Shown piece by piece: positions 1 through 64,000 of a stretch of DNA of 64,000 bases (positions within the stretch are counted from its first letter, which is position 1; each line of letters opens with the position of its first letter). The notes beneath the pieces were generated by a model. It had not been told where the DNA came from. It did no database searches and saw nothing but the letters and a program-made list of their open reading frames with translations. Origin of the DNA: Arenicola marina (Eukaryota; Annelida; Polychaeta; Arenicolidae). The position numbers and the translations under genes were made by a program. The DNA is taken from positions 3,674,823 to 3,738,822 of the forward strand of contig OZ025252.1 of NCBI GenBank assembly GCA_964019135.1, written 5' to 3'.

Positions 1-213
1 TGGTCGGATGCCACATTAATTAAAGATATTATATCATTTGTGGTTATGTAAAAAATGTCTCTCACAAGTTAGAATTAGTAAATGAACATGATTTATTATT
101 ATTGTGGGCGTTCAAACCACTAGTTCGATTTCGATGCCATTTGGCAAACATGATGACACTAACATTGGTACATACTCCAACATGTAGTCACAGCGACACT
201 AAAATATGTGGCC
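1..213 (+). repeat. Interspersed repeat; uninterrupted copy of a sequence split elsewhere in the window
   Basis: Bases 1 to about 110 match 12020-12117 and bases about 105-213 match 14742-14850 almost exactly. In that second copy the two halves are separated by 2.6 kb of other DNA, so this is the 'empty site' version. The similarity ends at about 213, 30 bp before the first gene's likely ATG, so the repeat supplies the immediate upstream flank of that gene. The family was not recognised. Confidence 0.8.
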
Positions 214-243
214 AAAACTGAAGCGAAGCCTGATGCCAAAGAG

Positions 244-1671
244 ATGAGTGTCAGCGTGCACGCCACCAGACTCGTGCAGTTCATCATTTCCGCCATGCTG
301 CTGCTGCTCATCGTCACTTCCGTATGGGTATCCGTTGGCGCCCTCACACCGAGACAATCGCTGGCCAGAGTGTCATTGGAACCAGCTCTCCAGAGGTCGC
401 GTCGTCATGACGCCCAAGCAGACCGCCTCGCGGACGCCGACGATGACGACGAGCTGTACAGACCGATGAAGAAGTACTACGACATGGCGAATCCGTGGAG
501 CGACAAAATCCACTCCCTGGGTGAGACCCTGAAAGACGGCTTCCGAGTCCACCTCGGCGGAAGATCTAAAGTCATATTGCTGAATCTGGTTCCGGGTGCC
601 ATGTCTCAGCGCAGAGCGGCTATTTCCAAGATGAAAGCCATGGAGGCGATTGGCCTCTTCAACACGTTGACCTCTATCGGCGTGGAGTGTATCTATATGT
701 GTGGGGGGTCCTCGGAAAATCTTTGTAACGGCAGCTCCATTGAGGCTACGGAGACAGCGATCACATCCGGCAGCACTCGCCGAGATGTGGCGATTATCTT
801 GTTTGGGGAAAACGTCGCCGCTGCGGAGGGCGAGTTCCAGCTGGCGCTTTACGCGGGGGAAGTGGCGGCGGCGTTCCCGTCGGTGAAGACGCTGGTCATT
901 CTACCTGCTGTGACCCGGGGGCAGAAGTTACTCCAGAAGACCTCTCCCGCCATGGCTCCACTGCTCGCACACCGGGATCTGACATTCATCACCAGCGACA
1001 CGCACACATACGACATCATGTTGGACTCGTACGTGGCTTGTGAAATCGTGCTTCTTCCCAATCTGGCGTTCGGGATCGGCGTCGTGAAGAGGTTTCTGCC
1101 CCCTCTCATCGACGTCGTCTGGGTCCAAAACCTTCCGCGCTGGGATGAAGTCAGCGGATGTGACGTCATGGCGTCTCGTGACGACGACGCCAATGGCACC
1201 CTCCTGTGTGACGTCAGAGACTACGAGGGGTGGAGGGCACCTGTGGGAAGTTACGTGGTGGACACGGTCTACGCCACGGTCTACGGGGGCTTCACCAACG
1301 TGCTGCGGGGACGGGTGGTCGTGGCGGATCAGCGGACCGCACACATCGCCGCCATGCTGCTCGGGATACCTCACGTGATCCTGGATGAGAACCCGCGAGA
1401 GCTCCTCGGCGCGTCCGCCCTGACCGTGCGTCGGGGTGACGTCGTCAGTGAGGAGTGGGTGGGGACGGCGAGGGAAGGGGAAGGGGGTGCGGCGGATGGG
1501 GAGGCGGGCGAGAAGATGCGCGGTATACAGCTGGCCTCGGACGTGCAATCCGCTACCGATGCCGTGCTGGAGCTGCTCCGGGGGAATCAACGGAATCATA
1601 TCCAGATTCCAGAATTCCCGGCGACCCTCCAGGCCATTGAAAACAGACATAAACTCTATAATAGGCAATAA
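244..1671 (+). CDS. Polysaccharide pyruvyl transferase-like protein, type II membrane anchor
   Basis: Single open frame of 475 residues from the ATG at 244. The frame can be extended to 208 only by using a GTG, so 244 is preferred. Residues about 11-34 are a hydrophobic segment after a short N terminus, which suggests a type II Golgi or ER anchor with a lumenal domain. The globular part resembles the bacterial polysaccharide pyruvyl transferase superfamily (EpsO/GumL-like): alternating Rossmann-like strands, a VLLPNLAFGIG segment near residues 269-279 where the family commonly has PDMAF, and the signature VADQRTAHIAAMLLGIPHVI starting at 360, equivalent to the family's DR-H-LLGIPHV motif. Known members transfer pyruvate from phosphoenolpyruvate to sugars as a ketal. 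Whether this protein is active is unknown, since the usual acidic residue is Asn (N273) and the usual DR is DQR. No intron is seen. Acceptor glycan unknown; family call fairly firm, function inferred. Confidence 0.7.
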   Translation: MSVSVHATRLVQFIISAMLLLLIVTSVWVSVGALTPRQSLARVSLEPALQRSRRHDAQADRLADADDDDELYRPMKKYYDMANPWSDKIHSLGETLKDGFRVHLGGRSKVILLNLVPGAMSQRRAAISKMKAMEAIGLFNTLTSIGVECIYMCGGSSENLCNGSSIEATETAITSGSTRRDVAIILFGENVAAAEGEFQLALYAGEVAAAFPSVKTLVILPAVTRGQKLLQKTSPAMAPLLAHRDLTFITSDTHTYDIMLDSYVACEIVLLPNLAFGIGVVKRFLPPLIDVVWVQNLPRWDEVSGCDVMASRDDDANGTLLCDVRDYEGWRAPVGSYVVDTVYATVYGGFTNVLRGRVVVADQRTAHIAAMLLGIPHVILDENPRELLGASALTVRRGDVVSEEWVGTAREGEGGAADGEAGEKMRGIQLASDVQSATDAVLELLRGNQRNHIQIPEFPATLQAIENRHKLYNRQ

Positions 1672-1800
1672 TTCGGTCGTTTCGTATGTAGCGAGTAAAC
1701 GCTGTGACTGAGAGGATAGCGTCCACACAGGGTCTGATGGAATTTCGTGCGTGATGAGATACAGTAACTTTTTTCGTGATGCGTGATTGCGCCTAAAATT

Positions 1801-2112
1801 AATATGGATAGGTGCTACCAAAAATGCGAGCGTATATTTATTAAGTCAGCTATTCCGTGCGGATACATCTAGATCAGTATTCAAAATACATCCCACTTCG
1901 GCTTGCCATAATGCATATCTTTGGCGGGATGACGTATACCATGCACATGCACTAAGCATATATTATTCGGTTGATTAGGAACTCCCATTGTGACGTCATT
2001 TTTTAACAGTTTGACGTCACAAATACTAGCCGCGACAAAGTCTCGAAATTCGGTTTTAAAACGTTGAATTCTTCTTGTCAATAAATTATGGAACATATGA
2101 GACGAGAGATTC
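1801..2112. repeat. Dispersed repeat, copy 1 of a direct pair
   Basis: About 300 bp that recurs at 2613-2912 in the same orientation with moderate divergence. Both copies begin AATATGGATAGGTGCTACC and contain a TTTGGCGGGATGACGTA block. Further similarity follows each copy (a TTTTCCTCAG-GGA-GTTGACTT block near 2531 and 2947), so the duplicated unit may be about 800 bp. No coding potential recognised. An AATAAA at 2080-2085 could serve as poly(A) signal for the gene ending at 1671, but it lies inside the repeat. Confidence 0.7.
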
Positions 2113-2612
2113 ATTTTTTTTTAAATCAGCGTCGTTTTGAAAGTTTCGTTGGCACATCAGCTTATGTTTTACAGTAATCAATCTTCGACGAAAAAAAAAC
2201 CACGCATGCATACATAAAAGTCTGAATTACAACCCACATGGTACCAGGAATTTGAAATTGGGGTGTCTTTGCATCATGTAGCTATTTGGCCTTATCAGTA
2301 AATTGTCTACCACCAAAGGTGATGAAAAGTAATTCCACAAGTGTTAAACTTGTCTTTCGTTGCTTCATATTCAATGTTGGCCTTTGATACATGCACAAAA
2401 TAGCACAACGTTTACACAAACTCGCTCCGCCACTGAGAATCTCGCAACGAAGGGTGCACTTCATGGCTCTCTCGCGCGTCGGGTACCAGTGCGTATGAGC
2501 AGCCATGTATCAGGGCTAACATAATGCAAGCTTTTCCTCAGTGGAGGTTGACTTAAGGTGGATTTCACCAACTCGTAACAGTAGGAATATGGAATTCAGA
2601 TATATAGATGTC

Positions 2613-2912
2613 AATATGGATAGGTGCTACCTAAACTGAATGCGAGCCTATATTTATTAGTTCGTCTATTCCGTGGGGATACATCTACTTCAATATTCAA
2701 AATAAATCCCACATCGGCTTGCCATAATGCATATCTTTGGCGGGATGACGTAAACCGTGCACGTGCAATCATTCGGTTGCTTAGGAACTCCCATTGTGAC
2801 ATCACTTTTATAACATTTGATTTAGTAAGTGACGTCGGTCTCGAATTCGGTTTTAAAACAGGGTGAATTCTTTTTGTTCTTAAATTAGTCTAGAACATAT
2901 AAAACGATAGAT
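2613..2912. repeat. Dispersed repeat, copy 2 of a direct pair
   Basis: Second copy of the 1801-2112 repeat, same orientation. Substitutions are spread along its length, so the duplication is not recent. No gene seen between the two copies. Confidence 0.7.
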
Positions 2913-3048
2913 GTAAGCTTACATAACATGAGATCTAGCTCTTCCGTTTTCCTCAGCGGAAGTTGACTTCCGGTGGACTGTTTTGGTAAAAAGCTAGCTC
3001 CGTCACAGAGCCTTGTTATAACAACGCCACAAGGTTGGAGCCACTCTG

Positions 3049-3063
3049 CCAGCAGAGGGCGCT
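3049..3063 (+). promoter_or_regulatory. CTCF-like motif
   Basis: The 15-mer CCAGCAGAGGGCGCT matches the conserved CTCF core (CCASYAGRKGGCGC) at every position. It lies in non-coding DNA just after the second direct repeat. Motif match only; no binding can be shown from sequence. Confidence 0.4.
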
Positions 3064-3707
3064 CGTTCCTCACATCATCTCTGCCCCACGTCACCGCCCA
3101 CCTCACGGTTGACCCCAACGGCCCTGGGGTCACGAATGGTTTTAGAGGGGTTTTTAGATTGAATATTGAATTTTAGATGCAGAATTTGAAAAATATAGAC
3201 ATTCCGTTGTCGAATGATCACAATGGAAGAATTAGATCTAAGCGAATTTCAAATTTCAAAACGCTTCACGCCTTTGACCTCGACCGCACTCGAAAATATA
3301 GCTCGAAACACAGGCGCTCAGATCAGTTGATACGAAGCCCGCCTGCCACACGTAAATAAAGAGAGGGTGCCGCGCTTCGCGAGCCAGGTCCCAACGGGCC
3401 CCCGCTTCAAGTCCGCATACAGCGCGTACTAACAGCCCCACCTCGCATCTAATCAACTATTTCCGAAGAAGAAACATTTTCCTTTCATAAAAGCCAATTG
3501 CCAACTACAGACACCGCATTAATATGTCCTCAGCTGAGACTTAATTCCAAACTTGCACAACTGTTGCTTCTACTTGGCCCGCTGCACCGGAAGCCGCCGT
3601 AGGATCATTTGACCTTATTAGGCTCTTCCACAGCCCTAGCCCTGAAACATGCCTCTCTGGGCACGCTCGATAAACCGGAGCGACAGAGTGCCGATACCGA
3701 CACGTCA

Positions 3708-3898
3708 GGGGGGCCTCCCTGGTGTAGTGGTTAGCGCACTAGACCGCAGATCAATAGGTCCTGGGTTCGAATCCGGGCTCGGGCACCTAATCTGGGGCAT
3801 GTTTCATTCCTTCATCCTTCATCGACTCGGGAGGTTCCTTGGCCCAATTTAGCCTGTCTGTGCACAAAAGTGGCCTAAAACACCAACATTCCATTCCT
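3708..3898 (+). mobile_element. tRNA-derived SINE flanked by 11-bp target-site duplication
   Basis: The head contains a Pol III A box (TGGTGTAGTGGTTAGCGC) and B box (GGTTCGAATCC) in tRNA-like spacing, followed by a non-tRNA body ending near 3898. CCGACACGTCA is present on both sides (3697-3707 and 3899-3909), as expected of a target-primed insertion. The acceptor stem does not pair as in a working tRNA. A different SINE family from the one at 4789. Confidence 0.85.
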
Positions 3899-3919
3899 CC
3901 GACACGTCAAATATAGCAA

Positions 3920-4730
3920 AGACACGTAAAATATAATACAGCCGACACGAAGCAGCTCGCCGAAAATAAGACACATTGAAATCAGCCGTTTTTACATACC
4001 ACGTACGTGAAATGACGGGACCGCCGTCTGCATGGCGATCGCGTTAAACGTTACTACAAAAAGTTTTATTGGTAGATCACGTTACGAAGTTGCCAAGTTA
4101 CAAATGGCTGTGCGGAGACGCGGATGATTGTTTACACGGAATATTTCGCTCGATGCGTTTACGCAAAGTGGGAAACAACTTCAATTACATTCCGTAAGTC
4201 TTTATAAATGTTTCAGGAACACAAATATAACATTTTGGTGCGTGATGTCAATTCTGTTTTAATATTTTAATATTAATATGTTTTAATATATTTAGCCGAA
4301 GTAGCCATGGCTCTCTGTCAGAGAGCCATGGCTTGATCTTCCATTTTTTACCGAGAAACGAGAGGGTTGCGCTACTTCGTTCTAAATATATTAAAACTGT
4401 CATTGACATCACGCACCAAAATGTTATATTTGTGTTCCTGAAACACATCACACTAACAAAACTCGCCAAAAATAATATGAGAAGTCTGCTGAAACAGACC
4501 CGTAAGATAAAATACAGCCAACACAATGCAGCTCGCCGAAAATAAGAACCCAAAAACACTCGAAACCGACACATTGAACTCAGCCGTTTTGCCTGTTTAC
4601 ATGCCATGTAAAATGACGGGACCGCCGTCTGCATGGCGATCGCGGTAAACGTTGCTACAAAGAATTTTATTGGTAGGTCACGTTACGAAGTTGCCAAGTA
4701 ACAAATGGTTGTGCGGAGACGCATGTTGTT
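3920..4730. repeat. Imperfect tandem duplication with central fold-back
   Basis: About 250 bp at 3920-4190 recurs at about 4515-4730 in direct orientation (shared GACGGGACCGCCGTCTGCAT and CACGTTACGAAGTTGCCAAG blocks). Between them is an inverted repeat with exact 42-bp arms at 4210-4251 and 4403-4444. In its centre is a tight hairpin with 14-bp arms at 4303-4316 and 4320-4333. No coding potential. Looks like a fold-back element or rearranged MITE. Confidence 0.75.
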
Positions 4731-4788
4731 GTTGATTCTGACCCGACGGTAACGGTAAAATAACTGTTCCCCATTTTCGGCGCGACAG

Positions 4789-5045
4789 ATGCAGCCGGCT
4801 CGATACCTCAATGGGTTAGAGCGCTCGCCCTGAGTGCCCTGGCCACCTGAGAGCCTAACGGCACGTGGATCGATGGTTCAAGCCCTGCTGTGGCCATGTC
4901 TGTGTGGTCGCAGGATAAAGATCCCGTGTCCTTCTTCGCAAAGACTAGGGGGTTACCCCCGGGGACATGGCTCCCCTCTCCCTTCCTTCTCCCATTAACG
5001 CGATGTGACCAGAAGTGGTTTAAAACGTCTTGAATATACGACCAA
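4789..5045 (+). mobile_element. Full-length tRNA-derived SINE (family 2) with 12-bp TSD
   Basis: 257 bp starting at a tRNA-like head (CAATGGGTTAGAGCGCTCGC resembles an A box) and ending in a short ATACGACCAA-type tail. TCGGCGCGACAG occurs on both sides (4777-4788 and 5046-5057). The same family recurs at 40063-40318 and 46364-46585 in the reverse orientation, and a relative lies at about 49640-49855. Shared body features are the GGATAAAGATCCC and CTCCCATT-ACGCGAT-TGACCA blocks. Confidence 0.88.
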
Positions 5046-5057
5046 TCGGCGCGACAG

Positions 5058-5845
5058 CTGTTGGCATCAGTGGAGTTTACAAGCGTCAATCACATACGGC
5101 GATCTCCAAACGTAAGCAACATTAATAATTTGATACATATTTATTGAAGAATGAGCAATGAAATAACGAAATTAAAAATCATCTTTTCTATTGGATTTGT
5201 CGTATTTTCTAATTGGATGTGTCGTATTTTCTAATCGGATGGGTGTATTTTCTAATTGGATGAGGACCGTTCATTTTCACATATTTACTATTTATTGTCG
5301 AGCTAACTGAATGTATTTCAGAAGCTACATGATTGATTGACTTTATTTATTTCCTCCATTTGTTGGACTGTTACAGAAAATGAATGACAGAACGAAAAAG
5401 AAAGGTTTTACTAGTGCCTATCAACGAGGTAACGATGAAGTCAAACGTACCCAACGGTACGTTCGTGCGCTAGAATTTGCCAAGCACTGACGCAAACGCA
5501 TATAAAATTCGTCCGTAAACGCATGTTTAGAGGTTTACCAAGAATCAAAGCCGTTTGCTCGTTCTCTTCACAATTGTAAAAAAGTGCACTTCATTGCCCA
5601 CTCCAGAAAGGGTCCAATAAGATTGGCCAGCTGGTAACATAGCTGAAGATAGTAGCCCCGGCCGTCTGCGAAAACCGTCCCGCAATAGGTACGTACATTT
5701 ACTCCTCGTTCCTCGCGTGTAACACAACTATTATGAGTTAAATATAAATTAATATGGTAGTGGAAATATAATTGAAAAAGAAAATAATGTTAAATTCATA
5801 AAAAGACCCAGTCGATCCAAAGCTAAAGATAAGGTTTGTTTTGCA
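5058..5845. other. Non-genic DNA, no recognised feature
   Basis: AT-rich sequence with a few short imperfect repeats (TTTTCTAATTGGATG near 5190-5260). No conserved protein, RNA gene or complete transposon was recognised. Confidence 0.5.
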
Positions 5846-5847
5846 TA

Positions 5848-6563
5848 TGGCTGTACAGTTCTATTTCCGGTTTAGGTATTTTGGGGACAAACAAAAAAAC
5901 ACGTGCTTTTAGAACAAGTGCGCATCACGCTGATGCCTTGCTACAGCTGTGTGACGCGCACTCATTGTAGTCAACGTTTGAGTGTTGCCAACCAGCGGGC
6001 TGCGCGGTTTGTGCGTGAAGAATCGAGTTTGTTTTCTTTGGTTCAAGCATTCCTAGCTTTAGCATCATAATATAGTTAAAGACAAGACATTTATCTCTCC
6101 ATAGTGCATGTGTTCCGTTTGATGAGACGTACTGTTGAAGCGTTGTATTTTGAGGCGAATCATCGATGTTTACAAACGGAGCACGATTATCCTCGCCTGC
6201 TCAGTCCATATAAGGAGCGTGTTTATGTAACCATAGATAACGCGCAGACATGCGAGTCCTGATGATTATTATGTCATACGACATGGAAAACCCCGCGCAG
6301 CACATTAGCTCGCCTGACACTGACAGTCACTCATGATTCTGGTTCATCAACTGTCTGACCGCTCATATATTACTTAATCTACTCTGATGGTTATAATTCT
6401 GATATACGCATTAAATTCAGTGGTTAGTTGTGCATCCAAGGACAGCTTCAGCCGAGTTTCTGTGTGAAGCCAGTGAAGGCAAACAGCCGGAAGGTCTTTG
6501 ATCAGATCAAAGAACGTGTATGGATAAATTCTTTGATCAAATCCCGTAGTGACTGTACAGCCG
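5848..6563. mobile_element. MITE copy C, TIR ending GGCTGTACAG
   Basis: A diverged copy of the non-autonomous DNA transposon also found at 15903-17052 and 18236-19024. It begins TGGCTGTACAGTT and ends GACTGTACAGCCG, in the orientation of copy A. Shared internal blocks include AACACGTGCTTTTAGAACAA, the GTTTACAAACGGAGCACGAT region and ACGACATGGAAAACCCCGCG. No transposase frame. The TA target duplication has decayed on the right side. Confidence 0.8.
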
Positions 6564-8184
6564 TTTACCACAATCCCCAACCCTTTAATCCAATGCGACT
6601 CTATGCCAGAAGACATACTGGCTGTTGATTGACTTTGTCGAGCTTCTCCTCTCCTAAACATAGAACAACATTAAAGGGAGGGGGTGGGGGGGCAAATTTG
6701 CTTGGCACAAAAAAGTTGTTGCCTTCAGTAAATCGCACAACATCCTACCATCAAACATCGGCTGTTCAATCGACTTACCGAGCTAACAGGGGTCATAGTG
6801 ACCGGTCTCGCTTTAATGCGCCTGCCACTGTACTGACGCTGACGAAAGTCTTCCCCACATTTACATCGAAATAGGTAGTTTTTACAATGTGAAAACTCTT
6901 TTATATGTCGCGATGTATTTCTCGTTCGTCCTCTCTCTGGAGGCGTACGTCGGTGATCTACATATATTTACGGTAGATTGTACCGCTTTTCAGCATTACC
7001 CTTTGGTGCATGGTATAGTCTCGTCGACGGTATATTAGAGCTTCTGTCAGCCCGGTTCCTGGTCAAGTTCTACAGTTTTATAGCCGTGTTGAGTAGCTTT
7101 ACAGCTATAATCTTTGTCATCCTTGTATTACACGCTTTAAGTCCAGTAATATAATGAACATCCTTTTTCTATGTAAGGTCATCGTTAATTAACACTAAGA
7201 CACTAACTACTGGCATTTACATACATTTAATTTGTCCCCTAACTCGTTTGTATATTGTGATTGTTGTGTCTTTGTGATGCGATGATTTTGGTTTAACTTT
7301 TTTTCTTTTTCTTTTGGTGGCTCTTATGCTAGCGACCTCCTTGGTCTTAATGGGGGTCCCCAGAGCGAGAGTCTACGTTGCCATGTTTTGCCTTTACTGT
7401 TTGTGTTGGTGCGTCTTGCTCAAATAAACCATATTGAATCTGAATCTAAGTATTCTTCACCCTACTGGTTTGCTTTTAGCCACGCCTGCCACTCGACACC
7501 TTTTGCTTCCTTTTCCCCCATCACCAGCTTCGGGTCCGCTTTAGCCGCGACCGTATAACATTGGGTTTACAGTGATGTCTAGGGATGAGACTATATGTAA
7601 TTAACATTCTGATGTCCCAATGCTGCCATGGAATGGTGGTGCTCTCTGGTGAAGGAATCACCATGGATGCGTAACAAGTACAAGAGCATCGGCGACTTAA
7701 AATGGCTCGGCCAGAAGATGGCAGCACTGTGTGTAGAATTAGGCAATGAAATGGCAGGAAGCCTATATCTCACACGGATATCCTTACACGACGGTTTTGT
7801 AACCAAATTGTTTGATGTAAGTCCGGAAGGGATAAATGTGTTGTTGCAGCTCGCGTTGAGAGAATTTTGTTTCCTTTTTCTTACAGAGTGACCACCACTT
7901 GAAGACTTAGTTATCACGCAGTTCCAAGCCGCGGAGTAGACCATAATATTAGTGTTTCATGACAAAATATCATCAAAACATATTGATATATGTTTTGCAA
8001 CGATTGTCTTCGTAAAAAAAAACCCTGAATGGAGTTAGAATCGCAGCTATTTATATTTGCGATGATCACGCGCTATTGTTTTGCTCACAGTAGGCGTCAT
8101 TTTCTGTTTGAATATAATTAGAGTATCCACTATTTTTATTGTGGAAAATAATCACATAAAATTCAAGTGATCTAACCCTAAGCG
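6564..8184. other. Non-genic DNA with a probable LINE 3' end
   Basis: About 6880-7447 ends in AATAAACCATATTGAATCTG followed by an AATCT-type tail, a pattern typical of LINE 3' ends, but no reverse transcriptase is visible. Around 7590-7945 both strands carry short open frames (87 and 117 residues) that match nothing I recognise. The remainder shows no feature. Confidence 0.35.
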
Positions 8185-8190
8185 TTTATT
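8185..8190 (-). terminator. Poly(A) signal of the EctC-like gene
   Basis: AATAAA on the minus strand, about 140 bp beyond the stop codon at 8328, a normal distance for an animal 3' end. Confidence 0.55.
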
Positions 8191-8327
8191 GAGTTATATT
8201 ATAAGCTAGATTAGGGCTAGGGGACCGGTCGCAAAGGACACGTGTGCCTTCCCCGATCTCTGACCCAGATCACCTCACGTCCGATTTAAAGATACACAAG
8301 ATCCATGTGCCTTCTATAATTACGTCT

Positions 8328-9107
8328 TCAATAACTGGAGAAGCCACTTTTGCTGAAGTCGTGTGTTTCATGGCCCAACAGCGCAGGGTAAAAGACGGTT
8401 AGAGCCTCGCTTTCGACAGATAACGCATGCAGCACGTGGGGGTCGTTTTTATCCATGAGAATTGCGCATGCGTCACCGCCGGTGACGTCTGCCTGTCGGA
8501 AAGCCTGCTCGCTCTTCCCTTCATCCCACGTGTACCTGACGTCACCGCGAATGAAGTACGCCAGCTCCACGTTCTTTTTGTACCAAAGCGGGGACTCGTG
8601 GCCTGGATAGCAAATGCCGTTGTGCAAGCTGAGACCGAAGCCATCCGACTTGATAATGAACCGCCGACTGCGACCGTGCAACCAGTCGACGTCGCGTTCC
8701 GTGCCGATGAGGTCCGATAACTTCCGGACGAGGGGTTCGGTCGGCGCCTTCTCCGTCGTCGACGGAGCGACGTAAGTGACAGCGACGCGAAGAGCTGATG
8801 TAGCCGTCAGCGTCACGGACATCGCTGACGTCATCGCAATAACGGTGCCCGCCTCGAACTGGATCACGTGGTCGGCGCTGACTTGAGCTTCGGACTGACC
8901 CTGCAGACAGTAATACACGTGGTTTGAGCCGGATGCGACATCAAGGTCAAGGTCGCCAGCCTTCAGTGTGATTTTAGTGCCGGAAGGGACGTGCAGTTCG
9001 TACGTCGTGAAGCCCGCCTCGTCCGTGGCCTTGACGACACAAGTGACAAACACTCCTGGCTGAGAGAACGGCTGCTTAGGCAGGTCGGACAACATCCGGG
9101 CCTTCAT
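8328..9107 (-). CDS. ectC-like: Ectoine synthase-like double cupin protein
   Basis: 259 residues. Residues about 126-253 resemble bacterial L-ectoine synthase (EctC, which cyclises N-gamma-acetyl-diaminobutyrate to ectoine): LIGTERDVDWLHGRSRRFII matches the start of EctC, KKNVELAYFIRG matches the strand carrying a metal-binding Glu (E181 here), DPHVLHA carries the metal-binding His (H224), and LLGHETHD matches EctC's conserved TGREVHDE. The position of the family's metal-ligand Tyr appears to be Ile. Residues 1-120 form a second, weaker cupin of similar pattern (LDVASGSNHVYYCLQGQ), so the protein looks like a tandem or fused cupin about twice the length of EctC. TTTCCTTGCAG ends five bases before the ATG, which marks an intron upstream, and a poly(A) signal follows: it is a eukaryotic gene, not contamination. 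No ectA or ectB homologue is in the window, so ectoine synthesis is unproven. A coding upstream exon is possible. Confidence 0.75.
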   Translation of the reverse strand: MKARMLSDLPKQPFSQPGVFVTCVVKATDEAGFTTYELHVPSGTKITLKAGDLDLDVASGSNHVYYCLQGQSEAQVSADHVIQFEAGTVIAMTSAMSVTLTATSALRVAVTYVAPSTTEKAPTEPLVRKLSDLIGTERDVDWLHGRSRRFIIKSDGFGLSLHNGICYPGHESPLWYKKNVELAYFIRGDVRYTWDEGKSEQAFRQADVTGGDACAILMDKNDPHVLHALSVESEALTVFYPALLGHETHDFSKSGFSSY

Positions 9108-9112
9108 GGTAT

Positions 9113-9126
9113 CTGCAAGGAAACAA
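9113..9126 (-). promoter_or_regulatory. 3' splice site before the EctC-like coding exon
   Basis: The minus strand reads TTGTTTCCTTGCAG then ATACC and the ATG. The pyrimidine tract and AG are a good acceptor, so the transcript begins further right and its first exon was not found. A TIR element (9171-11420) lies about 45 bp upstream, inside this putative intron or its upstream flank. Confidence 0.6.
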
Positions 9127-9190
9127 GTCCGACTTATTTGGAAGTACGTATCTCTTCGATGAGGAAAATACTGTGGCCCATAGGTACAAA

Positions 9191-9560
9191 GTAGCTGCGC
9201 TCTGCAAAACAGAGCTGCTCTCTGTAAATCAGAGCTGCGCTCTGCAAATCAGAGATGCTCCCTGCAAATCAGAGCTGCGCGCTAAAGCGGCGCAGCGAGG
9301 AGTTCTCTATAGACCATATAAATAATTTTTGAGCTGTGCCCTTCAAATCAGAGCTGCGCAATGCAATCAGAGCTGCCCCCTGCAATCAGAGCTGCGCCCT
9401 GCATTTCAGAGCTGCGCTTTGCAGTCAGAGCTGCGACCTGGATATCAGAGCTGCGCCCTGCAAATCAGAGCTGCGCGCAGCAAATCAGACCTGTGCCCTG
9501 CAATTTGGAGCTGCAGCCTGCATTTTGGAGCTGCGCCCTGCATTTTGAAACTGCGCTGGA
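9191..9560 (+). repeat. Left minisatellite arm, unit about 17-20 bp
   Basis: Roughly 18 variant copies of a CAGAGCTGCGCCCTGCAAAT-type unit, interrupted near 9285-9335. All short open frames here are by-products of the repeat. Confidence 0.85.
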
Positions 9561-10992
9561 ACTGGAACTGAAATAAGTCGGTCGGTACGCGAGTGGTTTG
9601 CCAAGCAACAGGGCCCGTGTTTACAAACATTCCTTATAAGGAAAACAATATATTTGCTTAAGTAAAAAGAAATTACTCCGTAAGAAATTTACCAGAGAAC
9701 CGTTTCACAAACATTCACAAGTAAATTAAGTCCTACACAAGTAAATTTTCAAGCAAATTCCTTATGCGAGATCGCGAGTTTTGCAAATGTGCGTTGCCTA
9801 ATAAGCTTAATGGCGAAATAGTCATAGAATTGTTAACATTTAGCAAATATTTCCTTACGCAAAGCCAAAGGCTATAAGTTAGGATCTTTATCTTGGAGAT
9901 GAACAAACAAACAGCTTTGCAGGAAATGATTGGGTTCATTCCTAAAGCCGATTCAAATAAGGATTTATATAGATTTATGTAATCCGGGGCCTGTTTCCTA
10001 CAATTGTTTAGATCTATAAAAAAAACTGTAATTGTAAAGATATAAGCCCCCATTGCCCCAGTCATGACATAGATTGTATGCATTTTTACAAAGTTTAACG
10101 TAACACAAGGCTAGACTACACTTGCATTTGCCGATTTAATCCATTTAATTATCTAATCCACCTCCGCAAGCTGGCAGACGAAACAACGGGCAAGTCTATA
10201 TACAGATATCTATAGTATGGATATGACGAACACACTGAGCTACACTGTGGCGCTGGGTCAGTCGGCATAACCATTAACATTTTGCACGTGGCTATGACGT
10301 CAATTAAAGAAATAAACAATACAATGTTACAAAGATCATGAGTGCACCCCACGCGCATCACTTGGCTTTGTCATCAAGGGGTGGGGGATCCCTACCTATT
10401 CGATTGCTAGTAAATTTAGCGTGTCAATTCCACATAACAATCCATATCAAATGCTGAAGTTTCAGGGAAATCGAAGCGACACATTTTTTTACAGTATCAT
10501 TAAAATAAAGATGCGCATGTAATTGTAAGACTCGTCCAGACGATGTTTTTGTCGTAGTAATACCTCGAATTAGTCGCGCTTCATAGGCAACAACAGAATA
10601 ACTGCCCGTTCGATTTGATAATATTTGGCATGTCACTTGTTTATGACCATTCCTATCAAATTTTCTGCGAAATCGAAGCGAAAGTTTCTTCGTAGATCTC
10701 TAGTCGTTGAAATAATATTGCTATCTGGAATCACAGGATTGGAGAGTAGAAAAGAGAAACATGTTGGTAAATTTGTAATATTTCTGAAGTTCAATCTAAA
10801 ATTAATATGGCCAACTCACAGTAAATGTTATTTGCTTACATTGTAATGCTGCAGGTATGAATTGCAAACAAACAGGGTCTACTGAGTTTAAGGGCTCCCC
10901 TTCCCCAATATAACACCCACCCAAGGCGAAAACTCGCTAAAGCCAGGTCAGATATTAATTACGGAGTGACCCCCGCACGGGCGTGGCTCTGA

Positions 10993-11398
10993 AATGCAGA
11001 GCGCAGCTCAGATTTGCACAGCGCAGCTCTGATTTGCAGGGCGCAGCTCTAATTTGCAGAGCGCAGCTCAAAATTGCAGGGCGCAGCTCTGCTTGCAGGG
11101 CGCAACTTTGATTGCAGGGCGCAGCTCAGATTGCAGGGCGCAGCTCTGATTGCAGGGCGCAGCTCAGATTGCAGGACGCAGCTCTAATTGCAGGGCGCAG
11201 CTCTGATTGCAGGGCGCAGCTCCGATTTGCAGGGCGCAGCTCCGATTTGCAGGGCGCAGTTCTGATTTGCAGGGCGCAGCTCAGATTGCAGGGCGCAGCT
11301 CTGATTGCAGAGCGCAGCTCTGATTGCAGGGCGCAGCTCTGATTTGCAGGGCGCAGCTCCGATTTGCAGGGCGCAGTTCTGATTTGCAGGGCGCAGCT
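10993..11398 (-). repeat. Right minisatellite arm, inverted relative to the left arm
   Basis: About 22 variant copies of the reverse complement of the left-arm unit (CAGGGCGCAGCTCTGATTTG). It is more regular than the left arm and contains a short internal duplication (11216-11280 resembles 11336-11398). Confidence 0.85.
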
Positions 11399-11422
11399 AC
11401 TTTGTACCTATGGGCCACAGTA

Positions 11423-12019
11423 GGAAAACGAATTAAGTAAAGCTACCAAAGAGCATATTTTTGGCTCTGATAGTGGCAAGTAGTTGGTTAATGAGTCATG
11501 GAGGTGGTGGAGGTGTAGTGTCCATTTCCGAACCTTGTGATGTCACAAGGTCCTGATCCCTGAAACAAGCGTCGTATATCGGTCAAGGGTTGTTATCAAC
11601 CGCGGCCAATCGCTAGGACACTTATGTGTTATGCGGTACCCCGGGGAGGGGGGGGGGGGGTACTTAATACATTGCTGCGTTTGGGGGATTCCGCGGGTAA
11701 AGACCCCCCCCCCCCTTTTCACCGCCGAAATCCGCTAGGTCGGGGCGTTTTCCCGCCAAAATCCGCTCGGAAGGGGTATATTTTTTCGCGGCAGCCCGCA
11801 CTATCAACGCATATTTTCAGAGCTCCCCCACCCACCCGCCCCCCCGTCGCAAGTTTTTAAATATCGGCTCTATTTTCATGACAAATATGCGCTCTCCCAG
11901 GCATTAAGGCACCCGCGAAACCCCCTAACCAGATTTGTATAATAGTGCCCCCCCACCCCCGGATGCGGTTCTCGATTCGTTACAACGTCTTAGGACCAAA
12001 ATTCAAGGTTAAGGTCAAG
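11423..12019. other. Non-genic DNA with G and C homopolymer runs
   Basis: Contains a run of about 13 G near 11649 and a run of about 13 C near 11707, in a G/C-skewed block (11640-11960) that may be a decayed MITE. No gene seen. Confidence 0.4.
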
Positions 12020-12117
12020 TGGTCGGATGCCACATTAATTAAAGATATTATATCATTTGTGGTTATGTAAAAAATGTCCCTCACAATTTAGAATTAGTAA
12101 ATGAACATGATTTATTA

Positions 12118-14741
12118 CTGACAGAAGTCTGTCAGAATACTACTATGTTCGGTTTGTAAATGTGTATGTTTGTTTGTCTCCTTTGTTGTCCGCTCGATAC
12201 AGGTCGTAATTCGACAGCTACGAGCATCGGTCTTGACCGAAAGGTAGACTGGTGAAATAGCTCGGCTAAGTTCGTTATTGGCATATGTAGGTCAAAGGTC
12301 AAGGTCACAGCGATTTTTTGAAAAAAAAGTTAAGAACGCGTCTATCTCCCTTAATATTAGATCTAGAGACTTCGGGTAAGTTTTAGAATGTGCTACTATT
12401 TAAGGCGCATCTTTCAGCCGTTGATCACTTTTTGACGCGTCATACTCATTTTCGAGCTACATGACGTTTTATGTTTTCCGAAAAACGCCAAAGATGACCT
12501 TGAACGGTTGTGCTGCGATTTGACCACTTTAGGTTAAAGATATCACTCTGGTGTTCTGGCCTCTCATAAAAATATAAATGAAATTAGCCCCTGTGAAATC
12601 TGAGATTTTTCGCATGCGTCATATGACGTCAGGATGACGTCACTTTTGGTACATACAAAAAATCGTCAAAAATCGGAAAAAAATGCTAAAAATACAAAAA
12701 TGGCGCCATATGGTAGGGAAAAAGATTCCTAGTTCAGCAGAATAATAAAAACAATATGTTCCAATCTTACTTCCGGTTCCAGGAGTGACGGCAATTCCCA
12801 ATGGGACCTCCCATGTTAAAGCCCTCAATCTCTCAGGCTGGGGAAATTTTGTTTGCCCCGTATTTCATAGGTGCCTGCATCAAACAGTTTCGGGATTTTT
12901 TCGTTGGTTAAACAAGGTACCCAGTAACCATGGTCCTTATTAGATGAAATTCGGATAAGAACTGACGTCAAAGGATTTTTTTGAAATTTTCCCTATTGTG
13001 AAAGATAGGAATTTTTGGGGCTTGCAGGGGCTCCCACGGGCGTCCTATTGAAGCCAACGCTCTATGTTTTCAGTTTTTGATGGATAGTAGTAGGATGAGT
13101 CATTAACTATAAACATGGTGACATAGCCTTGTAACTTTTCGGTATATAGTCGAACGCGTTTAACATGGGACCCTATGGAGATAATCAAACTTCCTTCAAT
13201 ATGACGTACTTCCGGTTATGCAATCTCACTTTGCTTTACCTCGGTGCGAGATCTGGACGTGTACAAGAGAATCAATGGCAACCGAAGATTTTCCCAATGA
13301 TAAAGTATACAAATTCCCTCTAACTTAGCAAATTCGTCAAAAATCAGAAAAACTAGCTAGACCTTCGATCTTTGCGTATAATGGTAGGGTAGATATGTCT
13401 CCAGATTACTATTGGCAGTAAAGCATTATTATCCTTCTCATCTTAGCTGCAGAGTCTTTTCTTCGTCTGCTCGTTTTTCATTTATCCATAATGGTGAAGA
13501 ATAGCAAGTTTCGGTAATTAGGTGAAGCTATATCTGAAGAACTAACAGACCTACCGCCGTTCTAATCAACGTTTTGGATTGAGGGCATAAATGTCTGTGT
13601 TTAGTTATTTGAACGTTGCCGTGCGTCATGCCATGACGTCACCATGACGTGATGACGTCATAATTGTATAACCTCTATTACTGGACTATTATACCTCATA
13701 GCGACTACCGGTTGATTTGACGCTGTACCTTATATCAAGGGACAACTGCTGGCGGGCGTAACTTTGTTTGTGGTACGGAAACGTGTAGGTCAAAACTGAC
13801 GTGCACCTCGCGTTAAACGGCGTATTGAACTTGAAAGGGCCGTAACTCGGTTAATATTTGAGCTAGGGAGCCCAGATTTGGCATGAAGCGAGAGGCAAGT
13901 GTAAGGTAAATGACGATAGAATTGCTCTAGGACGCTTAGTTTGGCCGCTACAGCGCTCGCAAGAGGTGCACCCCCCGTTTGCTGAAGCTCCCATTATGAG
14001 TCAACGGCGATATCGAGCGGCAATGGGTCTGCTTTGCGATGGCCGCCGTTTGCTTAATAGCGACGCTAGAGAGTCGGGACTGGTTTCAAAGGACGGGCAA
14101 ACGTCGACTTTGGTGAGGAATCCGCATTCGCTTCTAGCCTAGCACGCTTAGTTTTGACGCTAGAGGGCTCCGTAATTTAGCAATGACGAGTCCGAGAACA
14201 GGCATTAGGGCGGGACCAAGGACACGTAGAAACTCGGGATTTGGCCGAATTCACTCAAAATGGCGCCCTCTATCTGGGAAAACAGCCCGCGTTGAACAGC
14301 AGCCGTTAGATTGTGCTATTCCAGCATCCGCATCGTAGAGGTTCAATTTGGGCTAAATTGCGCTTTCAGCAAGCCCAATACGGCTTTCAGTGGGCAGTGT
14401 GGGCTAGAACTGCCTTGGGATATCGGCACTATTGAGCCCAAATTGGCCATCGAAGGCCATGTTTAGCCCAAATTGGCCGCTGAAGGCGGTAACTATTCCA
14501 ATTTGCCCGTTTATAGCGCTATTGAGCCCAAATTGTTCGTTCAAGGAGCTGTTTAACCCAGTCTGCCCACTGAAGGCATCATGTAGCCAGCACGAGGCAG
14601 GAGCAGCTTATAGTATATGTGTTTCTGCATGTCATCGCCTGTACCATAGTTTCGGCGCATAAATGGTGTCACAGACGTGTGCGTCAAAGATGAAGTCACT
14701 TCTGTCAGTAAGCCTCAGCCTCCGGCTGATTTCGGCTCTTG
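12118..14741. mobile_element. 2.6-kb insertion in an interspersed repeat, direct TTATTA flanks
   Basis: Sequence before 12118 and after 14741 joins into an uninterrupted copy at window positions 1-213, so this block was inserted. TTATTA occurs on both sides (12112-12117 and 14742-14747). The left end is CTGACAGAAGTCTGTCAG; its core recurs inverted (ACTTCTGTCAG) about 35 bp inside the right end, followed by a small AGCC-TCC-GGCT hairpin. Inside are many TGACGTCA sites (12620-12640, 13630-13660), a perfect AGGTCAAAGGTCA at 12289-12301, and imperfect roughly 50-bp repeats of GAGCCCAAATTGGCC type (14340-14590). No open frame of note. Non-autonomous; class unknown. Confidence 0.7.
12289..12301 (+). 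promoter_or_regulatory. DR1 nuclear-receptor element (motif match)
   Basis: AGGTCAAAGGTCA is a perfect direct repeat with one-base spacing, the consensus for RXR/HNF4/COUP-type receptors, and is followed directly by AGGTCAC. It lies inside the 2.6-kb insertion, so it is probably carried by a repeat family. A related stretch is at 34194-34210. Confidence 0.35.
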
Positions 14742-14932
14742 TTATTATTGTGGGCGTTCAAACCACTAGTTCGATTTCGATGCCATTTGGCAAACATGAT
14801 GACACTAACATTGGTACATACTCCAACATGTAGTCACAGCGACACTAAAATCTGTGGCCAATTGCCCGAACAACTGTCAGTATCCGTAAAATCTGAGCCA
14901 AGATTGTTTTTCAGGCTCTCTCTGAAGAATAC

Positions 14933-15516
14933 TGCTACGGGCGTCCGTAGACCAAGTCTTCGTGGCGTGATTTCACTCGCTTTTATTTAAATATTAACAG
15001 CAAAGGATCTCCGGGTCCCGAGGTAGGCGCTGGTCAGGAGTAGCTCTTCGTGGTTCCGAGGCTGGTGATCTTGGTCTTGGCTCCCGGTGGGGATGTGTCT
15101 GCTCGTCCGGCAGCAGGCCCTTATATTGACCGCTGGCGGACGCGATTGTGAGCCAGCCTCCAGAACCAAGACGAGCTGCCTAGATTTTCCTGACCAGGCT
15201 TTAATTTGTGTTTCCTGTGACACCGGAGATTACATATAGCATTCTTCAAACGCATGCAACCGCAACATCAATTATACCAGCACAAAGGTCTGCGCGCGAC
15301 CTTCCCGACAATGTCATCTATAATATAGCTCGATATTTTATAAAACGGTTAATTAGGCAGACATGCGACCTGGCGTCAATAATTGGTACAACACAACCAC
15401 AATTACTTATTTTTAGAGTACAAGGGGCTCGAATCTGTATATATAAATGGTCAGTTCGAACCACGGACTTTCATTTGAGCCTAAATACCAATACTTGAAT
15501 ATTGGGCAGAAACACA
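14933..15516 (-). repeat. LTR (left) of the 14.9-20.8 kb gypsy fossil
   Basis: Matches 20192-20818 over its whole length with small differences. It begins TGCTACGGGCGTCCGTAGAC and ends AGAAACACA on the plus strand. Confidence 0.85.
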
Positions 15517-15902
15517 GATTTTTGCTCGCAAATCGATAACTGCCCTCAGCTTTGGGAACAAGGACCACTGAAGAAGCCCAGGGTGAATGGCTCGGTCTGA
15601 TGACACCCTGGTCTAACATTTGACCAACCTGTCGCGCTATTTCGTCTTTATGCTTGTAAGACGTCCGGTATGGTCGCTGTTTGATCGGAGGATTGTCCCC
15701 CGTGTCAATCACGTGTTCAACACAAGTTGTCGCCCCTAATTCACTCTGATTATTTGCAAAAACATCCCTATAGTCTGTCAGTAGGGCCATCAGTCGATGT
15801 TTTTCGCCAGTCGTGAGGTCAGACTTAGTATGGTCAACGTCAGGCAGCTCAGGAGGACGAGGGAGTTGAGATGGGTCTTTCTCGCTGTCCATGGTAGCAA
15901 TA

Positions 15903-17052
15903 GGGCTGTACAGTTCTCGCGGGTTCTGTTTCCGGTTTAGGTCTTTTGGGGACCAACAAAAAAACACGTGCTCTTAGAACGAGTGCGCATCACGCTGGTG
16001 CCTTGCTGCAACTGCGTGACGCGCACTCATTGTAGTCAACGTTTTAGTGTTGGGAACCGGCCAGCCGCGCGGTTTGTGCCTAAAGAATCGAGTGGGTGTG
16101 AAACAATTTTTTGTTTGCTTTGGTCCAGGCATTGTTAACTGTAAAATCATAATATAGTTAAAGACAAGACATTTATCTCTCCATAATGCATGTGGTCCGT
16201 TCGATGAGACCGTTGGAAGCGTTGTATTTTGAGCCAAATCATCGATGTTTACAGTTCTACGACAAAAGGAGCACCATTGTCCTTAGGATGTCAACAAACG
16301 CCGCCTGGCAGCGAGTGCTCACGCTAAGTTTGTTTACTTCCGGCGAGCGGCGGAGCATTCAAAACGAAGCGAGAGGTGAAATAAATTGTCTGGATTACAA
16401 GAAAATACATTACCAAGCAAAGAAATGAAAGTGCGACGAAAGTCCAAAAAGCCTTAGGAACGTCGTGGCGCACATTGTCGGGTAGGCACTGTATATTTAT
16501 TCTGTTATGAACTTCAACTTGAGCCACCGGTCCGCGATTTCTGCCGATTTCTTGTTTTCGGCCGTGTCAGCGGCATGGCTCTCACACTAGCTCCGTTTAC
16601 GGGCGTGGTCAGAGAGGCATGTACCAGGGCTACATTGTCCTCACCCACTCAGTCCATATAAGGAGCGTTGTTACGTAACCATAGATACCGCGCGCAGAAA
16701 CGCTCGTCATGATGATTATTACGTCATACGACATGGAAAACCCCGCGCAGCACATATCGCCTGACGCTAACAGTCACTCATAAGACAACCGCATTCTGGT
16801 TTATCAACTGCCTAACCGCTCATACATTACATAAATTTACTCGGATGGTTATAATTCGGATATGCACAGAACTTCACAGGTTAGTTGTGCTTCCAAGGAC
16901 AGCTTTAGCCGATCTTGTGTTTGAGGCGAGTGAAGGCAAACAACCGGAAGGTAGGCAGCACCTACAGGCCGTTGATGCTAGGCATTGACGCAGAGCATAG
17001 GCATACCCGTCTCGTGGGGTGTCGATAAGATCCCGAAGTGACTGTACAGCCC
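15903..17052 (+). mobile_element. MITE copy A (GGGCTGTACAG termini, TA target site)
   Basis: 1150 bp with inverted ends GGGCTGTACAGT and ACTGTACAGCCC, flanked by TA on both sides (15901-15902, 17053-17054). It sits inside the gypsy fossil in opposite orientation to copy B. It is about 360 bp longer than copy B because it carries a further insertion at 16284-16632. No transposase, so it is non-autonomous. Confidence 0.88.
16284..16632. mobile_element. hAT-like insertion inside MITE copy A
   Basis: 349 bp flanked by CATTGTCCT on both sides (16275-16283 and 16633-16641). MITE copy B has the uninterrupted site once (GCACCATTGTCCTCACC, read in reverse near 18642-18658). The 8-9 bp duplication and a CAGGGCTA terminus fit the hAT superfamily. 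Related TAGCCCTG ends occur near 2505-2515 and 3640. Confidence 0.7.
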
Positions 17053-18235
17053 TATGCGTGTTGTCTCGCCAAGATGGGTTTTACGATAACTCGTGACTGG
17101 TTTTGGAGTTGCATTGACAAAGAGAAAAGGAACTTGATTGCTTTTAGTGGAGACTAAAGCACGGCCATCAAGCAAACTGTATCGTCTGGTGAGATTAGTG
17201 TTAGGTTCTGTCATACCTGTCAAGTCATCAGTCACATTTGTGTAGGTTTCTGCGGGGACGACCATTCTGCATAATGGCGGCACAGTGAACGTGCTGGCCG
17301 CCACGAGCTTCACTGAATTAACCAGGCTAACGCTGGCCTCCAGTGGAATATCGTCATTGTTATGCAAAGCCAACACTCTATTTTCGAAGTCAATGCATGC
17401 CTTGTGTGTCTGCAGGAAGTCGCATCCTAAGATGAGGTCGTTTGAAATAGATTCCGCCACATACAGATTATGCTTTTTACGGGAACCTGCGAGAGTAATT
17501 GGGATCTCAACTGTACCTAGTAGTTTAACATCACTAGCCATCACGAGCCAGACTCGCACACATGCGGCTCGGGTTCAATCAGTACACTACTGCCGGAGCT
17601 AGTGGCTCCAGGCTCCGCCACCAGGCCACCTTCCATTTCTGGATTCGCCTACCGCTTCGGGCTCAACCTTTTTATTGGGCAACACGTCATTTTCGCTTCG
17701 CGGAAGCCCGAGTGCGATTTCCGCGGGGGTTACGTAACACGCCACGCTATCAGCTGTTTCGGCCGCATAATACGCCTTTGGCCGCTGTTGCTCAACTAAT
17801 ACATCGGGTATGGCGCTCACCAACGACACACGCTCAACTGGCTGGATTTTCGTGGATGCATAACATAAGTTAAACTTAGTGCGCGGCGCTCCGGCCGGGC
17901 CTGAGGACGACTGGCTCGCGTGCGCGCTGTCAGAGGCGCGCCCGCCAGCGGTATCGTCACAACAAACATTTGAATTAACACAACGCCTAGCGTTATATCT
18001 ATCGTACATTTCTCTTGATATTAATTCACTATCACTGCATGCTCTATACACACAATCATTGGGTGGATACATTATTTCGTCACCGGGAGGTACACTATTT
18101 ACCCGAGTCAATAATTTGATGGGGACGTCACCAATAGCCCGTGGTAGGATCGGTTGAATGACATCACTTACTTGTTCGCCAGCAACCATTGAAATAGGAG
18201 TGTTACCACACGAGTTCAGTGAGTTCAAAGTCATA

Positions 18236-19024
18236 GGGCTGTACAGTCACTTCGGGATCTTATCGAGACCCCACGAGACAGGGATACCTATGCTCTACGT
18301 CAATGCCCAGCATCAACGGCCTGTATGTGCTGCCTAACTTCCGGTTGTTTGCCTTCACTCGCCTCACACACAAGATCTGCTAAAGCTGTCCTTGGAAGCA
18401 CAAATAACCACTGAAGTTATGTGCATATCCGAATTATAACCATCCGAGTAGATTTATGTAATGTATGAGCGGTCAGGCAGTTGATAAACCAGAATGCGGT
18501 TGTCTCATGAGTGACTGTCAGTGTCAGGCGATCTAATGTGTTGCGCGGGGTTTTCCATGTCGTATGACGTAATAATCATCATGACGCGCGTGTCTGCGCG
18601 CGGTATCTATGGTTACGTAACAACGCTCCTTATGTGGACTGAGCAGGTGAGGACAATGGTGCTCCGTTTGTCGTAGAACCGTCGATGATTTGGCTCAAAA
18701 AACAACGCTTCCAACAGTCTCATCGAACGGTCCCCATGCATTATGGAGAGATAAATGTCTTATCTTTAATTATATTATGATTTTATAGTTAGCCATGCCT
18801 GGACCAAAGCAAACAAAAAATAGTTTCACACCCACTCGATTCTTCACGCAAAAACCGCGCAGCCGGCCGGTTCCCAACACTAAAACGTTGACTACAATGA
18901 GTGCGAGTCACGCAGTTGCAGCAAGGCACCAGCGTGATGCGCACTCGTTCTAAGAGCACGTGTTTTTTTGTTGGTCCCCAAAAGACCTAAACCGGATATA
19001 GAACCCGCGAGAACTGTACAGCCC
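18236..19024 (-). mobile_element. MITE copy B (GGGCTGTACAG termini, TA target site)
   Basis: 789 bp, reverse complement of copy A apart from the hAT-like insert. Ends GGGCTGTACAG and CTGTACAGCCC with TA on both sides (18234-18235, 19025-19026). It lies in the same gypsy fossil as copy A, so the family was active after that element inserted. Confidence 0.88.
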
Positions 19025-20191
19025 TATAGCGATGTCGTCAGCGCGGTCCCACTCAGTGTACATCATAGCGCTGGGCTGTGGGTGCGGGCTCCAGTCTCTC
19101 CCCCTGAGACTGGGGCCTCAGTAGTTTCCCTGCTGTCCGTGTGCAGGCCGGGGTGGCGGAGGGAAGTTGGGGTAGTTCTGGACCGGCCTCCGGTAGTTGT
19201 AGCTGTTCCGGGGTGGCATCTGGTTGTCTCGGCCGTCGCCGTACTTGATTTGGTCGCTCATCCGTTGCTTCGTCCGGCACTCACGCTCCATATGACCACG
19301 GCGATGGCAAAAGGAACACATGACGGAGGGTCCGGCCCGCTCCTGACAGGCTCGCTCCACGTGGCCAACCCTCTGGCAGCGATTACAGATGGGTCGGCCG
19401 TCGGTAGTGCGGAGACTGCGGAATGGGCGTTGGTCATCTGGGGCGCTCCTGGGATGGGATTGTCGCCTCTTCACTTCGTCCTTGAGTTGGGTAACCGATT
19501 CCGTTAGGGCGGCCAATTGAGGGGCGAGGGCTGCTATACCGATATCTTGACCGGGTCGGGACAGGGAGTGGGTGGTCACTTTCGTAACCGAGTCTTTAAC
19601 CCTGGCACTGTTTATAGCCTCTTCGAGGGTTGCTGGGGCTCGCTCCAAGACAAAGGTCTTCAGGTCATCCCTCAGGCCACGAATAAACGTATGGAGCTAG
19701 TGCGGGTGCTGAAAGTGCTAAGGGTCCCACAGAAGGAGGAATTAAACCAGTGCCATTTGGAGGGTATCCCTACGAAGACCCGGCAGCGTGGCTGCGCAAA
19801 TTTGACATTTTTGCCACAGCCCATGGCTGGAAACCCGTAACCAGGGCTTCCGTGTTTGGGGTGTATCTCACAGGGCCAGCAGAGACATGGTTTTGTTATC
19901 TCCCACCCGCCATTAAAGGAGATTACGATCGGCTCATTAAACGCTTCCAGGAACGTTTCTCTGGTCGCACTTTGACTTATATCAAGGAACAGGCACTCGT
20001 TGAACGCCTGGACGCGTATCTAGATGACTTTTATCGTCTGTGTGCCCAACTAGAAGCCGACCCTCGCCATAGGCTCCATCTTTTCTACCACCAGCCATGT
20101 TAAATGGTGAAATAAAGAATGAAACTAAACTTACGGGTTAGCTGTAGGTGCTGCCTTTGCTGCGAGGTTGACCAGACCGGATCTCCAACAG

Positions 20192-20818
20192 TGCTACGGG
20201 CGTCCGTAGACCAATAAGTCCTCGTGGCGTGATTTCACTCGCTTTTATTTAAATATTAACAGCAATGGATCTCCGGGTCCCGAGGTAGGCGCTGGTCAGG
20301 AGTAGCTCTTCGTGGTTCCGAGGCTGGTGATCTTGGTCTTGGCTCCCGATGGGGATGTGTCTGCTCGTCCGGCAGCAGGCCCTTATATTGACCGCTGGCG
20401 GACGCGATTGTGAGCCAGCCTCCAGAACCAAGGCGAGCTCCCTAGATTTTCCTGACCAGGCTTTAATTTGTGTTCCCTGGGACACCGGAGATTACATATA
20501 GCATTCTTCAAACGCATGCAACCGTAACATCAATTATACCAGCACAAAGGTCTGCGCGCGACCTTTCCGACAATGTCACCTATAATATAGCTCGATATTT
20601 TATAAAACGGTTAATTAGGCAGACATGCGACCTGGCCTCAATAATTAGTATGACACAACCACAAATCCTTATTTTTAGAGTACAAGGGATTGTTGTGGCT
20701 CGAATCTGTATATATAAATGGTCAGTTCGAACCACGGGCTTTCATTTGAGCCAAAATACCAATATCGGCGTGGTCTTTAACTAAACTAAATAATACTTGA
20801 ATATTGGGCAGAAACACA
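20192..20818 (-). repeat. LTR (right) of the gypsy fossil
   Basis: Partner of 14933-15516; it carries a few short extra segments (for example near 20695 and 20765). In the element's own orientation this is the 5' LTR. Confidence 0.85.
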
Positions 20819-22840
20819 GATTGAGCCAGCTAAAGCAACTAAGTTCTGCTGCCACGGCTAGGATAATGTGTGCCTGGCCAATGGGGAGGCAGGGATCGAA
20901 GCCAGGAAGGCGAACTCCAGACTGTCTGGAAACGTGAGGTTGGGGTGTGGGGGGTCCACATTCATGATGCCACGCAGGCCGTGTTTAATTTTAGTCCGTG
21001 CCAGGTTTTAGACTGCACTCGCTGTGGCACGAGTGTGGGATCAGGGCAGCAGGACTCAGTTACGTAACCAGCTCACTGCAAGCATCAACGACTATTAAAC
21101 TAGACTATTGCGGCTAACTTAAATACAACACGACATAATTTAATTATAATCTCTGGTCTGCACGGCTGTATCGTAACAATACTCTTAAACAAACAGTAGT
21201 TGTCTAAACCCAAGATTACAGGAGTTACACGGGAAAACCATTTTAACGTTTTCAACGCTTCATGACCTTGTGCCTGCTGTGACCTTGACCTTTACGTGAC
21301 CTTGATCAATAGTGTCACCTGCGTCCAAATATTAATGTTATGTCGCACGCAAGGTTCGTTTGTCTGATTTGTTGCCTTCGTGGAGAAATAGAGGATGTCA
21401 CTGTTCTGCTAAATGCTCTCATACGTATATATAGAGCTCATTGTTAAGGTAAGCAACCCATAATAAGCCTCGGCGATTTTGAGCAGACCTCGGTGAACAT
21501 CGACAAACATCGGCGGGTGTCAGTGAAAGGGGAATCCCTAACTCGTTACGTCATTCACAGGAGAATCCCCAATTCGTGACGTCATTCACAGGGTATTTAC
21601 CCGAGAACGGCTCTCCGTGATAAAGTCGGAACATTCAAGAAAAAAATAACAAAAAAACGTGTAAATAGTTCAGAAAACATTCGTGTAGATCATGATTATA
21701 TTGGAGACCATTATGTATAACCAGATTGATTAAAATGTCAATTTGTAAACACAAGGCGTAAATTACTAATAGTTGGTGTGAAAAAAATATTTGTGAAATA
21801 ACATTTTCAAGCTTGAGGACGTGTTTCTTGGGAGATTTGCACGGCTACCTATATTTTTCTTTATTTTTATTACAAGAACTATATTTTTAGAAGTTTTTAA
21901 AAGTGATTTGGTGTCAAGATTTTTATTTATTTTTGATGAATTTATAGCCAATGTTGTGAAGGTGGTGATTTCGAATTTTGGCAAAAACTGTCATGATTTT
22001 GCATAATTGCACTTTATTATTACCATTCTGTTATTTGTTGTGGCTACTATTTACATTTTTGAATATCATTCCTTTATGGCACTAGGTTTTAGCTTTCCTA
22101 AGAGCTATTACTGATGATAATGACTTAATATTGATCTGAATTGTAGCATAATTACATATTTGTGGTAGGTGTCAAGTCTTGGTCATTTTGTGAAATGGGA
22201 GTATAATTGGAAAATAGAGAATATTTTCTTGATGGAACGGTTAAGTATCCTAAAAATTCCCCAGAAGGTGTGTAATTGGGTATAAATTCATCAAATAATC
22301 ACAAATACAGAGTTCTTTTACCTTGCTATTATGGGTAGCTTACCTTAAAGTTTAAGAATTATTTTCAGAAAAACTATTCCGGCTATTTGCAAAATTGAAA
22401 CAAGGTACAGAAGGACCCAATGCGTGAAATACTTTCTGCGTGATTAGATGACAACTGTCATCTAATAGGGATTTTTCAATTTCCCCGCCTGTCGCTCCGG
22501 AAATGGTTAGGCTAAATTTACAAAAATGGCCGTGACTTTGACCTTTGAGTTGCCATCTGCAAACTCGATCTGTCGATGGACCGTCGGAGACTTTCGTCTT
22601 AAGATGTATAAACATTTGGCGCCCCATGAAGCTGAAACCCGGGCTCCCCCGTTTGAAAAACGGTCAAATCAGCTGTAATTTCTTGCAATGATATAATTTT
22701 CAAGAATAAAACATAAAAATAACGAGCTTTGTGTATTTAATACAGCAAAAAACATCTTCTACCCTTTCAAAAAGGTTATAATTGTGACAGAACTCATTCA
22801 TTCATCAGCTGATTTCATGTGTTATTAGGCTTAGGCTGGG
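20819..22840. other. Non-genic DNA
   Basis: 20820-21080 is moderately GC-rich and might be remnant element sequence. 21240-21310 holds several GACCTTGACC half-sites like those in nearby repeats. 21600-22620 is AT-rich. No conserved frame or RNA was recognised. Confidence 0.4.
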
Positions 22841-23331
22841 TTAGGCTCTTCCACAGCCCCACCTCCGCTCGCTCCACGTGGGGCTGTAAACGGCTAATCT
22901 AAGGTTGGCAGGGATTGGTCAACGCGCTCTGACTGTTTCGAATATTCTCATTGGCTGTGCTAAATTTAGCTGAGTGCGATGCATCATCATGGCCGCCGTT
23001 GACAAAGTTTTGGCGGAAGTGAAAGATTCTTGGCTCAAATAAGATTTAAACTTGCTCCTGAAATAGTTTTAACGCATATATACGAAACAACCAGGAAAGA
23101 AAAGCAGACGCATGGCTATTTAGGAAAAAATAATGTGATTGTAGGCGGAAATACATTTCGCGAAAATCGAGAATGTTTACTTTCCAGTTCAGCGGGGGGG
23201 GGGGGGGGAGAGCTGATCAGCTGATGCCTTCAGTGACCTCCCAAGAGAAATGACAGTGATGTCACTGTCAATGCGGTTATACATCAGCAAAGAAATAAGC
23301 TGGCAGAAGCAACATCTATGGAAATTGCAGG
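22841..23331 (+). other. Possible promoter and short first exon, gene not recognised
   Basis: Two CCAAT-type boxes (ATTGGT near 22914, ATTGGC near 22951) precede an ATGGCCGCCGTTGACAAAG at 22990 that opens only 18 codons. A 64-residue frame (23030-23224) with a poly-G stretch follows, and a good 5' splice site (TTGCAG then GTAAAT) is at 23330. No family match. The GC-rich start also holds a 10-bp-arm hairpin (22853-22862 with 22878-22887). It may be a repeat or a dead exon. Confidence 0.2.
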
Positions 23332-24982
23332 TAAATTTAAGTTATATTTAATATTTTTATGTTTTCATTACATATGATTAGGAGTATAAACTTCATTAGT
23401 TATACAGATGCAATTAAATGCCTTTGATTAATTTGTGCCAAATTTTTCATTTCAAATTTATGATTTTCTTAATGCAGCTGTAATATCAGTGGTGTGTCAA
23501 TATAAACAATTATAAGAAAATTATTGCAACAGTTTAATAAGCTTATCTGTATTTTTTTCTTTTAGATGCATGAAGAGCTATTGTGCAGATATTTGCAGGC
23601 CTCTAGACAATATTCATTTGTCAAATGCTATTGAGTCATGTAGAATAGGTGTTAATATTGATATATTCCTGTTATTTATTACTTGATAGGGTTTTAGCCT
23701 TAATCATGTTAATTCCTTAATTCTTATCTAAATTCGGTAATGTTATGATCTATTTCTGGTATAGTCTGTGTAAGGACTTCATATGTACATGACATGTACA
23801 TATGCACATGAGTGAAATGTATAGAACATGTCATTATTTTCATTTATGTGAAGTACAATTACCGGTAAGCATGATTTTTAGGCAACTGACTGAGCAATAT
23901 GACATATGAGCAGATTATGGCTCTGTTTAGTAAACTCAGATGGGTCAGATGATCAAGTATTAAGCAGCAAGTATTACTTTTTTCACCTGGGTAATTTACT
24001 TTGTCTGAGAAAACTGTACATAGTTGTCTGCTCTACTACCGTTGTATAGTCATATACATGTACTGCATCTCCAAATCACACATGGTGGGAGCTTGGCCAG
24101 TACCTTATTATATATAGTCATGTATTAAATTGATGATCAATCTGTCAAACCCCTAATATATGTTATTTTTATATTCAAATGGTCAAACTTGCGAGAATGG
24201 TGCTTTGTCAAGACCCGGACACCACATCTGGAGCCATCACAGGATGCTGTGTCATGACTTTCACAGTGAAGCACAGTTCAAATGTATGCTAATGCAAGAT
24301 TTTGAAATGAAATAAGCCAGGGATTTCTTAAAATTATGAGCTGGGTCATTATGAAAATTTGGTAGCCAATGTTGATTTACATCAATGCAAAGAATAATTG
24401 GACGAAATGTATTTCATTCAGTTTCATGAAATAATACTTATTAATGCTTTCAATAAATGTGTTTGTCATTCTTCGATTGAATATGGCTGATGTTTTTTTA
24501 ATATAATTTTTGTCTACACGCACACATATAAATCCCCATAACTCCTGAAACTTCAAGAGGAATTGCTGCGGCACAAAATACCTTTCTAATTACCAGTATT
24601 CCAGAGGGAACAGATATATTCCATGTTATACGTGCAGCTCACTTTTTTGCTGCAAATCTATCCAATCATGTTCTCAGGCAGTCACTTTTCTCATCTATAT
24701 TGTCGCACGGTTCCTATCGGCGTTAGGTGGTACAACACACTGATAGTACAACCGCGGACAGTGGGGAATGGTTTACCGGGTGTGATCCTGGGATGTCGCT
24801 GTTATCACGAGATTATTGAAACAGAAAACGATGTATTCACTTTATAGGAAGTTCTTTATTAATTCAAAGATGCGTCCAGCCAGGTCTGGATCCCGAAGCC
24901 AACTGACTCCTGCATGAGTCTCTATGAATGCAAAACCCATGTGGCCCTGGACAGCCGGGAGACCCAGTAGCCAATGGAGGCA
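23332..24982. other. AT-rich non-genic DNA
   Basis: No conserved frame, RNA or complete transposon recognised. Confidence 0.4.
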
Positions 24983-25052
24983 CACAGATATAACCTCTGT
25001 GACCCCACATTTAAAGGAGCCAATGACACAGGAACCTCTGCATTTGTTTGGG
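24983..25052 (+). repeat. 70-bp direct repeat, left copy
   Basis: Nearly identical (one difference noticed) to 27634-27703, starting CACAGATATAACCTCTGTGA and ending at GTTTGGG. The two copies bracket the 26.0-27.5 kb gypsy fragment, so they may be terminal-repeat remnants or a separate repeat. Confidence 0.7.
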
Positions 25053-26046
25053 GCTTTACGGTCTGAGCCGTAAGTGAGAGCATAGTTAAATACATTGTAT
25101 CTCAACTAAATACTGTAGTCATTGCATACCTGAGCTATTCTGTAACAATGAATTACTATTGGCTTTGATTAATAATCTCTTAGGTGATACACCAATGATA
25201 AAGGTGAGTAAAAAATATAAACTGTAATCTATACAAAGTCTACGCTTACACCTATCTCAACTGCATTTCCTTATATGGTGGGCGTCTAGTGCACCAGGAT
25301 AAAGTCAGTTTTGATATTCCACATATTTCAGGAATACAAATTCTAGTTCACCGTTGTACCATTATATTGTGGACATTTTGTGCACAAATGACATTAATAC
25401 AGCGGCGACTCTCATACCAACTTAACAAGCCAGTATTAATAAAAGGTTTTTACCATTGCCTTATCAATATCAGATGGAAGCAACTTTCTTCCCAAAACCA
25501 GTGTACAATTGTACCTGATACTCTCGCATTGTCTAGTGCTTCAGCCGACACAACACTCCTGCTTGAGGAGAGACAGGGGTTTCCTGTGTGTCCGAGTGTT
25601 AGTTACACGACTTGATACATCTGGCTGTCACATGGAAATACGTGCATATAGATGCACAGCTGGGATGCAAGAACAGACATGACACCTTAAATATGGGGTT
25701 ACTAGACCCTCAGCAATTTTTGTTACCTGAAGTAATATTTTGATGAATAGAAAATTTTGAGTTAGGTGATCTTGTGCAATTCAAGCTACTCCTCTTACGC
25801 CACAGGGTTACCATGCTCACAGCAGATTATCACCAGCATTGTGTTACATTACACACTGATCATACTATAATCATAACCAAATCATCTCATCACCTTCAAA
25901 TGTGAATGACTCTCCTCTCGTCACAATCAGCTCACATATTATATATCAAGCTGAACAATTATTCCAATAATTTCACTTAAAAACCTGTTCTTGTTGAATG
26001 ACAAATCCTGTCGGTTGATCAACATAACCGTTCACCTTACACAACT
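25053..26046. other. Non-genic DNA
   Basis: A 108-residue plus-strand frame at 25289-25615 shows no recognised similarity and is probably chance. Nothing else identified. Confidence 0.35.
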
Positions 26047-27510
26047 TTATATATAGTTTAATTTTGTCACATTACTGACATAAACATAAATCTTGCAATA
26101 TACTACATATTCACATACTTGAACAACAAGCTGCTTGACAAGTCGTGCCACCTTGGTTCCTTTACCCCTGGGGTAATAAAAGTGGTACAACAAACCATCA
26201 TCGTCATCTAGGATATATTCATGACTCTCTGCAATGAATCGTGCTTGTTGATCTGATGTCAGATCTGACGGAAGAGTCGAGGTGGAAAGATAATTAATAA
26301 TCTTTGCCAGCTCTGTGTCACGCTGCTGTTGTGCACTTACTGAAGATTCGTCATTATCAGTAACAGAGCAAATATGTCGAGGAGCGTTGAGTTGGATGTA
26401 ACGTTGTTCATTTGTCTGCGGCGTTGGTGATTCAACTAATGATTTCACCTCAGAATCAGTGAACACACCTTGGATTCAAGTAGACGGATTGCTCGTTTTG
26501 GGGTCTTATTCTCTACGAATTAGGCTATCAGCGTTTGCATTGCTCTTTCCCTTTCTGTACTGGATGTCATACCGATATTGTTGCAGGAACAACGACCATC
26601 TGCATAGTCTGCCAGTGGTAAGCTCATAGTCTTGGATATACCGAAGAGCTGAGTGATCGGTTATGACAGTGAAAGGTCGATCCGCCAAGTACACATGATA
26701 CTGGCGTATGCCTTCAATTACAGCTAGGCCCTCGAGCTCAGATATACCCCAATTGCGTTCTGAGTCACGAAGCGCTCAACCACCATACTCAACGACTACT
26801 TCTCGACCATTATCATCACGTTGTGCCAGTATGTAAGACACGGAACAGCCACTTGCGTCGTTGATAAGGATAAAGTCTTTGTCAAAGTAGGGGTAAGTTA
26901 GAATAGGTGCTGTGGTCAATGCTTGTTTCAGTGTGTCAAAGGCTTGTTGACAATGTGTATCCCAAACAAACTTGACTTCCTTCTTGAGTAGGTTATTAAG
27001 CGGAGACGCAGTTTGTGCGAAACCCTTGATAAATTTGCGATAGTATTGCGCCAAACCTAAGAAGGTACGAATTTGCGAAACGTTGATTGGGATCGGAAAG
27101 GTGGTGGAAGCCTATGCCTTTTCTGCATTGACAGCTATACCGTCTTTAGACACAACATGTCCCAGAAATGTCACCTTTTTATGTCCAAAGGAGCATTATT
27201 CAGGATGTAGGCGCAAGTTGGCCTGTCGTAGGGTTGTGAAAATGGAGCGTAAATGTTCCAGATGAGATTCGAAGTTAGCTGAGTAGACCAACACGTCGTC
27301 GGCGTAAACCAACGCATAGATCTTAATGTCATACACTCTATCCTTGTTGTTAGTAGCCTTGAGACTATTTACTTCTACAGCGATTTTGGTCTCAAGCTCC
27401 TCTACAGCCTGTAGATGCTTTCTGACGTAGGTAATGGACGTGGGTTCCATTTTATCTATCGCACACCATGGACGATTAGGAGCAAATTCTGGTGCGTTGG
27501 GGTTCAATTC
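26047..27510 (-). mobile_element. Ty3/gypsy-type pol fragment (fossil)
   Basis: Minus-strand pieces show reverse transcriptase with the YADDVLVYS active-site block (near 27290), the following connection region (YYRKFIKGFAQTASPLNNLL), RNase H (DASGCSVSYILAQRD and the ITDHSALRYIQ block) and a leader resembling the start of integrase. No gag was found. It is broken, with several breaks. Identical-looking 70-bp repeats at 24983 and 27634 flank it. Older than the 15-21 kb element, judging by its greater decay. Confidence 0.8.
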
Positions 27511-27633
27511 AGTTTCCGAGGGCTCCAGGTTGTTTTTTTAACTCGTCTGGTGTGTCAGATACATGAACGACAGGCACGTCATCACTCATGGGAGAGAAGG
27601 TACCTACGACTGTATGTTTACGAATGTCCGGCC

Positions 27634-27703
27634 CACAGATATAACCTCTGTGACCCCACATTTAAAGGAGCCAATGACACATGAACCTCTGCATTTGTTT
27701 GGG
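27634..27703 (+). repeat. 70-bp direct repeat, right copy
   Basis: See the copy at 24983-25052; same orientation, 2.65 kb apart. Confidence 0.7.
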
Positions 27704-28701
27704 TTCTTAAACTTTAAAAGAGCAAGTAACTGTGCGGGGATTTAAATGTAGCCTTGCTCTCAGGGACTATCTCAGATATACGGGTTCAATTTCTTGTGAG
27801 AGGGACCATCTCAAGAATTTAGCTATATAAAAAGATATTTATAATATGTTTTATTTTAATATATGTTTTACTCTTTGAAGCAAATACCGGTATTTAGTGC
27901 TTAAAATTTCATATTGATGATTTATTTGACATTTCAGGCTTAAGTTAATGGCTGGTAGACTGAACTTAATTATTATGAATGTGTGTGACCATAAAAGATT
28001 GACTCCCTAGATTCTTTTTCTAAGTGATGAGAAGCCAGCATAAACATGTACAGAACTGTTAATGAACCTTTAATTTTATGCGCTATAGAACTACACCTTT
28101 TACCAAAAAATATAATACAAATTTCTGTTTCACCAAAAGATAAAATCACGTAACAAACAATAGCTTTTTCACTATAAGACGCAGCATATGAGAGGAGTGA
28201 TACAGTAAAATGTTCATTGAATACTTTTAAACAATTAAATGTAATAATGAGCAATAAAATATTATATCACAGGCTTATGATACTTAATATATGATAATGC
28301 TTATAATGATACTTAATAAAAGTAAAATATTACTTTAATAGGTTGATGCAGGTAATTTTATATTGATATTTATGACCTGAATGGTGTTGAACAATCAGAA
28401 AGTTTACATGACCAATGTTTCAAAATAACGTCTGAGGTGACCCATTATAGCTTTAAAAGGGGCATACCATTTGATTCCAGGAAGTAGGGTGGGGGGCATG
28501 ATTGTAAGCTTATCAGGCCTCCCTCTAAGCAGCATGTATGCCGTGGTGTAACAGCACCATGTGACCTTAGAGCCAGCTAGGTAAGGCTTTTAGCAGGACA
28601 GATATTATTATGATATATATATGTATATAGTGATGGAAGACATTTTGCACCCCATTCCAACTCCCTTCTTTCAACTTCCAACAGGATGATACTGTTAAGA
28701 T
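27704..28701. other. AT-rich non-genic DNA
   Basis: No recognised gene or element; short microsatellite-like TA runs near 28610. Confidence 0.4.
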
Positions 28702-28816
28702 CAGGGGCGGATCTAGAGGTGGGGTCGGGAGGGTTGCACCCCCCCCCCCCCAACCCGGTCGCAAGTTTTTAGATAGCAACCCCCCTCCCCTTTCCAAATT
28801 CCTAGATCTGCCCCTG
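28702..28816. mobile_element. Short hAT-like MITE
   Basis: About 115 bp with inverted ends CAGGGGCGGATCTAG and CTAGATCTGCCCCTG, a widespread hAT MITE terminus. The centre has a run of 13 C. A target duplication is not evident. Confidence 0.6.
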
Positions 28817-28954
28817 ACTGATTTAATGCCGTTTTAATACTTTTGCAGTCAAAGAATACAGAGATCACACCTTGAATGCTAACTTCACGGGCATCGTAAA
28901 GTGACAGAGGGAGGGGCGGGCGGTATTGGGCCGCATAGTCGCACCCAAAAGCAA

Positions 28955-30130
28955 CTTCTGTTTTTACAAAAGTTAATTTTGTCCACGAAAAACACCTTTG
29001 TAGAGACAGAAGTTCATTTTGTAGACAGAATTAACTTTTGTGGAGACAAAATGTGCTTTTCGTCGACAGAATCAACTTTTGTAGAGACAAAATGTGCATT
29101 TTGTCTACAAAAGCAACTTCTGTCTTTACAAAAGTTAATTCTGTCTACAAAAAACACTTTTGTAGAGACAAAATGTAAGTTTCGTTGACAAAATCGACTT
29201 TTGTAGAGACAAAAGTTCATTTTGTAGAAAGAATTAACTTTTGGAGAGACAAAATGTGCATTTCGTCGACAGAATCAACTTTTGTCTCTACAAAAGTGCA
29301 TTTTGTCTACAAGAACGCACGCCCTTGTGATCCCGAGCTCGCTGCTCTACCAATGCGCCACGAAAGCTTCCTATGTCGCGTCGCTGTTTTAAGCTTAATG
29401 TGCGGTTAATCTCGGCGTGACCTGTAGGAACAAAAGTTGATTCTGTCGACGAAATTTACATTTCGTCTCTACAAAAGCGTTTTTCGTAGACAAAAGGAAC
29501 TTTTGTAAAGGCACAAGTTCCTTTTGTAGACAAGATGCACTTTTGTAGAGACACAAGTTGATTCTGTAGACGAAATGAACATTTTGTCTCTACAAAAGTT
29601 GATTCTGTCTACAAAATGAACTTTTGTAATGACAGAAGTTGCTTTTATAGACAAAACGCACTGTTGTAGAGACAAAAGTTGATTCTGTCTACAAAATGAA
29701 CTTTTGTTTCTACAAAAGTGTTTTTCGTAGACAAAATGCACTTTTGTGGCGACAGAAGCCTCTTTGGTCGACTAAATAAGAAGGGTAACACTTGGCGCCC
29801 CATATAAATCTCAGCGTGAGCTGGAGAGACAAAATTTGACTTCGTAGACAAAATGAACTTTTGTCTCTACAGAAGTTGATTTTGTCGACGAAACTAACAT
29901 TTTGTCTCTACAAAGGTGTTTTTCGTAGATAAAAGGAACTTTTGTAAAGACAGAAGTTGCCTTTGTAGACAAAATGCACTTTTGTAGAGACAAAAGTTGA
30001 TTCTGTCGACGAAATGCACATTTTGTCTCTACAAAAGTTAATTCTGTCTACAAAATGAACTTTTGTCTTCACGAAAAAGTTTTTCGTAGACAAAATGCAC
30101 TTTTGTAGAGACAGAATTAAGCCTCTTTGG
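28955..30130. repeat. Palindrome-rich array built from TTTTGT-(C/A)-TACAAAA-type units
   Basis: Dozens of roughly 24-bp units alternate between GTAGAGACAAAA-type and TGTCTACAAAATG-type blocks in both orientations, so adjacent units can pair with one another. The array is interrupted at about 29310-29430 and 29760-29815. The interruption at 29320-29370 contains, on the minus strand, GTGGCGCATTGGTAGAGCAG, resembling a tRNA-derived SINE head. Peptides from all frames are repetitive and look meaningless. Confidence 0.75.
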
Positions 30131-31559
30131 TTGACGAAATGAGAGGGGTTGAGAAAGACTAAATTAATACAACGAGAAATAAAATAAAGTCAGTAAAGAC
30201 ACACCAGTTCCTAAAATATCACATTTGGTGCCGTGAACCTGCGGTCTTTTCACGTGGTTGAGCGACAGGTGGCAAAATGGCGAGCGCACTGCCGCATGCG
30301 GCATGGTGGTTGAGTGGTGATGAAATTGATACACCAGGGTGTTCACTGAACAGGTGAAGGACTTGAAAGTTTAGACTAGATTTTGTCAGGATGGGGGATT
30401 AAGCAAAGACTCATTTGGGATAAATATTAATACTTTAACCAGTGCTAACGTAACTCGAGGTAGGGATCTGTGATTTATATTTTTTGCAAAGATGGCGGAC
30501 CTTTCAAAGTTCTAGAATGTTCAATAGGGGTGAGGCCGTCACGTGGTCGAAATGCCGGTCTCTGATTGGCCGAGGAGTGCGCGTTCGCGCCAAAACTGGT
30601 TTTGGGCGGTAATTTATTGGAAGATGTGGCCCCGGTTTCGGATACAGGTTGATATTTAGTGTGACACTGTGTAGGATCGTACTCGGTTGAAAAAGGTCTT
30701 GTGGGTTCCATTGTGCAGAGGGTGTAGTGAGGCATAGGTTTTTGTTGAGGTTTGGCGGGGCACGGATTCGGTGCCATGGTTTCCCACGCAGGTATAAGCG
30801 GTGGCGGTGACATGCTGGATCCATGTAGATCACTTCGGTGACGCAGTCCAGCATCAATCCCCAACTGTGAAGTAGAGGGCGGTTTACGTCACAGCCAGGT
30901 TGCCTCGGGTCTTCATGAGCCTGTTACGCCTGGCGTGATAGAAAATTCCGTTTGTTTAGCCATCTTGAGAGTCGCCGACCACGGTGTGTCCTCACAGTTT
31001 AGTTGGCCTGGTATGGGCTGGAAACCAAGACAAATGGGCTGCCTAGCAGGAGTTTTGGGCTGGCAGGGGAGTTACGTCCACAGTGTGTGTTAGTGTCGAG
31101 GTATCGCAGGGGGCGGATTTTGGTGTAGATCTGATAAAGGTGAAAAGTTACCAGTGATTAAGTGTGTGGTTTATTGGGATATCTTTAGATACTTTGTTGT
31201 AGCTGCTATAGTAAATTTGTGGCCTTTTTCAGCATGTTAGGGAGTATTAACCTAGTTTAAACTATCCGTATGGAGTAAATTGGTTATAAATTATGACATG
31301 TTGATTAAGTCGCTTGGGGTTACAAAGTGTAACACCTGAGGACCTGTGTGTCATGTGTCAGTGTACGGTTGATGACACCACCAATACCTAGTGCTTGTGT
31401 CGTGAGGAAGTGTGTGCCAATGTGGACTGGATGACCTCACTCGTTCAACGGCTGCCTGCTGAAGTGCTTGGCGGGACAACACAGAGCGCCGGAAGGGCGC
31501 TACTTCGTGCTGATCTTAGGGCAGCCTGAGCAGCGTCCCCAGCAGCGTCCGCGCCATCA

Positions 31560-32070
31560 TCGGCGTCACCGGTATCATCGGTGACCGCGGCATCATCGGC
31601 CGAACTAACGGCAGCCTCGGCCCCCTACACAAGAGCGGCGTCCCAGGCACCAGCATCAGCGGAGTCACCGGTATCATCGGTGACCGCAGCATCATCGGCC
31701 GAACTTACGGCAGACATCGGCGGCAGCATCGGCGTCCGCGATAACATCGGCGGCAGCATCGGCGTCCGCGACAACGTCCGCGACAACATCGGCGTCCGCG
31801 ACAACGTCCGCGACAACGTCCGCGACAACATCGGCGTCCGCGACAACGTCCGCGACAACGTCCGCGACAGCATCGGCGTCCACCGTATCATCGGCGTCCC
31901 CGATAGCAGCGGCTGCTACTGCAGCTACGACAGTCACCGGATAGCGACGACATTCATGACGACGTCGCTACCTGTGGTCGCTACAGCAGCGGACATCCTG
32001 GCTGCTGCGGTGGCCGAAACTGAACTTTGGTCGTGTCAGATCCGGCCCAGCCGGCATTTGTGACAGCTTC
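31560..32070. repeat. GC-rich 15-bp-type repeat (GCGTCCGCGACAAC)
   Basis: Simple tandem repeats of ATCGGCGTCCGCGAC/AACGTCCGCGAC between about 31720 and 31880, within a GCATCATCGGC-rich stretch. Open on both strands (160 and 88 residues) only because of the repeat; the peptides are low-complexity VRDN and SRTL runs. Confidence 0.6.
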
Positions 32071-32288
32071 AGCGGCGTCCTCGGTGGCGTCAATGCCGTG
32101 TTGCCGTGGAGCCTCGGGACGAGGCCCGGGCGCCACCACGGAATCACTTCGCGGTCGGCCACATCGGTGACCCAGTGACAACTCTGCGTCGTGGAACGAT
32201 ACAGACTTTGCCGGAAACGGCTATTGTGTGTTGTTTTGGTGTTAACGCTGATATATCAGGTTTTTTTTTATGTGTGGTCATTGCTGGT

Positions 32289-32330
32289 AACAGTACGACA
32301 GTATGACAGTATGACAGTATGACAGTATTT
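32289..32330. repeat. Short tandem repeat ACAGTATG
   Basis: About four to five copies of an 8-bp unit. Confidence 0.7.
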
Positions 32331-33967
32331 AGGTTTATACGTCAAATAGTAGCAGGCAGAAGGTAGACATTGGGCAGAAATAATATCGATAATGATATCG
32401 ACCGGGAGCTAGTGAATAACGGGACATAAATGTTAAGGATAATTTCAACATATATGATAATTAGAATTGTTTCTGTACGTCGGTCTTTAACGACACGCGT
32501 CCGCTCAGTTATTTTGCGCATGTTTGTTGGTTACAAATGAATGTTATAATTTCAACATATACGATACTTAGAATTGTTTATGTACACCGGTCTTTAACGT
32601 CACGCTTCCGGTACTATATTGGTACAGATTGCATCTAGACATGTACACATTTTTGTCAGCGTGCTTTAGCTGCAATTTGCGTATTCTGTACTGGATACAA
32701 CAATAATACTTGAAAATTGTAGAGGCTCGGACACGCCACATTTCCATAAAAGTTCGTGAACGATAGCTGTTGTCGTTAGGTCAGTAGAGGGTACGAACAA
32801 AAACAGAAGTGCATAAAGCTTAAGTCTAGTGGGTGCCGGTGGGCGGGGTGGGGGGGGCGGGCCATTAAAGCCGGAGTCTGATGAATGTCGACGGGGCGTG
32901 GGGCTGCAGGAGTCGGGTGGATGGGTGTGGGGGATGAGCAGAGAGGAGTCCATTAACCCTGGTTGGTGTGGGTGGAATTGGATATTGCCGTGACTGATGT
33001 TAAGAGCAGCGTATTATAGGTTTCCCGGGCAGAGTTTCCCGGGCGGAGTTCGTTCTCTTGCTACTACTGGGAAGTTGTGGAAGCGAGACAATACGGGATT
33101 TGTTTGTTTTGATGACGGTTCGGGCGATAAGGCGTTGGGAGAAATATTATTACTGTTGGCACCAAGCCAGGTAGCCCGCCGCAGGCCGCGGGATAAGGTG
33201 ATAAGCACCCAGCGGTTGTGTTGACACATGCGATAGCTTTGACACATCTAAGAGCGACGGCTGGATAGGTTCTCATGGCGTAGGTTCTCAAGGCGGCTGC
33301 TGGAGTCAATGGGCTCTTCCATGCCGCGGCATAGTGGGGCAGACAGCTTCATTTTATTAGTATAGATATGACGTTATGTTTGCTTTGGATTTATAATGGT
33401 TCAACTTCGCTGTCATAATATTAGTGATTTGGGTTTAGTCGTTCGAGGGCGAACGTTTTAAAGGGAGGGGGAGTGTGGTATCCCAGGTCTCCATACTTTT
33501 GCGCCATACTGTAGTTTGCTCACGTGAGTTGCTATAGCAACCACAGCGGTGATGTCACCGCTTGGGTTGAGTTTAGCAGTTAGTCAGTCAGCGGCGTTGC
33601 GGGAGGTCGGGCTTTAGCTAGCTAGCTAGGAGGGAAGTAGGACTTTTATTTTAATCGGATACACCGCCCTGCGGAGCAAGAGGCTGGCAGCAGTTTCACC
33701 AAGTGCTGCCAGGTAAGTGACACACCGTTTAACGGAGTTGGTAACTGGTTTAATTTGAGTTTTAAGACAGTAGACCTATAAATAAATCATCGATACTTGA
33801 CCACTGCGTTTAGCCTCAGCGCCTTCGCCACCACGTGTTGAGGCCGATCTCGGAACGAACACCCAGTTGGGGTTGTCGAAATTAAGTTTAGAAACAATTG
33901 GAATAACACAACGAGAAGTACAAAATTAAGTAAAGACCGTGAGGACTCTCTTTCGGAAAATATCACA

Positions 33968-36376
33968 GGGTAACACTTGGCGCCCCATAGCGGGGGGCTG
34001 TGGAGGAGACTATAGTGACCTTATTATGACGTAAAATCTTCGATTTTACGGCATCTATCACTTTGTTCGTTTTTCTGTCTGTGTGTGTGTTTGCGCGCGC
34101 GCTCTGTAGGTCGCAAAACGCAACATTTTGTTCTGTACCTTTACCCATCGATAGGTATTCGACAGATCTCGGTCAAGTTCGTTAGCGGGCTATGTACGTC
34201 AAAGGTCAAGGTCACAGGAATTATAGCAACCAACTGTCCTATAATTCCTGTGACCTTGACCTTGGGATGTAGAAACTAGAAATGTAGACCGAAACTACAT
34301 AAACGGGCAGTTTGGTTTTAGCTGTCCACCGAGCGAGATCGTTGAGCCCGGGGGCGAAACTAAAGAGTGACTTTTACTTTTCGGATGGGACCAACAATTG
34401 AGAGGATGCTCACTATAGCGACAGTTTTAGAGCTGCCGGATCTGAGGTATCAAATATGCCAAATATAGATCTGAGGGGTCAATCTGTATCTAAGGTGTCA
34501 AATCTGGATCCGAGGGGCTCAATACGTCACAAAAAAAGTCAAGCAAGTCAATTATTAAGGTCAAGGCCATTGTAGTGGACCGAAGACATAATCCGGATTT
34601 TACATTTTACGTCATTTTTACCCTACGGGTGACGCAATCTCGGTTTCATAGCAACCAACTCAATCATCCGACCACCCCAGCTTCTGTACAGTCACAAGAA
34701 CAAGTGTAAAGACTGACTGTACCGTATGAACATTCAGGCTAATGTAAGGTTAAGTTTGACGTGGGGCAGAGGGACTATGCCGCAAGCGTAACGCCCTCTG
34801 CCGGGAGATCGGGTAGGGGCTAGTAAAAAGCCTACTCTACTGAAAGGTTCATGGCAGTGCCAGGCACAGGAGTTGTCAGTTGACTTCAGTTTAAGACAGT
34901 TTAGTTGTGAAGTTTTATGTTGGTGTGTACTATTGGTCTGTCTGTGTCCGTGAGTCTGTTGCGGTGCGATAACTGTCGAATGCCTTGAGATATCGACTCC
35001 TAATTTCGGTGGGGTGGGGTAACTGTTCCGATCAACGCGATTGGCTTCCAGGAATTCTTGAGATTCTTACGAAACACGATTTCGGCCTATTGTACCTTGT
35101 CATTAGGAAATTTTGTAATAAATGACAATTCATGTGGAGAGCATCATAACATGTTAACTGGGTCAATCCTAAGCTGTACGTCACAATATGACAGACAAAT
35201 TCATTTAAATTGTTACCATTATACATGAAATAAAGTCTGCCCATTTCAGTGATCTGTAAAGGGCACCTTATTTCTTGTGAACTGCCAAGATGATCCTCAT
35301 TTCGTGATGCAGGATTTAGGAATTTTATTTCTGGGATCCGAGATGAGATATCCCTCCTACGCCCACCTCCCTTACAAAATACAATGGCTTCAAGGCTTAT
35401 CAATCATGTAACTTAAATATACAACAGCTGCGTAATGTCATAAAATTAAACACAGACATGATTATAACTTTATTCCACTCTGCAATGTCTATGAAAGGCA
35501 CGTATGGGAGGTTCATATTCATAAATAAACATTAAATCATCTACTGCACTGCATATGTTGAATGATTGGACCTCGCTCGCACCAAACAACGTAACATAAA
35601 GCATACTCTCATCTGCAAGCATTCTATATGAATATCTCAGCGGGAGTCATGTGATAAATGATTGCTCCTGAAATCGATTACTGGCTTGATAGTTTTTTTC
35701 TAGGTTTGTGCGTCGGGCCGTCAGATCTTGTTTGTTACCGCAGCGAATGAGAGTATCGAAAGTCAGCATACACATAACTGAACACAGCACAAGTGATGAC
35801 AATCACAGATAACATTGACATTGTTGACATAACTAGTGTCTGCGTAGAGCGGTCGGAAGACCATCGCAGTATCCCACAGAATAGAGGCGTTCACATAAAC
35901 TCTACCCGGATTTATCTACATGATGAACTCATATTCTCAAGCCCACGAATCCATCAAAAGAAACATTCCTTACGTCGATTACATAGCGTTAACATTATCT
36001 TCAGCTACGGAAGAGAACAACAAGCCCATAGACGATGTTTGTGTACCCTACTGACATTAATCAAACGCACATACATCCTTTCTGCAAAAAAAGCTTACAT
36101 AGCACAGATGTATCTGCATTGGTCATTCTGGTGAACTTGTCATACATCACCATTTTATTGGAAACAAGCGAGATCTACTTTTGATTTAAGCACTTAACAG
36201 GTAAAATTGCACACTACCTAGTCCCTATTGCTATTTTTTGTTATGGAAAAATATCCATCAAATGCATCAACATGATTTAAGTTCTATGTACCATCACTTT
36301 ATCTTCCCGAAATAATAAATAGTATAATATCATGACAACTCAGACAAATGGCACCATAAGTAATGTCGCCTGTAAT
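33968..36376. other. Non-genic DNA with a perfect 25-bp hairpin
   Basis: 34202-34226 and 34239-34263 are exact reverse complements (25 bp, 12-base loop), each containing AAGGTCAAGGTCA. 33975-33990 (AACACTTGGCGCCCCATA) repeats a block at 29790. 34790-34804 carries a weaker CTCF-like match on the minus strand. The 123- and 113-residue frames near 35.0-36.1 kb show no recognised similarity. Confidence 0.5.
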
Positions 36377-36391
36377 CCAGTAGGTGGCGCT
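36377..36391 (+). promoter_or_regulatory. CTCF-like motif beside the DHX57 minisatellite
   Basis: CCAGTAGGTGGCGCT fits the CTCF core at every position. It lies about 90 bp before the minisatellite that follows the 3' end of DHX57. Motif match only. Confidence 0.4.
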
Positions 36392-36475
36392 CTTGGCTAT
36401 GATGAGACAACAAAAGATGCAGTGCATTCGACCTATAGTTAATCTTGACGTTTTGTTTCGTGTGGGCACGATGTC

Positions 36476-39400
36476 CGCTTTTACCGAGTGGTGGCCGCTC
36501 TCAACGAGTGGTGGCCGCTCCCACCGGGTGATGGCGGCTCTCACCGAGTGGTGGCGGCTCTCACCGAGTGATGGCCGCTCTCACCAAGTGGTGGCCGCTC
36601 TCACCGAGTGGTGACGGCTCTCACCGAGTGGTCGCCACTCTCACCGCGTGGTCGTCGCTCTCACCGAGTGGTGGCGGCTCTCACCGAGTGGTGGCGACTC
36701 TCACCAAGTGGTCGCCGCTCTCACCGAGTGGTCGCCGCTCTCACCGAGTGGTCGCCGCTTTCGCCGAGTGGTCGCCGCTCTCACTGAGTGGTCGCCGCTC
36801 TCACCGAGTGGTCGCCACTCTCACCGAGTGGTCGCCGCCCTCACCGAGTTGTGGCCGCTCTCACCGGGTGGTCGCTCTCACCGAGGGGTGGCGGCTCTCA
36901 CCAAGTGGTGGCGGCTCTCACCGAGTGGTGGCCGCTCTCACCGAGTAGTGGCGGCTCTCACCGAGTGGTGGCCGCTCTCACCGTGTGGTGGCGGCTCTCA
37001 CCGAGTGGTGGCGGCTCTCACCGAGTGGTGGCGGCTCTCACCGAGTTGTGGCCGCTCTCACCGAGTGGTGGCCGCTCTCACCGAGTGGTGGCGGCTCTCA
37101 CCGTGTGGTGGCGGCTCTCACCGAGTGGTGGCGGCTCTCACCGAGTGGTGGCCCTCTCACCGGGTGGTGGCCGCTCTCACCGAGTGGTGGCCGCTCTCAC
37201 CGAGTGGTGGCCGCTCTCACCGAGTGGTGGCGGCTCTCACCGAGTGGTGGCCGCTCTCACCGAGTGGTCGCCGCTCTCACCGAGTGGTGGCCGCTGGCAC
37301 CGAGTGGTGGCGGCTCTCACCGAGTGGTGGCCGCTCTCACCGAGTGGTGGCCGCTCTCACCGAGTGGTGGCCGCTGGCACCGAGTGGTGGCGGCTCTCAC
37401 CGAGTGGTGGCCGCTCTCACCGAGTGGTTGCCGCTCTCACCGAGTGGTGGCGGCTCTCACCGAGTGGTCGCCGCTCTCACCAAGTGGTGGCCGCTCTCAC
37501 CGAGTGGTGGCCGCTCTCACCGAGTGGTGGCCGCTCTCACCGAGTGGTGGCGGCTCTCACCCGAGTGGTCGCCGCTCTCACCAAGTGTTGGCCGCTCTCA
37601 CCGAGTGGTGGCCGCTCTCACCGAGTGGTGGCGGCTCTCACCGAGTGGTGGCCGCTCTCACCGAGTAGTGGCGGCTCTCACCGAGTGGTGGCCGCTCTCA
37701 CCGTGTGGTGGCGGCTCTCACCGAGTGGTCGCCGCCCTCACCGAGTGGTGGCCGCTCTCACCGAGTGGTTGCCGCTCTCACCGAGTGGTCGCCGCCCTCA
37801 CCAAGTGGTGGCCGCTCTCACCGAGTGGTGGCCGATCTCACCGAGTGGTTGCCGCTCTCACCGTGTGGTGGCGGCTCTCACCGAGTGGTCGCCGCTCTCA
37901 CCGTGTGGTGGCGGCTCTCACCGAGTGGTGGCGGCTCTCACCGAGTGGTGGCCCTCTCACCGGGTGGTGGCGGCTCTCACCGAGTGGTCGCCGCTCTCAC
38001 CAAGTGGTGGCCGCTCTCACCGAGTGGTGGCCGCTCTCACCGAGTGGTGGCCGCTCTCACCGAGTGGTGGCGGCTCTCACCCGAGTGGTCGCCGCTCTCA
38101 CCAAGTGTTGGCCGCTCTCACCGAGTGGTGGCCGCTCTCACCGAGTGGTGGCGGCTCTCACCGAGTGGTGGCCGCTCTCACCGAGTAGTGGCGGCTCTCA
38201 CCGAGTGGTGGCCGCTCTCACCGTGTGGTGGCGGCTCTCACCGAGTGGTCGCCGCCCTCACCGAGTGGTGGCCGCTCTCACCGAGTGGTTGCCGCTCTCA
38301 CCGAGTGGTCGCCGCCCTCACCAAGTGGTGGCCGCTCTCACCGAGTGGTGGCCGATCTCACCGAGTGGTTGCCGCTCTCACCGTGTGGTGGCGGCTCTCA
38401 CCGAGTGGTGGCGGCTCTCACCGTGTGGTGGCGGCTCTCACCGAGTGGTGGCGGCTCTCACCGAGTGGTGGCCCTCTCACCGGGTGGTGGCCGCTCTCAC
38501 CGAGTGGTGGCCGCTCTCACCGAGTGGTGGCCGCTCTCACCGAGTGGTGGCGGCTCTCACCGAGTGGTGGCCGCTCTCACCGAGTGGTCGCCGCTCTCAC
38601 CGAGTGGTGGCCGCTGGCACCGAGTGGTGGCGGCTCTCACCGAGTGGTGGCCGCTCTCACCGAGTGGTGGCCGCTCTCACCGAGTGGTGGCCGCTGGCAC
38701 CGAGTGGTGGCGGCTCTCACCGAGTGGTGGCCGCTCTCACCGAGTGGTTGCCGCTCTCACCGAGTGGTGGCGGCTCTCACCGAGTGGTCGCCGCTCTCAC
38801 CAAGTGGTGGCCGCTCTCACCGAGTGGTGGCCGCTCTCACCGAGTGGTGGCCGCTCTCACCGAGTGGTGGCGGCTCTCACCCGAGTGGTCGCCGCTCTCA
38901 CCAAGTGTTGGCCGCTCTCACCGAGTGGTGGCCGCTCTCACCGAGTGGTGGCGGCTCTCACCGAGTGGTGGCCGCTCTCACCGAGTAGTGGCGGCTCTCA
39001 CCGAGTGGTGGCCGCTCTCACCGTGTGGTGGCGGCTCTCACCGAGTGGTCGCCGCCCTCACCGAGTGGTGGCCGCTCTCACCGAGTGGTTGCCGCTCTCA
39101 CCGAGTGGTCGCCGCCCTCACCAAGTGGTGGCCGCTCTCACCGAGTGGTGGCCGATCTCACCGAGTGGTTGCCGCTCTCACCGTGTGGTGGCGGCTCTCA
39201 CCGAGTGGTCGCCGCTCTCACTAAGTGGTGGCGGCTCTCACCGAGTGGCGGCCGCTCTCACCGAGTGGTGGCGGCTCTCACCGAATGGTGGCCGCTCTCA
39301 CCAAGTGTTGGCCGCTCTCACCGAGTGGTGGCCGCTCTCACCGAGTGGTGGCGGCTCTCACCGAGTGGTGGCCGCTCTCACCGAGTTGTGGCGGCTCTCA

Positions 39401-39560
39401 CCAAGTGGTGGCCGCTCTCACCGAGTGGTGGCGGCTCTCACCGAGTGGTGGCCGCTCTCACCGAGTGGTGGCCGCTCTCACCGAGTGGTGGCGGCTCTCA
39501 TTGAGTGGTCGCACCGAGTGGTCGCCGCTCTCACCGTGTGGAGGTCGCTCTCACCGGGGG
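36476..39560. repeat. 20-bp minisatellite, about 154 units, with higher-order duplication
   Basis: The unit is TCTCACCGAGTGGTGGCCGC with many single-base variants. Because 20 is not a multiple of 3 and the unit lacks stops, all three plus-strand frames stay open for hundreds of codons (up to 858) with a 20-residue period; these are not genes. Line-by-line comparison shows 37081-37899 and 38401-39219 identical (819 bp, offset 1320), and a block near 37560-37880 recurs again at offset 520. The array begins about 30 bp past the DHX57 stop codon, so the transcript's 3' UTR probably runs into it. Confidence 0.95.
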
Positions 39561-39590
39561 TCTCCCTCTACGCCTCCCGTTCCTGCCCTG

Positions 39591-42500
39591 TCACTGTGTG
39601 GTGATCAGCTTCACGATGGTCGGTATGATGCGACTTCCTCGCGGACAGGAGCACAGGTCGAGGTGAGGACTCTCGATCTTGTCCTGCATCAGCTGGTTCA
39701 GCTCTAGACGAAGCTCCCTCACCAGCTCCGCAACCTGCAACAACAACCGACCTTCCTGACCATGGACACCAGGTACCTTCATGCCACATGCATGTGTCAA
39801 CATCGCATATTCAACATCTATAGATCTCAAGAATTTATCACAAATGGATTTTGAAGAAACTTGCTCCAGAGTACGCTTCATATTTACAAGATGTGTACAC
39901 ATTTTACATCAGTTGCCACCGACGAGAGGTCAGAAATATTGGGGGCATATTTCCGTCCCTTGTTTCAGTTGGGCGTGTGCCAGTATGACTGAACAAGAAT
40001 CAGTCTCTACGATATAGTCATCAATACACAACACCCCTATACGGTCGTTTGTACCATCTGGGTTGCTTGTATATTCAGGACGCTTTAACCCCTTTTGGTC
40101 ATATCGCGTCAATGGGAGAAGGAAGGGACAGTGGAACCATGTCCGCAGGGGGTAACCCCCTACTCTCTGTGAAGAAGGACATGGGATCTTTATCCTGCGA
40201 CTACACAGACATGGCCACAGCGGGGCGCGAACCACCGATCCACGTGCCGTTAGGCTCTCAGGTGGCCAGAGCACTCACGGCGAGCTCTTTAACCCACTGA
40301 GCTACCGGGCCGGCCCCTTACCATCTGGGAGGCGGCCATGAACTTGATCCAGCCGTCGTCCGCAGAGAGAACAAAGTTGCCTCGGTCAAGGTCAATCTTG
40401 ACGCAGCCTCCGCCGAACAGCAGCAGCGGGTAGACAGACACCATGGTGCAGTCCCGGATGTATACCTGGAGCAAGGTCAAGGACGCTTACGCCATTAATA
40501 CGAGCCATCACTTCGACATTGGCAACAAAAAGCTGTCCATCTTCTATGTCAGAGCCCACGAAATGTGAACGATTGTAGTAAATGATAGGCATGAGTCATC
40601 CGTGAGCTATGCTGAGACAATGGTTCGCCCTTACGTAGAGAAACGACCCAAAAGATGACTTAAGCTTATTACAACGAGTCGACAGGCGAACATTTGGGAA
40701 ACTATAATTGTAACTTATAACGAGACTGTAAGGATGAAAAACGTTAATGTTGGCGCATGTCGCTGCTGGTAAACGCCTCTCATACCCTGGAAGTCTTGAT
40801 TTTTTCATGGAACACGAGGTACGGACTCTCGTAGTAACGAACTTGGAAGTTGACGCTGGACGGATGAATGTTTACCTGTAACATTACGTTGTCAGTAAGT
40901 TTATAACATAATAACGACATTTACAAGAATGTAAATTTACACTCATTTACTTCAGTTTACTTTGCTTGGCCATGGATATGTACACATTTACGTAAATAAT
41001 GTGTATTATTGGTTTGCAGTAAGTTTTACAAAATGTTGGCCATGGTATGCATAGACAAAAGGGTTGGTAAATGTGCAGGAAGTCTACGTCAGCAAATGAC
41101 ATCAATGTTACAATAAAGCTGGGAGAGAAAAGCTTCGTCCACCATCTTCAATGCATAATCAGGTTTGTTACATTAATATATATCATGACTATAGGAAGAA
41201 AACTGTAAGACTTACATAACCCACTGATTTAGTTTTGAATTTCAGTTCCTCTGCCTTGGGTTTGATGGGTATCGCACCTGAAATAAAGAAACCACTTCGT
41301 TGTCATGACATTAGTCCTACCAGCAGGCCGCCGTGGCCCCCACGGGGGAATTCGACCCCCAACGGTGGATCCGCGACCGAACCAACATAGGAGACAACGG
41401 CGTTAAATCTACGGAGATAAAAAGGCGGCGGCTCGAAACTAAGAATATAACCGAGACACCAGTCAAATGGTGGAGATTATTCAGCCAAAGTCGTTGGTTT
41501 CTGTGTGAGGGACAGCGGTGTGAGAAGCTGTAGCGGGACGCGTACCTTCCCCTGTTAACTGGTACTTGGACTCCGGAGTCATCACCTGCACCACGTTGGG
41601 GTACAGGGCAGCAACCAAGATGGCTGCGACAAGCTTCATGTTGTCACTGTTACAATTGGACTGCAACAGAGGAAAAGGAAACGTGCCACACACAAGGGAC
41701 ATTTGGAAGTGCAATCTACTGACTCTAGCTACTATCAGCATTGGATTTAAAGTTAAATCATCTAACGTATATATCGGTACTTATAGGTTTCTTCGTACTC
41801 CTTCCCATAACACGACTCAGGCTCGATATAACCAACAAAAATAATCTTATATAAGCACAAATATCATAAGATAATGCAGTCACGTTTAACGGAAAGCGCA
41901 ACAAACTAGACACAAATAGTTTATTTCTGTCATCAGATGAACAGAACCATGACATGTAATAATAGTGGTGGATCGCTGTCTGACCTCGTGACCTGTGGCG
42001 TCCAGAACGCCGTCTCCGCCTCCTCGCGCGGTTCTCTCCATCGACCTCACTGTGAGACCTTCCTTGATGAAGCCAATGTCTGACAACAGCTCCACAAACT
42101 GTCGCTTCATGCTCGCCAACATCTAACACCAATGAAACAAGGTAATAGGACTTCAGATAGCTATATACATAGATATAGATATATATTAGTCCGTTCTTAG
42201 TATATGCAATCCATTTGCGGGTACCGAATTTCAGCTCCTGACGAGAATCCGAGAAGATCTATCTAAAAATTACGAACTTAAAAGTGAGTTACAACATTTG
42301 TATATGGTAAAGACCAAGCGGAACAATTAGAAGAATTGGTTGGTTAGTTATACATCACATAGGAAACTTAAAGCGGGTAAAAACGTTATTATAATCGTGA
42401 GGCCTCAGTAATGTTTTGGTCCTGAAAGCAACTTTGCAAAACACGACACGTCTTAGAGAACAACGGGTTCGAAGAAATAAATTTGCAATCCTGTCCACAA

Positions 42501-45500
42501 TAAATTCAAGCGACAAGCCATTTTGCCACAGAGCGTGACGTCATGGATCATACATGTGGCGCCCACATGCGTTTTGGGTTTTTCTCGCTTGCCCAGGGGC
42601 GAGCGGAAATGCGTAAAAAGATATACCGCGGCCTCGCTTCACGCTTGAATTGTTACAATTCCAAGCCGCAGAGTACACCATCTCTTCTAAAAATTAGGCC
42701 CGAGAACCACTGTCGATTTAGCAACTAAAATTCAACCGATTATATCCGTCTAATATGAGTGCTTACACTATAAACTGCAGGCTGTCACTTTAAAAATGTA
42801 TTGCGACAACTGGGTCGTCACAAATATCTGCGCTTTGGAGGGTTGACGCATGGATAGCAAATAAACGCTTGGGTCAGCTACAAGGGATAATATTTTTATT
42901 TCCTTTAAGGCATTATCTGTTTACGTGGTTTACCTGCCTAGTCACGTGGCTTGCCTGCCTAGTCACATGGCTTACCTGCCTAGTCACGTGACTTACCTGC
43001 CTAGTCACGTGACTTACCTGCCTAGTCACGTGGCTTAACTGCCTAGTCACGTGGCTTACTTACCTAGTCACGCGGCTTACCTGCATAGTCTTGATAGATA
43101 GGAAGTTTTCCCTGCAGAACATGTAGGCCTGACGCGAGTTGTTCTTGCCGGTCGACAACCAAGCCTGGTGATAAAAGGGGGGACAAGATGTTGGAAATAG
43201 ACAGCAGACTATAGAGGGCGTCCAAACATACAACAACAAAAAACAACAAGCTCTAAAGGTGACGACACAATGCACTAATGCGGTAATAATAAATAATTAT
43301 TGGAGAGTAACCCGAGAGCTTTCACTGACGGTCACGTGATCTGTGTAAGGCCCGGCCCATCGTCCGTATGGTACACAGCTTGGAACATCGACAGACGGCG
43401 TAGGAATACAAGGCACACATAATGCATATGTTATTGACCATGTGTCATCAAGGTCTCCTGACTTACGTTGTAGGCCTTCAGCATGGTGAGATGGTCGCTG
43501 CAACCCACTGCGAACTCTCTCTTCTTCTGGTCCGCCTCCTCTTTCTTGTCGAAAGGAGCTACCTGGAAACAGCGGGAGGCTGCGTTAGTGGGTAACAGTG
43601 TGTTCGTCGTCTCCATGTTTATCTACTGGCGTCAGCGGATACGACGATTCGAAGAATGTTTCATTCTTTATTCCGTGCATCACATAACTATCGCCATAAA
43701 TGTATGAACAGATACTTATACACATGGATATCTATAGGTTTCTAATCAGCAAAGTTCGGGCTCCTGATAGAATGTTTTACCGTCAATGCACTTCATAGCA
43801 GCCAAAAAAAGACACGAATACTTCATGTCAGGGTTAGCGGGCCACGGGTGCGCTTACGAAGGGGGACTTGAAGCTGAGCGTAGCGGCGATGGTGACGGCA
43901 GCGTCTAAACACCGGAATATGGCGCCGTATAACATCAGCTTGCCAATCCTAGACACAGAGCAAAACACATCGGCGTGAGCGGTATTCTTTACGTCATTGT
44001 TCTTACTGTCTTATATTTCTCAGTCCAGATGTTTAAATTCACCACCCTCAATAATGAAAGTAATTCATTAATCATAATATATAAGACACTAAATGGAAGA
44101 GTTCCTTGAGAAACAACGTATTTAAAAGTTAACAGTTCCCTTTCCACTCATGACATTATATTGTTATAAATATAATTATACCCATGTCTTACCTGACGTC
44201 CACGGGCATGAACGCTAAGTGATATCCAAGGGGCGTCAGTTCCTATAATAATATATCACACCATAATCATATTGGAGCAATAAATATACCTAATATATAT
44301 TATGTTTGTATATGTGAACATGATTCACAAAATTTAAATCGTCTTGCGCAAGGCATGAAGTAGTTACTTCACACTAGGGAACTCATACATGTATAGTGCT
44401 ACAAAACACAGGTTTCAACAATTAACACGCCATTATTCCCAAGAAATACATATTTCGCAAAACAATAAAAAAAAAGACATGATAACATAAAGTCATCATG
44501 AGATTATAAAGCTGAGCTATTATATTAAAAATAGCAAACATTGTCATGATAGCTCAACGTATGTGAATTTTGGAATAATAATAAATTTATTTTACATACG
44601 AATAAACAACAAATGTGCGGCGATTGCAGTTACATTTTCATTTCACTATATTCACAAATCCAGTATACATGGTCATCATCCTCGTTAACCACAAATTCTA
44701 ATTGATAGTAGACATATACGGCGTAGTGGTTATGCAGCCTATTATCAGCCAATCAGAGGCGCGCTTTCCATTCTCACCTTCTCTTCGTCCAGCGCCCCCA
44801 GGTCCTGGAGCCTCTGAATGGCGCTCACCATGCCAACCTCGGGTGGACTCTCGATCAACTTGTTCATCACTTTCTGTACGACAGAGAGAGAGACAGAGAG
44901 TGATGCGGGGAAATGAGGGAAGGCAAACACAGGAACATGCAAATAGTGGGACAGGTGGGGCAGAAAGGTTACATTTACAAAGCAGTGGGTGCATTTGTTT
45001 GTACCCCGGCATATACCTCTTACGCATCGGTACACCGCCGGACACTTCAGTGGTCCCGAATAACATGACGCATATTGGAGGTACAAAGCGGAAGTCATAA
45101 AGAAGGCTGGTACCTCATCAATGTCCATGTTATTGGTGCCTATCGGGCACCTGGTGACGTCACCGGTGAATGTGACTGAAGGAGTTTATTGCAGAAAACG
45201 GCCACCGGCCAAAGTGCATACATGGTACAATCCTGTTGTTGTGTGCTCATTGTGCGTAGGCCATATGACAAATATAACGTCAAAACAATTCAGTTGGCTT
45301 CCCTTAATTTAAGCATATTATAAACAAAAACATCCAGTTGACTGATTAAAACTTCCGCCTCTCGTCGACATATTTATAACGAAGGAAAATATGAAATCAC
45401 ACACTCTGACAGTTTGAAGATTTAAAGGTAAATACTTTGAACGCAAAACAGAGTGCATTCTAACAGATTGGAACTCCCTCTCTCGTACCTGCAGAAATGC

Positions 45501-45684
45501 ACCCAGTGCTTTAACCATCATGTATTTCTCCTTATTATCGCCCATTTTCCGCGCGTGACAATTGGAATCCATAACGTCCGTTATCCACAGAACCAGAGCC
45601 ACGTTACCTTCACATCCTGACTCTTGAAGATATCCAGGATCTTTATTCGGAGCACCAGTTGTTCCAGGGGCACCCGGTGGATTT
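39591..45684 (-). CDS. DHX57: DHX57 exons 16-27: HA2 and OB-fold region
   Basis: Exon 16 encodes [20 protein letters not shown], the winged-helix/HA2 start. Exons 17-22 continue the ratchet-like domain ([70 protein letters not shown]). Exons 23-27 cover the OB fold ([41 protein letters not shown]) and end [20 protein letters not shown], as the human protein does. The stop is at 39591-39593. Exon 26 has a SINE planted at its 5' splice site and exon 21 is followed by a donor-derived array. Confidence 0.94.
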
Positions 45685-48600
45685 CTGGTGAGCGAGAGAA
45701 AAATATCATCAGATAAGTGAAGAATAAACTATATTCCTTCATAAAGACACATCTAAATAACCTTGAAATGCCATATATAAAGAGATGCAAATCTATCAGT
45801 TAACAAGTTAATAGTGTTTGTGAGTTTATATAACATGTTGGTGATCTGTGGGGCATAATTGTAATTTCACTGGTATTATCGACTAAGGGACCAACCACTT
45901 GCCCCCGGCAATTTTTTGGGGGGATCATCATCAAAGGAAGAGCATGTTTTAGCGGTTCTTAATGTCCATACATCCAGCTATTTTTTATGTGGCGCTCGTA
46001 AGCAACACGATTCTTGTTTGGCGAAGGTTGCGCAAAAAATTAATTTGCGGAAAAAAACCCACATAGTTTCCCCCTCAATATCAAATGGTGAGTCCCTAAA
46101 CACAGTGAGTCCGTACCTGGCACGGGCTGGTTGGGCATCTGGAAGGTGAAGTGATGTCCCGTGAAGAGGTGGAAGCTGACGCCGGCGGCCACGCGGCCTG
46201 CACGTCCCTTGCGCTGCATGGCGTTGGCCTTGGACACCCACACCAGCTCCAGACTCTCCATCCCCTTGGAGGGGTCGAACCTGACGTGGGCAAACACGAG
46301 GGCGGTCACTCACCACGCGGTCCCACTCCCACATAGACAGGCCGTGCGCACTTGTAACCGACGGTTGGTTGTATATCCAGCACGCTTTAACCATTGTTGG
46401 TCATATCGCGTCAATGGGAGAAGGAAGGGAGAGTGGAGCCATGTCCCCGGGGGTAACCCCCTACTCTTTGCGAAGAAGGACATGGGATCTTTATCCTGCG
46501 ACCACACAGACATGGCCACAGCGGTGCTCGAACCATCGATCCACGTGCCGTTAGGCTCTCAGGTGGCCAAAGCACTCAATACGCGTGTAATTGACGGGTA
46601 CCCATAATTAGAATGTGTACTTACAATGCTACTAAAGACACAGGCATCGCAACCAAAGCTGCGGGATTATAGTTTTCACGATTGATTGTGTATTATTATA
46701 CCACCTGTGATGTCAACACGCGCTATTCGTAATTTGATGCCATACTCTGGTATGGAAGTGATCTCATTTTGTCTGAATCCAATGTCAAATGGTGTAAATT
46801 AATCCCGACCTATAGATTTCATAGTAAGTGTTTTTAAACTTAAATAAGCGACTGTTCTTCAATTACATGTATACTTTTCTCCGAGCTTCATCACCATTGT
46901 AAAATTACTAACAAAGATAAGCATACACATGTTTGGTACGCTGTTGCAAACCAAAGCGGCAGTATAATATTTATCTGTTTGACTGATACATACTCAGATC
47001 CAATACGTGGGCCTACCCTACTCGGTTTGTCAGTATTATAAATTTACCAATGACAGAAAAGCTCACGTTACCGTAATTCCCTGTGCATAAGTCGCCTTTT
47101 TTACGCACGACGGCGCCCGCAAGTTCGAAATAGTACACACACGTTTCATACTACGGTGCGACTTGCATGTGAGAGCTTACGGTAATGAGAACTATACATA
47201 GAGTGGCGCCCCATCCCCTCACCTCTTCTCCTTCATCCGACCGCTGTCGATGACGTAAACCACGTCTTCAATGGTCACCGAGGTCTCCGCTATGTTCGTC
47301 GACAACACGATCTTCGTCACGCCATCCTTGGGACGACTGCAGCGAGCCGAACAGAAGTTTATGATTATCTCACAATACAAAATACTATGTTAATGCCTCT
47401 AGTAACTAACAGTAACTCTAATCAATATCATATGCATATAGTCTGGAGTTTCATTTTGTCGTACTCTTGTCCTGTGAGATAATCATAAATTGCCAATAGT
47501 AAATAAGTATTGTTTACGCACAAAAAAATGGATTAGAGTGTGAGATGGGTTTATATGTCCTATCCTCGATTTAGGATATGTTGGAGACTTGTATAAACCG
47601 ATCTTGTACGAGATGCAATGTCACAAGTATTTTGTCGCACGAACCGTAGTCAAATTTCCGTCCATTCCCCGGGAAGAAAACCAAAATGATGCCGCCCCTC
47701 GGGTACTGCCAACATTTTGTTTAAATAAATAGAACCTTTTCGAAAGTTCCCGTCGAAGAGTGCCAGATGGGTTTATCCCAGATCTGGCGTCAGAATGGGC
47801 CGCAGCCAAGTGAGTGCGAGAAAACGTATCCCTGGGCAACAACATAACACTCAACTCGAATTACACTCAGCACAGCCTATGATGGGATAACAGATATTTA
47901 CTATTTAAATGAACAATGTTGTGTTTGTGTTAAATCTGCACCGACCTGAAGACCGCATTCTGTTCCTCGCTGGACAACGTCGAATGGAGGGGAATCAGCC
48001 GGACTCTGAAGTAAAGATACATCGTCATTGGCCTCTCAGATCAGATATTCAAAACCAACATGGGTGTTTTGTATACCAGTTTCGGTTTCATTATTCAGAT
48101 CGATTCACAGAAACTACGTCGTGAGGACCCACGAAACAAACAAGGGAGCAGCAATCGAACCGGATATCCACCGAAGAGTAGCCGTGTCTGCTATCACTGC
48201 AGTTGTCAGGGGATGTATTAGAATTCATTATTATTTATATGAAAGCGACCATAAAGTATCATATTACAACACATGGGAGTGACATCACGTGGTCGATGTT
48301 CCGTGCTAGTGCCCACGATATGTAGTATTGTATTAAATGGTAAAAGTGAGTAATACGTGAGAGAGGCTAGGACAATAGACCGTGTAGACCCACCTGTGCT
48401 GGTTGCGTCCGCCAATGCGGTGATTGCTCATGAGCTGATCATACAGACTGGTGATCTCCCCCATCCCCGGGAGGAAAACCAAAATGGCGCCGCCTCTTGG
48501 GTACTGCCAACCGAGTAATAACATTTTTGTTTAAAAATAAAACTTTATTAAAATATTATATTAAAATATATTATAAAATCTACATTACAGGCCAGCTTTG

Positions 48601-51600
48601 TGCTAAACTGGACAACATCTTGGGGCCGGCGAACCAGAAGGTTTCGAAAACATCAAGCTCAGATGAAAGCTAGACTGGATTAGATTTCGCCCACAGTAAA
48701 TATAAAATAACAATCGAAGCAACGCAAATATGGGAATAACCAAAGTGGAGGGAATACCTGGTGGTCCCCGTCTATGATCCACTCAATCAGAGCCTCTATC
48801 AAGTCGTTGTTGATCTTGTCCAAGTCCATCATGGCCAGAGTTTTTATCGTCGACTTCGAGTAATCTAAAACACGAAAATTCTACATAAAAGTCATCTGAC
48901 ATCCTCAACAAATGAGACACAATTACAGATTCTATCCAATTATATTTGGATACCTTTTTTCATACTTTATATATTTAATTCAACTGAAAAATAATCTTGT
49001 AATATTATTTTATTATTTTGCATTACATTAAATAAGCATAATTATAATACTAAAGTTAAATTAATTAATGCCGTTCACCTGTTTTGGCCGATATTTGCGT
49101 TGCGCTCGGAGACATTTAAATTTAAAGGCTGCAGGAGACCCAATCAACTCAATCATACTTTTCTTTCAAACTGCGCTTGACCACAAACGTTAGCCATTAA
49201 AGAAACTAAAAGGAGACTGCGTGAGTCTTTACCTAGTAAAATTACGCACAAAAACAGTGTGAACAGCATTTAATGAATTTAGCTTTATAGTATTAATATG
49301 TAGAAAAGAAACGCGTAACATGCTAAAGATGTACTGAGGATTGATATTGGTTATAAAATAAATGCTTTTACATGTATTCATATTTTGATTGTCGAACCTG
49401 GATATCTTGCCATGAGCTGTCTGGTCGTCAGAATCTGATCCTGAAGGTTGTCCTTGGGGTAGTCCGCCCCATGCTCAGACGCCGCTTCCTCGTCATCCTG
49501 AAGGTCACCGAGGTGAGGGCGTCCGGCTCCACCCCGTTTGTCCTGGCGTCCGGTTCCGGATCGCTTGACGGGTCTGGAGTAGGGCGACCGATCCTCTATG
49601 GCGTACCTATGGAGACACATTCACGGTGGCTGGTATAAGTAGGACGCCTATATAGGTCATATCCCAACAATGAGAAGGGTCAAGGTAGAGAGGAGCCAGG
49701 TCTCCGGGGGTATCCCCCCCTACTCTTTGCAAAGGAAGACCTGGGATCGTTATCCTGTACAAAAATGTGCACAGGTGGGGCTCGAACCACGAACCGGCCG
49801 CTCGGGTTAGTCTAGCAGAGTGCAATACAATAGCCGAACGCGCTACCTACCACGGGGTTGCGCGCCACATACATAGTATCTGTATTATAGTTGATGTGAG
49901 CATGGTATTTGTAGAGGTGGGTATGATAATGTTCACCGTCGTAAACGAATGGTTGGTTGGTTAAAGTAGGATTGTTTAATCTCTATCTCCAGGTCAAATC
50001 ACGACCGTGGGAAGGTCAAGGTCGTAAATATATGTAAGCAGCACAAAAAAACAATAACATTTTATTTTATTTCATTTCTTGAATGAGTGAAAGGAACCAC
50101 CCATAAGGAGCTCTCCCTTTTCAAAATGTTATTCCAGGCAAGCACATGTCTTTATGACGATTACTTGCCTCGTAAATTGAATTGCATCTTCCAAGAAAAA
50201 CTGATCGACAGGAAATGTTCGTCCTGCAAAATACAAACGTCACAAAAACATTATTTAGTGAAAATAAAATACAAGCCCTCAGTGATACCATTCTACTCCA
50301 GTTGCTACAACAAGTATTTGATCATTTACACGTTCCCCCATGGCACTAGAAAAGGCCGGACATATCGTATATCTAACCACCAGTAGTCTTAAAAGCTAAA
50401 TTGAAGTTAGTCACTTGTCCAATAACGTTAAAGTCTATATAAAGACTAATATAATATAATATAATATAAAATATCCCCCAAAGTGGCCTATGATCATATT
50501 CATTATAAACAAAAGATATTTAACGTTTTGTCATTGACCTAAATACCTTTACTGCAGTTGCGAATGCAAATGTCATTACTTAATGTCAACTTAATGTTAA
50601 ATATCAACACTTATATTAACTGTCATTACATCAAAGACATGATCACAAGATAAAATACAGGTCGAACTCAAATGAAGAGCAAACGGTTTTTGAATATCCA
50701 CTTTGGAACTCCTACTTGATGAAAAACGATAATCTTCGAAAGCGAAAACACGAGCTTATTAGATGCGGCGTGATGTTTATTAATGATCTTGTTGATGACA
50801 ACGAAAATGTATTCGGCTGGGAAACGTTTGTACAGCAACATCATGTAGATCTAAATTTCGTAGACTTTTATAGTTTTGAACATTGTATACCCCACGAATG
50901 GAAAGGGGCGTGTAGAAATGCCAATGCAAAACTACCACATGTATCTGGCAGCTGGACAGCGTCTATTTTAAATTCACAACACCTATGCAAATATGTTTAT
51001 AGAAAACTGGTTGGGTCCTTGGATTATCATGTAAAGAATGAAAAACAAGTGGGCAGCAGTATTTAACGAGCAAATAGATAGCGGTAAATGTCAAATATAT
51101 ACTAAACCATTGCACTGTACCATTAATGGAAGTACGAGAAGCTTCCAGTATCTGATCTTACATCGAGCACTTGTGACAAATATTTTTCTATATAAATGTA
51201 AGTTAAAACCCAATGATAGATGTGATTTTTGCGGAAGCGAACTAGAAACTATAGAGCATTTGTTGTTTAGTTGCCGGCATATAGAGTCTTTGTGGTCTCG
51301 TTTGGTACTATGGTAAAATGAGTCATGTAATATATCCTTACCAGTTGATTTTCAGTCATGTATATTGGGTGAACGTAAGACATTATACAGCCAACTCATG
51401 AATCATGTATATTTAATATCCAAGAAGTATATTTGTATAGATGTAAATGAATGAATATTAAAAACACTATTATATATCATTATAAATTAGAAAAGTACAC
51501 GTCCAAAATCTCCCAACTTTGCAAAGAAATGGGACCTCTCTCAAACTCTTTAAAGTTTAACTAAATTTTGATATGAATTGACGAACTTGTTGCATATCTG

Positions 51601-54600
51601 CATTTTTGTTATGGAAATAAAAAAATAAAAAAAAATGATCACAAGATAACAACAAAGCAGTGCCTTACCCCTTACGCCGTCAAGAAATAAGAAACGTATT
51701 AGTAAAATAGTCTTGAAAGTTCAGTTTTTCCATATAATATTATACAGGAACTTCGTAGTACATGTTACGGTAGTTCAATAGATGTAACTCAGTCCGCTCC
51801 TATATGGGTCCAGTCGCGGAACTGTTGGCGGTAGCCACAGCGGCTTGCTCACAAGACTAATGCTACGGAAAACCAACATATTATTTTTGATAAATGCTGA
51901 CGAGGAAAGATGATGACGCGGTGCAGCCTTGCCACACGCTAAGGTACCTGGTATATCAATGATAGGACAGTCGCCGAAGTAATGCGAGAAGAGGTCAGCG
52001 TTCATTGTGGCGCTCATGAGAATGACCTTGAGGCTGCGTCTCTTGGGCAGCATGTCCCGCAGAACGAGCATAAGGAAGTCACTGCAAGGCAACAACAGTT
52101 CATGATTATTACCAAGTAAGGCCAACCACACAAAAACGGGCAAAACATTCTGATAAAATATATCAAATATAATGACGATGACCACCATTAAAATTAATAC
52201 GTCAACAAGATGTAAACAAGCGAACCAGTGAGGCCGCCTAAACCAATAGTCCAATTACTCTTTACACTGACCTTTCCTCCCTGCTGGACTGACCTTTCGT
52301 CACTGCGGACTGACCTTTCCTCGCTGTGGGGATGACCTTTCCTCACTGCGGGAATGACCTTTCCTCACTGCGGGACTGGCCTTCCTTCACTGCGGGACTG
52401 AACTTTCCTCACCGCGGGACTGACCTTTCTTCCCTATGGAACTGACCTTTCCTCAATAGGGGACTGACCTTTCTTCACTGCGGCATTGACCGTTCTTTAC
52501 TGCGGCACTGACCTTTCCTCACTGCGGGACTGACCTTTCTTCACTGCGGCACTGACCTTTCTTCACTGCGCTGCGGGACCGACCTTTCCTCACTGCGGGA
52601 CTGACCTTTCTTTACTGCGGGACACACCTTTTTTTACTGCGGGACAGACCTTTTTTTACTGCGGGACAGACCTTTTTTTACTGCGACATTGATCTTTCTT
52701 TACTGCGGCACTGACCTTTCCTCACTGCGGGACTGACCTTTCTTCACTGCGGCACTGACCTTTCTTTACTGCGGGACCGACCTTTCCTCACTGCGGGACT
52801 GACCTTTCTTTACTGCGGGACACACCTTTTTTTACTGCGGGACAGACCTTTTTTTTACTGCGGCACTGACCTTTCCTCACTGCGGGACTGACCTTTCTTC
52901 ACTGCGGCACTGACCTTTCTTTACTGCGGGACCGACCTTTCCTCACTGCGGGACTGACCTTTCTTTACTGCGGGACAGACCTTTTTTTACTCTGGGACAG
53001 ACCTTTTTTTACTCTGGGACAGAGCTTTTTTCACTGCGGCTTTGACCTTTCTGACCTATATTCACTGCGGGACTGACCTATATTCACTGCGGGACTGGCC
53101 TATATTCACTGCGGGACTGACCTTTCCTCGCTGCGCTCATGAACCTCGTCGATGATGACGTGCGAGACGCCCTCCAGGAGGTGGTCCGTCTCCAGTCGAC
53201 GCAGCAGAATCCCAGTGGTACAGAACAGCAGCCGTGTCTCGGACGACTGCAACACACAATACAATGGTCTCAGACGGGCGACCTAGGCTATAGGCTGTGC
53301 AGCACATACGGCAGGCCAGGGCTGTAAAACTAACAGCCCGATGACCAAAGCAGCAAGCGGAGCCAGATACAGAACATACATGATGTAACTGAGATATTGT
53401 CTCAAGCAACGGGAAAATGTCACAACTACAGCGAAACATGTTGGTCGTTCTTCCAGTACACTATTGTTTCAACATATCTCGCGCCTACCACTTTATACCA
53501 TAAACCATTTCGTGGGCACTAATTTTGTTGGAAAGATGGACGAATATGGTAAACGCTGTGACGCTTCGGCATAATTCTATCTCGTGGTAACAGCGATGGA
53601 CATTTTAATATAAGAGAGTAATTAGGTGTCAGCCAACCTGAACACTTTCGAGTCGGATTTGATATCCAACAATGCCGCCTATTTTTTCCGTTCTTTCATC
53701 TGAGACTCGCTCTGCGACGGCCATGGCAGAAATACGTCTGGGCTGAGTGCACAGGATGTTGTAGACGTTGGTTCCGCGCTCCTGTAAGGAGCGGTCCAGC
53801 AAAAACTGCGGCACTTGTGTGGTCTTGCCGCATCTGCGACACAAATAGTGTGGTTCAGAAGTCATCGGAAGAAAATAGAAAAAACAAGTTACGCTTGATT
53901 CCAGTTAATTTAGCTCAAACTCATTTTTAATTACGCAATTGGAAAGCAGGCATTGCCTATACAAATTCCCCTTGCTAAGGAAATGATGCGGGCTAATGTA
54001 ACGGGCAGTTTCAGCGTGCAAGGCTATATCGTGCATTACCGGTTGTGTGGCCAACAAAGATGTTACCAACACAGAGAAGGAAGAGCCGAACGAGATATAT
54101 CAGCAGGAACTGTCGGTTGGTGACATCTCGTCTGGACAAAGACCAATAGAATGATCACTCAACCAGTAGTGAATCGGCGAACTCACCATAATACTACTAA
54201 TATTGTCATGCAACATTGCAGATGATTGATGCTTCAACACCTACCCGGTCATACCGCTCACAACGAGCACTTGATCTCTGTGAATGGCGCCCATAATCTT
54301 GTCTTGCTCATTCCAAGCAGGAAGTTTCGCCCTAATGGCCAACATCTTTTGGTAAGATGTTTGTTGCTGCAACGAGTACACCAGATAAAAATCTTCAAAA
54401 AATTCATCGAACTTTATCGTGTATCCGATTTTATGTAACAGCTGATGTGATGGCATCCGAATATACAACTTAAGAGAACCAGCATCGACATTTCTGTTAT
54501 TACTGGAAGTCTTATTATATATATATATTTATATATGTTAGAAACGACATGAGCGTACGATAAAGTGAGTTCAATAGGTGATCGAATCAGACAATCAAAG

Positions 54601-57600
54601 TTAAGGAACCGCAACCGAATCGAGATCCTTACGATTATTGGAATTTTTATTACATAGATAACAGACAAAATTACATAGATCAATGAGATAACATTACATA
54701 GACCAATGAGATAACATTACATAGACCAATGAGATAACAATACATAGACAAAGGGGATGACATTACATAAATAAATGAGATACATCAGCTACACAGTGAG
54801 GTGACGGTACCTGTGTCCTCCTGAACTTCTCCTTCAGTCTCCTGTTGATCCGCTCGATCTGCACGGGGTCCGGGCGTCGACCCCCGGTATCCTTCTTAGC
54901 GTACTTCAACCTCATGTTTTCTTGTTTATGATACGCGGATTCACCCTGGACGGTCGGCGGCTCATCCGGATCTTCCGCCAGTCGCTCCTGCTCCCTCTGC
55001 TCGTCCGCTTGGGACAGAAGCTGCGCTAGAGGCCGTACCCTGGTCCCCAGTTCCGCCAGAGGGAGGGTGGTTTCCTTCCCCGGCTTGGCCGCCGCTGGAG
55101 TGTCGAGCGCACGCAGGATTGGTTCCGGGAGACTGAATTTCATCGGCGGTTTCGCGAAGAGAGACGCTAGCTCGTCTTCACTCTCCAAGACGTTGACCAA
55201 TGAGAAGACAGCGGGCAGACCGCTGTCCGCTAACGTCCGAGCCTCTTCCGCCAGTCTCTCTGATATTCTCAAACACACGTCGCTGGCCATGTTGGGATTG
55301 GTGCTCGAGAAGGCGATGAAGGGGACCTCGTAAGGGTAGCGATTGCCGTCGGGAAAGCGGATTTCTAAGTTGTAAAGATTAACTTCCGGCTGAACGTCTT
55401 GCGCTTCCGGCGCCGTGATTCGGCCGTCAGCTTGCGGATCTGTCTCGTTATACAGCACCTGGTGTTTGTACTTACACTGATCGCCGAAGCGACAACCGCC
55501 CTTTTGAAAAAACTGGCAAATCCCTGGCTTCTTCTTCCCGGGGGCGCGCGCCTGCGTCTCCGGCTTCGTCTGTCGTTTCTGCATAGCTTGCCTGACGTCG
55601 GTATCCTTCATGGAGTCTATCTGTTTCTTCTGAACCATCTCCGTGAGGTGGGGGAGTTCTAAGGATATGACCCACACCTTGTTGTACAGTCTTTCGCTGA
55701 AGGATTTCTCATAGATAGAGGCCAGGGCTGTCATTTCCTCCACTCTCTGCTCCTCTATGTCTTCCCACAGTGCGGCGTCTCCCTCTGCCGTCGCGTCACC
55801 CTCACACGCCTCGTCCTCGCTGGGTGAGCCTTCCTCGTCGTCGTCGTCCTGCGACCGTGGGAGGTCTAGTTTAAGGTCGAAACACTTACAGAGGAGGTAT
55901 TCCAGGGACCTGCCAATGTCCCCGTCGTGCATCGTTAAAGCCTTCTCACATCGACCCTTGTCGAAACCATATCTGTGGACGGAAGAGTAGGGTCATGCAT
56001 TTGACACAAGTTGGACATGGCCGCGATTTGTTTGTTGCTACTTGGTCGCGCCAATAACCACATCCGCGATGTCCGTTATGCATATAGGTTAAATCGTGAC
56101 TAAGCGATTGCTAACAATACAAGAACTAAAGAGAAAGCTACGATTTAGCATAAAACAAAAAATAAAAACATTCCGACTCAAAAGTGTGTCTTTTTTCTTA
56201 TAAGAATATAAAATATATAAATTAGTTTCAGTCTGTGGGAGTATATAACAGTCCATAACAGTTAATTATTTAATCACGATAGTGGTCTCCTTATCTTTGA
56301 GCAACAGTTGCTTGGTTGCTAGGAGTCGGATGTTTTAACTTATGAAGACTCAAATAGCGATAACGGGTGAAGATCAGGGATAGAGCGAAGCCATACCGCA
56401 GCGTGTACCCCCCCCCCTACCCCCCCACCAACCCCCCAATCCTTTTTTAAAGCCATTTTCACCCTTCACGAACAGACGTTCGCGCAGCGGAGCGCGACCC
56501 CCGTGTTTGAGACATTAGGCAAGATGTGAATGAATGAATGCCCTGCCATACCGCAGTAGCTTGAGCAATGCCATGTTGCTAAAGGTCTGGGCCTTCCCCT
56601 GCTTGGAGCTGGTCGATACACTCGGCTGTAAGTCCTCCACCACCAGCTTCCGATCGCTCATCCAGTACTGGTCGTCCGTTTGCCAGCTCACCTCCTCGTA
56701 CTCGTTGTCCACGGGGAACTCGTCTTCCTCCTCTTCCGCTTCACAATCCCTGAATCAGCACCAGGGAAAAGGTTCGTCTTCAGTTCATAGACGGATCCAT
56801 ACTCCGACAATAAGCTACGCCCACGCTCCAGTCCTTTTTCGTGAGTCGTGAGAATGAAATTGACAAGGATAGTTGGTGGTAAGGCACCAGTGAAAAGTAT
56901 TCATGTCGGAAACTGAAAAGCTGTTTTGTTTCACGGACATAACGCACGTGGAAGGCCTTTTTTCGCCACATGATTGGATAAAAGCAACAGTGACGTCAGT
57001 TAATGATTGACAGCCTTGATCGGTCTATTGTGAGCGCAGCGCTGCAAAGGGGACAGTTTCTTTAGCATGCAACTTCAGTTAATTCAGAGAATAGCAATTT
57101 TTCTGCTCACCCAGCAACGCTATCAACGGGGGTGTTTCCATGCAGTGTTTGAAGCATATCTTTGACCATCTCCTGGTTCTCCACACTCATGTGAAGTCGC
57201 TGCATCGGCACTTTATTCGCCTCCCGTTTCTTGGGATAGCGCATACTGGAACAAAACAAAAAACAGGACCAGTATTAACCATGCTCTACGGTAAATGCCG
57301 CTCCACCTTCAGTATATGATACACTATTATATTAGCACACTGCATAACATTCATTTTAGGGTGACAGTATGGTACTGTTTCGTCTTTTTGGGCATTCTTA
57401 ACCTTCTGATTTTAAAACCATTTATAACAATTTAGAAGTCTATTTAAAAATAACGGAAAAGTTTAAGTCGTCCCGAACTGTCACATTTTCTTCTCTTCCA
57501 AAATGGTATGCTAAGAATTTAATCAGATTCACAACTCAGGACTGTTCCAACTTCAAAAGCATTCCATCTCTGATGAGTGGTCCTGAATATTCAGTTAATT

Positions 57601-57869
57601 ACCAACATCTATCTTACTCCCAACACAAATTGCCCATACCTCTGTTCTGATGAGTACTCTTCTCTGGCGAAGACGACGGCATCGTCGTCATAACCGTAAG
57701 CCGCCGCACGCGCTCCGCCCTTGCGACTGTCACCACCAACAGCGCCTTTCCCTCTAGAGCCACCACCACGACTGCTGCTGCCATGCTTTCCCCCTCCACC
57801 TCGCCCACGACTAGATTTCCCGCCTCCTCTGTTGTGTCGGCCACCACCTCGCTTCTTCATAGAACTCAT
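39591..57869 (-). CDS. DHX57: ATP-dependent RNA helicase DHX57, 27 coding exons
   Basis: Putative DEAH/RHA-type 3'-5' RNA helicase. Exons by similarity, splice sites and phase: 57869-57640, 57245-57111, 56749-56552, 55972-54811, 54366-54245, 53833-53638, 53246-53122, 52081-51948, 50223-50169, 49606-49398, 48864-48758, 48503-48394, 48005-47946, 47336-47223, 46280-46117, 45684-45608, 44873-44778, 44242-44193, 43948-43858, 43562-43467, 43164-43081, 42122-41985, 41660-41546, 41277-41216, 40875-40786, 40465-40322, 39734-39591. Together they give 4308 nt, 1435 residues (human about 1386). Domain order: Gly/Arg-rich N terminus, UBA, RWD split by a CCCH finger, helicase core, HA2, OB fold. All introns are GT-AG except intron 9 (GC-AG). 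Phases agree at every junction and no stop interrupts the set, so the gene looks intact. The identity is firm; a few boundaries could shift by a base or two. Confidence 0.95.
40063..40318 (-). mobile_element. SINE (family 2) inserted at the DHX57 exon 26 splice donor
   Basis: 256-bp full-length member of the 4789-5045 family, in the gene's sense orientation. The target-site duplication CCCAGATGGTA (minus strand; plus 40319-40329 and 40052-40062) spans the end of exon 26 and the first three intron bases. The junction is therefore present twice: the exon-proximal copy reads ATG then GTAAGG, the distal copy ATG then GTACAA. Confidence 0.9.
42920..43080 (-). repeat. 21-bp array derived from the DHX57 exon 21 splice donor
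   Basis: About seven to eight units of GACTAGGCAGGTAAGYCACGT (minus strand, 21 bp). Exon 21 ends GACTATGCAG and its intron begins GTAAGCCGCGT, so one unit equals 10 exon bases plus 11 intron bases. Most units keep a CAG-GTAAG donor. The unit also carries GTCACGTGAC, an E-box palindrome, several times. Confidence 0.88.
43168..46116. other. DHX57 introns 15-20
   Basis: Intervening DNA between exons 15 and 21, mostly AT-rich. No transposon or RNA gene was recognised; the 122-138-residue frames on either strand near 44.7-45.1 and 46.0-46.4 kb are shadows of exons. Confidence 0.5.
46117..54366 (-). CDS. DHX57: DHX57 exons 5-15: helicase core
   Basis: Motif I (Walker A) GMTGCGKTT, residues 613-621, spans the exon 5/6 junction. 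Motif II DEVH is 714-717 (exon 7). Motif III SAT is 746-748 (exon 8). Exon 9 is a 55-nt exon encoding [17 protein letters not shown], with a GC donor (AG then GCAAGT). Exon 12 gives [17 protein letters not shown] (motif IV region). Exon 14 gives STNIAET (960-966, motif V). Exon 15 gives QRKGRAGR (1008-1015, motif VI). All catalytic motifs are intact, so ATPase activity is expected. Introns 7, 9, 13 and 14 hold a minisatellite, a SINE-like element, a partial exon 12 copy and a SINE; intron 8 holds a LINE. Confidence 0.94.
46364..46585 (-). mobile_element. SINE (family 2), 5'-truncated, in DHX57 intron 14
   Basis: Matches the body and tail of the 4789 and 40063 SINEs but lacks the A-box head. 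Probable diverged target duplication GTAACCGACGG (46353-46363) and GTAATTGACGG (46586-46596). Sense with respect to DHX57. Confidence 0.78.
47662..47735 (-). pseudogene. Partial duplicate of DHX57 exon 12 in intron 13
   Basis: The minus strand reads TTGGCAG then codons for [15 protein letters not shown], a close copy of exon 12's acceptor and first 15 codons ([15 protein letters not shown]). The copied segment also includes the upstream intron bases (TTTAAACAAAATGTT). Similarity stops within the exon and no donor follows, so it cannot act as a complete exon. Confidence 0.8.
49640..49855 (-). mobile_element. SINE related to family 2, DHX57 intron 9
   Basis: The minus strand shows a tRNA-like head (GGTAGGTAGCGCGTTCGGCT, GGTTCGAGCCC B box) and a body with GGATAACGATCCC and CTCATTG-GGATATGACC blocks in the order seen in family 2. 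It lies in the one intron with a GC donor. No clear target duplication. Confidence 0.7.
50654..51634 (+). mobile_element. 5'-truncated LINE 3' end with 15-bp TSD
   Basis: Flanked by ATGATCACAAGATAA at 50639-50653 and 51635-51649 and ending in an A-rich AATAAAAAAAAT tail, so it is a target-primed insertion. Two overlapping frames (50716-51066 and 51038-51316) encode the C terminus of a non-LTR reverse transcriptase protein, including [20 protein letters not shown] and a terminal zinc knuckle ([20 protein letters not shown]). A frame change separates them near 51040-51066. It lies antisense in DHX57 intron 8. Confidence 0.9.
52262..53121 (-). repeat. 22-bp array derived from the DHX57 exon 7 splice donor
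   Basis: About 39 units of CGCAGTGAGGAAAGGTCAGTCC (22 bp, minus strand) fill 860 bp directly against exon 7. Exon 7 ends CGCAGCGAGGAAAG and the intron starts GTCAGTCC, so one unit is 14 exon bases plus 8 intron bases. Many units keep AAAG-GTCAGT. Units nearest the exon are the most divergent (ATATAGGTCAGTCC). Confidence 0.92.
54649..54780. repeat. 24-bp minisatellite in DHX57 intron 4
   Basis: About five units of ACATTACATAGACCAATGAG-ATA type starting 30 bp past the exon 4 donor. Unlike the arrays in introns 7 and 21, the unit does not include the splice site. An AT run (TATATATATATATTTATATA) lies at 54515-54535. Confidence 0.8.
54811..57869 (-). CDS. DHX57: DHX57 exons 1-4: regulatory N-terminal region
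   Basis: Exon 1 starts [20 protein letters not shown], a Gly/Arg/Ser-rich basic tail as in vertebrate DHX57. Exon 2 carries the conserved [20 protein letters not shown] stretch. Exon 4 is the largest (1162 nt): its start is a UBA domain (about 185-225, [20 protein letters not shown]), then an RWD domain (about 262-460, beginning [15 protein letters not shown]) interrupted by a CCCH zinc finger C340-X7-C348-X5-C354-X3-H358 ([19 protein letters not shown]). A TTTGACGTTTCAG acceptor just above the ATG suggests an intron in the 5' UTR. The end of exon 4 falls 30 bp from a small intronic minisatellite. Confidence 0.92.
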
Positions 57870-58048
57870 CCCGGAGACCTGGTCTGAAACGTCAAAGAGA
57901 CACAGTTAAGCCGCCATTGCTTGTCGAATTTGTGAATGTCGATTTATATGTAATGTATTATCTACGGACGATTCCGGAGAACGAGCCGAAAAAAGCGATC
58001 GCGAATGAGTTCGGAGAGCGAAAATGGCGCTCGCCCTCGCCATTCATC

Positions 58049-58064
58049 GCCATCTTGTCACGTG
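58049..58064 (-). promoter_or_regulatory. Probable DHX57 promoter: YY1-like site and E-box
   Basis: The minus strand carries CAAGATGGCG (YY1-type motif, often at transcription starts of housekeeping genes) directly after a CACGTG E-box (58059-58064), about 180 bp upstream of the DHX57 ATG. The surrounding sequence is CpG-rich. Inferred from motifs and position. Confidence 0.4.
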
Positions 58065-58227
58065 GTTACTCCGTACGAAACCATTAGAGAGTCCCGGAGA
58101 TGTCCAAAGGGATAAAAAATGGGCACTCGGAGACGGTTCGGAGAAACCGGACCACAAAAAAAGCGCAACTCAGGTGACAAATGATGAAAAGTTTGTATCC
58201 AATAATATGATTAACCAAAATTGTTCG

Positions 58228-59420
58228 TTGGCTGGCTTCGAGGACGCTGTCGCTGAGGGCGCTGGTTTTGAGGTCCTTTCCGCTAAAGGCGCTGGCTTTG
58301 AGGTCCTTGTCGCTGAGGGAGCTGGCTTTGAGGACCTTGTCGCTGAGGGCGCTGGCTTCGAGGACGCTGTCGCTGAGGGCGCTGGTTTTGAGGTCCTTTT
58401 CGCTAAAGGCGCTGGCTTTGAGGTCCTTGTCGCTCAGGGCGCTGGCTTTGAGGACCTTGTCGCTGAGGGCGCTGGCTTCGAGGACGCTGTCGCTGAGGGC
58501 GCTGGTTTTGAGGTCCTTGTCGCTGAGGGCGCTGGCTTTGAGGTCCTTGTCGCTGAGGGCGCTGGCTTTGAGGACCTTGTCGCTGAGGGCGCTGGCTTTG
58601 AGGACCTTGTCGCTGAGGGCGCTGGTATTGAGGTCCTTGTCGCTGAGGGCGCTGACTTTGAGGTCCGTGTCGCTGAGGCCGCTGGCTTTGAGGACCTTGT
58701 CGCTGAGGGCGCTGGCTTTGAGGACCTTGTCGCTGAGGGCGCTGGCTTTGAGGGCGTTGTCGCTGAGGGCGCTGGCTTGGAGGTCCGTGTCGCTGAGGGC
58801 GCTGGCTTTGAGGATCTTGTCGCTGAGGGCGTTGGCTTCGAGGACGCTGTCGCTGAGGGCGCTGGGTTTGAGGTCCTTGTCGCTGAGGGCGCTGGCTTTG
58901 AGGACCTTGTCGCTGAGGGCGCTGGCTTTGAGGACCTTGTCGCTGAGGGCGCTGGCTTCGAGGACGCTGTCGCTGAGGGCGCTGGCTTTGAGGATCTTGT
59001 CGCTGAGTGCGCTGGCTTTAAGGACCTTGTCGCTGAGGGCGCTGGCTTTGAGGACCTTGTCGCTGAGGGCGCTGGCTTTGAGCACCTTGTCGCTGAGAGC
59101 GCTGGCTTTGAGGAGGTCGTGGCTGAGGCGCTGGCTTTGAGGACGTTGTCGCTGAGGGCGCTGGTTTTGAGGACCTTGTCGCTGAGGGCGCTAGCTTTGA
59201 GGACCTTGTCGCTGAGGGCGCTGGCTTTGAGGAGGTCGTGGCTGAGGCGCTGGCTATGAGGACATTGTCGCTGAGGGCGCTAGCTTTGAGGACATTGTCG
59301 CTGAGGGCGCTGGCTTTGAGGGCGTTGTCGCTGAGGGCGTAGGCTTTGAGGACGTTGTCGCTGAGTGGCTTTAAGGGGGCTGGCTATCAGGGTGTTATTG
59401 CTGATGGCACTGGCTTTGAA
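58228..59420. repeat. 30-bp minisatellite upstream of DHX57
   Basis: About 39 units of GGCGCTGGCTTTGAGGACCT followed by TGTCGCTGAG, decaying at the right end. The 30-bp period keeps reading frames open: 411 residues on plus (GAGFEDLVAE repeat), 333 on minus (SALSDKVLKA repeat) and 290 in another plus frame. No unique domain is attached, so coding is doubtful. Confidence 0.88.
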
Positions 59421-60816
59421 GGTGCCAACTTTAGGGGTTGTATTCAGTCAAGTTCCAGAAACATGCACAAAACTATCTAAATTTCCTTCTGGGCTCAACC
59501 AGATCATCACTTTACTATAAAATGGTGGTTATTGAGCTATCTAGCCCCTACCTATACTCTAATCATTTTCTTCACTCAAACCCGCATACAACTGCACAAT
59601 CCTGCCCCCCGCAACATTCCCTGTGCAGTGCAACATAAATGTGTCCACATCTATGCATGGAAACCAGACATATACCACATTTGCCATTATGGTCAAGTAG
59701 AGAGAAGCTTTTTTTAGTAATTATTATAATACTTCAGAGATCTCAGCTTATAGAAGACAAATACCACTTTGTAGTGGTATTCCCTCTATACTCCAAAAAC
59801 AATTTGATAACTTGAAATATCTTAAGATCTGAGGCTTTTAAGAAGATAACTGACATAAAATGATTGTTATATATATACTCAAGGGTAAAGAAACTATGTA
59901 CGTAAGAAAATAATTACCATATTAAGTATTCATTGATGTATCTTTACACCTAGTAATCGATGATACTAATGAGGGAGAAGACACCTGCCCAGTATCTATT
60001 TTATGAACAACCAATCAGATTATGTGAGATATATATCATATACAGAAAGTAATTACTGTCTAGATTTTTCTAATAAAATGTTAATTTCCATCTAATGCTT
60101 TGATCAATTACATCAGACACAATTATCTGAATGTAATATAAATATGCAGCTATTGTCATAAGATATCCCAACCGATATTTGATAAGGGGAGAAGAAAGAT
60201 AAGGGAAGAGTAAACTATCAATCTTTATAGCTGCTACATATTAGGCAATAGAGTAATTGCTGCAGATGAAACTTAATGGTCTATGATATAGGAGAGATGA
60301 GAGGGATGGCGGATAGGTTAGCTGCAAGAACATTTCCCACCTCTATTTTATGACAAATGAAAATGCGAGCCATATCTTATTTAATTACAATTTAGCTGTA
60401 ATGTAAATATATTGTAATTTAACCCAAGTATATAATCTACAATCTTTTATTTTATGCTGTGGCTATTCGTACTGGTCTGTATAAACAAGCTAGTTTACTA
60501 TTCTTTCAGCACCAGTCCCTTGACCGCTAATCTACCCCAATTATCTATGGCCCCTTAACACCCTGGCCAATCATGGCCTAGTCACGTGACAATCGAGCTC
60601 CCCCTATCCCCGCTGACCAGACTGACTGAGCTTATAATTTATATAGATTAATTTCTCACATACCAATAACACAACAGACTAATAATACGGCACTCACTTC
60701 TTTATAGATATAGAGATAATTTAATTCTTCTCGTACAAATAGTCACATGGCTTATTCATACAGATCTGTACGAATAATCCCTACATTTATTTTAAGTGTT
60801 TAAATCAGGATCCATG
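59421..60816. other. AT-rich intergenic DNA
   Basis: Between the DHX57 upstream array and a TIR element. No gene, RNA or repeat family recognised. Confidence 0.45.
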
Positions 60817-61378
60817 GAGTTCGGCCATCGTTAGTTTCGGCACCGTGACTTCAGCCCCCACCTCGGCCCCATGCTGCCCGTGGTGGTGGGCGGCTCGCAG
60901 GCAGTGACTTTGGCCCCCGCCTCGGCCCCATGCAGCCCGTGGTGGCGGCTAGCAGGCATGCAGTGACTTCGGCCCCCGCATGCTGCATGCTCTCGGACCA
61001 GGCAGGAGGTGGTTGAATAGCATTTTTGTTTAGGCTGATTAATATTATTTATTCCATTCCTCCAAACTTATATATCCATAGTTTTTTTTTCATTCCATCA
61101 ATTCATAGAAAAATGTATTCTTTGTGATATGGGAACACGACCCCCATTCCCACCCCCGCCCAGGCCGAGGGAGGGCGCATAACTGCCTGGGCACCAAATA
61201 CGCAGCCTGAGGCGAGGACCGAATCAGTTACTGGCTGCCAGCCGCCACCCCCACCAAGCATGAGACGGAGGCAGGGGCCGAAGTCACTGCCCCTACTGCC
61301 CGTGAGCTGCCCGCCACCAAGCGTGGGGCTGTGGCGGGGGCCGAACTCATGGTGCCGAAACTAACGAGGGCCGAACTC
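60817..61378. mobile_element. MITE-like element with GAGTTCGGCC inverted ends
   Basis: The left end GAGTTCGGCCATCGTTAGTT and the right end (reverse complement GAGTTCGGCCCTCGTTAGTT) are near-perfect inverted repeats over about 36 bp. GC-rich arms with GGCGGCT-GCAGGC repeats surround an AT-rich core (61015-61140). No transposase. A target duplication is not clear. Confidence 0.7.
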
Positions 61379-61992
61379 AACGTAATTCTTTATATCTATG
61401 TGAAAGACATACATGTCATGCAAGAAATATATATATATATACGTGGTGTGATACATTGTATCGTCGATAATATGTATATTTAACGCTCTTCTCCTTCGGT
61501 TGTACTTCCAAGCAATAGTACTTACTTAAACCTTCACCAGGCTTTGATAAACAACTAAAAGGTACAATAACGATTCACATCATCTACGATATCTCCGCAG
61601 ATATTGCCACAAAACAAAGTAAATACTCTCCACGGCGGCTCTCAGTGGTGCCAGTGCACTCTCAACTGTCAGTATCAATGACGTCACGCACATTTTTTAG
61701 GACATAAGTTTGTTTCAGATTGTAATAAAGTCTACGCCTTCCGTTGAATTACATTTAGTTGGATTTATAAAATGTTTCTGTTCAACAAGGCAACATGGTT
61801 GTTGGCCCCACTCGGCTTTTAAAAGAAAAGAACGAATTTTGAGGTTATGATTAATTTCGATGCCCATTTCGTCTGCGTTACTCAACAACACAAAAACTGA
61901 TGACGTACTACTCACCGTGATAACAAACAGTTCACTGATTTTCGAGATAAAATACTGATAAACTACTTATTGCAAACGTGTCAAAGCGTCAA
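61379..61992 (+). promoter_or_regulatory. ADPGK upstream region
   Basis: Holds a short AT microsatellite (near 61430) and a perfect CRE palindrome TGACGTCA at 61679-61686, about 310 bp before the ADPGK ATG. No TATA box or start site can be fixed. No separate gene is seen. Confidence 0.3.
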
Positions 61993-64000
61993 ATGGCGTC
62001 ATTTACTGTAAAAGCGAGCTGCGTTTCCGTGTTGTTCCTTTTAGCAGCTTATCTTTACAACCGTGGAGGGGAAGAGGAGTTACAAACCAGACTCCAGAAT
62101 GTTTTGTCTGGCTTGCTGCGGGCTGAGAAGAAAGTATCGTTACTGTCCAGGCCGAGGGTGGCGGTTGGCTTTGGAAGTTGTATGGATGTCATAGCTGAAG
62201 GCATGGTTGTTCTGGAAAAGATAGGAGCCATTCCACCAGATGTCCCTCAGCATCAAGACAATATTAACAGCAAGAGAGACCTTGAAGAAATATTCGCCTA
62301 TTTCTTTCGGCATGGTGCAGCTGCCGAGTAAGTTATCATATAAATATGATGGTAATCTAATGACTGTATAAGAAGGAAATAAACGGTGAAAATAAAAATT
62401 ATATGTAAGAGCAATAAAACAAATGATATGTTTGGTCTATCTGTTAAATCTCCATATCCTAGAATTTTATAAAAAAAAATTGTTTATTTACTACATCAAT
62501 ATATTGTTATAATTTTGGTATCAACAGTTTAGTTGAGGAAACATCTTGACAAAAAGTCTAATGGGGTATTGTTGCAAGGTATAAAAAAACAGGTATAGGA
62601 TGAGGCTTTATCTTGTTTTTCCGTACATACTATATTGAAAGTAGTTTTTTACTTTTTATTTAGTTGCAACAACAGTGAATAAGGCATAGATCATAAACAA
62701 ATTTTAAGCGAAAAAAAAGAGCTACTAGCTAGAACTTAAAAGTTATAACGATTGAATAAAACTTTAAAAACAGTAACTGCAGACTACAAAGAAGTTTGAG
62801 GGCAATTTAGTCTAAATCTGGGTGTTTGTCATATCTATACTAATAAAATGAAGCTACATGTCTGTCCAATCTGTTTATTACGTCTTCTTTTTTCAGACGT
62901 TATATTTCTAATAGTAGCCTTTTTCTGGAGCTGACATCTGCTGCATTAAGCCTTCCACATACTTCTACAGCTTTGGGAGGCAATGCTCCTGTTATGGCTA
63001 GTAGGTTTCACAAAGAAGGTTGTCAAGTCCTTCTTGGTGCACAGAAGTCTGTGAACCTACGCAGTCACTTGGATTCTGATATCACCAGTAAGTACATCAA
63101 ATGGAATTTATGCAGTAATTGTGATTTTTGCATTGAAGCATGTGAATTACTGCATACTTCAACTAAACATTTTTAACCAAAATTTAGTGACCAAGGTATC
63201 TAGTTATATCCTGAAATATGCTGTTAATATGCAGTATCTATGTGCCAGTTGTTCTATTCATTTATATTCATTTTTATTTTATTTCAGTTACAGGTGGAGA
63301 GTTACAAGAAGATGACATTCACCTTCTGTTGGAATATTCCAGAGATGCAACTTGGGGAAAGTACCAATCAAACAGAGCAAACAGGTAATCATGATCTTTA
63401 CAGAATTCATTCCCTATAAGATCTCCCTATATGGTTTATAGTAGATCAACTTTAGAAGGAAAAAAGCAAAAGGCAAAAGATCATATGAATCTATAATTTC
63501 TAACTTATGTGGTGCAGGAGATAGTGTAATGCTGATAGAGCAAACTATGTGATGGGCATCTGATGGCATATATTCAATATCTTTTACAGATTTATCTTCC
63601 ATAGTGATGTCAGCAATCCGACGTTATCTTCCTTGGAAGAATTTGCGTCAGAATTGACTGCCTTTTCCCCAACTCTGCTGGTAATAGGCGGTCTGCAGAT
63701 GATGGATAGCTTCCCCTTTCTACCAGGTCAGTAGTGTCTTTTTGTTTGTTGCAAAGAAATATCTAATATATATTACATATTCTTTGTGTTATTTTTGTGT
63801 GGAAGGAACAAGCTGGATAACTGTCCATTCCTGTGTATAGCACTGGTATCAGAAAGGCATCCTGACAGAACATTCTTGGTAATCCAAGTGTTATTATATC
63901 TATCTGTTAACATTAATTTTACAGGACAACGGAAATCTCGACTTGAGCTTCTTCGGAATATCATCAAAGATACTCCCCGAGAAACCAGAACTCACTTTGA
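61993..64000 (+). CDS. ADPGK: ADP-dependent glucokinase, exons 1-5, runs off the window
   Basis: Phosphorylates glucose using ADP; the animal enzyme is ER-associated. Exons: 61993-62327, 62897-63087, 63288-63384, 63590-63726, 63925 to beyond 64000, all GT-AG with matching phases. The ATG at 61993 is preferred; an in-frame GTG at 61978 is not a likely start. MASFTVKASCVSVLFLLAAYLY is a hydrophobic N-terminal signal or anchor, as in human ADPGK. Matches to the family: RVAVGFGSCMDVI (strand 1), NDLEE-like RDLEEIFAYFFRHGAAAERY, LGGNAPVMASRF (the substrate-site GGNA loop), EDDIHLLLEYSRDATWG, ANRFIFHSDVSN and LLVIGGLQMMDSF. The catalytic C-terminal part lies outside the window. Intron 1 ends shortly after a TCTATACTAATAAAATGAAG motif also found at 33345-33364 on the other strand. 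Confidence 0.93.

Follow-up and report, generated by a model that had tools for sequence, protein, structure and literature searches.

We identified, in intron 7 of a DHX57-like gene in an annelid genome, a minisatellite whose repeat unit is a copy of the 5' splice junction of exon 7. With a probability of roughly 0.75, we judge that this array was born in place from that junction and is tolerated because splicing keeps to its first donor. The intron 7 array does not stand by itself, as arrays combining exon end and donor recur in unrelated genes of this genome. The coordinates below are those of the window, by which we mean the whole 64,000-nucleotide stretch of DNA under analysis, unless a contig is named; the genome-wide searches covered an assembly of 867 Mb in 762 contigs.

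The gene and its splice-junction array

The gene that carries the array is intact, as translation of a manual exon model yields one terminal stop and no internal stops. Its predicted product contains RWD, CCCH zinc finger, DEAD, Helicase_C, HA2 and OB domains, and the name DHX57 rests on this layout. In the PDB, exons 7-9 match chains of DHX29 and DHX36 best. The end of exon 7 lies in the helicase region and aligns to these chains without gaps, indicating that its sequence is set by protein constraint. Intron 9 of the same gene apparently starts with GC and not GT (CGAG/GCAAGT, where the slash marks the splice junction; window 50163-50168).

Table 1. Coordinates of the gene model and of the arrays discussed in the text
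Feature	Position	Strand	Description
DHX57-like gene, coding span	39591..57869	-	27 exons, 1435 residues; ATG at 57869, stop codon ends at 39591
Exon 7	53122..53246	-	ends in CGCAGCGAGGAAAG, 14 bases that form the exon part of the unit; protein alignment to DHX29, DHX36
Intron 7	52082..53121	-	gene model
Real 5' splice site of intron 7, GTCAGT	53116..53121	-	heads the row of donor copies
Exon 8, splicing partner of exon 7	51948..52081	-	acceptor ..CTTGCAG
Junction minisatellite, intron 7	52266..53135	-	39 units of 22 bp; unit 0 overlaps the end of exon 7 and is followed by 38 intronic copies
Exon 21	43081..43164	-	ends GACTATGCAG; gene model
Second junction minisatellite, intron 21	42923..43090	-	about 8 copies of 21 bp, unit GACTAGGCAG/GTAAGCCACGT, from the last 10 bases of exon 21
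23-bp array, intron 4	54649..54782	-	starts 28 bp after the donor; unit without donor; not a junction array
3.1-kb array	36475..39556	-	20-bp unit holding GGTGAGAG; starts 35 bp past the stop codon of the DHX57-like gene
ALDH1L1-like exon array	C1, listed places 606016 to 612276		39-bp unit; exon ...RYFAGWCDKIQ; PDB E 2.2e-25
AASS-like exon array	C1, listed places 331021 to 336483		41-bp unit; exon ...QEPNMALLDAILEK; PDB E 3.4e-18

The junction between exon 7 and intron 7 reads CGCAGCGAGGAAAG/GTCAGTCC and the consensus of the array reads CGCAGTGAAGAAAG/GTCAGTCC, the two being identical at 20 of 22 positions (14 exon and 8 intron bases). Both differences fall at third codon positions and are synonymous in the exon (AGC and AGT, GAG and GAA). 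As the exon side is constrained by the protein and differs from the unit only synonymously, exon 7 is the likely source of the repeat. Of the 22 bases of unit 0, 14 belong to the end of exon 7 and 8 to the start of intron 7, so that the array spans the exon-intron boundary. An earlier note on this DNA had counted about 39 copies of a 22-bp unit at this exon, which is confirmed when the junction itself is included as a copy; its statement that the unit equals the junction exactly was slightly too strong, given the 20 of 22 positions above.

To assess chance resemblance, we compared the exon part of the unit with the exon ends of the gene: it matches the end of exon 7 at 12 of 14 positions and the other 25 donor-bearing exon ends at no more than 8 of 14. 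Outside the array, a single place on either strand of the 64-kb window reaches 15 or more of the 22 bases of the unit, with 16 matches. Across the 867-Mb genome, a 20-base core of the unit has 14 matches with at most one mismatch, all of them inside the intron 7 array, and a reversed version of this core, searched as a control over the whole genome, has none. Furthermore, unit 36, near the far end of the array, carries the variant bases of exon 7, which is expected if the exon was the source and the edges of the array escape homogenisation. The junction identity, the conserved helicase sequence on the exon side, the uniqueness of the core in the genome and unit 36 together give good support to the proposal of the earlier note that the array grew from the 5' splice junction of exon 7.

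Other origins for the intron 7 array were rejected. A dispersed element or introner does not account for core matches that lie, in 14 of 14 cases, within the array itself. Intron gain through duplication of an AGGT segment is not what we find either, as the array stops at 52266, with 185 bp left between it and the exon 8 acceptor, and the acceptor side is outside it.

The same gene contains a second array of this type. The junction of exon 21 and intron 21 reads GACTATGCAG/GTAAGCCGCGT and agrees with the unit of the intron 21 array at 19 of 21 bases, a level at which nothing else in the window competes, no other place reaching 15. The array in intron 4 is the sole further intronic array of the gene with at least three copies. 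Relative to the donors, the arrays in this gene start at -9, -10 and +28. Upstream of the gene there is also a 30-bp array of about 38 copies (window 58231-59365), the unit of which, judged by eye, lacks a good donor.

Donor copies in intron 7

By a leave-one-out score, the real intron 7 donor comes 6th among the 26 donors of the gene. Among the 38 intronic copies, 33 retain GT, 18 have a donor 9-mer identical to that of the real site, and 22 reach or exceed the median score of the real donors in the gene, so that by sequence the majority look usable. The earlier note had placed the real donor first in a row of look-alikes; this order stands, with the correction that the copy nearest to the real donor is a GC site, GT being first met again downstream at unit 2. 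The claim that splicing at later donors would meet an in-frame stop holds as well: read-through past the intron 7 donor encodes R S V P Q and then a stop after 13 intron bases, ahead of the first copy at +22.

To examine how the copies have varied, we counted differences from the consensus, which affect 24 of 304 cells in the donor core and 67 of 529 cells in the rest of the unit. Variation is thus lower in the donor core but unremarkably so, 3804 of 20000 position permutations being as low. Nothing here indicates that the copies are being removed as harmful decoys or maintained as functional sites. A fold of the first 256 nt of RNA gave a z of -1.59 with no marked structure, which lends little support to the idea that RNA structure hides the copies. 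The decoy or U1-binding role that had been suggested for the copies therefore gains no support from the permutations or from the fold.

U1 can pair with 7 of the 9 positions of the real donor and of at least 20 copies. The canonical U1 gene of this genome begins ATACTTACCTGG, and ordinary U1 pairing should therefore apply. About 40 equal-scoring U1 genes lie in one cluster, mostly 616 bp apart (contig C12:556678-593202).

Recurrence of junction arrays in the genome

Outside the DHX57-like gene we found 7 clear exon-plus-donor arrays (ALDH1L1, AASS, two myosins and three exons lacking a firm protein match) and 2 probable ones (L104 and L070). Searches for three successive donor motifs gave 3683 matches to AGGTAAGT against 2408 for the reversed motif, and 8091 matches to AGGTGAGT against 3095 for its reversed motif. 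As proof of genome-wide enrichment these counts are weak and were set aside, since they follow a few very long arrays, and we therefore examined array edges, together with exon ends chosen without regard to repeats.

Among the matches listed on contig C1 there are at least 13 distinct donor-motif arrays, and the 5' edge was reached in 11 (those at C1:1094677 and C1:9664999 being left out). Judged by eye, an exon end with an open frame lies at or close to the start of 7 of these 11, while no exon was found at the edge of the other 4. The ALDH1L1-like and AASS-like arrays are the clearest two of these C1 edge cases. At three further loci (L067, L069 and L072), exon sequence is common to the unit and none of the three exons has a firm protein match, that of L072 being sub-threshold. 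The L070 array has three copies and is graded probable: its junction was equalled by 1 of 500 shuffles and its exon side alone by 18 of 500, with a TRF start at +28. The L074 exon is cysteine-rich, has a sub-threshold Pfam match and has only CAG in common with its unit.

We also asked what read-through into these arrays would encode. In 8 of the 9 arrays compared, among them both in the DHX57-like gene, a stop comes ahead of the first copy. The exception is the ALDH1L1-like array, whose read-through is open and in frame as far as the first copy and adds 13 residues.

To sample exon ends without regard to repeats, we used Pfam matches to select 22 of them, 12 from kinases and 10 from myosin heads. 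The kinase sample consists of 12 listed matches on contigs C1-C20 with a profile end of at most 212, small contigs being excluded, from a search in which 120 of 1191 candidates were scored. The myosin sample consists of the first 10 matches by E-value without an in-frame stop, one earlier row bearing a TGA being skipped. Two exon ends with unclear donors (L095 and L098) were kept among the 22, and repeats with fewer than 3 copies or a period below 10 were excluded from the counts.

This sample yielded one clear and one probable junction array. The clear case (L112), in a myosin, has a 62-bp unit that includes at least 36 exon bases, one of which differs in the first copy. In the probable case (L104), in a kinase, the junction beats 500 of 500 shuffles and the exon side alone 481 of 500; TRF places its start at +51, and copies can be recognised as far back as the donor. 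Two more exon ends have nearby arrays: that of L102 starts 4 bp past the donor and has a unit without a clear junction (55 of 500 shuffles as high), and that of L108 starts 21 bp inside the intron and has a unit that lacks the junction (285 of 500 as high). The array starts in the sample are thus one spanning the junction and others at +4, +21 and +51. We estimate that 1-2 junction arrays in 22 exon ends fit any rate from below 1% to nearly 30%, a sample of this size being too small to fix the rate.

Arrays at the acceptor side

In the nine of the ten sampled myosin exons that had an intron within the fetched stretch, no array spans the acceptor, and three of these nine have an array within 310 bp of it. 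When the three arrays were traced upstream, one was found to begin at a donor, that of a myosin-VIIa-like exon (L126; unit ACCCCGTCATGGAGG/GTAAGC...), and two had no exon at their edge. A search for three successive TTTGCAG motifs found 1343 matches, fewer than the 8328 of the reversed control, and thus no enrichment of acceptor arrays.

On contig C1, about 24 acceptor-motif places occur among the matches listed, and the 3' edge was checked in 14; the remainder were three members of a dispersed family, one near-copy of an array and six more. An exon start is touched by two of the 14, one at an otoferlin-like exon (L083) and one at L079, the latter judged by eye only. The L083 array (C1:29201700-29203150) has the first exon bases in its 46-bp unit and is a mirror-image case at a 3' splice site.

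Other features of the window and the genome

Two arrays of a 20-bp unit lie in the window in opposite orientations (TGATTTGCAGGGCGCAGCTC and its complement; 9193-9543 and 10979-11398). The TGATTTGCAGGGCGCAGCTC unit is dispersed on contigs C1 and C2, where some inverted pairs lie about 1-2 kb apart, and it looks like a dispersed element with array-like ends. Minus-strand ORFs at window positions 14990-20500 and 26050-27540 look, by eye, like parts of a Gypsy-type gag-pol, and a similar plus-strand ORF is repeated at 15205-15495 and 20467-20781. Arrays of alternating motifs such as ACAAAAGTTNATTTTGT occupy 28946-30120, with periods of about 20, 40, 81 and 121 bp.

Several kinase matches stood out in other respects. 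Matches with in-frame TAG or TAA occur on the small contigs C232, C330, C443, C465, C497, C504, C609, C652 and C684, which suggests that these contigs are contaminants from a ciliate-like organism with reassigned stops. Five equal-scoring kinase matches lie about 8.5 kb apart at C5:5402476-5437356, and C3 carries many near-full-length matches in one open frame, suggesting that both groups are local gene expansions.

On the mitochondrial contig, the recognised protein genes lie on one strand in the order COX1, COX2, COX3, ND6, CYTB, ATP6, ND5, ND4L, ND4, a presumed rRNA stretch, ND1, ND3 and ND2, with names assigned by eye and ATP8 falling below the ORF cut-off used. A tRNA-Val is found at 2934-3005. 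This gene order matches the annelid arrangement as outlined in PMC2639372, in which nad6 and cob follow cox3, atp6 lies between cob and nad5, and nad3 lies between nad1 and nad2. A long non-coding stretch separates ATP6 and ND5, and the account in PMC2639372 puts such a stretch at this position in Clitellata, Maldanidae and Terebellidae. Amphioxus, considered first as the source because mirages are known from it, was rejected on this gene order. A search for GFP genes gave no match but carries no weight, as its control genomes gave none either.

Explanations for the arrays

In the explanation that we prefer, a short tandem duplication at exon 7 would have copied the exon end together with its donor, and slippage or unequal exchange would have enlarged the duplicated junction to give the 38 intronic copies. 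Splicing at the exon-proximal donor would leave the mRNA unchanged, the added copies being just intron, and this is presumably why the array has persisted. Use of the first donor in vivo and the near-neutrality of the copies are, like the duplication mechanism, inferred. When all competing donors bind U1, classical experiments tend to show the intron-proximal site prevailing. For this gene that outcome would be ruinous, and unit 0 must therefore be favoured by some further factor, for example exon definition.

There is evidence against the preferred explanation. Most of the copies look usable by sequence, and an advantage of intron-proximal donors would work against unit 0 if all of them bind U1. 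Four of the 11 donor-motif arrays with a reached edge have no exon there, and array starts lie nearer to donors than uniform placement would put them, which pure survivorship predicts poorly. One alternative is that tandem duplication is especially frequent at 5' splice junctions, which would be mutational hot spots by virtue of motif, R-loops or chromatin, beyond the mere survival of arrays that arise there. The clustering of starts at donors, in the DHX57-like gene as in the 22 sampled exon ends, and the excess of donor-motif triples over reversed ones would fit such donor-driven birth. However, two of the three arrays met from the acceptor side begin inside an intron, the sample is small and the match counts owe much to a few very long arrays; selection, moreover, hides arrays across exons, so survivorship can yield part of the pattern. 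We regard donor-driven birth as possible but doubtful. A wider proposal would have 5' splice junctions as preferred birthplaces of minisatellites, several percent of introns beginning with rows of their own donor, and a positional rule of the spliceosome (exon-proximal first) outranking sequence identity, with the rows perhaps being U1 platforms too; this we consider speculative and unlikely.

The remaining alternatives give the copies a function or deny that the array is what it seems. Were the rows a reservoir of alternative donors, as in IFI6, some copies would be used: DHX57 transcripts would gain a stop and undergo nonsense-mediated decay, so that array length could tune output, and ALDH1L1 would gain 13 residues per unit. 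The 18 copies that have the 9-mer of the real site and the open, in-frame read-through of the ALDH1L1-like array speak for this, but the stop ahead of the first copy in 8 of 9 arrays would make use costly in most genes, and the long arrays sit in conserved genes; such use is, in our assessment, distinctly unlikely. It is very unlikely, too, that the rows form a functional platform that recruits U1 and so strengthens exon definition or shields the intron from premature polyadenylation. The 7-of-9 pairing of at least 20 copies and the canonical U1 gene are what this would call for, yet the donor core is not conserved beyond the rest of the unit by the permutation test, neither the sequence nor the length of the arrays is constant from gene to gene, and most sampled introns have none. 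Finally, long arrays are hard to assemble and the exact copy number may be wrong; that the array as such should be an assembly artefact or a chance resemblance is hardly credible, as its copies differ in a structured way, the surrounding gene is intact, the junction identity is far above controls and the pattern recurs in other genes. We retain birth in place from the exon 7 junction, followed by tolerance, as the best explanation of the intron 7 array.

Comparison with known systems

In the literature that we examined, minisatellites at exon-intron boundaries are treated as a lancelet feature, and among the open-licence papers listed by our searches there was no report of them in annelids; they are now found in an annelid, in conserved genes. 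This occurrence, together with the one clear and one probable array among 22 exon ends, suggests that boundary minisatellites are a recurrent way for introns to grow. The arrays are also natural experiments on the choice of 5' splice site, as a real donor is followed by many near-identical competitors at a fixed spacing of 21-62 bp and, in most arrays, a stop codon would report the wrong choice.

Related phenomena have been described elsewhere. A minisatellite has been linked to regions of alternative splicing in C. elegans (PMC4039745). Earthworm metallothionein genes have minisatellites in intron 1 and so resemble the present arrays in being annelid intronic minisatellites, although units with a splice junction do not figure in the description available from that source (PMC12783039). 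The Rogers model of intron gain, for which fission yeast 24-bp repeats are cited, invokes tandem duplication of AGGT segments (PMC4974935) and thus of a segment with an AG/GT junction, as here, but it makes a new intron inside an exon, whereas the annelid array lengthens an existing intron from the donor side. Human IFI6 (6-16, G1P3) has a minisatellite with multiple splice donors (PMC2572611, PMC4526556) and, like intron 7, offers donors in units placed at a 5' splice site. Its downstream units are said in these sources to be used and to give isoforms; the annelid arrays, in contrast, mostly place a stop before the first copy (8 of 9 examined).

The closest counterparts are the mirages of amphioxus, described in Adh3, the globin genes BflGb6 and BflGb9, TnC and PGBD5, a term that PMC3087553 and PMC3902484 trace to the work on Adh3. 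These are minisatellite-like tandem copies of an exon-intron boundary in which the unit includes exon and intron sequence, the AG/GT signals are kept and the frame is intact, and the same accounts report length polymorphism and correct splicing. The intron 7 array has the same properties of sequence, in that its unit holds both sides of the boundary (20 of 22 bases) and its copies partly keep the splice signals (GT in 33 of 38). It differs from the amphioxus mirages in belonging to an annelid, in that arrays here reach from tens to more than 100 copies in the cases seen, and in that two of them occur in one gene.
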